A stretch of 64,000 nt of DNA, taken from positions 7,418,460-7,482,459 of the forward strand of contig NC_087083.1 in assembly GCF_026151205.1 (NCBI RefSeq), given 5' to 3'. How positions within the stretch are numbered: position 1 is the stretch's first letter; every line of letters starts with the position of its first letter. Positions 1 to 64,000 of the stretch are shown one piece after another. Source of the stretch: Bolinopsis microptera. Its lineage: Eukaryota; Ctenophora; Tentaculata; Lobata; Bolinopsidae. A program made the position numbers and the translations under genes. A model generated the notes under the pieces. That model had not been told where the DNA came from. It did not search any database and was given only the letters and a program-made list of their open reading frames with translations.

Positions 1-2
1 CT

Positions 3-3000
3 ATCAGCTCAACAAGTTCATCTGACGACAAGAAGCCGGCATTAACCAAATCCAAACCAAGCAGCAAGCATTCTTCAAGTGATGATACCAGCTCCTCGAA
101 ACCTGTTGACATTGGTCGAAAGGATCAGCCAAAGACATCTGATGACAGTACTTCTATCAGCTCACCAAGTTCATCTGACGACAAGAAGCCGGCAACAACC
201 AAACCTAAACCCAGCAGCAAGCATTCTTCTGGTGATGATACCAGCTCCTCGAAACCTGCTGACATTGGTCGCAAGGATCAGCCGAAGACATCTAATGACA
301 GTACTTCTAGCAGCTCACCAAGTTCATCTGACGACAAGAAGCCGGCATCAACCAAATCCAAATCAAGCAGCAAGAATTCTTCTGGTAATCCGGATTCGGT
401 TGAAGATAAGAGTTCCAGCTCCCCATTGTCTTCAAGTGTGTCAGCCCAAGATCAAAAGCCAGGATCAAAACCTGTTAGCCGAAGTCCAGATAGCTCGAAA
501 AAGTCTGAATCTGATAAGGAAGTCACCCTTGATTTGTCGTTGTCAAAGAAACCTGAATCGGATTCCAAGGAAGTTGATTCATCTTCAGAACGAGATATAA
601 AAGAAGCAAAAGTGAAGGTTGCCAGATGTCGATCACCGTCCAGATTTAAATCAGATGATATCAGCTCCTCCAAACCTGCTCACATTGGTCGCAAGGATCA
701 GTCGAAAACATCTGACGACAGTACTTCTAGCAGCTCACCAAGTTCATCTGACAACAAGAAGCCTGCATCAACCAAAACTAAACCCAGCAGCAAGCATTCT
801 TCTAGTGATGATACCAGCTCCTCGAAACCTGCTGACATTGGTCGCAAGGATCAGCCGAAAACATCTGATGACAGTATTTCTAGCAGCTCAACAAGTTCAT
901 CTGACGACAAGAAGCCTGCATCAACCAAACCTAAGCCCAGCAGCAAGCATTTTTCTAATGATGATACCAGCTCCTCGAAACCTGCTGACATTTGTCGCAA
1001 GGATCAGCCGAAGACATCTGATGACAGTACTTCTAGCAGCTCACCAAGTTCATCTGACGACAAGAAGCCCGCTTCAACCAAATACAAATCAAGCAGCAAG
1101 AATTCTTCTGGTAAGCTGGATTCGGCCGAAGATGAAAGTTCCAGCTCCCCATTGTTTTCAAGTGCGTTAGCCCAAGATCAAAAGCCAGGATCAAAACCGG
1201 TAAGCCGAAGTCCAGGTAGCTCGAAAAAGTTTGAATCCGATAAGGAAGTCACTCTTGATTTGTCGTTGTCAAAGAAACCTGAATCGGATTCCAAGGAAGA
1301 TGATTCATTTTCAGAACGAGATATAAAAGAAGAAGAAGTGAAAGTTGACAGATCTCGACCATCTTCAAGATCTAAGTCAGATGATATCAGCTCCTCCAAA
1401 CCTGCTGACATTGGTCGCAATGATCAGCCGAAGACATCTGACGACAGTACTTCTAGCAGCTCACCAAGTTCAGCTGACGACAAGAAGCCTGCATCAACCA
1501 AACCTAAACCCAGCAGCAAGCATTCTTCTAGTGATGATACCAGCTCCTCGAAGCCTGCTGACATTGGTCACAAGAATCAGCCAAAGACATCTGATGACAG
1601 TACTTCTAGCAGCTCACCAAGTTCACCTGACGACAAGAAGCCGGCAACAACCAAATCTAAACCAAGCAGCAACCATTCTTTTAGTGATGATACCAGCTCC
1701 TCTAAACCTGCTGACATTGGTCGCAAGGATCAGCCGAAGACATCTGATGACAGTACTTCTAGCAGCTCACCAAGTTCATCTGACGACAAGAAGCCGGCAA
1801 CAACCAAATCTAAACCAAGCAGCAACCATTCTTTTAGTGATGATACCAGCTCCTCTAAACCTGCTGACATTGGTCGCAAGGATCAGCCGAAGACATCTAA
1901 CGACAGTACTTCTAACAGTTCACCCAGTTCATCTGACGACAAGAAGCCCACGTCAACTAAATCAAAACCAAGCAGCAACCATTCTTGTGGTAAGCCGGAT
2001 TCGGTTGAAGATAAGAGTTCCAGCTCCCCATCGTCTTCAAGTGCGTCAGCCCAAGATCAAAAGCCAGGATCAAAACCGGTAAGCCGAAGTCCAGGTAGCT
2101 CGAAAAAATCTGAATCTGATAAGGAAGTCACCCTTGATTTGTCGTTGTCAAAGAAACCTGAATCGGATTCCAAGGAAGATGATTCATCTTCAGAACGAGA
2201 TATAAAAGAAGCAGAAGTGAAGGTTGACAGATGTCGATCACCATCCAGATCTAAGTCAGATGATATCAGCTCCTCCAAACCTTCTGACATTGATCGCAAT
2301 GATCAGCCGAAGACATCTGACGACAGTACTTCTAGCAGCTCACCAAGTTCATCTGACGACAAGAAGCCTGCATCAACCAAACCTAAACCCAGCAGCAAGC
2401 ATTCTTCTAGTGATGATACCAGCTTCTCGAAACCTGCTGACATTGGTCGCAAGGATCAGCCGAAGACATCTGATGACAGTACTTCTAGCAGCTCTCCAAG
2501 TTCATCTGACGACAAGAAACCGGCATCAACCAAATCCAAACCAAGCAGCAAGCATTTTTCGAGTATTGATACCAGCTCCTCGAAACCAGCTGACATTGGT
2601 CACAAGGATCAGCCAAAGACATCTATTGACAGTACTTCTAGCAGCTCACCAAGTTCATATGACGACAAGAAGCCGGCATCAACCAAATCCAAACCAAGCA
2701 GCAACCATTCTTCTAGTGATGATACCAGCTCCTCGAAACCTGCTGACATTGGTCACAAAGATCAGCCAAAGACATCTGTTGACAGTACTTCTAGCAGCTC
2801 ACCAAGTTCATCTGACGACAAGAAGCTGGCAACAACCAAATCTAAACCAAGCAGCAAGCATTCATCCGGTGATGATACCAGCTCCTCTAAACCTGCTGAC
2901 ATTGGTCGCAAGGATCAGCCGAAGACATCTGATGACAGTACTTCTAGCAGCTCACCCATTTCATCTGACAACATGAAGCCCGCTTCAACCAAATCCAAAC

Positions 3001-5514
3001 CAAGCAGCAAGCATTCATCCGGTGATGATACCAGCTCCTATAAACCTGCTGACATTGGTCGCAAGGATCAGCCGAAGACATCTAACGACAGTACTTCTAA
3101 CAGTTCACCCAGTTCATCTGACGACAAGAAGCCCGCTTCAACCAAATCCAAATCAAGCAGCAAGAATTCTTCTGGTAAGCTGGATTCGGTCGAAAATAAG
3201 AGTTCCAGCTCCCCATCGTCTTCAAGTGCGTTAGCCCAAGATCAAAAGCCAGGATCAAAACCGGTAAGCCGAAGTCCAGCTAGCTCGAAAAAGTCTGAAT
3301 CTGATAAGGAAGTCACCTTTGATTTGTCGTTGTCAAAGAAACCTGAATCGGATTCCAAGGAAGATGATTCAACTTCAAAACGAGATATAAAAGAAGCAGA
3401 AGTGAAGGTTGACAGATGTCGATCACCGTCCAGATCTAAGTCAGATGATATCAGCTCCTTCAAACCTGCTGACATTGGTCGGAATGATCAGCCGAAGACA
3501 TCTGACAACAGTAATTCTATTAGCTCACCAAGTTCATCTGACGACAAGAAGCCTGCATTAACCAAACCTGAACCCAGCAGCAAGCATTCTTCTAGTGATG
3601 ATACCAGCTCCTCGAAACCTGCTGACATTGGTCGCAAGGATCAGCCGAAGACATCTGATGACAGTACTTCTAGCAGCTCACCAAGTTCATCTGACGACAA
3701 GAAGCCAGCATCAACCAAATCCAAACCAAGCAGCAAGCATTCTTCTAGTGATGATACCAGCTCCTCGAAACCTGCTGACATTGGTCACAAGGATCAGCCA
3801 AAGACATCTGATGACAGTACTTGTAGCAGCTCACCAAGTTCATCTGACGACAAGAAGCCGGCATCAACCAAATCCAAACCAAGCAGCAAGCATTATTCTA
3901 GTGATGATACCAGCTCCGCAAAACCTGCTGACATAGGTCGCAAGGATCAGCCGAAGACATCTGATGACAGTACTTCTAGCAGCTCACCAAGTTCATCTGA
4001 CGACAAGAAGCCGGCATCAACCAAATCCAAACCAAGCAGCGAGCATTCTTCTAGTGATGATACCAGCTCCTCTAAACCTGCTGACATTGCTTACAAGGAT
4101 CAGCCGAAGACATCTGATGACAGTACTTCTAGCAGCTCACCAAGTTCATCTGACGACAAGAAGCCGGCATCAACCAAACCTAAACCCAGCAGCAAGCATT
4201 CTTCTAGTGATGATACCAGCTCCTCTAAACCTGCTGACATTGCTCGCAAGGATCAGCCGAAGACATCTGATGACAGTACTTCTAGCAGCTCACCAAGTTC
4301 ATCTGACGACAAGAAGCCGGCATCAACCAAATCCAAACCAAGCAGCAAGCATTCTTCTAGTGATGATACCAGCTCCTCGAAACCTGCTGACATAGGTCGC
4401 AAGGATCAGCAAAAGACATCTGATGACAGTACTTCTAGCAGCTCACTAAGTTCATCTGACAACAAGAAGCCGGCAAAAACCAAATCTAAACCAAGCAGCA
4501 AGCATTCTTCTAGTGATGATACCAGCTACTCTAAACCTGCTGACATTGCTTACAAGGATCAGCCAAAGACATCTGATGACAGTACTTCTAACAGTTCACC
4601 CTGTTCATCTGACGACAAGAAGCCGGCATCAACCAAATCCAAACCAAGCAGCAAGCATTCTTCTAGTGATGATACCAGCTCCTCAAAACCTGCTGACATT
4701 GGTCACAAGGATCAGCCAAAGACATCTGATGACAGTACTTGTAGCAGCTCACCAAGTTCATCTGACGACAAGAAGCCGGCATCAACCAAATCCAAACCAA
4801 GCAGCAAGCATTATTCTAGTGATGATACCAGCTCCGCAAAACCTGCTGACATAGGTCGCAAGGATCAGCCGAAGACATCTGATGACAGTACTTCTAGCAG
4901 CTCACCAAGTTCATCTGACGACAAGAAGCCGGCATCAACCAAATCCAAACCAAGCAGCAAGCATTCTTCTAGTGATGATACCAGCTCCTCTAAACCTGCT
5001 GACATTGCTTACAAGGATCAGCCGAAGACATCTGATGACAGTACTTCTAGCAGCTCACCAAGTTCATCTGACGACAAGAAGCCGGCATCAACCAAATCCA
5101 AACCAAGCAGCAAGCATTCTTCTAGTGATGATACCAGCTCCTCTAAACCTGCTGACATTGCTCGCAAGGATCAGCCGAAGACATCTGATGACAGTACTTC
5201 TAGCAGCTCACCAAGTTCATCTGACGACAAGAAGCCGGCATCAACCAAATCCAAACCAAGCAGCAAGCATTCTTCTAGTGATGATACCAGCTCCTCGAAA
5301 CCTGCTGACATTGGTCGCAAGGATCAGCCGAAGACATCTGATGACAGTACTTCTAGCAGCTCACCAAGTTCATCTGACGACAAGAAGCCGGCATCAACCA
5401 AATCCAAACCAAGCAGCAAGCATTCTTCTAGTGATGATACCAGCTCCTCTAAACCTGCTGACATTGGTCGCAAGGATCAGCCGAAGACATCTAACGACAG
5501 TACTTCTAGCAGCT
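3..5514 (+). CDS. Giant Ser/Lys/Asp repeat protein, exon 1, segment 1 (5' partial)
   Basis: The reading frame is open from the first bases of the window, so the exon starts upstream and no start codon is visible here. The protein is a near-regular alternation of a 51-residue unit A and an 89-residue unit B. Unit A mixes acidic Ser clusters (TSSSSPSSSDD) with Lys/Pro/Ala stretches (KKPASTKSKPSSKH) and a KPADIGRKDQPKTSDDS core. Unit B holds the only hydrophobic patch (KEVTLDLSLSKK) and an RS-like stretch (CRSPSRSKS). No enzyme domain or membrane segment is seen. The acidic-Ser/basic-Lys alternation recalls Nopp140/treacle-type phospho-repeat proteins, with many S/T-x-x-D/E sites that casein kinase 2 could use. 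That is a resemblance in composition, not homology. The frame is lost by one extra T near 5514. Coding status is well supported because every unit length is a multiple of three and substitutions keep the frame. Confidence 0.75.
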
Positions 5515-5852
5515 CTACCCTGTTCATCTGACGACAAGAAGCCCGCTTCAACAAAATCCAAATCAAGCAGCAAGAATTCTTCTGGTAAGCTGGATTCGGT
5601 CGAAGATGAGAGTTCCAGCTCCCCATCGTCTTCAAGTTTTTCAGCCCAATATCAAAAGCCAGGATCAAAACCGGTTAGCCAAAGTCAAGGTAGCTCGAAA
5701 AAGTCTGAATCCGATAAGGAAGTCACTCTTGATTTGTCGTTGTCAAAGAAACCTGAATCGGATTCCAAGGAAGAGGATTCATTTTCAGAACGAGACATAA
5801 AAGAAGCAGAAGTGAAGGTTGCCAGATGTCGATCACCGTCCAGATCTAAGTC
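5515..5852 (+). CDS. Frameshifted link of the giant repeat exon
   Basis: After an extra T (agctcTacc, about 5514) the repeat continues in the next frame. It encodes the end of an A unit and a B unit of the QYQKPGSKPVSQSQGSS subtype, until a missing A (aagtcaatgat where the copy at about 20540 has aagtcaaatgat) restores the original frame near 5852. In the original frame the insertion creates a TGA at 5529-5531. The paralogous stretch at about 20170-20590 encodes nearly the same peptide with an intact frame. Two compensating 1-bp indels within 340 bp suggest either sequencing errors or a genuine damaged copy; I favour errors. Confidence 0.6.
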
Positions 5853-8800
5853 AATGATATCAGTTCCTCCAAACCTGCTGATATTGGTTGCAAGGATCAG
5901 CCGAAGACATCTGATGACAGTACTTCTAGCAGCTCACCCGTTTCATCTGACGACAAGAAGCCCGCTTCAACCAAATCCAAACCAAGCAGCAAGCATTCAT
6001 CCGGTGATGATACCAGCTCCTCTAAACCTGCTGACATTGGTCGCAAGGATCAGCCGAAGACATCTGACAACAGTACTTCTATTAGCTCATCCAGTTTATC
6101 TGACGACAAGAAGCCCACTTCAACCAAATCCAAACCAAGCAGCAACCATTCTTGTGGTAAGCCGGATTCGGTTGAAGATAAGAGTTCCAGCTCCTCATCG
6201 TCTTCAAGTGTGTCAGCCCAAGATCAAAAGCCAGGATCAAAATCGGTAAGCCGAAGTCCAGGTAGCTCGAAAAAGTTTGAATCCGATAAGGAAGTCACTC
6301 TTGATTTGTCGTTGTCAAAGAAACCTGAATCGGATTCCAAGGAAGATGATTCATCTTCAGAACGAGATATAAAAGAAGAAGAAGTGAAAGTTGACAGATC
6401 TCGACCACCTTCAAGATCTAAGTCAGATGATATCAGCTCCTCCAAACCTGCTGACATTGGTCGCAATGATCAGCCGAAGACATCTGACGACAGTACTTCT
6501 AGCAGCTCACCAAGTTCAGCTGACGACAAGAAGCCTGCATCAACCAAACCTAAACCCAGCAGCAAGCATTCTTCTAGTGATGATACCAGCTCCTCGAAGC
6601 CTGCTGACATTGGTCACAAGAATCAGCCAAAGACATCTGATGACAGTACTTCTAGCAGCTCACCAAGTTCATCTGACGACAAGAAGCCGGCAACAACCAA
6701 ATCTAAACCAAGCAGCAACCATTCTTTTAGTGATGATACCAGCTCCTCTAACCCTGCTGACATTGGTCGCAAGGATCAGCCGAAGACATCTAACGACAGT
6801 ACTTCTAACAGTTCACCCAGTTCATCTGACGACAAGAAGCCCGCGTCAACTAAATCAAAACCAAGCAGCAACCATTCTTGTGGTAAGCCGGATTCGGTTG
6901 AAGATAAGAGTTCCAGCTCCCCATCGTCTTCAAGTGCGTCAGCCCAAGATCAAAAGCCAGGATCAAAACCGGTAAGCCGAAGTCCAGGTAGCTCGAAAAA
7001 ATCTGAATCTGATAAGGAAGTCACCCTTGATTTGTCGTTGTCAAAGAAACCTGAATCGGATTCCAAGGAAGATGATTCATCTTCAGAACGAGATATAAAA
7101 GAAGCAGAAGTGAAGGTTGACAGATGTCGATCACCATCCAGATCTAAGTCAGATGATATCAGCTCCTCCAAACCTTCTGACATTGATCGCAATGATCAGC
7201 CGAAGACATCTGACGACAGTACTTCTAGCAGCTCACCAAGTTCATCTGACGACAAGAAGCCTGCATCAACCAAACCTAAACCCAGCAGCAAGCATTCTTC
7301 TAGTGATGATACCAGCTTCTCGAAACCTGCTGACATTGGTCGCAAGGATCAGCCGAAGACATCTGATGACAGTACTTCTAGCAGCTCTCCAAGTTCATCT
7401 GACGACAAGAAACCGGCATCAACCAAATCCAAACCAAGCAGCAAGCATTTTTCGAGTATTGATACCAGCTCCTCGAAACCAGCTGACATTGGTCACAAGG
7501 ATCAGCCAAAGACATCTATTGACAGTACTTCTAGCAGCTCACCAAGTTCATATGACGACAAGAAGCCGGCATCAACCAAATCCAAACCAAGCAGCAACCA
7601 TTCTTCTAGTGATGATACCAGCTCCTCGAAACCTGCTGACATTGGTCACAAAGATCAGCCAAAGACATCTGTTGACAGTACTTCTAGCAGCTCACCAAGT
7701 TCATCTGACGACAAGAAGCTGGCAACAACCAAATCTAAACCAAGCAGCAAGCATTCATCCGGTGATGATACCAGCTCCTCTAAACCTGCTGACATTGGTC
7801 GCAAGGATCAGCCGAAGACATCTGATGACAGTACTTCTAGCAGCTCACCCGTTTCATCTGACGACAAGAAGCCCGCTTCAACCAAATCCAAACCAAGCAG
7901 CAAGCATTCATCCGGTGATGATACCAGCTCCTCTAAACCTGCTGACATTGGTCGCAAGGATCAGCCGAAGACATCTGACAACAGTACTTCTATTAGCTCA
8001 TCCAGTTTATCTGACGACAAGAAGCCCACTTCAACCAAATCCAAACCAAGCAGCAACCATTCTTGTGGTAAGCCGGATTCGGTTGAAGATAAGAGTTCCA
8101 GCTCCTCATCGTCTTCAAGTGTGTCAGCCCAAGATCAAAAGCCAGGATCAAAATCGGTAAGCCGAAGTCCAGGTAGCTCGAAAAAGTTTGAATCCGATAA
8201 GGAAGTCACTCTTGATTTGTCGTTGTCAAAGAAACCTGAATCGGATTCCAAGGAAGATGATTCATCTTCAGAACGAGATATAAAAGAAGAAGAAGTGAAA
8301 GTTGACAGATCTCGACCACCTTCAAGATCTAAGTCAGATGATATCAGCTCCTCCAAACCTGCTGACATTGGTCGCAATGATCAGCCGAAGACATCTGACG
8401 ACAGTACTTCTAGCAGCTCACCAAGTTCAGCTGACGACAAGAAGCCTGCATCAACCAAACCTAAACCCAGCAGCAAGCATTCTTCTAGTGATGATACCAG
8501 CTCCTCGAAGCCTGCTGACATTGGTCACAAGAATCAGCCAAAGACATCTGATGACAGTACTTCTAGCAGCTCACCAAGTTCATCTGACGACAAGAAGCCG
8601 GCAACAACCAAATCTAAACCAAGCAGCAACCATTCTTTTAGTGATGATACCAGCTCCTCTAACCCTGCTGACATTGGTCGCAAGGATCAGCCGAAGACAT
8701 CTAACGACAGTACTTCTAACAGTTCACCCAGTTCATCTGACGACAAGAAGCCCGCGTCAACTAAATCAAAACCAAGCAGCAACCATTCTTGTGGTAAGCC

Positions 8801-9791
8801 GGATTCGGTTGAAGATAAGAGTTCCAGCTCCCCATCGTCTTCAAGTGCGTCAGCCCAAGATCAAAAGCCAGGATCAAAACCGGTAAGCCGAAGTCCAGGT
8901 AGCTCGAAAAAATCTGAATCTGATAAGGAAGTCACCCTTGATTTGTCGTTGTCAAAGAAACCTGAATCGGATTCCAAGGAAGATGATTCATCTTCAGAAC
9001 GAGATATAAAAGAAGCAGAAGTGAAGGTTGACAGATGTCGATCACCATCCAGATCTAAGTCAGATGATATCAGCTCCTCCAAACCTTCTGACATTGATCG
9101 CAATGATCAGCCGAAGACATCTGACGACAGTACTTCTAGCAGCTCACCAAGTTCATCTGACGACAAGAAGCCTGCATCAACCAAATCTAAACCAAGCAGC
9201 AAGCATTCTTCTAGTGATGATACCAGCTTCTCGAAACCTGCTGACATTGGTCGCAAGGATCAGCCGAAGACATCTGATGACAGTACTTCTAGCAGCTCTC
9301 CAAGTTCATCTGACGACAAGAAACCGGCATCAACCAAATCCAAACCAAGCAGCAAGCATTTTTCGAGTATTGATACCAGCTCCTCGAAACCAGCTGACAT
9401 TGGTCACAAGGATCAGCCAAAGACATCTATTGACAGTACTTCTAGCAGCTCACCAAGTTCATCTGACGACAAGAAGCTGGCAACAACCAAATCTAAACCA
9501 AGCAGCAAGCATTCATCCGGTGATGATACCAGCTCCTCTAAACCTGCTGACATTGGTCGCAAGGATCAGCCGAAGATATCTGATGACAGTACTTCTAGCA
9601 GCTCACCCATTTCATCTGACGACATGAAGCCCGCTTCAACCAAATCCAAACCAAGCAGCAAGCATTCATCCGGTGATGATACCAGCTCCTATAAACCTGC
9701 TGACATTGGTCGCAAGGATCAGCCGAAGACATCTAACGACAGTACTTCTAACAGTTCACCCAGTTCATCTGACGACAAGAAGCCCGCTTCA
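5853..9791 (+). CDS. Giant repeat protein, exon 1, segment 2
   Basis: This is the same frame and the same A/B modules as segment 1. B units lie near 6224, 6950, 8135 and 8861, spaced 726, 1185 and 726 bp, which is exactly 267+153k. Much of the segment is a 1,911-bp duplication of itself. The frame is clean up to 9791, where single-base deletions begin (tcaaccaaatcc becomes tcaacaaatcc) and the ORF then drifts to a stop at 9920. The tail after 9791 is not believable as native protein. Confidence 0.72.
5890..9480 (+). repeat. 1,911-bp near-identical tandem duplication within the array
   Basis: Sequence from about 5890 recurs 1,911 bp downstream (B units at 6224 and 6950 match 8135 and 8861, and the same rare variants such as KSVSRSPGSSKKFES and SSNPADIGRK recur). 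1,911 equals two B units plus nine A units. The second copy then lacks one A unit near 9480. A related but more diverged version of the same block lies at about 1178-3000. Confidence 0.85.
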
Positions 9792-11528
9792 ACAAATCCA
9801 AATCAGCAGCAAGATTCTTTGGTAAGCTATCGCGAATTGTCCAGTCCCACTCTATGGTACCAGATCAAAGCGGACAAAACCGTTAACCAAACCAGGAGCT
9901 CGAAAAGTCTGAACCTCTGAGCCAAGTCGCAGAGACGATTAGAAGTCATCTCACAGAAGCAAAACCAACTAAACCAGCACACTTCCTAGTAGAACCACTC
10001 TCAAACCGACTTGCAAGATCACAAGAATCGAACGTATTCAATCCCCGTTATCTGACGACAGAACCATCACAAACACACGCAACATTCGTGTACCACTCGA
10101 TGAAACAGCCACCTGCTTGGCCACAAGTAGAGACAAAACCGTAACCAATCCAACAAAAACTATCTAGGAGAACCAGTCCGCAAACCTGAATGGTCCAGAC
10201 GAAAGTCATTTCAGACCAGTTATAAAAGACGGAAAATAACCAACACAAGATAGTGATGATACCAGCTCTCAAACCGACATGCAGACAGCAGACATCGTCA
10301 TCTTGCCTCACAGTCACGACCAAGAGCGCATCAACCAACCAACCACAGCAAGCATTGTGATATACCAGCCTTAACCGCTGACATTGTCCAGATCAGCGAA
10401 GACACTGACAGTATCACATCACCAATTCCTGACACAGAGCGCTCAACCAAATCAAGCAGCAAGATTCAGTGAGACCAGCTCGAAACTCTGATGCACAGGA
10501 CACAAAGCACTGAGACGTACTTCAGACACAGTTCATTAACAAGAGCGAAATACAAGCAGCACTCCAGTGATAACAGCTCTCAACCGCAATTGTCAAGGAC
10601 ACAAGCACAACGAATCTACTACCTTCGAACAAGAGCCGCTACAACAAACACACAAGATCTTGGTAATGTCGTCGAATGATCCAGCCCATCGCTTCAATTA
10701 CCCATACAAGCAGATCAACCTTCACAAGCTGAAAGTCTTCATAAGAACACCTGATTCGTTGTCAAAGAACTGACGGATTCAGAAGTTATTGAGAAAAGAA
10801 CGATGATCATTCACAGCAGCAACAATCGTCCCCAAACCGCTGAATGGTGCAAGGATCAGCAACATCTGATGACGACTTACGCTCACTTCATGACACAAGC
10901 GCTCAACCAATCCAAACCAGCACAGCATCCTGATATACCACCCCACTCTGACATTGGTCAAGACAGCCAGACACTGACATACTTCACCACAGTTTAGACA
11001 AGACCACACCATCCAACCAGCCAACTTCTCTAGTGATACACTCTCAACGCGACATGAGGATCAGCCAAACGATGAATACTGCGCCAATCATCTGACACTA
11101 GACGAAAAATAAACAGAGCATTCCAGTAGATACATCCTCAACGCTGACATGTCCAAGACACCAAGACTCTGGACATACTCTGAGCCACATCACTGACACA
11201 AGAAGCCGCAAACCACAAACCCCAACATTTCTGAGATCACTCTACCGCGACATTGTCACAGATCACAAGACTCTGATGACATACTTTACAGTCACAGTTC
11301 TGCGACAAGAACGCACACAATCAACCAAGCAGCAACATTTTAGATGATACAGCTCCTCAACGCTGAATTGTCAAGATCAGCCAAACATCTAAGACAGTAC
11401 TCTAACAGTTCACCAGTTCACTGACGACAAGAAGCCGCTCAACAAATCAAACCACACAACATTCTTGTAACCGATCGTGAAGAAAGAATTCCAGCCCCCA
11501 CGCTCAAGGCTCACCCAAACAAACCAGA
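9792..11528 (+). other. Indel-riddled stretch of the 153/267-bp repeat
   Basis: Every part can be recognised as A or B repeat (fragments of gatgataccagctcctc, tctgacgacaagaagcc, gatcagccgaagacatct), but bases are missing every 5-15 nt, so no frame survives. Flanking repeats on both sides are clean, and the change is abrupt at both edges. The damage is mostly deletions, the usual mark of unpolished long-read consensus in a repeat. A true degenerate segment is possible but would be odd inside an otherwise homogeneous array. The short ORFs here on both strands (for example 10048-10338 minus, 10491-10773 plus, 10779-11024 minus) are by-products. Confidence 0.7.
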
Positions 11529-14500
11529 TCAAAACCGGTAAGCCGAAGTCCAGGTAGCTCGAAAAAGTCTGAATCCGATAAAGAAGTCACCCTTGATTTG
11601 TCGTTGTCAAAGAAACCTGAATCGGATTCTAAGGAAGATGATTCATCTTCAGAACGAGATATAAAAGAAGCAGAAGTGAAGGTTGACAGATGTCGATCAC
11701 CATCCAGATCTAAGTCAGATGATATCAGCTCCTCCAAACCTGCTGACATTGATCGCAATGATCAGCCGAAGACATCTGACGACAGTACTTCTAGCAGCTC
11801 ACCAAATTCATCTGACGACAAGAAGCCTGCATCAACCAAACCTAAACCCAGCAGCAAGCATTCTTCTAGTGATGATACCAGCTTCTCGAAACCTGCTGAC
11901 ATTGGTCGCAAGGATCAGCCGAAGACATCTGATGACAGTACTTCTAGCAGCTCACCAAGTTCATCTGACGACAAGAAACCGGCATCAACCAAATCCAAAC
12001 CAAGCAGCAAGCATTTTTCGAGTATTGATACCAGCTCCTCGAAACCAGCTGACATTGGTCACAAGGATCAGCCAAAGACATCTATTGACAGTACTTCTAG
12101 CAGCTCACCAAGTTCATCTGACGACAAGCAGCCCGTTTCAACCAAATCCAAACCAAGCAGCAAGCATTCATCCGGTGATGATACCAGCTCCTCTAAACCT
12201 GCTGACATTGGTCACAAGGATCAGCCAAAGACATCTGTTGACAGTACTTCTAGCAGCTCACCAAGTTCATCTGACGACAAGAAGCTGGCAACAACCAAAT
12301 CTAAACCAAGCAGCAAGCATTCATCCGGTGATGATACCAGCTCCTCTAAACCTGCTGACATTGGTCGCAAGGATCAGCCGAAGACATCTGATGACAGTAC
12401 TTCTAGCAGCTCACCCATTTCATCTGACGACATGAAGCCCGCTTCAACCAAATCCAAACCAAGCAGCAAGCATTCATCCGGTGATGATACCAGCTCCTAT
12501 AAACCTGCTGACATTGGTCGCAAGGATCAGCCGAAGACATCTAACGACAGTACTTCTAACAGTTCACCCAGTTCATCTGACGACAAGAAGCCCGCTTCAA
12601 CCAAATCCAAATCAAGCAGCAAGAATTCTTCTGGTAAGCTGGATTCGGTCGAAAATAAGAGTTCCAGCTCCCCATCGTCTTTAAGTGCGTTAGCCCAAGA
12701 TCAAAAGCCAGGATCAAAACCGGTAAGCCGAAGTCCAGGTAGCTCGAAAAAGTCTGAATCTGATAAGGAAGTCACTCTTGATTTGTCGTTGTCAAAGAAA
12801 CCTGAATCGGATTCCAAGGAAGATGAATCATCCTCAGAACGAGATATAAAAGAAGAAGAAGTGAAAGTTGACAGATCTCGATCACACTCCAGATCTAAGT
12901 CAGATGATAACAGCTCCTCCAAACCTGCTGACATTGGTCGCAAGGATCAGTTGAAGACATCTGACGACAGTACTTCTAGCAGCTCATCCATTTCATCTGA
13001 CGACAAGAAGCTTGCACCAACCAAATCCAAACCAAGCAGCAACCATTCTTGTGGTAAGCCGGATTCGGTTGAAGATAAGAGTTCCAGCTCCCCATCGTCT
13101 TCAAGTGCGTCAGCCCAAGATCAAAAGCCAGGATCAAAACCGGTAAGCCGAAGTCCAGGTAGCTCGAAAAAGTTTGAATCTGATAAGGAAGTCACCCTTG
13201 ATTTGTCGTTGTCAAAGAAACCTGAATCGGATTCCAAGGAAGATGATTCATCTTCAGAACGAGATATAAAAGAAGCAGAAGTGAAGGTTTACAGATGTCG
13301 ATCACCGTCCAGATCTAAGTCAGATGATATCAGCTCCTCCAAACCTGCTGACATTGGTCGGAATGATCAGCCGAAGACATCTGACAACAGTAATTCTATT
13401 AGCTCACCAAGTTCAACTGACGACAAGAAGCCTGCATTAACCAAAACTGAACCCAGCAGCAAGCATTCTTCTAGTGATGATACCAGCTCCTCGAAACCTG
13501 CTGACATTGGTCGCAAGGATCAGCCGAAGACATCTGATGACAGTACTTCTAGCAGCTCACCAAGTTCATCTGACGACAAGAAGCCAGCATCAACCAAATC
13601 CAAACCAAGCAGCAAGCATTCTTTTAGTGATGATACCAGCTCCTCGAAACCTGCTGACATTGGGCACAAGGATCAGCCGAAGACATCTAACGACAGTACT
13701 TCTAACAGTTCACCCTGTTCATCTGACGAGAAGAAGCCTGCATCAACCAAATCCAAACCAAGCAGCAAGCATTCTTCTAGTGATGATACCAGCTCCTCGA
13801 AACCTGCTGACATTGGTCACAAGGATCAGCCAAAGACATCTGATGACAGTACTTCTAGCAGCTCACCAAGTTCATCTGACGACAAGAAGCCGGCATCAAC
13901 CAAATCCAAACCAAGCAGCAAGCATTCTTCTAGTGATGATACCAGCTCCTCGAAACCTGCTGACATTGGTCACAAGGATCAGCCAAAGACATCTGTTGAC
14001 AGTACTTCTAGCAGCTCACCAAGTTCATCTGACGACAAGAAGCTGGCAACAACCAAATCTAAACCAAGCAGCAAGCATTCATCCGGTGATGATACCAGCT
14101 CCTCTAAACCTGCTGACATTGGTCGCAAGGATCAGCCGAAGACATCTGATGACAGTACTTCTAGCAGCTCACCCATTTCATCTGACGACATGAAGCCCGC
14201 TTCAACCAAATCCAAACCAAGCAGCAAGCATTCATCCGGTGATGATACCAGCTCCTATAAACCTGCTGACATTGGTCGCAAGGATCAGCCGAAGACATCT
14301 AACGACAGTACTTCTAACAGTTCACCCAGTTCATCTGACGACAAGAAGCCCGCTTCAACCAAATCCAAATCAAGCAGCAAGAATTCTTCTGGTAAGCTGG
14401 ATTCGGTCGAAAATGAGAGTTCCAGCTCCCCATCGTCTTCAAGTGCGTTAGCCCAAGATCAAAAGCCAGGATCAAAACCGGTAAGCCGAAGTCCAGGTAG

Positions 14501-17500
14501 CTCGAAAAAGTCTGAATCTGATAAGGAAGTCACTCTTGATTTGTCGTTGTCAAAGAAACCTGAATCGGATTCCAAGGAAGATGAATCATCCTCAGAACGA
14601 GATATAAAAGAAGAAGAAGTGAAAGTTGACAGATCTCGATCACACTCCAGATCTAAGTCAGATGATAACAGCTCCTCCAAACCTGCTGACATTGGTCGCA
14701 AGGATCAGTTGAAGACATCTGACGACAGTACTTCTAGCAGCTCATCCATTTCATCTGACGACAAGAAGCTTGCACCAACCAAATCCAAACCAAGCAGCAA
14801 CCATTCTTGTGGTAAGCCGGATTCGGTTGAAGATAAGAGTTTCAGCTCCCCATCGTCTTCAAGTGCGTCAGCCCAAGATCAAAAGCCAGGATCAAAACCG
14901 GTAAGCCGAAGTCCAGGTAGCTCGAAAAAGTCTGAATCTGATAAGGAAGTCACCCTTGATTTGTCGTTGTCAAAGAAACCTGAATCGGATTCCAAGGAAG
15001 ATGATTCATCTTCAGAACGAGATATAAAAGAAGCAGAAGTGAAGGTTTACAGATGTCGATCACCGTCCAGATCTAAGTCAGATGATATCAGCTCCTCCAA
15101 ACCTGCTGACATTGGTCGGAATGATCAGCCGAAGACATCTGACAACAGTAATTCTATTAGCTCACCAAGTTCAACTGACGACAAGAAGCCTGCATTAACC
15201 AAACCTGAACCCAGCAGCAAGCATTCTTCTAGTGATGATACCAGCTCCTCGAAACCTGCTGACATTGGTCGCAAGGATCAGCCGAAGACATCTGATGACA
15301 GTACTTCTAGCAGCTCACCAAGTTCATCTGACGACAAGAAGCCAGCATCAACCAAATCCAAACCAAGCAGCAAGCATTCTTTTAGTGATGATACCAGCTC
15401 CTCGAAACCTGCTGACATTGGTCGCAAGGATCAGCAAAAGACATCTGATGACAGTACTTCTAGCAACTCACTAAGTTCATCTGACGACAAGAAGCCAGCA
15501 TCAACCAAATCCAAACCAAGCAGCAAGCATTCTTTTTGTGATGATACCAGCTCCTCGAAACCTGCTGACATTGGGCACAAGGATCAGCTGAAGACATCTA
15601 ACGACAGTACTTCTAACAGTTCACCCTGTTCATCTGACGAGAAGAAGCTGGCATCAACCAAATCCAAACCAAGCAGCAAGCATTCTTCTAGTGATGATAC
15701 CAGCTCCTCGAAACCTGCTGACATTGGTCACAAGGATCAGCCAAAGACATCTGATGACAGTACTTGTATTAGCTCACCAAGTTCATCTGACGACAAGAAG
15801 CCGGCATCAACCAAATCCAAACCAAGCAGCAAGCATTCTTCTAGTGATGATACCAGCTCTTCTAAAACTGCTGACATTGCTTGCAAGGATCAGCCGAAGA
15901 CATCTGATAAAAGTACTTCTAGCAGCTCACCAAGTTCATATGACGACAAGAAGCCGGCATCAACCAAATCCAAACCAACCAGCAAGCATTCTTCTAGTGA
16001 TGATACCAGCTCCGCAAAACCTGCTGACATAGGTCGCAAGGATCAGCCGAAGACATCTGATGACAGTACTTGTATTAGCTCACCAAGTTCATATGACGAC
16101 AAGAAGCCGGCATCAACCAAATCCAAACCAAGCAGCAAGCATTCTTCTAGTGATGATACCAGCTCTTCTAAAACTGCTGACATTGCTTGCAAGGATCAGC
16201 CGAAGACATCTGATAAAAGTACTTCTAGCAGCTCACCAAGTTCATATGACGACAAGAAGCCGGCATCAACCAAATCTAAACCAAGCAGCAAGCATTCTTC
16301 TAGTGATGATACCAGCTCCTCTAAACCTGCTGACATTGGTCACAAGGATCAGCCAAAGACATCTGATGGCAGTACTTCTAGCAGCTCACCAAGTTCATCT
16401 GACGACAAGAAGCCGACAACAACCAAATCTAAACCAAGCAGCAAGCATTCTTCTAGTGATGATACCAGCTCCTCTAAACCTGCTGACATTGCTCGCAAGG
16501 ATCAGCCGAAGACATCTGATGACAGTACTTCTAGCAGCTCACCAAGTTCATCTGACGACAAGAAGCCTGCATCAACCAAATCAAAACCAAGCAGCAAGCA
16601 TTCTTCTAGTGATGATACCAGCTCCTCGAAACCTGCTGACATTGGTCACAAGGATCAGCCGAAGACATCTGATGACAGTACTTCTAGCAGCTCACCAAGT
16701 TCATCTGACGACAAGAAGCCGGCAACAACCAAATCTAAACCAAGCAGCAAGCATTCTTCTAGTGATGATACCAGCTCCTCGAAACCTGCTGACATTGCTC
16801 GCAAGGATCTGCCGAAGACATCTGATGACAGTACTTCTAGCAGCTCACCAAGTTCATCTGACGACAAGAAGCCGGCAAAAACCAAATCAAAACCAAGCAG
16901 CAAGCATTCTTCTAGTGATGATACCAGCTCCTCGAAACCTGCTGACATTGCTCGCAAGGATCTGCCGAAGACATCTGATGACAGTACTTCTAGCAGCTCA
17001 CCAAGTTCATCTGACGACAAGAAGCCGGCAACAACCAAATCAAAACCAAGAAGCAAGCATTCTTCTAGTGATGATACCAGCTACTCTAAACCTGCTGACA
17101 TTGCTCGCAAGGATCAGCCGAAGACATCTAACGACAGTACTTTTAACAGTTCACCCTGTTCATCTGACGACAAGAAGCCCGCTTCAACAAAATCCAAATC
17201 AAGCAGCAAGAATTCTTCTGGTAAGCTGGATTCGGTCGAAGATGAGAGTTCCAGCTCCCCATCGTCTTCAAGTGTGTTAGCCCAATATCGAAAGCCAGGA
17301 TCAAAACCGGTTAGCCAAAGTCCAGGTAGCTCGAAAAAGTCTGAATCTGATAAGGAAGTCACCCTTGATTTGTCGTTGTCAAAGAAACCTGAATCGGATT
17401 CCAAGGAAGATGATTCATCTTCAGAACGAGATATAAAAAAAGCAGAAGTGAAGGTTGACAGATGTCGATCACCCTCCAGATCTAAGTCAGATGATATCAG

Positions 17501-20500
17501 CTCCTCCAAACCTGCTGACATTGGTCGCAATGATCAGCCGAAGACATCTGATGACAGTACTTCTAGCAGCTCACCAAGTTCATATGACGACAAGAAGCCT
17601 GCATCAACCAAACCTAAACCCAGCAGCAAGCATTCTTCTAGTGATGATACCAGCTCCTCAAAACCTGCTGACATTGGTCGCAAGGGTCAGCCGAAGACAT
17701 CTGATGACAGTACTTCTAGCAGCTCACCAAGTTCATCTGACAACAAGAAGCCCACTTCAACCAAATCCAAACCAAGCAGCAACCATTCTTGTGGTAAGCC
17801 GGATTCGGTTGAAGATAAGAGTTCCAGGTCCCCATCGTCTTCAAGTGCGTCAGCCCAAGATCAAAAGCCAGAATCAAAACCGGTAAGCCGAAGTCCAGGT
17901 AGCTCGAAAAAGTCTGAATCTGATAAGGAAGTCACCCTTGATTTGTCGTTGTCAAAGAAACCTGAATCGGATTCCAAGGAAGATGATTCATCTTCAGAAC
18001 GAGATATAAAAGAAGCAGAAGTGAAGGTTGACAGATGTCGATCACCGTCCAGATCTAAGTCAGATGATATCAGCTCCTCCAAACCTGCTGGCATTGGTCG
18101 CAATGATCAGCCGAAGACATCTGATGACAGTACTTCTAGCAGCTCACCAAGTTCATATGACGACAAGAAGCCTGCATCAACCAAACCTAAACCCAGCAGC
18201 AAGCATTCTTCTAGTGATGATACCAGCTCCTCAAAACCTGCTGACATTGGTCGCAAGGGTCAGCCGAAGACATCTGATGACAGTACTTCTAGCAGCTCAC
18301 CAAGTTCATCTGACAACAAGAAGCCCACTTCAACCAAATCCAAACCAAGCAGCAACCATTCTTGTGGTAAGCCGGATTCGGTTGAAGATAAGAGTTCCAG
18401 GTCCCCATCGTCTTCAAGTGCGTCAGCCCAAGATCAAAAGCCAGAATCAAAACCGGTAAGCCGAAGTCCAGGTAGCTCGAAAAAGTCTGAATCTGATAAG
18501 GAAGTCACCCTTGATTTGTCGTTGTCAAAGAAACCTGAATCGGATTCCAAGGAAGATGATTCATCTTCAGAACGAGATATAAAAGAAGCAGAAGTGAAGG
18601 TTGACAGATGTCGATCACCGTCCAGATCTAAGTCAGATGATATCAGCTCCTCCAAACCTGCTGACATTGGTCGCAAGGATCAGCCGAAGACATCTGATGA
18701 CAGTACTTCTAGCAGCTCACCAAGTTCATCTGACGACAAGAAGCCGGCATCAACCAAATCTAAACCAAGCAGCAAGCATTCTTCTAATGATGATACCAGC
18801 TCCTCGAAACCTGCTGACATTGGTCACAAGGATCAGCCAAAGACATCTGATGACAGTACTTCTAGCAGCTCACCAAGTTCATCTGATGACAAGAAGCCGG
18901 CATCAACCAAATCTAAACCAAGCAGCAAGCATTCTTCTAGTGATGATACCAGCTCCTCGAAACCTGCTGACATTGGTCACAAGGATCAGCCAAAGACATC
19001 TGATGACAGTACTTCTAGCAGCTCACCAAGTTCATCTGACAACAAGAAGCCCACTTCAACCAAATCCAAACCAAGCAGCAACCATTCTTGTGGTAAGCCG
19101 GATTCGGTTGAAGATAAGAGTTCCAGGTCCCCATCGTCTTCAAGTGCGTCAGCCCAAGATCAAAAGCCAGAATCAAAACCGGTAAGCCGAAGTCCAGGTA
19201 GCTCGAAAAAGTCTGAATCTGATAAGGAAGTCACCCTTGATTTGTCGTTGTCAAAGAAACCTGAATCGGATTCCAAGGAAGATGATTCATCTTCAGAACG
19301 AGATATAAAAGAAGCAGAAGTGAAGGTTGACAGATGTCGATCACCGTCCAGATCTAAGTCAGATGATATCAGCTCCTCCAAACCTGCTGACATTGGTCGC
19401 AAGGATCAGCCGAAGACATCTGATGACAGTACTTCTAGCAGCTCACCAAGTTCATCTGACGACAAGAAGCCGGCATCAACCAAATCCAAACCAAGCAGCA
19501 AGCATTCTTCTAGTGATGATACCAGCTACTCTAAACCTGCTGACATTGGTCACAAGGATCAGCCAAAGACATCTGATGACAGTACTTCTAGCAGCTCACC
19601 AAGTTCATCTGACGACAAGAAGCCTGCATCAACCAAATCCAAACCAAGCAGCAAGCATTCTTCTAGTGATGATACCAGCTCCTCGAAACCAGCTGACATT
19701 GGTCACAAGGATCAGCCAAAGACATCTGATGACAGTACTTCTAGCAGCTCACCAAGTTCATCTGACGACAAGAAGCCGGCATCAACCAAACCTAAACCCA
19801 GCAGCAAGCATTCTTCTAGTGATGATACCAGCTCCTCGAAGCCTGCTGACATTGCTTACAAGGATCAGCCGAAGACATCTGATGACAGTACTTCTAGCAG
19901 CTCACCAAGTTCATCTGACGACAAGAAGCCGGCATCAACCAAATCCAAACCAAGCAGCAAGCATTCTTCTAGTGATGATACCAGCTCCTCTAAACCTGCT
20001 GACATTGGTCACAAGGATCAGCCGAAGACATCTGATGACAGTACTTCTAGCAGCTCACTAAGTTCATCTGACAACAAGAAGCCGGCAAAAACCAAATCTA
20101 AACCAAGCAGCAAGCATTCTTCTAGTGATGATACCAGCTACTCTAAACCTGCTGACATTGGTCGCAAGGATCAGACGAAGACATCTAACGACAGTACTTC
20201 TAACAGTTTACCCTGTTCATCTGACGACAAGAAGCCCGCTTCAACAAAATCCAAATCAAGCAGCAAGAATTCTTCTGGTAAGCTGGATTCGGTCGAAGAT
20301 GAGAGTTCCAGCTCCCCATCGTCTTCAAGTTTGTCAGCCCAATATCAAAAGCCAGGATCAAAACCGGTTAGCCAAAGTCAAGGTAGCTCGAAAAAGTCTG
20401 AATCCGATAAGGAAGTCACTCTTGATTTGTCGTTGTCAAAGAAACCTGAATCGGATTCCAAGGAAGAGGATTCATTTTCAGAACGAGATATAAAAGAAGC

Positions 20501-23500
20501 AGAAGTGAAGGTTGCCAGATGTCGATCACCGTCCAGATCTAAGTCAAATGATATCAGTTCCTCCAAACCTGCTGATATTGGTTGCAAGGATCAGCCGAAG
20601 ACATCTGATGACAGTACTTCTAGCAGCTCACCCGTTTCATCTGACGACAAGAAGCCCGCTTCAACCTTATCCAAACCAAGCAGCAAGCATTCATCCGGTG
20701 ATGATACCAGCTCCTCTAAACCTGCTGACATTGGTCGCAAGGATCAGCCGAAAACATCTGATGACAGTATTTCTAGCAGCTCAACAAGTTCATCTGACGA
20801 CAAGAAGCCTGCATCAACCAAACCTAAACCCAGCAGCAAGCATTTTTCTAATGATGATACCAGCTCCTCGAAACCTGCTGACATTTGTCGCAAGGATCAG
20901 CCGAAGACATCTGATGACAGTACTTCTAGCAGCTCACCAAGTTCATCTGACGACAAGAAGCCCGCTTCAACCAAATACAAATCAAGCAGCAAGAATTCTT
21001 CTAGTGATGATACCAGCTCCTCGAAGCCTGCTGACATTGGTCACAAGAATCAGCCAAAGACATCTGATGACAGTACTTCTAGCAGCTCACCAAGTTCAGC
21101 TGACGACAAGAAGCCGGCAACAACCAAATCTAAACCAAGCAGCAACCATTCTTTTAGTGATGATACCAGCTCCTCGAAGCCTGCTGACATTGGTCACAAG
21201 GATCAGCCGAAGACATCTGATGACAGTACTTCTAGCAGCTCACCAAGTTCATCTGACGACAAGAAGCCTGCAACAACCAAATCTAAACCAAGCAGCAACC
21301 ATTCTTTTAGTGATGATACCAGCTCCTCTAAACCTGCTGACATTGGTCGCAAGGATCAGCCGAAGACATCTAACGACAGTACTTCTAACAGTTCACCCAG
21401 TTCATCTGACGACAAGAAGCCCGCGTCAATTAAATCAAAACCAAGCAGCAACCATTCTTGTGGTAAGCCGGATTCGGTTGAAGATAAGAGTTCCAGCTCC
21501 CCATCGTCTTCAAGTGCGTCAGCCCAAGATCAAAAGCCAGGATCAAAACCGGTAAGCCGAAGTCCAGGTAGCTCGAAAAAGTCTGAATCTGATAAGGAAG
21601 TCACCCTTGATTTGTCGTTGTCAAAGAAACCTGAATCGGATTCCAAGGAAGATGATTCATCTTCAGAACGAGATATAAAAGAAGCAGAAGTGAAGGTTGA
21701 CAGATGTCGATCACCGTCCAGATCTAAGTCAGATGATATCAGCTCCTCCAAACCTGCTGACATTGGTCGCAATGATCAGCCGAAGACATCTGACGACAGT
21801 ACTTCTAGCAGCTCACCAAGTTCATCTGACGACAAGAAGCCTGCATCAACCAAACCTAAACCCAGCAGCAAGCATTCTTCTAGTGATGATACCAGCTCCT
21901 CGAAGCCTGCTGACATTGGTCACAAGGATCAGCCAAAGACATCTGATGACAGTACTTCTAGCAGCTCACCAATTTCATCTGACGACAAGAAGCCGGTAAC
22001 AACCAAATCTAAACCAAGCAGCAAGCATTATTCTAGTGATGATACCAGCTCCTCTAAACCTGCTGACATTGGTCGCAAGGATCAGCCGAAGACATCTAAC
22101 GACAGTACTTCTAACAGTTCACCCAGTTCATCTGACAACAAGAAGCCCGCTTCAACCAAATCCAAATCAAGCAGCAAGAATTCATCTGGTAAGCTGGATT
22201 CGGTCGAAGATGAGAGTTCCAGCTCCCCATCGTCTTCAAGTGCGTTAGCCCAAGATCAAAAGCCAGGATCAAAACCGGTAAGCCGAAGTCCAGGTAGCTC
22301 GAAAAAGTCTGAATCCGATAAGGAAGTCACTTTTGATTTGTCGTTGTCAAAGAAACCTGAATCGGATTCCAAGGAAGAGGATTCATTTTCAGAACGAGAC
22401 ATAAAAGAAGCAGAAGTGAAGGTTGCCAGATCTCGATCACCGTCCAGATCTAAGTCAAATGATATCAGCTCCTCCAAACCTGCTGATATTGGTCGCAAGG
22501 ATCAACCGAAGACATCTGATGACAGTACTTCTAGCAGCTCACCCGTTTCATCTGACGACAAGAAGCCCGCTTCAACCAAATCCAAACCAAGCAGCAAGCA
22601 TTCATCCGGTGATGATACCAGCTCCTCTAAACCTGCTGACATTGGTCGCAAGGATCAGCCGAAGACATCTGACAACAGTACTTCTATTAGCTCATCCAGT
22701 TTATCTGACGACAAGAAGCCCACTTCAACCAAATCCAAACCAAGCAGCAACCATTCTTGTGGTAAGCCGGATTCGGTTGAAGATAAGAGTTCCAGCTCCT
22801 CATCGTCTTCAAGTGCGTCAGCCCAAGATCAAAAGCCAGGATCAAAACCGGTAAGCCGAAGTCCAGGTAGCTCGAAAAAGTCTGAATCCGATAAGGAAGT
22901 CACTTTTGATTTGTCGTTGTCAAAGAAACCTGAATCGGATTCCAAGGAAGAGGATTCATTTTCAGAACGAGACATAAAAGAAGCAGAAGTGAAGGTTGCC
23001 AGATCTCGATCACCGTCCAGATCTAAGTCAAATGATATCAGCTCCTCCAAACCTGCTGATATTGGTCGCAAGGATCAACCGAAGACATCTGATGACAGTA
23101 CTTCTAGCAGCTCACCCGTTTCATCTGACGACAAGAAGCCCGCTTCAACCAAATCCAAACCAAGCAGCAAGCATTCATCCGGTGATGATACCAGCTCCTC
23201 TAAACCTGCTGACATTGGTCGCAAGGATCAGCCGAAGACATCTGACAACAGTACTTCTATTAGCTCATCCAGTTTATCTGACGACAAGAAGCCCACTTCA
23301 ACCAAACCCAGCAGCAACCATTCTTGTGGTAAGCCGGATTCGTTTGAAGATAAGAGTTCCAGCTCCCCATCGTCTTCAAGTGCGTCAGCCCAAGATCAAA
23401 AGCCAGGATCAAAACCGGTAAGCCGAAGTCCAGCTAGCTCGAAAAAGTCTGAATCTGATAAGGAAGTCACCTTTGATTTGTCGTTGTCAAAGAAACCTGA

Positions 23501-26500
23501 ATCGGATTCCAAGGAAGATGATTCATCTTCAAAACGAGATATAAAAGAAGCAGAAGTGAAGGTTGACAGATGTCGATCACCGTCCAGATCTAAGTCAGAT
23601 GATATCAGCTCCTTCAAACCTGCTGACATTGGTCGGAATGATCAGCCGAAGACATCTGACAACAGTAATTCTATTAGCTCACCAAGTTCATCTGACGACA
23701 AGAAGCCTGCATTAACCAAACCTGAACCCAGCAGCAAGCATTCTTCTAGTGATGATACCAGCTCCTCGAAACCTGCTGACATTGGTCGCAAGGATCAGCC
23801 GAAGACATCTGATGACAGTACTTCTAGCAGCTCACCAAGTTCATCTGACGAAAAGAAGCCAGCATCAACCAAATCCAAACCAAGCAGCAAGCATTCTTCT
23901 AGTGATGATACCAGCTCCTCGAAACCTGCTGACATTGGTCACAAGGATCAGCCAAAGACATCTGATGACAGTACTTCTAGCAGCTCACCCAGTTCATCTG
24001 ACGACAAGAAGCCCGCTTCAACCAAATCCAAATCAAGCAGCAAGAATTCTTCTGGTAAGCTGGATTCGGTCGAAAATAAGAGTTCCAGCTCCCCATCGTG
24101 TTCAAGTGCGTTAGCCCAAGATCAAAAGCCAGGATCAAAACCGGTAAGCCGAAGTCCAGGTAGCTCGAAAAAGTCTGAATCCGATAAGGAAGTCACTCTT
24201 GATTTGTCGTTGTCAAAGAAACCTGAATCGGATTCCAAGGAAGATGAATCATCCTCAGAACGAGATATAAAAGAAGAGGAAGTGAAAGTTGACAGATCTC
24301 GATCACCCTCCAGATCTAAGTCAGATGATAACAGCTCCTCCAAACCTGCTGACATTGGTCGCAAGGATCAGTTGAAGACATCTGACGACAGTACTTCTAG
24401 CAGCTCATCCATTTCATCTGACGACAAGAAGCTTGCACCAACCAAATCCAAACCAAGCAGCAACCATTCTTGTGGTAAGCCGGATTCGTTTGAAGATAAG
24501 AGTTCCAGCTCCCCATCGTCTTCAAGTGCGTCAGCCCAAGATCAAAAGCCAGGATCAAAACCGGTAAGCCGAAGTCCAGCTAGCTCGAAAAAGTCTGAAT
24601 CTGATAAGGAAGTCACCTTTGATTTGTCGTTGTCAAAGAAACCTGAATCGGATTCCAAGGAAGATGATTCATCTTCAAAACGAGATATAAAAGAAGCAGA
24701 AGTGAAGGTTGACAGATGTCGATCACCGTCCAGATCTAAGTCAGATGATATCAGCTCCTTCAAACCTGCTGACATTGGTCGGAATGATCAGCCGAAGACA
24801 TCTGACAACAGTAATTCTATTAGCTCACCAAGTTCATCTGACGACAAGAAGCCTGCATTAACCAAACCTGAACCCAGCAGCAAGCATTCTTCTAGTGATG
24901 ATACCAGCTCCTCGAAACCTGCTGACATTGGTCGCAAGGATCAGCCGAAGACATCTGATGACAGTACTTCTAGCAGCTCACCAAGTTCATCTGACGACAA
25001 GAAGCCAGCATCAACCAAATCCAAACCAAGCAGCAAGCATTCATCCGGTGATGATACCAGCTCCTTTAAACCTGCTGACATTGGTCGCAAGGATCAGCCG
25101 AAGACATCTAACGACAGTACTTCTAACAGTTCACCCTGTTCATCTGACGAGAAGAAGCTGGCATCAACCAAATCCAAACCAAGCAGCAAGCATTCTTCTA
25201 GTGATGATACCAGCTCCGCAAAACCTGCTGACATTGGTCACAAGGATCAGCCGAAGACATCTGATGACAGTACTTGTAGCAGCTCACCAAGTTCATCTGA
25301 CGACAAGAAGCCGGCATCAACCAAATCCAAACCAAGCAGCAAGCATTCTTCTAGTGATGATACCAGCTCCGCAAAACCTGCTGACATTGGTCGCAAGGAT
25401 CAGCCGAAGACATCTGATGACAGTACTTGTAGCAGCTCACCAAGTTCATCTGACGACAAGAAGCCGGCATCAACCAAATCCAAACCAAGCAGCAAGCATT
25501 ATTCTAGTGATGATACCAGCTCCGCAAAACCTGCTGACATAGGTCGCAAGGATCAGCCGAAGACATCTGATGACAGTACTTCTAGCAGCTCACCAAGTTC
25601 ATCTGACGACAAGAAGCCGGCATCAACCAAATCCAAACCAAGCAGCAAGCATTCTTCTAGTGATGATACCAGCTCCTCTAAACCTGCTGACATTGCTTAC
25701 AAGGATCAGCCGAAGACATCTGATGACAGTACTTCTAGCAGCTCACCAAGTTCAGCTGACGACAAGAAGCCGGCATCAACCAAATCCAAACCAAGCAGCA
25801 AGCATTCTTCTGGTAAGCCGGATTCGGAATATCTGGATCCGGATACTTCCTTCATTGACATATCACTGGAAAGCGACAGCTCCATTTTTATTGCTGGATC
25901 ACGGTCTACGCAATCCCTTGTCAAAATAGATTTTGACAAATATGATACCGAAGATCAACTCGAAATCAATATTGCTCAGATCAACGTTTTAATATCTGAT
26001 TACGGTCCGATACTGACAAACCTCACCACCGACATTAATGATGGTGTGATCCTTTCAATCCTGGTGAATATTCACATACCCCAGTTTCTTAACGCAGTCT
26101 CTGATCTTCCTCCAGAAGAGAAAATATCAGCAAGTCTAATAGCTTCTGAGAAATTCCTTCCAATATCAGGTCTGGGATTGACTTTTGAGGACTTCACTTC
26201 AGACCACGATCTCACTGTTCTGATTCCATTCTTTGTACAATTTATCGATGACAGTTTCATGGATCATGTTGTTGATGTTCCCCTTGATGTACTGGTGACA
26301 TTATTGAGGTTCACTCCTTATCCTGATGGAGCTGACAACTTGAGCAGTACTTGTTCTCCCTTATTAGACCAAAGAATTCCAAACCGTTTTAATAACGGAA
26401 CTCCAGATGTAAATGAAATTAAAGGAAATCATCCCGAAGACAAGGATGGAAAGATGTGGCGTCCTTTATTGATAGAAGAGGACATTCCACCAGAACTAGA

Positions 26501-26740
26501 AAATAAACCGTGCATATTTTTAGAGATTTACGAGACTGTCATTCCAAATCGAGCACAGAACTCCACCGCGGAGGAAGCAAGTACAGATGTGTCCGATTTC
26601 AGTGAGAGTTTTAGCGCTCCCATGTTGACGGAGCAAGAAGTTCTGGAGGTGGAGCAGTGTGTTGTTATAGAAGTTCCTCGACATTTGGTCGGTGACTTGA
26701 GTGTGAAGAATGTTGCTACTGAAGAAGAGCCTGAAACTTG
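11529..26740 (+). CDS. Giant repeat protein, exon 1, segment 3 with CH-like C-terminal part
   Basis: This segment is an uninterrupted frame of about 5,070 codons, the cleanest part of the exon. Sixteen B units alternate with runs of one to fourteen A units up to about 25815, where the repeat ends in SGKPDSEYLDPD. Unique sequence follows: an acidic lead, a divergent CH-like stretch (25959-26262), then an acidic tail ending EEEPET. The exon most likely ends at 26740 before a strong donor (TTG|GTAAGTTT). Without splicing the frame stops at TAA 26742-26744. No start codon needs to be assumed: the apparent N-terminus at 11598 is only an internal TTG, and the frame is open back into the indel-rich stretch. 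The domain combination suggests a cytoskeletal linker with a very long disordered spacer; this is inference. Confidence 0.8.
25959..26262 (+). other. Divergent calponin-homology (CH)-like stretch
   Basis: About 101 residues, from LEINIAQINVLISDY to FFVQFIDDSF, follow the CH2 pattern of actinin/filamin-type proteins. There is a hydrophobic helix, then TNLTTDINDGVILSILVN (family: nF..dw.dG..l.aLv), then LIASEKFLPISGLGL (family: A...aek.LgI...l), then FEDF and a final hydrophobic helix. The usual Trp before the DG is replaced (DINDG). In the CH family such domains bind F-actin, microtubules or signalling partners; a single type-2-like CH alone often binds actin poorly. The assignment is by eye and needs a profile search. 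Confidence 0.5.
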
Positions 26741-26921
26741 GTAAGTTTCATTTTTGCTGAAATTTTGCTTGTTTAATTTGCTGCATAAAGAATCATTTTA
26801 TAAAAATGTATTTTAAATTTGCTTTGATTGTGTTGCTACGTATCGCTGATTAATGTGAACATAATTCTCGAATTTTGATACTGATTTTACTCTGAAATCA
26901 AGCTTATCTGCATTTTTTCAG

Positions 26922-27080
26922 GAAATGGCTATATTTTCAGAGCTGCTGTACTTTGGAGATCTGTGCTGTGCCTTTATCGTCAATGTTTTCGCTTTTCATA
27001 ATGTGCTATTGTCTTTCACCTCAATGTCATTCACAATCATATTATGTTAGCCATCATATTACAATTATCATGTCACAAAC
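26922..27080 (+). CDS. Possible small exon 2 of the giant gene (tentative)
   Basis: A good acceptor (gcattttttcag, AG at 26920-26921) follows the 26741 donor. Splicing gives TGG and an open frame of 53 codons starting KWLYFQSCCTLEIC, Cys-rich and hydrophobic, almost membrane-segment-like. The only donor of GTGA type before its TGA is the weak AAC|GTGATA at 27081, which would join in phase to 27198. I propose it because joining 26740 directly to 27198 makes TG+A, an in-frame TGA. Alternatives: the TGA is real and this is a last exon of a shorter isoform, or the gene ends at 26744. Confidence 0.3.
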
Positions 27081-27197
27081 GTGATAAAATTAAAAGGTTT
27101 ATAGAAATAGGTTCATAATAAAGATCATATTAAGATTACTGCCAATTATTTGACCCGGTTAATCCAGAAATATCTTAACTCTTCCCATTTTGTGTAG

Positions 27198-30100
27198 AAC
27201 GGAAAATGCAGAGAGAGATTTCCGGGCGGCAGAGCGGAACAAGCTCACTCCCACAGTAACTACACTGAAAAGAACCAGGTACTACACAACCAAACACAAT
27301 GGAATCTGTGTCACCACCGAAGTCAAGGAGTACACCAAGAAAACAACGTATGTGTACCCGGAAGGAACAAAACCCCCAGAGCTGGATAACATCTCACTGA
27401 AAAGCAATTGCGTCCAAGAAAAGAGTAAGGTTTCTAAGAAGTTTACTCCGATTGGTAACGATGAATTGGAGGCTCTGATCGACTCCAACGATCCCTTTGA
27501 TCTGTCGAGACTGGACACGGATTCTCACACTCATATCTACAATCTAGATGATGATAAACGCAGCGATGCAAGCTCTTTTACCTCAAAAGATTTCAACATC
27601 ACCTCCTCGGGAGACAAATCAGAGAAATCGGAGAAGATAGAAATGGAAACAAGTTTGAACCACCCAGCTGTTTCAGATAAACTACCTTCAGAAAACATTA
27701 AGTTTACCAAGTCTGATAGAGAGTCACCAGGTCCAGAGACGTGCAAGTTAAACCGACTGTCATATAACCAGGCGCTTAAGGATGAAGTAGTGCAATCTGA
27801 CAAAAGTTCCACATCTTCTTCTTCATCCTCTTCTTCATCCTCTACAGATGCTAAATCAGCTACTTTTAATGACACATCAGAAGGTAAATCTGATGGTAGT
27901 TACAAGAGTTCCATTGTGGGAAAGAAAGGATCATTCTTCCCGAATATCTTCAATAACATTTGTAAAGGACCTGATACAAAGAGTGTTGATATGCAGGACG
28001 AACCAGAATCTCTGCCAACTGATAATACCAGCTGTGTAGGAGTGACAGTCGACAGCTCTTCAAAGCCAAGTATTCGAGTAAGCAAAGACTCTATAACTAT
28101 CCCCTCAAAAAAGAGCAGCAAATCCAGTTTGGAAAAGAAGAGCAAACCCTCAAAGATGCCAATGTGTCCTCCATTTGGCAAGAAATATCCTCCAACTTCA
28201 CCAGTTTCAGATCGAGCACCTTCACTGTCACCCCCCTCGAAACCACCGAGATCACCTCAAGTTATTCACATACCTCTGACAGATCCTGAAAGTGAGAAAG
28301 AAGATCCATTATATGATGTACCTCTGGAGACTGTACCTGTGGAGACTGTACATGTGGAGTCTGTAGCTGATGTAGAGTCTGCTCCGGTTAGTGATTCCGT
28401 TCCAGTGTGTCAGGTTGAGCCAACTTACGCAGAAATTCCGTCAATTGTTGATGATGTAGTGGAACAAGTGGAAGCAACTCCTGAAATTGAAATTGACCAT
28501 GATCTCAAATTATCTTCACCATTGACAGAAAAGTCCGAATCAGGCAGAGAAGCAGAAACTCATTCAAAGAAAACAACATCCAAGGAGTCACCAAAATCAT
28601 CATTGAAACTCGAAACTTCGATTAGAATACCATCATTAATAGACACCGATTCATCCCTTAAAAGCCCTCGAAAATCCTCCTCAAAAGATAAAGAAAAGAA
28701 AACATCTCATGTTCTGAAAACGCCACTTGAAATACACCCCAAGGCAGTCCGAGTCCACGGTGATAAAAAGAAACGACCCTTCAGTCTCTGCGGGTTGGGG
28801 AAACCGGATATCTCTGAAGAAGAACCAAAACCTAAAAGTGGACGACCAACATCATGCTTTGGAGGACAACCGTCACTTGAAATGTCTTCCTCAGATTCTG
28901 ATGACAAGGACGATACTTTGAAACATGGTCAGTCCATAAGCTCGATCGAGTCATTTGTAATATCCTCCTCACTGGTGAGACCCATTAAAAACCCTTCACT
29001 AAAACCAAGACATCTTAAAGTCGGACTAAACCCCGACGGATCCTTAATGATAGATGATAGCGGCTGTCTTCTTGACCCTGACGGCCATCCCCTAGTTTAC
29101 CTCGGTCCAGATGGTTCCGAGAAACCCAACTTCCATCCCGCTTTAGGCCCAGTTGTTGGACCGGATGGGGCGGTTTACAGTCCAAACGGCAAGCCTATGC
29201 TCAATCCTGATGGAAAGCCTATAATCCTGAGTCTGAAGCCTTCACAACCGGCACCACTTGTCCCAGTCCCTCCAGATGACAATGGGAATCTGCTAGGACC
29301 TGACGGGGAACTGCTAATTGGACCTGACGGTGAACCCATCAAGTGCCTGGTGGATGTGTGCATACCTTATATTGACCCAGCTGGTATTCTCCATGGGCCG
29401 GATAAAGAGCCCATAAGGGACCCTGAAAAAGGGGAACCCATCCGAATAAAACTGAACCCTGATGGAAGCATTCCCCTGGACGAGAATGGGAATATTCTAG
29501 ATGAGGACGGTAAAATTGTGAGGCCCTCCAACCCCATAAAACCAGGGAAAGATCCATTAAGTGTTGTGGTTATAGCTCCTGATGGAGGTGTGATCGGACC
29601 AGATGGGAAGCCTGTAAGGAATAATGAAGGAGAACCTGTCAAGACGTTGTGTCCATGTGGGGATACACCTCTCCAAGTAAATGATATAGGTGAGCTACTG
29701 GACGCGGACGGACTCCCTATAACAGTTGAGGAGATACCTGTTACTCCTCTAGTGACCTATATTTTACCAGAAATAGAACCAGATGGGAGTGTGCTGGACC
29801 CCGAGTCGGGTCTCCCAGTTATCACCCCGGAGGGGGTCCCCGTTCTTGTGGGACTCAGACCAGATCCTAACTTTGTACCAGTAGATATGTGCCCCAGTGG
29901 TCCAAATGAGGAGGGTATGTTGGTGGATGATGAAGGGATCCTTTTATTGGGACCAGACGGTAATCCTGTAAAGTGTCCTTCAGTTAGGATTGGTTGTCCA
30001 TACATCTCAGATGATGGAACTATGCATGGTCCTGATAAGTTACCACTCCTTAATCCAGAGACTGGGAAACCCATCAAGATAAAACTCAATCCTGATGGGA

Positions 30101-31277
30101 GTCTCCCGGTGAACGATGATAAAAATATGCTAGATGAGAATGGAGATGTGATTCCTGGATTGAAACTAGGTGAAACACCTTTGGGAGACGTTATCATAGC
30201 TCCTGATGGATTAGTGCTCGGACCGGACGGGAAACCATTGCTTGATAGCGAAGGAGAACCCAGAACAGTACACCACCCAGACACTGGCATACCCCTCACT
30301 GTTAACGAGGACGGAGACTTGCTCGACACAAAAGAAAACCCAATTCCACTTCCTGGATCCGAAAAACCCGTTAAACCGATTTTACACAACTTTTCCTGTC
30401 CTCACGTGAGACCTGATGGTTCCGTGTACGATTTCGGAAAACCGATAATCACGTACGATATCCCAGAGGAGAAGCTTAAACCCATACTCCCTCAGAAAGC
30501 ACTCCCACTGGGAACTGAGGTTGGCCAAGCTCTGCAGCGAGCAGTGGATCTGAGTTCTGAGGAGTCTTGCTGCCACTCTTCCGCCCCTGTCCCACCTCCG
30601 CGAGTAAAGAAGAGTAGATCATTGTTAGGTTGGAACCCGTGTACAAGGGGTGAACCAGAAGCGCAGGTAGACGATGCTGGAGTGGTGTCCTCTGCTGTCT
30701 GCTCTGAGACCCGCACCTCCAGCAACACCTCCAGTAACACCACCACTGTGCCGACCAGTAAACCTGCTCTACTAGGGGGACTGCTCAATAAGATCCGGGG
30801 CAGGAAGAAGGAGAGGACCACACCCCAACTGAAGAGATCAACCTCCGTCCCTACATCCCTCTACTCCAGCACTGAGTCCCTGATAGTGGTCACCTACAGG
30901 ATCCGTAAGAAGCGAGGTCAAAGTGCTCCTCCTCAAGCGAAGAAGAGACGCCCCACTTTGGTGACTATTGACTGTAACTATGGTGACGCCCCTACCTACT
31001 TGTCACCAATGTATGTGGCAGACATTGTAGGAACCTTCAACTCAGAAGAGACAACCCCAGCACCCGAAGTAGTCGGTTACCATGACAACATCCTGGATAA
31101 GATCCGTCAGTTTAAAGACACCCCACCTACCACCGGTGCTAAAGAGAACCAGTCCCACGTCTTCACGTCCTGTCACTGCAGCTCCGCAACTACTCGCAGC
31201 TCCGTGGGTATCGGCACGGGGTGTGATGTAATCCAGCACGAACAGTTTCAGTACATTCCTAACCTGGTGGATCTGGA
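27198..31277 (+). CDS. Exon 3: Ser-rich region, Tyr/Pro motifs and GPDG repeats
   Basis: About 1,360 codons are open between acceptor tgtgtag (27195-27197) and donor GA|GTGAGT (31278). The N-terminal third is disordered and Ser/Lys/Glu-rich with a Ser run. A Pro-rich segment (PPSKPPRSP) fits SH3-type ligands, and YDVP and YAEIP tyrosines fit SH2-type ligands (YDVP matches the Crk/Nck preference). The middle is a 460-residue block of short GPDGKPV/LNPDGSL repeats (29013-30400). The C-terminus is basic (KKRGQSAPPQAKKRRP) and then Thr/Ser/Cys-rich, ending IPNLVDLE. I do not recognise the family. The phase-2 end joins in frame with the exon at 32062. Whether it belongs to the same gene as the repeat exon depends on the 26740-27198 junction; same strand, tight spacing and matching phases favour it. 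Confidence 0.7.
29013..30400 (+). repeat. GPDG/NPDG short-repeat domain with a 636-bp super-repeat
   Basis: Around 30 copies of a loose 9-14-residue motif of the type hGPDGKPh occur, with h hydrophobic, and variants NPDGSL, DENGNIL and DEDGKIV. A larger unit of about 212 residues is present twice: the stretch from NGNLLGPDGELLIGPDGEP through HGPDKEPI and IRIKLNPDGS recurs 636 bp downstream as EEGMLVDDEGILLLGPDGNP through HGPDKLPL and IKIKLNPDGS. The regular turn-strand pattern suggests stacked beta-hairpins. Asp/Asn/Gly spacing could bind calcium, but no complete EF-hand loop is visible. Confidence 0.8.
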
Positions 31278-31705
31278 GTGAGTACCCCTGAAATTCCACC
31301 TAAAATTCCTTAAATCATTACTTTAATCGATACAACACTCAAGTAGTTGTTGAAAGCCGGCCTCACCTGCATTTTAATAGTGCTGCAATCTGCTCGCTAA
31401 CTCTTAAATGTCCCTCCCCTCTACGGCTTCTACCTGCCAATAATAAGCCTCGCCATTATATTAACTACTCATTCTTTCTATCTGAAACCCAAATAAGTGT
31501 CATGTGTCATGTGCTGTCGGGTTCCTAATTGTTGCAGAGTTACTGTGCTGCGTTTCTATTCTCTCTCAGAATCTTATAATACAAATGTTAACGAGCTGCA
31601 GCTGTTTTACAAAAGATTGAAATTCTTATTTTTACAATGGCACAAATGTGGTTTACCATGGTAACCATGGTAACCATGTTTGTTAGCTGGAAAATAATTA
31701 ATGTT

Positions 31706-31897
31706 GGTTACGCTGGTAACAGCGTGTGTTACTATGGTAACAGCGTGTGTTACTATGGTAACAGCGTGTGTTACTATGGTAACAGCGTGTGTTACTATGG
31801 TAACAGCGTGTGTTACTATGGTAACAACGTGTGTTACTATGGTAACAGCGTGTGTTACTATGGTAACAGCGTGTGTTACTATGGTAACAGCGTGTGA
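31706..31897 (+). repeat. 21-bp minisatellite made of X-box-like half-palindromes
   Basis: About nine copies of ggtaacagcgtgtgttactat lie in the last intron (31278-32061) of the giant gene. Across each junction the sequence reads GTTACTATGGTAAC, close to the RFX X-box palindrome. It is preceded at 31653-31675 by overlapping ttaccatggtaaccatggtaacc and followed at 31974-31987 (GTTACCATGGTGAC) and 31995-32008 by related single sites. The three open frames across it (YGNSVC repeats) follow from a unit divisible by three and are not coding. Confidence 0.9.
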
Positions 31898-32061
31898 GCC
31901 TGCGTAGCCATGGAAACCTACGCGTGTGTTACTATGTCAATTGTCGACGTACCTTGCCAAGGTAACACTAACAGTTACCATGGTGACAATATGCATTACT
32001 ATGGCAACAACGTGCGTGTAAGCCAGACCCCACCCCTAGTAACACAACATCCACGTTTCAG

Positions 32062-32269
32062 GTACATGCGCGAGATGGGCACACAAACAGACATGATAGA
32101 AGAGACGTGCGTTACCACGGACAACTGCACGTGCGAGCTGTGCACCGCACTGACGGCGCACCTGGAAGAGCTGGCACTGAGCATGGGTATCGGAAGTGAG
32201 GTTGTGCACTTGTTTGTGCACGTGTGTCAGACTTGTCCTCTTCTTGCGGAGGAGAGCAGGGACCAGTAG
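32062..32269 (+). CDS. Last exon: TQT motif and two CxxC pairs
   Basis: Acceptor cacgtttcag (AG at 32060-32061) joins GA from 31277 to G, making GAG, and continues YMREMGTQTDMIEE. The exon encodes about 69 residues and stops at TAG 32267-32269. The GTQT core resembles the TQT anchor of dynein light chain LC8 ligands. The CTCELC and CQTC pairs lie about 25 residues apart with His between, so a small metal-binding fold is possible. Exact phase agreement across the 784-bp intron and the polyA signal 300 nt downstream support this as the 3' end of the gene. Confidence 0.65.
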
Positions 32270-32572
32270 AGTGCACTGTCTCCCCGGTTGCAGGGGGTCC
32301 TGTGTTCTGCCTCGCTAGTGAGATAGTGGCTTGAGTAGACACGATCCTTTTTCTCGAAGTATACTGTGATGACTGCGAGAGCATTTTTCAGAGTTAAGAG
32401 TAACGCTGAGAGAAACTATGTGATACTCGAGAGCGCTTTTCAGAGTTAAGACTTACAGAGCTTAAATATGAAAATGAAGTTTTTGGTCAAGTTGATCTTA
32501 CTATCTTAGGGTGGCATTGGTAACTTATGCGTTGAAAAGTAGTGAGAGGGTAATATGATTATAATAATTTTA

Positions 32573-32578
32573 AATAAA
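32573..32578 (+). terminator. Polyadenylation signal AATAAA of the giant gene
   Basis: AATAAA lies 304 nt after the TAG of the last exon in an AT-rich stretch (tttaaataaatgtac). The interval 32270-32572 is read as 3' UTR; no other gene is seen in it. Confidence 0.55.
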
Positions 32579-32929
32579 TGTACATATTTAAGGAGAATGT
32601 ATTTTTCTTGAGATGTAGATATTTTCTTCAAGATCGACTGACCAATTTATTTTGATATTAATACTTCTTATTTTCTGTGATCTAAAATCAGAAACAAAAC
32701 AGATTAAAAGCTTTATAAATTGCTGTGAAAAAGTTTTTATTTATAAAGTTATTAAAGAATCCGTCAGTCTATATTTTATTGAAAATGGAAAAAAAATAGA
32801 AAATGACATATTTTAAAATAAAATTTGCTCTAGACCAAGGTGATCAGAAAAATGGCTATTAAAATACCTATAAAGCCATAACACATAAGAGCTCTTTAAA
32901 GTTTTAAGAGAAGTACAACGTCTGCAGTC

Positions 32930-33262
32930 TGATGATCTATATCTAAAACTTCTCATTTCACCGTCTGCTCTATTTTCGAAACTTCTCATTTCGCCGTCTG
33001 CTCTATAGTCTATATCTAAAACTTTTCATTTCACCGTCTGATCTATATCTAAAACTTCTCATTTCACCGTCTGCTCTATATCTAAACTTCTAAAACTTCT
33101 CATTTCACCGTCTGCTCTATTTTTGAAACTTATCATTTCACCGTCTGCTCTATTTTTGAAACTTCTCATTTCACCGTCTGATCTATATCTAAAACTTCTC
33201 ACTTCACCGTCTGCTCTATTTTTGAAACTTCTCATTTCATCACCGTTTGCTCTATTCTTGAA
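32930..33262 (+). repeat. About 33-bp tandem array, imperfect
   Basis: Copies of cgtctgctctatttttgaaa followed by cttctcatttcac repeat about ten times, with variants tatatctaaaac and gatctatatc. The minus-strand frame (FKNRADGEMRS repeats) is open only because the unit is divisible by three. The preceding 32601-32929 is AT-rich with nothing recognisable. Confidence 0.85.
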
Positions 33263-34847
33263 ACTTTGCATTTCACGACAACGGTAATACCACTTAGCTA
33301 CAATCTCAGTTTTAAAACTCATGTCCAGTATTTATTTCTTTATGTGCTAGATTCACTCTTCATTTCACGACAGCCCACTCGCCAGTTTTAAAACTGAAGC
33401 CCAGTATTTGTTTCTTTGCGTGGTCGATTCTCTGTGATGTGGTGGCATCCGCCCCTTACGTTTCCATTAGTCAGCTCATTGTGGTTTTAACATGGAACAG
33501 TCAGACCTCAGCGAGAAGCAGTCGAGGTGGGAGGTCGAGGTGGGAGGTTTTTAAAATATGTAAAAGATTTTTGAAATTTGCGAAAGCTTGAGGCTGGAAT
33601 AATTCTTTCCTATCGTGTTTGGGGTAGACGAATTTTGGAAGCACCATCAGAGTAATTAACATAGTTTATTGGCTTAACAGTTAAATTTATAATTGGTGGG
33701 AGGACCTTTTTAGAACACGTACGTCTTAAACTCACTGCCAGTCCCATTAAATATGAAGAAACACTTTAAATACCAGACATACTTGAGCTTTCAAGTATGT
33801 TTTCAACTACCTGCTTGTTAAAGCTAAGCTTGCCAGCAGTTTAAGTACTGCTCCTTCATAAATTTAAAACGTTTAAGTAGTTTAAAAGATCACGTGGGCA
33901 GCACGTGCGTGTAATATGACGGCGCGTTCTTTTTTCGCTAGTACATATTACTTCTAGTCGTGTACGGTAGTACATCTCGTTTGCTTGATCAGTATGTCTA
34001 TACGTGACTTACTCGTATTTATCTGAGAGGATACCGATTTCCTGATATATCTCAAAGAGCTTGGAGGAGAGTTGGGTTAAAACGTTATTTCCACAGAATA
34101 TAACGGCGGTTGAAGGCGACAGAAGGGAGACCACTTTTTCCATCATCTATTCATATTGTGGAATCTTTTGTTGTGGAATCTTTTCAAATAAATGTTCTTC
34201 AGAGGAACATTGATATTTTAAACGTTACATTTTACTCCGTTTTTATATTAGTCCGAATCATTATACTGAGTCGGGACGATCCGAATTTATTGAATATCCA
34301 TTACGCTCTTCTAAGATCAGAATCAACTCCTTATGCATCCACACAACTTGCTATTGCTCCAACAACAATTAGACCGGGAGCTTTGCAAATTATAGTCTTA
34401 TGTGATAATCGTCGTCAACTCGCCATTAATTCGTATCAGTAATGAATTATCGGACAAATTATCAGATCTGAGAAGAAGATGAGCACAATATTTGTGTTGT
34501 CATGGAAACAGGGTATATTTGCTGCACCCTTTTCTTTTCTCACGTGGTAACCGGTATTTTACACCGCACTCGGAGGTGAAAATGAAGTGCATGCAACCTG
34601 CACACAATTACCAGGGTAACGGGAGATCACAACTGCAGGGTTCCGGGAGACAGAAGTATTGCCCTAATGCTAGGTGTGGGGGATAAGATAGGATCACCCC
34701 GGTTATCAGGCCTGAGAACTGAGTACCTGCTCTGAGAATCTGAGATATCAGTCAGACGCCTGCCCAATCTCCCGTCTAAATCAGGAGTAATCCAGTGTTG
34801 TCATGGAAACAGGGTGGGGACACATTACCTGTCACCACCAGTTGACT

Positions 34848-34861
34848 GTTACCATGGTTAC
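34848..34861. promoter_or_regulatory. X-box-like palindrome GTTACCATGGTTAC
   Basis: The site matches the RFX X-box consensus GTNRCC(0-3N)RGYAAC in 13 of 14 positions on the palindromic reading. The same 14-mer recurs at 36346-36359 and, less one base, at 41625-41638. There is no neighbouring transcription start to tie it to. Confidence 0.4.
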
Positions 34862-35398
34862 CGCCGCTAAGTAGGTGTGATGATTGCAGTTGACGCGAGT
34901 CAATATGTTTACTGATAAACGCAGTGTGAGCTCCCATTATATACAGCACTGTTTTGAGACTCCGGCGTACGTTTCTCTCCCTCCTTGCAGAGCCTTAAAT
35001 TATTATTCACTCCGTTCTGTCATTCCTTCTGAATTATAAGGTATCGTTAGCAAGGCGGTGCCGGGAATACTCGACATTCCACCGGCCCCTCATCGGAGGA
35101 CCCTCTAAAACACGTGGAGTCTTAGGAGAGGGTCCCTGAAAACCTGCCTGTAATTCTCTCTGCCTGTAATTACAACCTGGTGTCTCCGGAGCTGGTTCTG
35201 TCCTTGTAGGGCCTCTCTCTCTCTCAGCAGCTTGTCTGTATATTTGCGGGGGTTCGTTTAGAGCTCCAGGTAACCCCCCTCCTGCTGCTGAATTCCGTTA
35301 TTATTACGACCTTTTAGAGATTATATCGTGTTATGTTTAACAGTCGAGGGATAACCAGACTGCCACCGGGGGATCATTGTTCTGTTGTAACACACGCT

Positions 35399-35412
35399 GT
35401 TACCATAGTAAC
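35399..35412. promoter_or_regulatory. X-box-like site GTTACCATAGTAAC
   Basis: The half-sites GTTACC and GTAAC face each other across a 3-bp centre, the arrangement bound by RFX factors. It lies in a gene-free stretch. Confidence 0.4.
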
Positions 35413-36345
35413 AAGCGTTTCTTGGTTTCCAGCTGCGTCTGATATGTTTTTACCCCTCGAGGCCAAGTGACTACTAATTCTAAACCTTCTTATAAAGTTA
35501 TAATGTATCACAGTTACAGCTGATTCCTACCCAATAGAAGATCTAATCGATGATAAGTGCTGTTTAACAATGCCAGACTGATTTGGTATCGGCCGGGATT
35601 ATTGGTCCTTTTTGCTGCTCTTAACAACCGTCTCTCGCTCTACAGCAGCGTCTGTCTTTGATATTTCTTCTTCTCAAGACAGGTTTTCTTACAACAAATG
35701 ACCGAGTAGCAGCAATATTGATGCAGCAGTTATATTATCACAGTAATAGTAAAAACAGTCGACCTATCTGTCGCTGGAAACTGTCTCCCTAAAAATTTTT
35801 ACGGAGAGAATATGGCACGCCGTCCGAAATTGTTTGATTTGTGAACTCAAAACTCATGTTCAAAGAAGCTAAATCCTCGCGGCAAACCACAAATCTTCCT
35901 TTACTTGTTTCAAATATTGACTTCCTGACGTTTTCACGTGAATAAGATCATACGCCTCCACATTAGTAGGCGAATATTTACTCTTTGTCTTTTCAGATGT
36001 TTATCCCATTATTCCCACATCAAAGTACTTTTTGCTCCAATCTAAGCAGTTCCTTTTGTGATTCCTTTAACAGAGAGAGAAACATACTTACCGTAATGAT
36101 CAAAAAGCTCGTCATCAGTATTCAGAGCTTTTATAATTCTTTAATTTTTGCTTTCCACAATTCCGCGAACACGTTTATTTTTTCAGTTTGCTTTAGATAG
36201 TGCATCTGGAGAAGTTGGACGGAGAAGTTGTATAAAGATTTGCATCCTTTCAATTAGATTATTCTAATTGCGGTATAATTTCATGGCCAATACTTAAATC
36301 GGAATCCAGTTTCACAATCAGGATGAACAGGACCCACTAGCCATT

Positions 36346-36359
36346 GTTACCATGGTTAC
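36346..36359. promoter_or_regulatory. X-box-like site GTTACCATGGTTAC
   Basis: This 14-mer is identical to the one at 34848-34861, but the flanks differ, so it is not simply part of one longer copied element. Confidence 0.4.
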
Positions 36360-36904
36360 ACGAGCGAACACAGTCATTTCCGGGTATGTCGCTGCAGGAA
36401 ACGAGTAAGCCATATGAGGCGTTGCCGAGTGAGCTCCAGTAGGGGTCAAGGGTCAGAATAAGATTGTGATAATTAGTTCTTTATGATTGGATTTTAACGA
36501 TGCAGCCATTACAACACTAATAAGCCATCATGTAACCCCTAAAAAAGTGCCATATTAGACTAAACTTATAATGAGGATTTTCTGGTTGTTTCGATGTCTT
36601 TTTAAAGTTTCAATTTGACGTTGCTGCACGAATACCATAATACTTACACATTCCGCAATTGCACTATTACCATGCTTACACATTCCACAATTTCTTCAAG
36701 CTTCTCATCACTTAAGAATTGAGTTGTGAGTAGTTTTAAATTTAACAACCATGTGAACCAATTGACCCATTTTGAAAATACAGTTTCTGTTGTCTCCTTC
36801 CATTATAGAACAACTAACACACAAATGATTTTTACACGGATTTGCTGAAAAATGTTTTCAATCGGACCCATGTCGCAGACACCCACTATGACCACCAGTT
36901 GACT

Positions 36905-36918
36905 GTTACCATGGTAAC
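36905..36918. promoter_or_regulatory. Perfect X-box palindrome GTTACCATGGTAAC
   Basis: This is a perfect 14-bp inverted repeat fitting the RFX consensus. The upstream accaccagttgact is shared with the 34848 site, so these two copies may descend from one small mobile or duplicated element. Confidence 0.45.
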
Positions 36919-39471
36919 CCACTGTCGTGCTACTGACACTGCCAACCTACCACTGTGTTAACTGAGAGCCAGTCAGTTTTTTTGTTTTTCTGTCCTGTTA
37001 TAAAGTTTTAAATTGCATTCCCACCATTTTTCTGGTCAAGAAGTTTTGTTTTATAGCTGGACTTTTTATAAATGGCTGGTGTGACACCCCACATCTCATG
37101 TCATCAAAGAAGCCGTCAACCTCTCTCAATATACCTACAGCTCTCCATACCACAGCTAATACTATACTTGAAGTGGAGAACCTGTTTCTCCCCTAAATAG
37201 TTGGAGACACTACAGCTCCAACCCCAAAACACTGAAATTCTCGTCAACACTCCCGCAAGCATGTCAGCAGCTGGCCTGTTACTAACACTCTCAAAATAGC
37301 GCGACTAACGATCCCTAAAGAGAACTAATGAGCTGATCACGTGGTCACGTGACTTCTCAACTGTTTTAACAGTGCTCAGCTCCTACTCCTTTATCAAGAA
37401 CTCTCTTTGTCGCGCGGTGATCCTGGAATGTCCGGGAGCTATTTTCTGCTCTAGGAGACGGGATATGTCACCATGACAACGTGATCACGTGATATTTTTC
37501 AAGAGTCAGGTGACCTGTCACTCGTCGTTAGTGGGAGGAACTGTCTACTACTCGTGTAATCACCATGGCAACACGTATTACCCTGTTACTATAGATACCG
37601 CTTGTTTTTTCTTGCCTAGATTTCTTTTTTCTGCCGGACCTCGTTTTTGTGGATTTAAATCGGGTCTTTATTCGTTGCTTCCGTATTTTCTTCTTGTCTT
37701 AAAAAACCATTAGTGAAATCACTGCGGTTCAATTTGTTTGATTCTAATTACTTTTAATGCCTGCTTACTTATCACTGTTTAAAGAAATAAAAACATTCGT
37801 TTGTCGTATTCGAAACGAAATAACCGTGATCCATTCAAAGGCAGTTAGACTTAGTTAGCTCTTTCAGTTTTACATTAGGAGTATTAGTATTGAAGAGGGC
37901 GACCAATGGTTCAGACTGTAGTTAAATTGTACAAATATACATTGCATCATGATCACAAATTGTTGATCCGAAAGAAAAATTTTACTTTGAACTCAATTGG
38001 TAAATCCTTACAATAAAATGAACATGGCCTCCGCACGCATTTCAGCTGCGTAATCCGGCGCCGAATGAGCCGGTTTTAGAATCCACATAGGGATTGACGG
38101 CGCCCGAAAGACCAGTTCCAATTCCAATAATCAGCATACAGCACTCAGCAGGGAATAAGAAGAATGAAAGTCACATTTTGTTAGGGTTTCTTGTGAAATG
38201 ATCACTCTTATAGGGACTCGGTCGTCTTGTGTGGAAGTTGCAAGGGTCTGTTTCTGAGCACTGAAATATTAATAAGTTACAACTTGTTACAACTTGTGGT
38301 ACGTGATAATTAATTTTATAAAGGTTGTTATTTTAAAAACCACTTAAAATTAATCTTAGAATCCGATGCATTTGCAAGATGCACACCGATTAACACATAC
38401 ACTTTTCTGACCATACAGCTTGATACCTACCGGATGATTGCTGATCAAAGTGGGTCATGCACGAACCACATGCACGAACCACTGTACTATAGTCGTGCAC
38501 ATACTGGACCATAGCATTAGTGGTGCTTAATGCACAACTGTATATCTGAGAGCACAATAAAATCAGATCATATACCAAATACTGGACACTGGTCATAACG
38601 GATCATAAAGGGTAAAATAACCGATTTAAAATATGCCATACTGAACTTTACAGACGAAACAAAAAAAGCAGCGAATATTTTCTGATTACACCGAACCATA
38701 ATATATCGCACTGGACTCCAACAAATGTAATCATCCTATAAAAATTAAGGTTATTATTTTTCTTGCCTGGAATTTGGACCTTTTTACATAAAGTCGGAGA
38801 AAAATCTAAACTTTATCAGAAAAATGATTATTCATCAAATATGATTATTCATTAAATGTCATTCAATAAAATAGCGCCCAAAAGTTAAAATATAATGATA
38901 AATGTAATTATGCCGTCAATCCCACAACTAAACCTTTTGATCCGACTCGAGTCTCGACATAAAAATACTTGAACTGATTTTAAAACCCATAATAGCGACT
39001 ATTCGTTATGGTACCAGATGACACCAAATATGTTTATCATTTTACATCAACCAAAACTGTAAACAAAAACCGCAGAAGACAGACAATGTACAAGCCAAGC
39101 AAACATGAGACATCACGTCGCAGTCTAAGGCACAAGCCTCCCCAACCACAGTAACATTCACGCGGACTAAGACAAGCAACCAGCTGACCCACTAAACTAG
39201 ATACCGTCCTCCCGGTCACGTTTCCTAAACATGCACGACACAAACACCTCCCTCAGCAACCACCGCCCTTAGCAACACTCACACTCTGCACTGATCACTA
39301 ATACCCATGATAATCACTAATCAGAAACCCATCACACTGAGAAAAACTAATGGTCACGTGACTTTACAGTCACGTGTCACTTTTACACAAGCATTCATTA
39401 TATTAGTTGACATGTTAGCAGGGGACACGCCCTGATCCGGAGCTTGCAATCCTCCTGCTCCCTATATATCC

Positions 39472-40063
39472 GCAACCATAGTGCACATTTGTTACTGTTA
39501 GTCCGCAAATAAAGTGCACATTTGTTACTGTTACTCCGCAACCATAGTGTACATTTGTTACTGTTACTCCGCAACCATAGTGCACATTTGTTACTGTTAG
39601 TCCGCAAATAAAGTGCACATTTGCTACTGTTACTCTGCAAGTAAAGTGCACATTTGTTACTGTTAGTCCGCAACCATGGTGCACATTTATTACTGTTACT
39701 CTGCAAATAAAGTGCACATTTGTTACTGTTACTCTGCAAATAAAGTGCACATTTGTTACTGTTACTCTGCAAATAAAGTGCCCATTTGTTACTGTTGCTC
39801 TGCAAATAAAGTGCACATTTGTTACTGTTACTCTGCAAATAAAGTGCACATTTGCTACTGCTCTTCCGCAAATAAAGTGCACATTTGTTACTGTTACTCT
39901 GCAAGTAAAGTGCACATTTGTTACTGTTAGTCCGCAAATAAAGTGCATATTTGTTACTGTTACTCTGCAGATAAAGTGCACATTTGTTACTGTTACTCCG
40001 CAAATAAAGTGCACATTTGTTACTGCTCTTCCGCAAATAAAGTGCACATTTGTTACTGTTACT
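39472..40063 (+). repeat. 33-bp minisatellite carrying AATAAA and GTGCAC
   Basis: About 18 copies of gcaaataaagtgcacatttg followed by ttactgttactct. Early copies carry gcaaccatag in place of gcaaataaag. Long repetitive frames are open on both strands (SNSNKCALYL on minus) because the unit is divisible by three; no start context or splice sites support coding. Confidence 0.93.
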
Positions 40064-40805
40064 CAACAAAAGTTTCTTTTGAAGTACTGTAAGTTTTGAT
40101 GGGGAGCATCACGGCTCTCTTGTTAGAGCTTTAGAGCGGCAAGATAAAGAAGGCAAATAACTGCGATGAACGAGTAAATGAAACAGTACACCCGACATTT
40201 CGGGAAATATCGATCTTTGTTCGGCAATTATCGGCCTTTTAATTAATCTTAGAAAAGGGCCATGAAGTGCCGAGATGTCGATTGTGTCATTTTGTAATAG
40301 CACTTAGCAGTTATTTGCTTTGTTTTATTCAGTTTCCTTTAATAAAACTAGAGCCGTCATGTTGCTAAGTTATAATATTACAAATACCCACGATCAGCCG
40401 GTTTATACTTTTATTCTGTCCTGCAAAATAGACAAAAAACTAACTAACCATTAACGTCCTCTTTGAGTCCAACAAATCATATTTATAACGTGAAAAATAA
40501 CTAAAAACTCAGTTTAGCCAGCAGTTTAACTTAAACCATATCAGACCCAAAATCACAACAAGACTTCAGCAACTGACTTCTATCACTAAAACGTTTCCCC
40601 CCTCCGGAGTTTCCCTACCCCACGTATGTCTAATTTAGAGTTACCCGGCTATATTTCCGTGCTAGGTACTGGTCCGGCACTCGCACCGTTCTATCTCTAT
40701 CTCTCCAGGTTCTCCAGCCTCCAGCCTTGCGCGTACCTGTTTACTTTTATTTGGATAGCACTAATTAGTCTTAGTTCCAACTGTAACTAACATTAGTCTG
40801 ACACC

Positions 40806-40930
40806 TTTATTTGTCATAACTGTTTATTTGTCATAACTGTTTATTTGTCATAACTGTTTATTTGTCATAACTGTTTATTTGTCATAACTGTTTATTTGTC
40901 ATAACTTTTTATTTGTCGTAACTTTTTATT
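40806..40930 (+). repeat. 17-bp tandem array tttatttgtcataactg
   Basis: About seven copies, the last ones with gtcgtaactt. The unit is not divisible by three. The interval 40064-40805 before it shows no gene. Confidence 0.9.
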
Positions 40931-41624
40931 GATCACGGACCTTACTTTTTCACGAAACTCCACCTAACCACACCACCGCCCACTCACAGCCCCACTTATC
41001 ACTCCCCACTAAATGTTTTCAGATACACTAATTGACCACACTAAGTCCCCCCTCCACACACACATTGAACTGTATCCGTGATCCCAAGCCTCATATCCAA
41101 TCCATTAACTCCTCCTCGCTGAAAAATCCCCTCGCTCTGACTATGACAAATTAAACTGTCATCCTGCACCGTGCCTTACCCTGCCTCCTCCTCCTCCTCC
41201 TCCTCTCCTTTACTCCTGCAGCCCCGACACCCTGTGTGAGGGGTTGTGTCACGTGACTCTCATGTCACCTGACGGTTGCCATGACAGCTGTTGCTAGGGG
41301 CTGGGAGGCACGTGTGGGTAGTAGCTAGTTAGCTTCAGACTAGTAGGGGGACTGCAGTTAACAGGAGCTAGTGACTTGCTGGTCCCGCTGTCTACTAGTG
41401 CGACTTTTAGGGTTGTATCTCCTCCTCTCCCTCTCCCTCCTCCTCATCCTTCTACGTCTCATCAACAACTCGTGAAGTCATCTCTCGTTTTTTTTGTGTT
41501 TTTGTCTTCACTGCTCGGCTTCACTTGAGATCATCAATTAGTGATGCCAGATTTGGAGTGGTATTTAGCTGTTTTTGTACTGCTTGAAACTGCGGTACTC
41601 CTTTATAAAGCACTCTACTCATAT

Positions 41625-41638
41625 GTTACCATGGTTAT
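41625..41638. promoter_or_regulatory. X-box-like site GTTACCATGGTTAT
   Basis: One mismatch from the 34848 and 36346 copies. It sits inside an 80-codon open frame (41541-41783) that I do not accept as a gene. Confidence 0.35.
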
Positions 41639-42169
41639 ACCTGTCATCCTTCTTAGAAGGAACCGGATCTTCAACTTCCCTTCTTTTCAGTCATTAGCTC
41701 CTAATCGCAAATATGTTCACCCATATTTCTTCCAATTTGGCGGGAAAGCTATTTTAATGTATCAGGCCCACTTTGCTTCGTAGTTCCTTTCCCCCTCAAG
41801 CTGCTCTCAATATCAGCTATAATGGACGTAATCGGAAACATTTAAAATTCAATCGAGGAGGAGATAAGTTTTCCTTGCTATTACAATATCTTGCGTATTA
41901 CACGTCATGTAAGTATGCTGTCATGGTGTCATGGTAACCAATTACTGGCAGTATCAGGGTGCATGCTGTTGTCACGTGATCAAATGATGTGCTCATATCG
42001 TATCACTCATTATTGCTACTTGTATCCCTGATCAGTTCATTAGTTTCTCATTATTAGCTTGCTGTTTGGTCATTGATTTGTTTATTGATTACCTTACTTT
42101 TTGCTCGTCATATAAAGCCATCAGTGCAATGACGACAATGTGTTTTTAAAGGGTTACCAAAATGTTGTT

Positions 42170-43270
42170 CGGTTTCAGTTTCTTGTATGAGAAGATTGTG
42201 TTAGTTTTGTTAGCTTCTAGACTGTTAGCCGGGAGTTTTATTTGAAACCTTTTTAGAAATTGAAGTTTTTGCCGAATATAGGGTCGCACAAGCGCCACAT
42301 ATTGAACTCTGAAAAGTTGACACTGAACCTTACTGCTTTTTTGACTGATTAGGAAGATTGCGTTCGTTTCGTCGTCAACTTCTGGAAAACTGTTAGTCGC
42401 AATATTATTGAAACCTTTTTACAAATCGAAGATATGACCTAATATGGAAATGGAGTGGGTGGTAAGTAGAAAAAACACGTTCGCACACGTGCCACAATAA
42501 CCCGGAACTTGAAAAACACGTGCCACAACATCCCGGAACCTGAAAAACACCAGCTGCTTAACTGCGATTACAATCGCGACATTGGACCAACGTTTCAGCA
42601 CTCATTATTTTTATCCGTCCCGCTTTTTTCTCAGAAATATATGGGTTTGGATTAGTGTTCGTGCTAAGGTAAAGTTTAGTACTTAAACGGAGATTGTTTT
42701 AAAGGATATTTATCAAGTAGTCGTCACATCCTGATTCCTGGTCCGTTAGGTCGAATATTCGTTCTCTTGAAATTCATGAGTGAATCTTTTTCTCGATAAT
42801 TTAGTTCAAACGGGTATTTATTTTATTGAAAAATAATCAAATATTTAGACGTATGTGGTTTATTCTGTTCAGAAGAGTGATCTAAATAATAAAAGAGAGA
42901 TTAATCAAACAATTATAACGAAATTTTGACAAATTGCGAAACTTTTAGTTTGTCAATATTTCAGACATGCAGACGAATGTCTAATCTATGATATCTTTTC
43001 ATTCATTTTCCTTCAGTAATCCCAATAGTCTTACAACTCTATAAGTATAAGGTCATGAAGAGATAGTGCTGTTTTATCAGGTCGCCAAATTCTATATTCG
43101 GTTTCAGTTTCTTTTTAATGTTTGTTTCGTAATTACGGCATCCTGAAAACTTTTTGTCGCGAATTTTCAAGATTTTATCAAATAGAGAATAAAATATAAT
43201 TGCAAACGCCACACAAATCCCCCAAGTCTGAAAACACCGACTGTTCAACTGAAAAAGGCTAAAAATGAAA
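42170..43270. repeat. Three diverged copies of a dispersed repeat
   Basis: Copies at about 42170-42340, 42350-42560 and 43080-43270 share ttcggtttcagtttctt, a ctgaaaact/ctggaaaactgttagtcgc segment, gaaacctttttacaaat-type text, a cgcacaagcgccaca-type stretch and a terminal ctgaaaa. The copies are too diverged for a unit to be defined by eye. It may be an old transposon family. Confidence 0.45.
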
Positions 43271-45212
43271 CTTTATACTGCTTAACTAAAGATATCAAAG
43301 TCCCCCGCTTAAATGCCGACTTTTTAATTCTCGATACATTTTTCTCTGACAAATTTCATTCTTGGAGATCAGTGTATGACTTTGGGTAAGGTTCACGCTA
43401 GGGCTGAGTAGGATTAGTTAAAATATGTAGTGCTGGTTCGTTGGGCCAGTGTATATTAAGCAATTCAAATTATTGATTATTTAACCCATACACATATTCC
43501 GTTTAATGAATACACTATAATACTAATTGTTTAAACTATCGTACCTAGCTAGAAAGCGCGACCAAACCAAATGTTGGGACACATCGTGAGAGCCGTCAAG
43601 GGGGTCGAAACAAAAGATCTCGCGCCAACACCTTTTTATCAGATCTGCAATATGAGGCTGCTTACCTAGCTACCAAGGAGGTAAGAAGGGATGGGATACA
43701 GTCAGTGCCATGTAGTTACTCTTAGTTTGATATTAGAGGTGATTGCCGTGGATTGTTATCTCATCAGATATCTTGCTGATCTCATCAGGACTGTAATATG
43801 ATGTCAATTAATTAAGTAATTATGTGTAATTATGTCAATTCTAATGCAGTTCGTTAGCCATTATGAGCTTCTACTGTTTCAAGGCTGGAAACAAGGCTTC
43901 TCAGAGATAGTCATGTGTGGTGTATAATGGTATGCAATATCCACTAACATGTCGTTAGGGTCTCCGGCCAGAGTCGGAGATCTAGAATCGTTTTCTCTAG
44001 ACTTTACGGCTCTGGTTTTTGTCCGAAACTGCCGATGGTATGAAATATGTAGCTGCTGTAAGTACGAATCTTGACAGGTGACAGTGTGAGGAGTCACGTG
44101 GTTATCAGGGAAACCTCCGCAAGCAACCTTGTGGCATTCCCAACAGAATTTTGATCAATTTATTGTCCAGTTCTTGTTTTCCCGAAAAGACATCGTTTGG
44201 AATACACAGGTCGAATAAGCTATCCTAGGTCCGAGGGTATCCTTGAATTTCATATGTGACATTAGCTGGAGCCAGCAATATTAACCAAATACCGTGTTGG
44301 AAGTTTTGACCGCCAGCCTATACATTATCTCTATGACTCAGGGCGGCCTCCGCAAGCAGCCCAGTCAAAGCTATCTCTTCAATTCCATCCTCTCCAGTCT
44401 CCAGACCCATCACCTATAGCAACCAGACCCGTCACCTAGCCAACCCACCGTTCTTGTACGGCTTCTTACCCTCACTTTCTCTTTGTCTGGTCGGCAGATT
44501 TCCGGCAACTAGTCTCCTAACTAGAAAAATGCTAATTACAAATAAGTAATGAATGGTGGACACCTGTCAAAATTAGGAACGTTTCTTTACCAAATTAATC
44601 GTCAATGCCTCGAAAACGTCCCGTCATGATCTTCTTCACGATTTTGTAATTTGCTTTCACGACCAATTTGTGCTCGCATTTTTGTGACTTTTCTTCAGCA
44701 TAATTAGGATAATTTTTCCTTATTAAAATTATAGTCGTTTTAAAACACAAAACATGTGGAGGAAGAAGTTAAAACGTTATAATTTTTCTAAAAATTGTTC
44801 TTGATCCGTTCTACTATATAACATATTAGAACAAATTCAGAACAATATTCGGATCATCCTAAATCAAAAGGCGGGAAATCGATTTATCGTGCCCTTAATG
44901 CTTTTATGCAGCAGTGATAAATTGTCATTCGATTTGTTGTAGATAAATTTGATACTAAATCCTTTGATTCATATTTAAACACTCTCAATTTAACTAAATG
45001 TATTTGGACCACTTTTAAAACTCTAATAACGAGCCCCTTGGTTTGCAGTTACAAATTGGGATTGTAACACAAATATTTTAATCTATTTCTGCAACCCCGC
45101 ACATCTTAACGTCATTACCGGAGATCACAACTGACCACTCACCCCTCACTCCTCACTTCCAGTCCCTAACACCCTTAACCAGTCCCATAACCACAACAAC
45201 ACCACCAAATAA

Positions 45213-45276
45213 GTCAGTGACACGTGATGCCCAAATAAGGGCATACCCCCATATTTGGGCATCATGTGTCACTGAC
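45213..45276. repeat. 25-bp inverted repeat (hairpin), 24/25 matched
   Basis: Arms 45213-45237 and 45252-45276 pair in 24 of 25 positions around a 14-nt loop. The one mismatch pairs as G-T in RNA form. The arms contain CACGTG/CATGTG and gcccaaata. It may be a terminal-inverted-repeat remnant, a small MITE or a pre-miRNA-like foldback. Confidence 0.8.
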
Positions 45277-45692
45277 CACTACTCTACAGCTCACTAGTCG
45301 CCTCTACCCCCGTACAATTGTACAGGACTGGTAGCCTCCACCCCCTCCCCTCCTCCCCTCCGTTTTTCTGAAAGGCCCGTAAATGGTAACTGTTTGTAAT
45401 GATAACTAGCTTATCATCCTAGTTAGGGAATGTATAATCTCCTGTATAATACTCCGAATAGTAGTATAAGTAGCCCCCCCCCCCCCTCCATCCCCCAGCG
45501 TGTAGCCCCCTCCCCTCCTCCTCCTGACAGGCCCGTAAATGGTAACTGTTATAATGATAAAGTTTGGGCACATTACGAACGAGCACTAATGTGATTTGGA
45601 GGGCAGAAATCAGGTTACTAGCTATAAGATCCGGCTGTAGCTTATAGTTTGGGAATGTGTACTCCCCTGTACTTACTCGTAGTAGTAGCTCC

Positions 45693-46410
45693 CAGCGTGT
45701 TTTGTATTCAGCTCCTCCAGCGTGTTTTTTATTCCGCTCCCAGCGTGGTTTGTATTCAGGCTTCAGCTCCCAGCGTGTTTTGTATTCAGCTCCTCCAGCG
45801 TGTTTTGTATTCAGCTCCTCCAGCGTGTCTTGCATTCAGCTCCTCCAGCGTGTTTTGTATTCAGCTCCTCCAGCGTGTTTTGTATTCAGCTCCTCCAGCG
45901 TGTTTTGTATTCAGCCCACAGCGTGTTTTGTATTCAGCTCCCAGCGTGTTTTGTATTCAGCCCACAGCGTGTTTTGTATTCAGCTCCTCCAGCGTGTTTT
46001 GTATTCAGCCCACAGCGTGTTTTGTATTCAGCCCACAGCGTGTTTTGTATTCAGCCCACAGCGTGTTTTGTATTCAGCCCACAGCGTGTTTTGTATTCAG
46101 CTCCTCCAGCGTGTTTTGTATTCAGCCCACAGCGTGTTTTGTATTCAGCTCCCAGCGTGTTTTTTATTCAGCTCCCAGCGTGTTTTGTATTCAGCTCCTC
46201 CAGCGTGTTTTGTATTCAGCTCCCAGCGTGTTTTGTATTCAGCTCCCAGCGTGTTTTGTATTCAGCTCCTCCAGCGTGTTTTGTATTCAGCCCACAGCGT
46301 GTTTTGTATTCAGCCCACAGCGTGTTTTGTATTCAGCTCCTCCACCGTGTTTTGTATTCAGCTCCTCCAGCGTGTTTTGTATTCAGCCCGCAGCGTGTTT
46401 TGTATTCAGT
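45693..46410 (+). repeat. Mixed 25/23-bp minisatellite
   Basis: About 30 copies of cagcgtgttttgtattcag separated by ctcctc (25-bp unit) or by ctcc/ccca (23-bp unit). All three plus frames stay open for 260 codons or more because the core has no stop in any frame, so none is evidence of a gene. Just upstream, gcccgtaaatggtaactgtt occurs twice (about 45375 and 45530). Confidence 0.92.
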
Positions 46411-46740
46411 TGCTGTGTCCTCCTTCCCCTCTTCTATTAGAATAACTGTGTGTTTTGTATTCAGCTGCTATTATACGATGTGTCCTCCTCATCGTCTTCA
46501 CCTCTACGTCTCCTTTTCTCAAGAAACTCAGCAACTCCCCTGTATTATCCTAGGCTCGTTGTTTTACTGTTTTATATTAATCCAGTCTATCTGCAAGCTT
46601 TTACCCATGTCTCGGGTAACAATCCAGCCTAGCCAGTCTGCTCCACATCTTATCCTGTCTGGATTTGTCAGATGAGGTTTTATTCCGTCGAAAATTGCTG
46701 ATCTTTGCAGTGCCCTTGTGAAGGATTATAACTATTCTTA

Positions 46741-46986
46741 TTATATATTTTCAAATTTAAGATTAAAATTGTTCATTATAACCACCCGGGTACCGTCCCG
46801 GTTTACAACGAAATGATACCTGTCTGGGTGAGATCCCCGCTCCCCCGAGTCTGCACCCCCCGAGTCTGCATCGCCCGAGTCTGCAACTGTCACCTTCTGT
46901 CCGCCTTTTCTAGGTAATGCACATTCCTTCCGTCTCATTTGTGATATTTTATTTAGCTCAGAGCTGTGAGAGCGGATAGAGGTCAA
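46741..46986 (-). CDS. Open frame of unknown status, minus strand
   Basis: 81 codons, with a threefold ADSGD/ADSGG motif and a terminal stretch DRYHFVVNRDGTRVVIMNN. There is no family match and no start context. A GACAG|GTATCA donor-like site lies within it on the minus strand, so it may be part of an exon or may be chance. It is listed because composition is more protein-like than most open frames here. Confidence 0.15.
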   Translation of the reverse strand: MTSIRSHSSELNKISQMRRKECALPRKGGQKVTVADSGDADSGGADSGERGSHPDRYHFVVNRDGTRVVIMNNFNLKFENI

Positions 46987-47040
46987 TAAATCACTCCGCA
47001 GTGGCCTTTCATGACTTGATGCTTATTGGAATGTTAGTTG

Positions 47041-47150
47041 CCTGTGCGAGAGGGAGGGAGAGAGAGAGAAAGAGAGAGGGAGAGAGAGAGAGAGAGAGCG
47101 AGAAAAAGAGTGTGTGTGTTTAGCTTGTAAGCGTGTTTGTGTGTGTGGGG
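47041..47150 (+). repeat. GA-rich and GT-rich microsatellites
   Basis: A (GA)n run with gagggag interruptions (47048-47105) is followed by short GT runs (tgtgtgtgttt, gtgtgtgtgggg). Confidence 0.85.
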
Positions 47151-47389
47151 GGTGTAGGGTCGGTCTGAATGACGTCATCATTTTGACACATTAGGTTGCA
47201 GGTAAAGAGACTTGCTCTTAGTCCTTGATTTGCTCCCTAATTCTGTTCTGATTGATGATTGAGGTGCTATGGAATTTTCTTGCTGATAGCTTTGTGGTTG
47301 TAAAGTTGGTAGAGCTTACTTTTAGGATCTGATTGATTCGCTTTTAGATTTGTTTGCTTATTGGTGCCGACTTAACCACCGGCTGATTT

Positions 47390-48370
47390 GCTAGCAAAAC
47401 CATTGATCTGGTTTATTTCTTCCAAAACTTTATAACTGATCGATTTGTTCCGAACATTTATTTCAAAGTGGTTACTTTGTTGCAAAACGTTGCCTGTGGT
47501 TGATTTGTTCCAAATATTTTAACTGGTCGAAGATTTTTAACTGTTAATTTGTTCCTAACTTCATAACTCGTTGATTTGCTTTAAATATTTTGACAAGTTG
47601 GTTTTTTCCAAATCTTTTGAAGTGGTTGAATCGTCAAACAGCTGTTGTGATAATGATTAAAACAATTGGTTTGGTGGGCAATGGACATCATCGGTGATGG
47701 GATTGTTTCATCATAATCATGGAACGATTCACAAGCCCACCAATGTTAATTGTTTATTACACCACTCGTGCGTGTCCCCGTGTCAGTTATGCTGGTGATC
47801 ACAGATAATTAGAAACAGTTGTTCTGTCCCTAAACTGCTAAAGTGGTTGATTCGATACAGAACTTCTTAACTTTACTTCTGATCGATTTTTCCGGATCTT
47901 TGTTCACAACTTTATTCCTTATTACTTTGTTCACAACTTTATTCCTTATTACTTTTTTCACAACTTTATTCCTTATTACTTTGTTCTATATATTCATGCT
48001 GATTGCTTTGTTTCAAATCCTAGTGATACTTTTTCCGCAGAGAAAGTTTTATTGTATATAATTAATTTAGAAGCAGATTCTGTTACGAGGTGAGAATCTA
48101 GCCTACTAGACACTAAACTTTTAGCAGACGAGATTCTAGATCCGTTGTCTCAATTCGTGACAATTCGTAACTGTTCATTTGTTCCAAAATTTTACAACTG
48201 ACTGATTTGTTTCAATAATTTATTACTGTTCTAAAAATTCATAACTATAGGTTGCTATGTTCCTGAACTTTTTAATTGAATAAATTTATCGTAACTGACT
48301 GATTTGCTTCCACACATTTTATCTACTTAGTTTGTATACAAAATTTGTAACTGGCCAATTATATTCAAAA
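47390..48370 (+). repeat. Old degenerate repeat, consensus near gatttgttccaaaactttataactg
   Basis: Diverged copies of a 28-40-nt motif (gatttgttccaa...tttataactg(g/a)t) recur about fifteen times, with a cleaner 26-bp subarray at about 47905-47985 (ttcacaactttattccttat). A foldback with arms 47661-47679 and 47735-47753 lies inside. There is no coding potential. Confidence 0.5.
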
Positions 48371-49192
48371 CTTTATCTCCCTTCGTATCTTCTATTGTAT
48401 GATCTGAAACTTGCCCTAAGAATGAGCTCACTTTGACTTACTAACGTACAATGTACACAGATCTAGAAGTCTTAGTTGTGGAACACAACAAGAAAATTGA
48501 GAATAATCATGTGCGAGGGTAAAGACCCAGATGTCGTTTCTAACCCAAATAAACTTTAAGGAGGCTTCTCATTAGTAGCCGCACCTCCTTACTCGGTTTC
48601 TGGACACGAAATCAAAACAGAATCAGTACCAGCAACTCCCACCGCATGCAGGTTTGAATCAAAACCTGTGACCGTTACAAAGCCGATACTAGCACGATAA
48701 ATGTCACACCAGGGCGTACCTTCGCACTTTATTATAAAGCTAAGAGTCCGGAACGAACGCACTGTCACCTACGTCAAAGAGCCGTCCGTTTTTACGCGAA
48801 TTTTCGCTAAATAAGTTCATTTTGGTGGAGAAATGTCTCTCTCTCTCTGTCGTACAAAGAGATTTTATCAGAATGTGTGAGCAGATGATAAGCTCGGAAT
48901 GTAGAGTATGGAACTTTCTCAGTGCATTAAGCTAAATGAAAAATCACTTTTTAAAAGCGATTGCTTTGCGTTCACAGTCTGATATATGAGGAGTTAGTTA
49001 TTTTGTCTTTCCGGTTGTAGGATTTTAAATCATAATAGTTCAGGCTGTCGGAAAAACATATTTTTGATGTCAAATCTAGATGACAATACTTTTGAGGGTC
49101 GTTATACCAACAATCTAGATCATAAGTCTTGAAATCCAGCCCTGTCAGTGTGTGGTGTCACGTGGGTGCAGTGTCACTACAGTTTGTTACGG
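48371..49192. other. Gene-free stretch
   Basis: Nothing recognisable beyond a short ctctctctctg run near 48836 and one GTCACGTGG site near 49157. Confidence 0.4.
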
Positions 49193-50331
49193 TTACGTAT
49201 TTATGCGATCCGGCGTGTCACCTTGATTCACGATAGAGCTATTATTGGTGAAAATCGTTGACGCAATTTTACAATTATTGTCTGCATCTAGTAGGACGAG
49301 TTGTGAAATGAAGGAGTGTACATGATCGAGAGGGGTATGTAAGTCCGGTATCCCAGATATTTCACTGCGCAATTGCTTCTCACATCTCTCTCTTTCTACT
49401 GCAGAGGTGCTATTTTTAGGACGAGATACTGTAATCACACCTACACGCGGGTATATGTTCAACGTCCGGCCAGGACCCGTCCCGCTTACCTCTGGCTGAA
49501 TGATTTTCAGTTTATTTCTCTTATCCTCTTTCTACGTCGTCTGTCATTTCTCGTTTCAGTTGGCTAGTGTTCTCCTGGCCTATTTCACATACCTCGCATT
49601 TTCTGATCGTGTGATTGCATCATACGAAATAAATACTTTATAGCTCTCCGGGATATAAACGTCATCAACCAGACAGAGCATATTTTTGTCGAAGAAATTA
49701 AACTTATCCAGGAAAATTGGATTAAAGTTTAGGGGCGGGAAATACAGTGTCCCCCGACCGCCCACACAACAAGAGTTACTGCTGCACTTCTACTGTTCTT
49801 ACGGTTAATTTCAATTATTTCTGGGGAAGACAGTACCCTGCTCGCGATAAAAATCAATGTGAAATCAAATTCTTATGGTTAATAAAATCATTCTCCTACC
49901 CACAGTGAATATGACTTGGTGGCAAAAATTATACCAGAAGTTTTCGAGGAAAAATGCTCAACAACAACGCAATAGAAATTAAATCATCAACTAATTTTTG
50001 CTGTATAAGTATTGAACCATGGAAAATTGACTGGATTCAATTCTTGAGTCGGACTAATTAATTTATATGATCGGAGAAGTTGGAAGCTGTCTAGAGATTT
50101 GCACACGTACTTGATACTGGGCTGTACCACCTTAAATATAAATTGTGCATTTCTTAGGAGTCCGTTTTTTTCACTCAACTTAATGCCCAACCACTTTTTT
50201 TGTATTCTTAAGGAATTTTCTCTCCACGTACTCAAACCTCTGCTGCAGTTCATTTTTGCATTCTTTATTTCTGATTGAATTTGTTTTATTGATACTCCAA
50301 TCCTAACATTTCCTTATATGGGCATCACGTG
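49193..50331 (-). CDS. Possible exons of an unrecognised minus-strand gene
   Basis: Three minus-strand open stretches lie in order. The first is about 50331-49987 (IKQIQSEIKNAKMNCSRGL... region, helical and Lys/Leu-rich). The second, 49765-49580, ends at a strong donor GCGAG|GTATGT after SENAR. The third is 49462-49193 (RPKNSTSAVERERCEKQLRSE... to PDRINT). Joining the 49580-side donor to an AG before T-GAA-ATA-TCT is in frame, but that acceptor has a poor pyrimidine tract. No family is recognised. Composition looks protein-like, so this is offered only as a candidate locus. Confidence 0.2.
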
Positions 50332-50596
50332 TTGTCGTGACCATTCGTCTGAACGATTCGATGATTATAGTTGCGGATGGTGTGTTCTTGACATGTCCCT
50401 TCCAGGAATTCTATCAATCTACATATCGCAGGGTATTGATCAGGGACTATGCAATGATAGGGGAGATGGTTCCAGTAATCAGTCGTCATGTCTGATATTT
50501 AGAATTCGGAGAAATAAAGTTGGTAAATAAGTTAGTCTCCTGAGTCAGCAGCATTACGAACACTCTCATGGGGGGAGGGGAAGCTAATTAAAACTT

Positions 50597-50623
50597 GTCA
50601 GCGGTCAATCATTGACCGCTGAC
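50597..50623. repeat. 27-bp near-perfect palindrome
   Basis: Two perfect 13-bp arms (gtcagcggtcaat and its complement) face each other around a single C. This is long for chance in a window of this size. The sequence is GC-richer than its surroundings. Confidence 0.85.
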
Positions 50624-52422
<1,799 letters not shown>

Positions 52423-52743
52423 AGGAGTGTGGACCCACTGTGCATCTCACTCTGCAGTGTAATCGTTATTTACATAAGTTAGTGTAAGATTTAGTTAGGT
52501 CGCCGGAGCGTCTAGCTGCGCTTATCACCCTCCTTTAAACTGATTAGTGGACACCCGTAATCTATACCCGGCCGTCGGAACTCCGTCCTTCCTGGGTCTT
52601 CATTGGTGGAGGAAGGTCATTTGGGCAAATTCTGAGATCTAATTGGTCGGTTCGTTTCTGTAATTGATCCCTGAACGTCGCTAACTAATTGTCATTGTTC
52701 TCGCCAGACATTGATGAATATAAACCTGGAGCCGGCGGCTTAC

Positions 52744-53115
52744 CCTTGCCTTGTTTCAACCCTGATATTAGTACATTGTCTTGTTTCAACCCTGATACTG
52801 GTACCTTGCCTTGTTTCAACCCTGATACTGGTACCTTGCCTTGTTTCAACCCTGATACTGGTACCTTGCCTTGTTTCAACCCTGATACTGGTACCTTGCC
52901 TTGTTTCAACCCTGATATTGGTACCTTGCCTTGTTTCAACCTTGATACTGGTACCTTGCCTTGTTTCAACCCTGATACTGGTACCTTGCCTTGTTTCAAC
53001 CCTGATATTGGTTCCTTGCCTTGTTTCAACCCTGATACTGGTACCTTGCCTTGTTTCAACCCTGATACTGGTACCTTGCCTTGTTTCAACCCTGATACTG
53101 GTACCTTGCCTTGTT
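52744..53115 (+). repeat. 30-bp minisatellite
   Basis: About 12 copies of ccttgccttgtttcaaccct plus gatactggta, with few variants (attg, ttcc, cttg). Open frames on both strands are by-products of a unit divisible by three. The interval 52421-52743 before it shows no gene. Confidence 0.95.
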
Positions 53116-53169
53116 TTCCGTTCATTTTACCAATCCGACCGGGCCATAGCCCAACGGAGCGCTACCCGC

Positions 53170-53286
53170 GTTACCCGCCATAGTAACTGCGTTACCCGCC
53201 ATAGTAACTGCGTTACCCGCCATAGTAACCGCGTTACCCGCCATAGTAACCGCGTTACCCGCCATAGTAACCGTGTTACCCGCCAC
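53170..53286 (+). repeat. 21-bp array of GTTAC...GTAAC inverted half-sites
   Basis: Six copies of gttacccgccatagtaactgc. Each has GTTACC and GTAAC as facing half-sites, related to the 21-bp array at 31706-31897 (complement gttactatggcgggtaac). Confidence 0.92.
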
Positions 53287-53494
53287 TACTTGGAGAGGTA
53301 TATATACGGGGCTAGTTGGTGAGTGGGTCGGTAACAAGGCAGCCTTATGTCTACCTAAATTATCGTTCTTTGAAGGCCAATCCAGCTCACTTACCAACCT
53401 CAAGCATTGGATTCCTGATAAGATTAGTTTGCAAGGCCTATATATATCTTTCTCCTGCCTATTATACAGTGCTTTGCTTTAGATGCCAGATATC

Positions 53495-53500
53495 TTTATT
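53495..53500 (-). terminator. Possible minus-strand polyA signal
   Basis: AATAAA on the minus strand lies 55 nt beyond the stop of the minus-strand open frame ending at 53555. It is suggestive only, since the region is AT-rich. Confidence 0.25.
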
Positions 53501-53554
53501 ATTTAATGATTTACCGTCAATTGATATCTTGTGATCTGACATTATTGTAGCAAT

Positions 53555-53830
53555 CTACAGATTGGTGTCCAGAAACTTAACCCCTTTTTGTTGTCCAAGT
53601 TCCCACAATTTAAAGGATACGATTTTAACAACATTTTCCGTATTTAGGGTGTTTCGGGGTATTGTGAAATTGCAGTCAATTAGATTGAAACACATTTGTT
53701 TAATTAGATTTAGGTTTTCCGGTGGGAATGTGTAATATACGTTCTCGTATGATAAGCTTTTAAGTTTCATTCTCAGATAACCTTTTAGATTGTACAATTT
53801 CTTCTTTCTTTTATATTCCTCGTTTAGTTG
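53555..53830 (-). CDS. Possible last exon of an unknown minus-strand gene
   Basis: About 90 codons are open from the edge of the 20-bp array to TAG at 53555-53557. The peptide is Lys/Leu/Asn-rich (LKSLSYENVYYTFPPENLNL and NVVKIVSFKLWELGQ), balanced in composition and followed by an AATAAA. There is no family match, and no start codon in good context. An AG preceding GAATATAAAAG near 53825 could be an acceptor, in which case the 20-bp minisatellite would sit at the intron end. Confidence 0.25.
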   Translation of the reverse strand, partial: QLNEEYKRKKKLYNLKGYLRMKLKSLSYENVYYTFPPENLNLIKQMCFNLIDCNFTIPRNTLNTENVVKIVSFKLWELGQQKGVKFLDTNL

Positions 53831-54706
53831 TATAATGTATATTGTGAAGTATAATGTATATTGTAGAAGTATAATGTATATTGTAGAAGTATAATGTATA
53901 TTGTAGAAGTATAATGTATATTGTAGAAGTATAATGTATATTGTAGAAGTATAATGTATATTGTAGAAGTATAATGTATATTGTAGAAGTATAATGTATA
54001 TTGTAGAAGTATAATGTATATTGTAGAAGTATAATGTATATTGTAGAAGTATAATGTATATTGTAGAAGTATAATGTATATTGTAGAAGTATAATGTATA
54101 TTGTAGAAGTATAATGTATATTGTAGAAGTATAATGTATATTGTAGAAGTATAATGTATATTGTAGAAGTATAATGTATATTGCAGAAGTATAATGTATA
54201 TTGCAGAAGTATAATGTATATTGTAGAAGTATAATGAATATTGTAGAAGTATAATGTATATTGTAGAAGTATAATGTATATTGTAGAAGTATAATGTATA
54301 TTGTAGAAGTATAATGTATATTGTAGAAGTATAATGTATATTGTAGAAGTATAATGTATATTGTAGAAGTATAATGTATATTTTAGAAGTATAATGTATA
54401 TTGTAGAAGTATAATGTATATTGTAGAAGTATAATGTATATTGTAGAAGTATAATGTATATTGTAGAAGTATAATGTATATTGCAGAAGTATAATGTATA
54501 TTGCAGAAGTATAATGTATATTGCAGAAGTATAATGTATATTGTAGAAGTATAATGTATATTGTAGAAGTATAATGTATATTGTAGAAGTATAATGTATA
54601 TTGCAGAAGTATAATGTATATTGTAGAAGTATAATGTATATTGTAGAAGTATAATGTATATTGTAGAAGTATAATGTATATTGTAGAAGTATAATGTATA
54701 TTGTAG
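53831..54706 (+). repeat. 20-bp minisatellite tataatgtatattgtagaag
   Basis: About 44 very homogeneous copies. The main variant is gcagaag for gtagaag, recurring in clusters (about 54181-54220 and 54481-54540), which indicates block duplication. Each unit holds TATA-like and self-complementary tatattgta text. Confidence 0.97.
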
Positions 54707-55460
54707 AGTTGGTGTTATCTTAAGGGACTTTTGCATCTACCTGATTGGACTAATGCAAATCAGTTAACACTATTACCCTACTTAGCTTGCTTATACCTAG
54801 CTTATACCTACCTTAGCTTGCTAGATAAGCTAAGGAAATACTTCTGCACAAAATTATCATCGTATCAATTTTCCGAGAACCTCAACCAGTTACACATGAT
54901 AAGCTTTTACATCATACTGATACAATTCTTTTTTATTTCCGCTCTTCAAGTTTAAGGTTTGTGGTAAATGTTATGATAAGGGGGCTGGAATTGTTTCTCG
55001 GGGACCTGTCGGGGACTAATCCAAATCATCTTACACAGTTACAGCGGGAACTCTCTCGTTAGTGCACTAGTGCACTGGCCTCCCCACCATTAGTGCACTT
55101 TTAAAGTGATTTCTCTGCCTTGTTGGCACGGCTCCTTTCTGGTATATTACTAATACAAATAGTTTTACATAATATTTGGATTACACACGCACCAGGGGTC
55201 AAGTCGCCAAATATCGTCCGAGGCTGCCGCTGGCGTGTACTCAAAGTAGGAAGATATTAGACTGTTGTCGTGAACTTGCCCTATCGCATTCCATTGCTTA
55301 CAGGAAAAATTATCATTTTCCATCCGTTTTTCTCATTTTAAACACAAGGAAATATTTTGTAAAGTCATAATCATCTAACTATTTCCTCATTAGAACAGGT
55401 TACAATGTATTAATGTAAAGATGACATCAGAGGACGTAAGGTGAAACAAACGCACGCAAT
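54707..55460. other. Upstream region of the BMP-like gene
   Basis: No gene is seen. It includes a repeated ttagtgcactagtgcactgg palindromic stretch near 55060-55080. No convincing TATA box or initiator can be placed. It presumably contains the promoter and 5' UTR. Confidence 0.4.
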
Positions 55461-58400
55461 ATGGTTTTTATAGCAGTACTTTTATTCCATTATTTGTCAC
55501 GTACTGAGGCGTCAGAGGAACAAGAACTGTTCAAGCGTCTTGGAATACCTGGTCAGTAAGTCTTTAAATTAATTAATTTTTAATTAGTAGTGATTTGAAT
55601 TAAATTGATTAAATTTTGGTTTGGTTAAACTGTGTTTTTATTAATTTACTTGCGATTTGAATTATTATATTGCATATATTTTTATCTTGTAAGGCATTAG
55701 TACCAATTTTACATTTAGGGTTATCTGTTTTTTGTTACTCTGACAGTGCTCTAATGTTTTTGTTTTTAACCTAGTGGCCCTTCGCTTTCTTCTATGGCTT
55801 CGATTTCTAAGCTCAAAGAGAATTTTAAAATTGTAAAGGAAGAAAACGTCACAATTTGTCCTACATATTTATTCTGTATTAAAACTCACTTCTTACAGGA
55901 CCGCCAAGAGAAGAAGGAAAGCGACGAGACCCACCCTCCTTCATGATGGAACTGTTCCGACAGCACAACAGAGTCTTAGGCCACGGTATGGCTACCAGCA
56001 TTTCCAGCTTTGATGCTTTAGATACCAGTAAGTACAAGATCTGTCACATTTGCTATCTTCTCATATTTGGTTACTGGTTACTAGGTTACATGCCGCCGGT
56101 TACTAGGTTACATGCAGCCGGTTACTAGATTACATGCCGCTGGTTACTAGGTTACATGCCGCCGGTTACTAGGTTACATGCCGCCGGTTACCAGGTTACA
56201 TGCAGCCGGTTACTAGGTTACATGCCGCCGGTTACTAGGTTACATGCAGCCGGTTACTAGATTACATGCAGCCGGTTACTAGGTTACACAAGACGCGGGT
56301 TCGGTTCTAATCCGATTATTCTTCACCGGCGGGGAAGCACTTTATCTCTCTAAGTATGCTTGTAGGATGGCACGGAGTATCATCCACTGTGGCAGGTAAA
56401 CCCCTACACAGCTGATCTGCACTAAATAGGGGTGTCTGGAACTCAGAAACAGCTGATAGGCATCGCGCCAGGCCGCACAAAATCAGAAAAATGTTAAGTG
56501 TTTGAGCCCAAGCCCTTTGTCCTGGCTAACCCTTCGTTAGATCAGATCACTCAACAGTGGGCACTTTGTCAGAGAACTGGACAGTTAACAATCTTTATTA
56601 CCTCAGATCAGAGCCACGAGGTCAGTAAAGACAGGTGGAGTTTTGAGTTCTCCGTGGCTGATCTAGACCCTCGGGAGCGAGTGACAGAGGCCCACGTAAG
56701 GGTATACAAAGCCAAGGGCAGCAAGCAAAAAGAGGTAATGTTTAACCCTTTGTCGGCTATTTAGAGGTTGGGGATTTTTCTTCCGGAAGGATCTGATCAC
56801 GAAAGAAGTTGTCATGGGCCCAGGGGGTGGCAGTTTAGTCTGACTGTACTGATGAGCGGATTTAACCTAAAGTATATTTATACTATAAATAAACTTTAGG
56901 TTAAATCTACTCATCAGTATTTTGTGGTTTGGATAAAATTATCACACTTAGCTAAGCTATCATTTACACTAGCCTTTATAACGTTATGGGTAATAACATA
57001 ACGACCTTTCAGACCCCTTACCGTGTGAACGTGTTCCATGTTTTGGACAGAGAGCGGGCGCTGGACTCTTCAGTCAACGACTATTATCTCATCAGTCCTT
57101 TCAACTCATCCCTCGTCGTCAGATTACTAGACACTCAGGTACGAGTCCTATACCCGTTAAGATTACTAGACACTCAGGTACGAGTCCTATATCCGTTAAG
57201 ATTACTAGACACTCAGGTACGAGTCCTATACCCGTTAAGATTACTAGACACTCGGGTACGAGTCCTATACACGTTAAGATTACTAGACATTCAGGTACGA
57301 GTCCTATAACCGTTAAGATTACTAGACATTCAGGTACGAGTCCTATAACCGTTAAGATTACTAGACACTCGGGTACGAGTCCTATACCCGTTAAGATTAC
57401 TAGACACTCAGGTACGAGTCCTATACCCGTTAAGATTACTAGACACTCAGGTACGAGTCCTATACCCGTTAAGATTACTAAACACTCAGGTACGAGTCCT
57501 ATAACCGTTAAGATTATTAGACACTCAGGTACGAGTCCTATAACCGTTAAGATTACTAGACATTCAGGTACGAGTCCTATAACCGTTAAGATTACTAGAC
57601 ATTCAGGTACGAGTCCTATAACCGTTAAGATTACTAGACACTCAGGTACGAGTCCTATACCCGTTAAGATTACTAAACACTCAGGTACGAGTCCTATACC
57701 CGTTAAGATTACTAGACACTCAGGTACGAGTCCTATACTGAGTATACCTGTTAAGATTACTAGACACTCAGGTACGAGTCCTATACCCGTTAAGATTACT
57801 AGACACTCAGGTACGAGTCCTATACACGTTAAGATTACTAGACATTCAGGTACGAGTCTTATACCCGTTAAGATTATTAGACATTCAGGTACGAGTCCTA
57901 TACCCGTTAAGATTACTAGACACTCAGGTACGAGTCCTATACCCGTTAAGATTACTAGACACTCAGGTACGAGTCCTATACCCGTTAAGATTACTAGACA
58001 CTCAGGTGCGAGTCCTATACTGAGTATACCTGTTAAGATTACTAGACACTCAGGTACGAGTCCTATACCCGTTAAGATTACTAGACACTCAGGTACGAGT
58101 CCTATACACGTTAAGATTACTAGACATTCAGGTACGAGTCCTATAACCGTTAAGATTACTAGACATTCAGGTACGAGTCCTAAAACCGTTAAGATTACTA
58201 GACACTCAGGTACGAGTCCTATACCCGTTAAGATTACTAAACACTCAGGTACGAGTCTTATAACCGGTAAGATTACTAGACATTCAGGTACGAGTCCTAT
58301 ACCCGTTAAGATTACTAGACACTCAGGTACGAGTCCTATACTGAGTATACCTGTGAAGATTACTAGACACTCAGGTACGAGTCCTATACCCGTTAAGATT

Positions 58401-61400
58401 GCTAGACACTCAGGTACGAGTCCTATACACGTTAAGATTACTAGACATTCAGGTACGAGTCTTATACCCGTTAAGATTACTAGACATTCAGGTACGAGTC
58501 CTATACCCGTTAAGATTACTAGACACTCAGGTACGAGTCCTATACCCGTTAAGATTACTAGACACTCAGGTACGAGTCCTATACCCGTTAAGATTACTAG
58601 ACACTCAGGTACGAGTCCTATACTGAGTATACCTGTTAAGATTACTAGACACTCAGGTACGAGTCCTATACACGTTAAGATTACTAGACATTCAGGTACG
58701 AGTCTTATACCCGTTAAGATTACTAGACATTCAGGTACGAGTCCTATACCCGTTAAGATTACTAGACACTCAGGTACGAGTCCTATACCCGTTAAGAGCA
58801 CCTCATCGTTACGAGCACCAGTGCATTTAGATTAAAAATTGACATTCTTTCTAGAAGAAAATTCTGTAGAACAGGTATTTAGTTCCTGTCATAAAACTAT
58901 ATTTATTTTTGTGGGATATTTAGGCCTTGACCAACACTGATCGGTTTTCTATAATGTTCTGTGTTCTAAAAAGGTGGATTGTTTAGACCCTTAATAAGCA
59001 AAGTTCAGAAGTGATTAGTCCCCAAGTGCCCAATTAATGGTGCAGATCCTGCAACATACTCACCGTTACCGTTACTGTTAAACCTGTAGTCACCCTGGTA
59101 AACACTATTCCGGGCTAGGTGCTATTAATAGAAGTAACCAGTAACAGGCGCATAGTGGTACGAGGGAGAAGTTTCCTGGGACCCACCGGTTGACAGGACA
59201 TCAACAACCATTCAATCAAAATATCGAGCACTCTTTATACCCTAGCAAATTAGACTGGTACCGGGTCGTGCAGTCTAGAAAAGTACAGGAATCCTGTGGT
59301 TCTCATTAAATTAACAGCTAATTAATCAGTGATTTTATCTGTGAGTTAATAACGAAACTCCCCCAGATATTAGAGTCCCGGCAGTCTCATTGGGTGTCAT
59401 TCAACGTTGCAGAGGCGGTTAAAGCCCTACAAGAACTGGGAGTGCATAACGCCAGGTTCGAGATTGCCTGCACTCCTATCAACCCGATAGACATGGCCCA
59501 GTCCTCCCGGGGCATCAGATTCACCAAATCTAGAGGAAAACTGGTTAGTACTGACTCGTAATGGAAATGTTGTCATACGTTGAGTATGTTAATTCAATAT
59601 CGCTTAAAGATATTGGAATATTACAACTGTGCTTGGAATTTGGAAGTCTGAAATCAGGAATATTACAATTGTGCTTGGAATTTGGAAGTCTGAAATCAGG
59701 AATATTAAAGATGAGATCGGAATTTCAAATATTCATAAGACGTGCAGTTTTTAACAAATTGTAAGGGAACTAGGAGAGGCGTACATATGAGGTCACGGCT
59801 AATTCCGCGAGGTCACAAGATAGATTTTACGAGGATTACATTGAAATTTGAATTTTGGCTCGGCTCAATAGACTCGAATGCTATTGGCGTGGGTGACGTA
59901 CGTTGTTTTGACAACCTTTTGCGATTTTTATTGGTCTCATTTCCATTTTACAAGCAGGTGTATCAAACACTGTCTGTTTTCTGAGCTAAAATGTCACCTT
60001 GTTGTCCGGAAGTTACGTACTGCCCGGACAACATGTAGACAACAAGCCTGTAAACAATCTTTCTGTCTCCAGAAATCATATTACCAAAACACGTGCAACA
60101 CGTCTGGTTATTGAAATGTAGAGTGGACGATTTTGACCACGTGATTTGACGATATCTTTGTGTTTTCAGCCCTCTCTTGTTGTGTTCACTGACGATGGGC
60201 GCAATGTAGTGGAGGAAGACAGGGACACTAGGAACTCTAGTCCATCTATAGACAGTATTGACTATGATCCCTCGCAGTCGCATTGTCAGAGAAAAGAGCT
60301 CTTCATCGACTTCAGGTAACATTATTGACAGTAAACCTCTTCTAAGAAAGTTAGTTGTGAATCCTTAGGAACCTCAAGCTCGCAGCTATCTACCTGATGT
60401 TACAGCCATTTAACCACTAGACCAACATATACTGTATTCTTAACGTGTTTGTATTTCAGTCGTCTAGGCTGGAATTGGATTATAGGACCACCAGGTTTCG
60501 ACGCGTTCATGTGTTCTGGAGAGTGTACCCTCACGTTTAACAGCAGACTGCAGATCACCAACCATGCGTATCTTCAGGTCGGTTCCTAGAATCAATATCA
60601 TTTCTATGATATGTTTGTTAAAATGCCAATGGGGCCAAATCAAATTATTGCTTGATTTGGCTCCAAATATTGCTTGGATAAAATAATCGCTCTGCCATTA
60701 ACACGTCATGTTTATCATAAATTAATCATCGCAACGCTCCGTGATTTAATGTAACTAGCAGGAACCCGTCGAACCCTATAGTGGTGTTAAGACTCAAGAG
60801 ACTAAAATAATTATTATCTATTTAATTCGTGTTTTTGACACCACTTGGGGGTCCAAATTTTGGGCACTCAAATTTTTATTCTTTGGCCAATTTCTCTATT
60901 TTTTCATGCTGTTTTGAAAGCCATTAAAGCATTTGAACCAGTCAAAAAAAGTTTAAGTTGTGTATCATTTACAGTTTTTGCGGAAAGTCGTGTTAAAGTT
61001 GATGCCGTGATGTCAGTAAAATGGTTCAAATATATATACATATCGTCTCGCTTTATATATAGTAAGATTGAATTGTAATTGTAAACTCTTACAGGCTTTC
61101 CTGGAGTCAAAGCACAAAAACATCCCCAAACCGTGCTGTTCCCCCATGAAACTGAGCCCCATGACACTGATATACTACACTGAGAACGGAATTAAGATGA
61201 AGGAGTACGACGAAATGAGGGTATGTTCCGTCTTGCTTTTATTAAGGTCATACAAGGTTCTACAATGGTCTACAAGGTCCTACAAGGTCCTAAAAAGTCC
61301 TACAAGGTCCTACAAGGTTCTACAAGGTCCTACAATTGGTCATACAATTGGTCCTACAATTAGTCCTACAAGGTCCTACAAGGTCCTACAAGGTCCTACA

Positions 61401-61921
61401 AGATCCTACAAGGTCCTACAAGATCTTACAAGGTCCTAAAAGGTCATACAAGGTCCTAAAAGGTCTTACAAGATCCTACAAGGTCATACAAAGATACAAG
61501 GTTATACCTATTTAAGGTCCTACAAGCCAATCCCAATAAAGAGGGAGGGTCCTGTATCTCGATGTCAAATTTGTGTAGGATTATCGTTTTATGAAGTACT
61601 CTAATCATTTGGAGTACTAGGGCTGGGGATGTGCTACTGCCGTCGGGATTTGCTTCCCCTTTTTTTCGTAGACATTTATTTTTATCTATGGTAGTGCAAT
61701 TTCTAAACAGTAAAGTCATAGCCAAAATTTACGAATACTATACTGTCCAACATTGCTCTGGCGGCATTGCCATTTATGGCTAGCCTTTAGCAACTATCTA
61801 CTGAAGAGCCTATAAAATACAAAATCCACAAATCAGGCAGTGACTCACAAAGTCGGAGAAATAAAAGAGCCACTCGACTGACATTCATAATTTTCAGGTG
61901 GAACAATGTGGATGTGAATGA
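55461..61921 (+). CDS. BMP/TGF-beta family ligand precursor, nine exons
   Basis: Exons: 55461-55551, 55899-56027, 56499-56734, 57013-57138, 59367-59543, 60170-60315, 60460-60577, 61095-61220, 61898-61921. All phases agree and the product is 390 residues, close to BMP2/4 length. Residues 1-17 are a signal peptide (MVFIAVLLFHYLSRTEA). The prodomain shows DPPSFMMELFRQHN, WSFEFSVADL and RLLDTQ followed by WVSFNVAEAV, all BMP-type landmarks. RDTR (271-274) is a minimal furin site. The mature 116 residues carry seven cysteines (292, 320, 324, 355, 356, 387, 389) in the cystine-knot pattern. A secreted dimeric morphogen for type I/II Ser/Thr-kinase receptors is expected from the family. Oddities: GWN-WI is one residue shorter than BMP GWNDWI, as in GDF8 and TGF-beta; the end is CGCE; exon 3 has a poor pyrimidine tract; exon 1 uses a GTCAGT donor. 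Subfamily is unresolved. Confidence 0.92.
56076..56287 (+). repeat. 22-bp minisatellite in intron 2 of the BMP-like gene
   Basis: About ten copies of ggttactaggttacatgccg plus cc, with gcagcc variants. It starts 48 nt after the exon 2 donor. Confidence 0.93.
56847..56919. repeat. 27-bp inverted repeat in intron 3
   Basis: Arms 56847-56873 and 56893-56919 (tactgatgag...aacctaaagt) match in 25 of 27 positions around a 19-nt AT-rich loop. It lies between exon 3 and exon 4, so the transcript would contain the hairpin. Confidence 0.85.
57121..58797 (+). repeat. 39-bp minisatellite copied from the exon 4 end and its splice donor
   Basis: There are 42 units of agattactagacactcag|gtacgagtcctatacccgtta, four of them lengthened by 9 bp (tgagtatac insertion near 57735, 58020, 58340 and 58621). 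The first unit is the last 18 coding bases of exon 4 (RLLDTQ) plus its donor CAG|GTACGA. Later units are therefore duplicated donors inside intron 4. The long units are spaced about 282-322 bp apart, showing higher-order duplication. The 560-codon minus-strand frame across it is an artefact of 39 and 48 being divisible by three. Confidence 0.95.
60221..60232 (+). other. Propeptide cleavage site RDTR
   Basis: R-X-X-R, the minimal furin-type motif, lies in exon 6 just after VVFTDDGRNVVEED and 18 residues before the first mature cysteine. It is the only suitable dibasic-type site there. Cleavage would release a 116-residue mature ligand beginning NSS, which is itself an N-glycosylation sequon. 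Confidence 0.75.
61245..61525 (+). repeat. 10-bp array (tacaaggtcc) in intron 8 of the BMP-like gene
   Basis: About 25 imperfect copies begin 25 nt after the exon 8 donor, with variants acaaggttc, acaagatcc and acaattggtc. Confidence 0.9.
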
Positions 61922-62204
61922 AAAGACTACTAAATACACGTTGTCATGGTTACTACGATTAGGAAGACACTGCGCACAAACTAGTGAACTTTAACCCCAC
62001 TTCCAACAAATTACCACGAAGAAGTACAGTTTCACTGCAAAGATACTCCGCAAGCAATCCAGCTCCTAACTCCTGGAATTCCTCAGAGAAGCAGCGAAAC
62101 TCACGGCTGATCGGATGTAAATACGAATATGAATTGAATGAAATTATTATTTCACTGTATTATATATAATTTAAATTTCCTTTGAGTTTATGTAATAGCC
62201 AATT

Positions 62205-62210
62205 AATAAA
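62205..62210 (+). terminator. Polyadenylation signal AATAAA of the BMP-like gene
   Basis: AATAAA lies 284 nt after the TGA of exon 9 (61919-61921), followed by a GT/T-rich stretch (atgtgtgctatttg) suitable as a downstream element. Confidence 0.6.
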
Positions 62211-63275
62211 ATGTGTGCTATTTGATGCAAGAGACCAGATTTTTAAGCATTTTAATTATTCAACATGATTCAGACGTCATCTCTTACCAAAGAAATCTCT
62301 CCAGTACCCGGCCTTATACCCTTAGCTAATGACTAATTATGCAAATTATCCTAATGAATAATTATGCACTTTATGACTGGGTTTAGGTGAAGGTTTTACC
62401 ATAAATCTAAAACTATGCTGGGAATTTGATCGATCGGTAGAAAAATGAAAAAATTGTTAGCTGAAATATGTCCAAAGAGAAAGGTTAAACATTTTCAAAA
62501 TGGAATATTTCCTAAGATGAGAATTTTTTAAAGATACAAATATTTTCTAAGACTAAAAGGTTTTTAAGACAAAAATATGTCCTAAAAATGAAACGCTTTT
62601 TAACCTTAGTATAGTATTATTTAATTCCCAATGTAAGCAATATCGTTTAATGTTTAAAAATGTTTATAAGATGATATAACATTCCCAAAATAGCTTATTT
62701 CACGTTTTAGTTAACTTATTTTATAGACTAATGACCAATGTTGGTACAGACTCCTTCGAATGGTCGTTATTTATTACGTTTATAATGAGGAATCTTTACA
62801 GTTTGTACCAAGAAAATCAAAACCGAATATTAACGTTCGCTTTAGAAAAATTAAGAAGTCTATGATGTCTGCAAAATAATATCATCATCATTACCACGAA
62901 CATAGTTACTGAGTTTTTTGCTCAATGAAACGCGAGATTGCCGGAATTTAATGTATGTTAGAGTTAGGACGATTTTCTAGCTGAGATACTTTAAAATATG
63001 GTAGTTTGTAGGTTATAAATATCTTTTTGTAACTTCACATTAACGGAGATCTGTCTTCGTTGTAGAAGAATTGAGGTTAATTTTGATGTTAATTTGTAAT
63101 TTCTTCTGTGATATACCTTTGTGGTTATTGGTAATATGAATATAAATTATAAACTCACGAGGTCTCATTTTGTTCACCCCAACAATTTTAATCAGATTAA
63201 TGGAATTGTGAGTGGGTTATTGGAAAATGGTAATGGTGTATAATATCACTTAATTGAGTTATTCTACTGTGGATG
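62211..63275. other. AT-rich stretch without genes
   Basis: No open frame of note, no RNA gene and no repeat longer than a few copies are visible. Weak aaagataca/ctaagac text near 62510-62590 looks like a decayed repeat. Confidence 0.5.
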
Positions 63276-63490
63276 ACCCTTATTTGGGCCCGACCTTTAT
63301 TTGGGCACGAACCTTATTTGAGTACGACCCTTATTTGGGTACGACTTTATTTGTGGACGGCCCTTATTTGGGCACAAACCTTATTTGAGTACGACCCTTA
63401 TTTGGGTACGACCCTTATTTGTGGACGACCCTTATTTGGGCACAAACCTTATTTGGGCACGACCCTTATTTGGGCACGACCTTTATTTGT
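63276..63490 (+). repeat. About 17-19-bp array, cttatttgggcacgacc
   Basis: About eleven variants (gggcacaaac, gagtacgac, gtggacgac) of a short unit. The core tatttgggca also occurs in the 45213-45276 hairpin. Confidence 0.85.
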
Positions 63491-63493
63491 GTA

Positions 63494-63656
63494 AATAAAA
63501 GTAAATAAATAAAAGTAAGTAAATAAAAGTAAGCAAATAAAAGTAAGTAAATAAAAGTAAGTAAATAAAAGTAAGTAAATAAAAGTAAGTAAATAAAAGT
63601 AAGTGAATAAAAGTAAGTAAATAAAAGTAAGTAAATAAAAGTAAGTAAATAAAAGG
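63494..63656 (+). repeat. 14-bp array aaataaaagtaagt
   Basis: About twelve near-perfect copies directly follow the previous array. Each carries AATAAA and a GTAAGT donor-like hexamer. The remaining 63657-64000 shows no gene. Confidence 0.92.
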
Positions 63657-64000
63657 TAATAAAAGCCAGCTTTCCTTATCAGCAGATCGCTAAAACTTCT
63701 TTTTAAAATGTTAATTACGGTGAAGGAATCTAAATCTGGAAGCTTAAACTTGGCCGCTGTATTGTATTGGTGGTATTTATTGCAATTTTTTGTGTTGATT
63801 GCGCTGAGACAATCTGCAAGCTTGAAATTGGCCGCTTATTGCCTTTACGCTTTATGGAGCACAAAATTTGAATGAGGAGACGCGACTGACAATGATCGTG
63901 ATTTGTAGAAAGTTGACTTTATGAAACTAGCGTGAGACACTTTATATCTGAGCAATCTACCCGGCGCTGCTCATTACCATTATAGCATTATCGAGACTGA

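What the first reader, a model, noticed from the sequence alone, without database searches (positions are those of the whole stretch)
57121..58797. A minisatellite born from an exon end: 42 tandem 5' splice sites
The repeat unit is the last 18 coding bases of exon 4 plus its donor and 21 intron bases. Every unit thus offers an exon-tail-like ACTCAG|GTACGAG. The frame stays open from 57138 through the donors at 57178, 57217, 57256 and 57295 until TAA at 57307-57309, so choosing donors 2 to 5 would insert 13, 26, 39 or 52 residues (VRVLYPLRLLDTQ-type) after LLDTQ in the ligand prodomain. Donor 4 even changes Q to R, giving the BMP-typical LLDTR. Copy number could tune isoforms or splicing efficiency, and it may be a length-polymorphic regulator of a morphogen.
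Basis: partly seen in the sequence, partly recalled or inferred. Interest (0 to 1): 0.85.

Follow-up and report, generated by a model that had tools for sequence, protein, structure and literature searches.

The report
Repeat array copying an exon's end
In an animal gene for a BMP-type growth signal, the end of one exon and its splice signal have been copied 42 times in a row into the following intron; this kind of boundary repeat is already known from amphioxus and is most likely harmless, but it makes a natural test of how cells choose among many equal splice sites.

Summary
Window 57121-58797 is a 39-nt minisatellite of 42 units (37 of 39 nt, four of 48, the last plus AGA). Its first unit is the last 18 coding bases of exon 4 of a nine-exon BMP-like gene (55461-61921) plus 21 intron bases. 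GT is kept in 42 of 42 units, and 39 of 42 read CAG|GTACGAG. They pair with this genome's U1 about as well as the gene's real donors.

The functional reading is not supported. Donors 2-5 would keep the frame (13-52 residues), but this frame has 13 stops in 12 of 42 units, while two other frames are stop-free throughout. Donor positions are not significantly less variable than the rest (P 0.15).

The structure meets the description of amphioxus "mirages": tandem duplications of exon-intron boundaries, reported not to disturb splicing. In human paralogues, boundary repeats are reported to change transcripts, so passivity is not guaranteed. The genome, probably a lobate ctenophore's, is rich in minisatellites.

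Best reading: a passive mirage, born by a slip between two AGA triplets, with the first donor normally used. Its value is as a natural experiment: 42 near-equal 5' splice sites, 39 nt apart, where a normal ligand needs the outermost. No RNA data were available.

The parts
55461..61921 (+). Nine-exon BMP-like ligand gene; exons 55461-55551, 55899-56027, 56607-56734, 57013-57138, 59367-59543, 60170-60315, 60460-60577, 61095-61220, 61898-61921; 354 aa
   Evidence: Exons joined by GT/AG and frame; Pfam TGF_beta 4.8e-30 and TGFb_propeptide 5e-14; best solved relatives a BMP2/BMP6 chimera and BMP2
57013..57138 (+). Exon 4 (propeptide, ends RLLDTQ); its last 18 nt are the first part of repeat unit 1
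57121..58797 (+). Mirage-type minisatellite, 42 units, consensus AGATTACTAGACACTCAG|GTACGAGTCCTATACCCGTTA
57139..57140 (+). Presumed authentic donor GT of intron 4 (CAG|GTACGAG), most intron-distal of the 42
   Evidence: no RNA evidence
57178..57296 (+). Donors 2 to 5 (GT at 57178, 57217, 57256, 57295), the only extra copies that keep the ligand frame open
57307..57309 (+). TAA, first stop in the ligand frame if the array is read through
57706..58638 (+). Stretch holding the four 48-nt units (16, 23, 31, 38), 7 or 8 units apart: higher-order block duplication
   Evidence: unit table; similarity peaks at lags of 7, 14 and 21 units
57121..57123 (+). AGA at the left breakpoint (in exon 4)
58795..58797 (+). 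AGA at the right breakpoint; unit text ends here
59367..59543 (+). Exon 5, acceptor partner for the donors
56076..56288 (+). 22-nt minisatellite in intron 2, 48 nt after the donor
61244..61491 (+). 10-nt minisatellite in intron 8, 23 nt after the donor

Best explanation
The array is a 'mirage': a minisatellite that began when a 39-nt stretch across the exon 4 / intron 4 boundary was tandemly duplicated between two AGA triplets and then grew, partly by duplication of blocks of about seven units. Because the leftmost copy still supplies the coding tail and donor, the growth was tolerated and the rest is intron. Shown here: anatomy, donor strength, single locus, block pattern, breakpoint match. 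Inferred: the slip itself; that pre-mRNA is normally spliced at the first donor (57138) to 59367, because a normal ligand needs that site (or at most donors 2-5); and that the other 41 sites are outcompeted or their products removed. Recalled, not tested here: exon definition (the authentic exon is 126 nt; using donor 42 would make about 1.76 kb) and early co-transcriptional commitment would favour the first donor, and products of donors 6-42 would meet nonsense-mediated decay.
For: Boundary overlap and exon origin. AGA on both sides of the array with little further match outward. Units nearly identical, with similarity peaks at lags 7, 14 and 21. One locus only; the only matches to the exon 4-5 protein are these two exons. 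Minisatellites of period 8 or more cover 10.7% of the adjoining 200 kb, so overlaps with exon ends are expected somewhere in the genome. No significant donor constraint (2 of 9 donor sites against 11 of 30 others vary; permutation P 0.15 on cells, 0.35 on sites). Stops in the ligand frame in 12 of 42 units. [quoted passage not shown]
Against: No RNA evidence at all for donor choice here. All 42 GTs are intact, which a neutral reading permits but does not predict.
Confidence: 0.72

Rival explanations
1. Isoform generator: donors 2 to 5 are used and add 13 to 52 residues (VRVLYPLRLLDTQ type) to the propeptide.
For: Frame stays open through donors 2-5; inserts 13, 26, 39, 52 residues. Donors are as strong as the gene's own. 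Boundary repeats can change transcripts in human paralogues (PMC2812944, passages).
Against: A 39-nt period is in frame one time in three and an open 13-codon unit is about a coin toss (inference). Two other frames are stop-free across the whole array while the ligand frame closes at unit 5. Only 4 of the 41 extra donors give a full-length product. No significant donor constraint.
Confidence: 0.09
2. Copy-number rheostat or U1 sponge: many U1-bound decoy donors lower (or speed) productive splicing, or hold U1 on the intron to block premature polyadenylation, so that array length sets ligand output.
For: Units have donors with U1 duplex energy -6.4 to -7.1 kcal/mol against -6.1 to -8.0 for the real donors, while 2 of 233 other GT sites in the introns reach -7.1; the two U1 copies read here have the canonical 5' end ATACTTACCTG. 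Period 39 exceeds the U1 footprint of 23+12 nt quoted in PMC6002489 (passage). The stretch 57100-57300 folds less stably than all 200 shuffles (z +3.0), so the sites look accessible.
Against: No expression or length data; no significant constraint on donor bases; published lancelet mirages show no splicing effect.
Confidence: 0.13
3. Intron-proximal donors win, so most transcripts are truncated in the propeptide and the gene is largely silenced by its own array.
For: The preference for the intron-proximal of comparable sites (PMC6002489 passage).
Against: All nine exons join in one intact frame with the conserved cysteines, which suggests a working gene.
Confidence: 0.03
4. Assembly artefact or collapsed/expanded repeat.
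For: Long near-identical arrays are hard to assemble (recalled).
Against: Distinguishable unit variants in ordered blocks (18 unit types); one locus in a contig of 15.2 Mb. Exact copy number remains uncertain.
Confidence: 0.03

Closest known systems
Amphioxus 'mirages' (Adh3, troponin C, globins BflGb6 and BflGb9, PGBD5)
   Same: Minisatellite-like tandem duplication spanning an exon-intron boundary; units carry AG/GT signals; unit length 39 lies within the 10-72 bp quoted for Adh3; both 5' and 3' boundaries can be affected (PMC3087553)
   Different: Different animal, probably a ctenophore; 42 copies where globin BflGb6 has 6 and 3 in two haplotypes; regular in-frame unit wider than a U1 footprint; splicing outcome unknown here
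Variable internal tandem repeats at exon-intron boundaries of human paralogues (PMC2812944, passages)
   Same: Minisatellite-type repeats (average 30-bp units), some at exon-intron boundaries
   Different: About four copies on average; many alter exons or form new introns; whether units repeat the 5' splice site was not in the passages I saw
Intron gain by tandem duplication of an AGGT-containing stretch (Rogers-type model)
   Same: Tandem duplication that copies a splice signal
   Different: Here an existing intron's donor was copied; nothing suggests a new intron; papers seen only in the search listing and in the discussion in PMC3087553
Competing 5' splice sites (e.g. DOK7 intron 4, ER-alpha exon 1)
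   Same: Competing donors close together, with U1 thought able to bind more than one
   Different: Two sites there, 42 near-identical ones here (passages)
Ctenophore BMP-like ligands (MlBmp5-8, MlBmp3)
   Same: BMP-class ligand; an RXXR motif (RDTR) precedes the mature domain
   Different: Orthology not tested; no Mnemiopsis sequence was available

Membership tests
Mirage (exon-intron boundary minisatellite) | Tandem repeat whose unit spans an exon-intron boundary | tested here: met
   18 exon + 21 intron nt per unit, 42 units
Mirage (exon-intron boundary minisatellite) | Repeat units carry splice signals | tested here: met
   GT in 42 of 42, CAG|GTACGA in 39 of 42
Mirage (exon-intron boundary minisatellite) | Does not disturb regular splicing | not testable with these tools
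   No RNA reads; the exon structure reads as intact
Mirage (exon-intron boundary minisatellite) | Length instability between haplotypes or in soma | not testable with these tools
   One copy of the locus found in the assembly; block pattern suggests past instability
Mirage (exon-intron boundary minisatellite) | Reported host group: cephalochordates | tested here: inconclusive
BMP-class TGF-beta ligand | TGF-beta domain closest to BMPs, with a propeptide | tested here: met
Recursive (ratchet) splice sites | Acceptor with pyrimidine tract joined directly to a donor | tested here: inconclusive
   Pyrimidine fraction before CAG is 0.47 in 37 of the 38 units printed against 0.53-0.71 in the eight real acceptors: weak, not excluded

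The most novel reading that the evidence does not exclude
A run of 42 near-equal 5' splice sites, spaced just beyond one U1 footprint, loads a train of U1 particles on the intron; array length then sets how often the outermost, productive donor is chosen (and how well the intron is protected from early polyadenylation), making a length-variable minisatellite a dosage control of a BMP-type morphogen.
Probability: 0.1. Interest if true: 0.8.

Novelty: new member of a known kind. Interest (0 to 1): 0.42.

Why it matters
It is a large boundary minisatellite, and it probably extends mirages from lancelets to a ctenophore, which would suggest that they follow from a minisatellite-rich genome rather than from one lineage. 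It also gives a clean natural test of an open question in splicing: PMC6002489 (passage) says that how the intron-proximal of two comparable 5' splice sites is favoured is not known. Here 42 nearly identical sites compete, and a normal ligand needs the outermost one or, at most, the first five.

Tried and rejected
Genome-wide abundance of donor arrays: AGGTAAGT three times in 5-35 nt steps gave 401 + 560 hits, reversed pattern 11 + 0. This first looked like a striking excess, but the permuted word AAGGTGAT gave 25 + 313 and its reverse 162 + 158. Counted by eye as arrays in the printed rows (both lists are cut), contigs C1 and C2 show 9 AGGTAAGT arrays (that list ends at C2:21.87 Mb) against 6 AAGGTGAT arrays. 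I reject it as evidence of enrichment; also the reverse complement of AGGTAAGT is pyrimidine-rich and can be an acceptor tract.

Flanks of 7 of those 9 arrays: one starts at the GT of a plausible donor (L043), one runs into a plausible acceptor (L048), one lies in a likely intron before a plausible exon (L045), four show no exon to the eye. Pfam gave no match over a cut-off for the six exon translations tried, three from these flanks and three from near the window (0 of 6; Sushi at E 0.09, DUF4639 at 0.043). They are leads only.

5'-end bias: in four of eight introns of this gene an array starts -18, +23, +48 or +71 nt from the donor (combined P 0.0009 with intron 4; 0.033 without it). This is post hoc. 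In the adjoining 200 kb, three of the listed adjacencies looked believable by eye and all three lie at acceptors, one of them also starting 33 nt after a plausible donor. Not pressed.

Units in the 264-kb stretch (arrays starting in the first 26,800 bases, the coding repeat, left out): AGGTRAG in 0 of 65 arrays, reversed control 0; AGGTRNG 2 against 0; CAGGT 6 against 0; MAGGTR 4 against 3. No clear excess of strong donors.

Recursive splicing: weak pyrimidine tract. Stable RNA structure: 57100-57300 folds less well than all 200 shuffles. Organism naming beyond 'probably lobate ctenophore': not possible for lack of a reference sequence.
Full report
WHAT IS THERE. The array at 57121-58797 is real. 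Cut at each AGATT start it has 42 units: 37 of 39 nt, four of 48 nt, and a last one followed by AGA. The consensus is AGATTACTAGACACTCAG|GTACGAGTCCTATACCCGTTA. The first 18 bases are the coding end of exon 4 (RLLDTQ) and the next 21 are intron. GT is present in 42 of 42 units; CAG|GTACGA in 39 of 42, CGG|GTACGA in two and CAG|GTGCGA in one.

THE GENE. Joining nine exons by GT/AG and frame gives 354 residues from a signal-like start to VEQCGCE and a stop. Pfam finds a TGF-beta propeptide (5e-14) and a TGF-beta domain (4.8e-30); the best solved relatives are a BMP2/BMP6 chimera and BMP2. An RXXR motif (RDTR) precedes the mature part. The protein of exons 4 and 5 matches only these two exons in the assembly at E up to 1, and an exact 28-base piece of the unit lies at 21 places, all in this array.

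DONOR QUALITY. Duplex energies with the U1 5' end are -7.1 kcal/mol for the commonest unit and -6.4 and -6.8 for the two variants, against -6.1 to -8.0 for the eight presumed real donors, of which unit 1 is one. Only 2 of 233 other GT sites in the introns reach -7.1. The genome search lists ten U1 matches, and the two copies in L050 begin ATACTTACCTG, the sequence used. So the copies are credible 5' splice sites, not merely GT words.

FRAME. Donors 2 to 5 keep the reading frame and add 13, 26, 39 and 52 residues; donor 4 ends LLDTR; donor 6 meets a stop at codon 215. That much of the finding is right. But this frame carries 13 stops in 12 of 42 units, whereas one other plus frame and one minus frame have none across the whole array. 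An open frame here is therefore no sign of coding use. That LLDTR is BMP-typical is recalled, not tested.

CONSTRAINT. Variant cells in donor positions -3 to +6 are 3 of 378, elsewhere 45 of 1260 (the 9-nt inserts were taken out first); 2 of 9 donor sites vary against 11 of 30 others. Permutation gives P 0.15 on cells and 0.35 on sites. There is a lean towards conserved donors but no significant signal. Cells are not independent, since blocks of about seven units appear to have been duplicated (peaks at lags 7, 14, 21).

BIRTH. The repeat match ends sharply on both sides and the bases shared at the two ends are AGA. A single ancestral copy with AGA at each end would yield this array by a slip between the triplets. 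This is inference from the breakpoints.

HOW SURPRISING. In 26,801-64,000 of the window the 14 arrays that I listed by hand cover 5,966 of 37,200 bases (the CT repeat and low-copy rows were left out). In the next 200 kb, arrays of period 8 or more cover 10.7%. With random placement the 14 arrays would start in the last 30 nt of an exon of this gene, and end in its intron, 0.06 times. For one gene that is unusual; over the many genes of a genome such cases are to be expected (inference).

KNOWN KIND. [quoted passage not shown] PMC3902484 (one passage) says the same for PGBD5 and cites Adh and troponin C. The original Adh paper was not among the listed results. The present array meets both structural features; the behavioural ones could not be tested. 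Boundary repeats are not a lancelet matter alone: PMC2812944 (passages) reports variable tandem repeats at exon-intron boundaries of human paralogues, which may form novel introns and mostly have alternative transcripts. That speaks against taking passivity for granted.

ORGANISM. The assembly has 264,652,675 bases in 232 contigs, C1 26.2 Mb, C2 23.0 Mb, C12 15.2 Mb. PMC11797021 lists Bolinopsis microptera at 265 Mb and gives Mnemiopsis leidyi 248 Mb and 13 chromosomes (passages); PMC10232365 gives 13 chromosome-scale scaffolds for Bolinopsis (passages). PF00019 gives 14 matches, two of them from the present gene, and two ligands 1.4 kb apart on C5, as PMC3169577 describes for MlTgf1a and MlTgf1b (passages). 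Two nuclear receptor families gave no match (the tool warns that its controls did not ring either). A lobate ctenophore is therefore likely, not proved. The scaffold count (346 for Bolinopsis) differs from 232.

NOT IN PRINT, AS FAR AS SEARCHED. Searches listed 3 of 3, 15 of 31 and 10 of 124 papers. Of these I opened four: two on lancelet mirages, one on a nematode where Mirage is a transposon name, and the human one above. The word minisatellite does not occur in the main text of three papers with ctenophore genomes that I searched. I found no report of such an array in a ctenophore, within those searches.

MECHANISM. I hold that the array is passive and that donor 1 is normally used. The puzzle is that of comparable donors the one nearest the acceptor is said to be favoured (PMC6002489, passage), which here would destroy the ligand. 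The period of 39 nt exceeds the 35-nt U1 footprint quoted there, so many U1 particles could sit side by side. The stretch 57100-57300 is less structured than all 200 shuffles. These facts make the locus a good test bed, and leave a small chance that copy number matters.

Noticed in passing
window 1-26744: Very long reading frame of 153-bp repeats (one stretch of 5087 aa, 11481-26744), rich in serine, lysine and aspartate, with 420- and 459-bp periods as well.
   Followed up: no
window 27163-31281: Open frame of 1372 aa with repeated GPDG/NPDG-type segments; function unknown.
   Followed up: no
window 56850-56925: An inverted repeat in intron 3, MITE-like by eye.
   Followed up: no
window 56076-56288, 59615-59725, 61244-61491: Three further introns of the same gene hold minisatellites that begin 48, 71 and 23 nt after the donor.
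   Followed up: partly
window 51676-52420: 745-bp CT dinucleotide run.
   Followed up: no
L012 about 5069-5385: 70-nt array whose units include an acceptor-like TTATCTCAG and a few bases of a plausible exon: possible 3' mirage; Pfam gave no support.
   Followed up: partly
L011 about 4728-5545: TATTCTCAC x 90 forms most of a likely intron and its pyrimidine tract up to a plausible acceptor, between two exon-like frames; Pfam gave no support.
   Followed up: partly
L043 about 100-622, + strand: 19-nt array that begins exactly at the GT of a plausible donor; Pfam gave only DUF4639 at E 0.043.
   Followed up: partly
L048: Short array of CTTACCTCCTAAA type running into a plausible acceptor before a zinc-finger-like frame; Pfam gave no support.
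   Followed up: partly
L050: Two U1 genes in opposite orientation about 0.7 kb apart, both beginning ATACTTACCTG.
   Followed up: no
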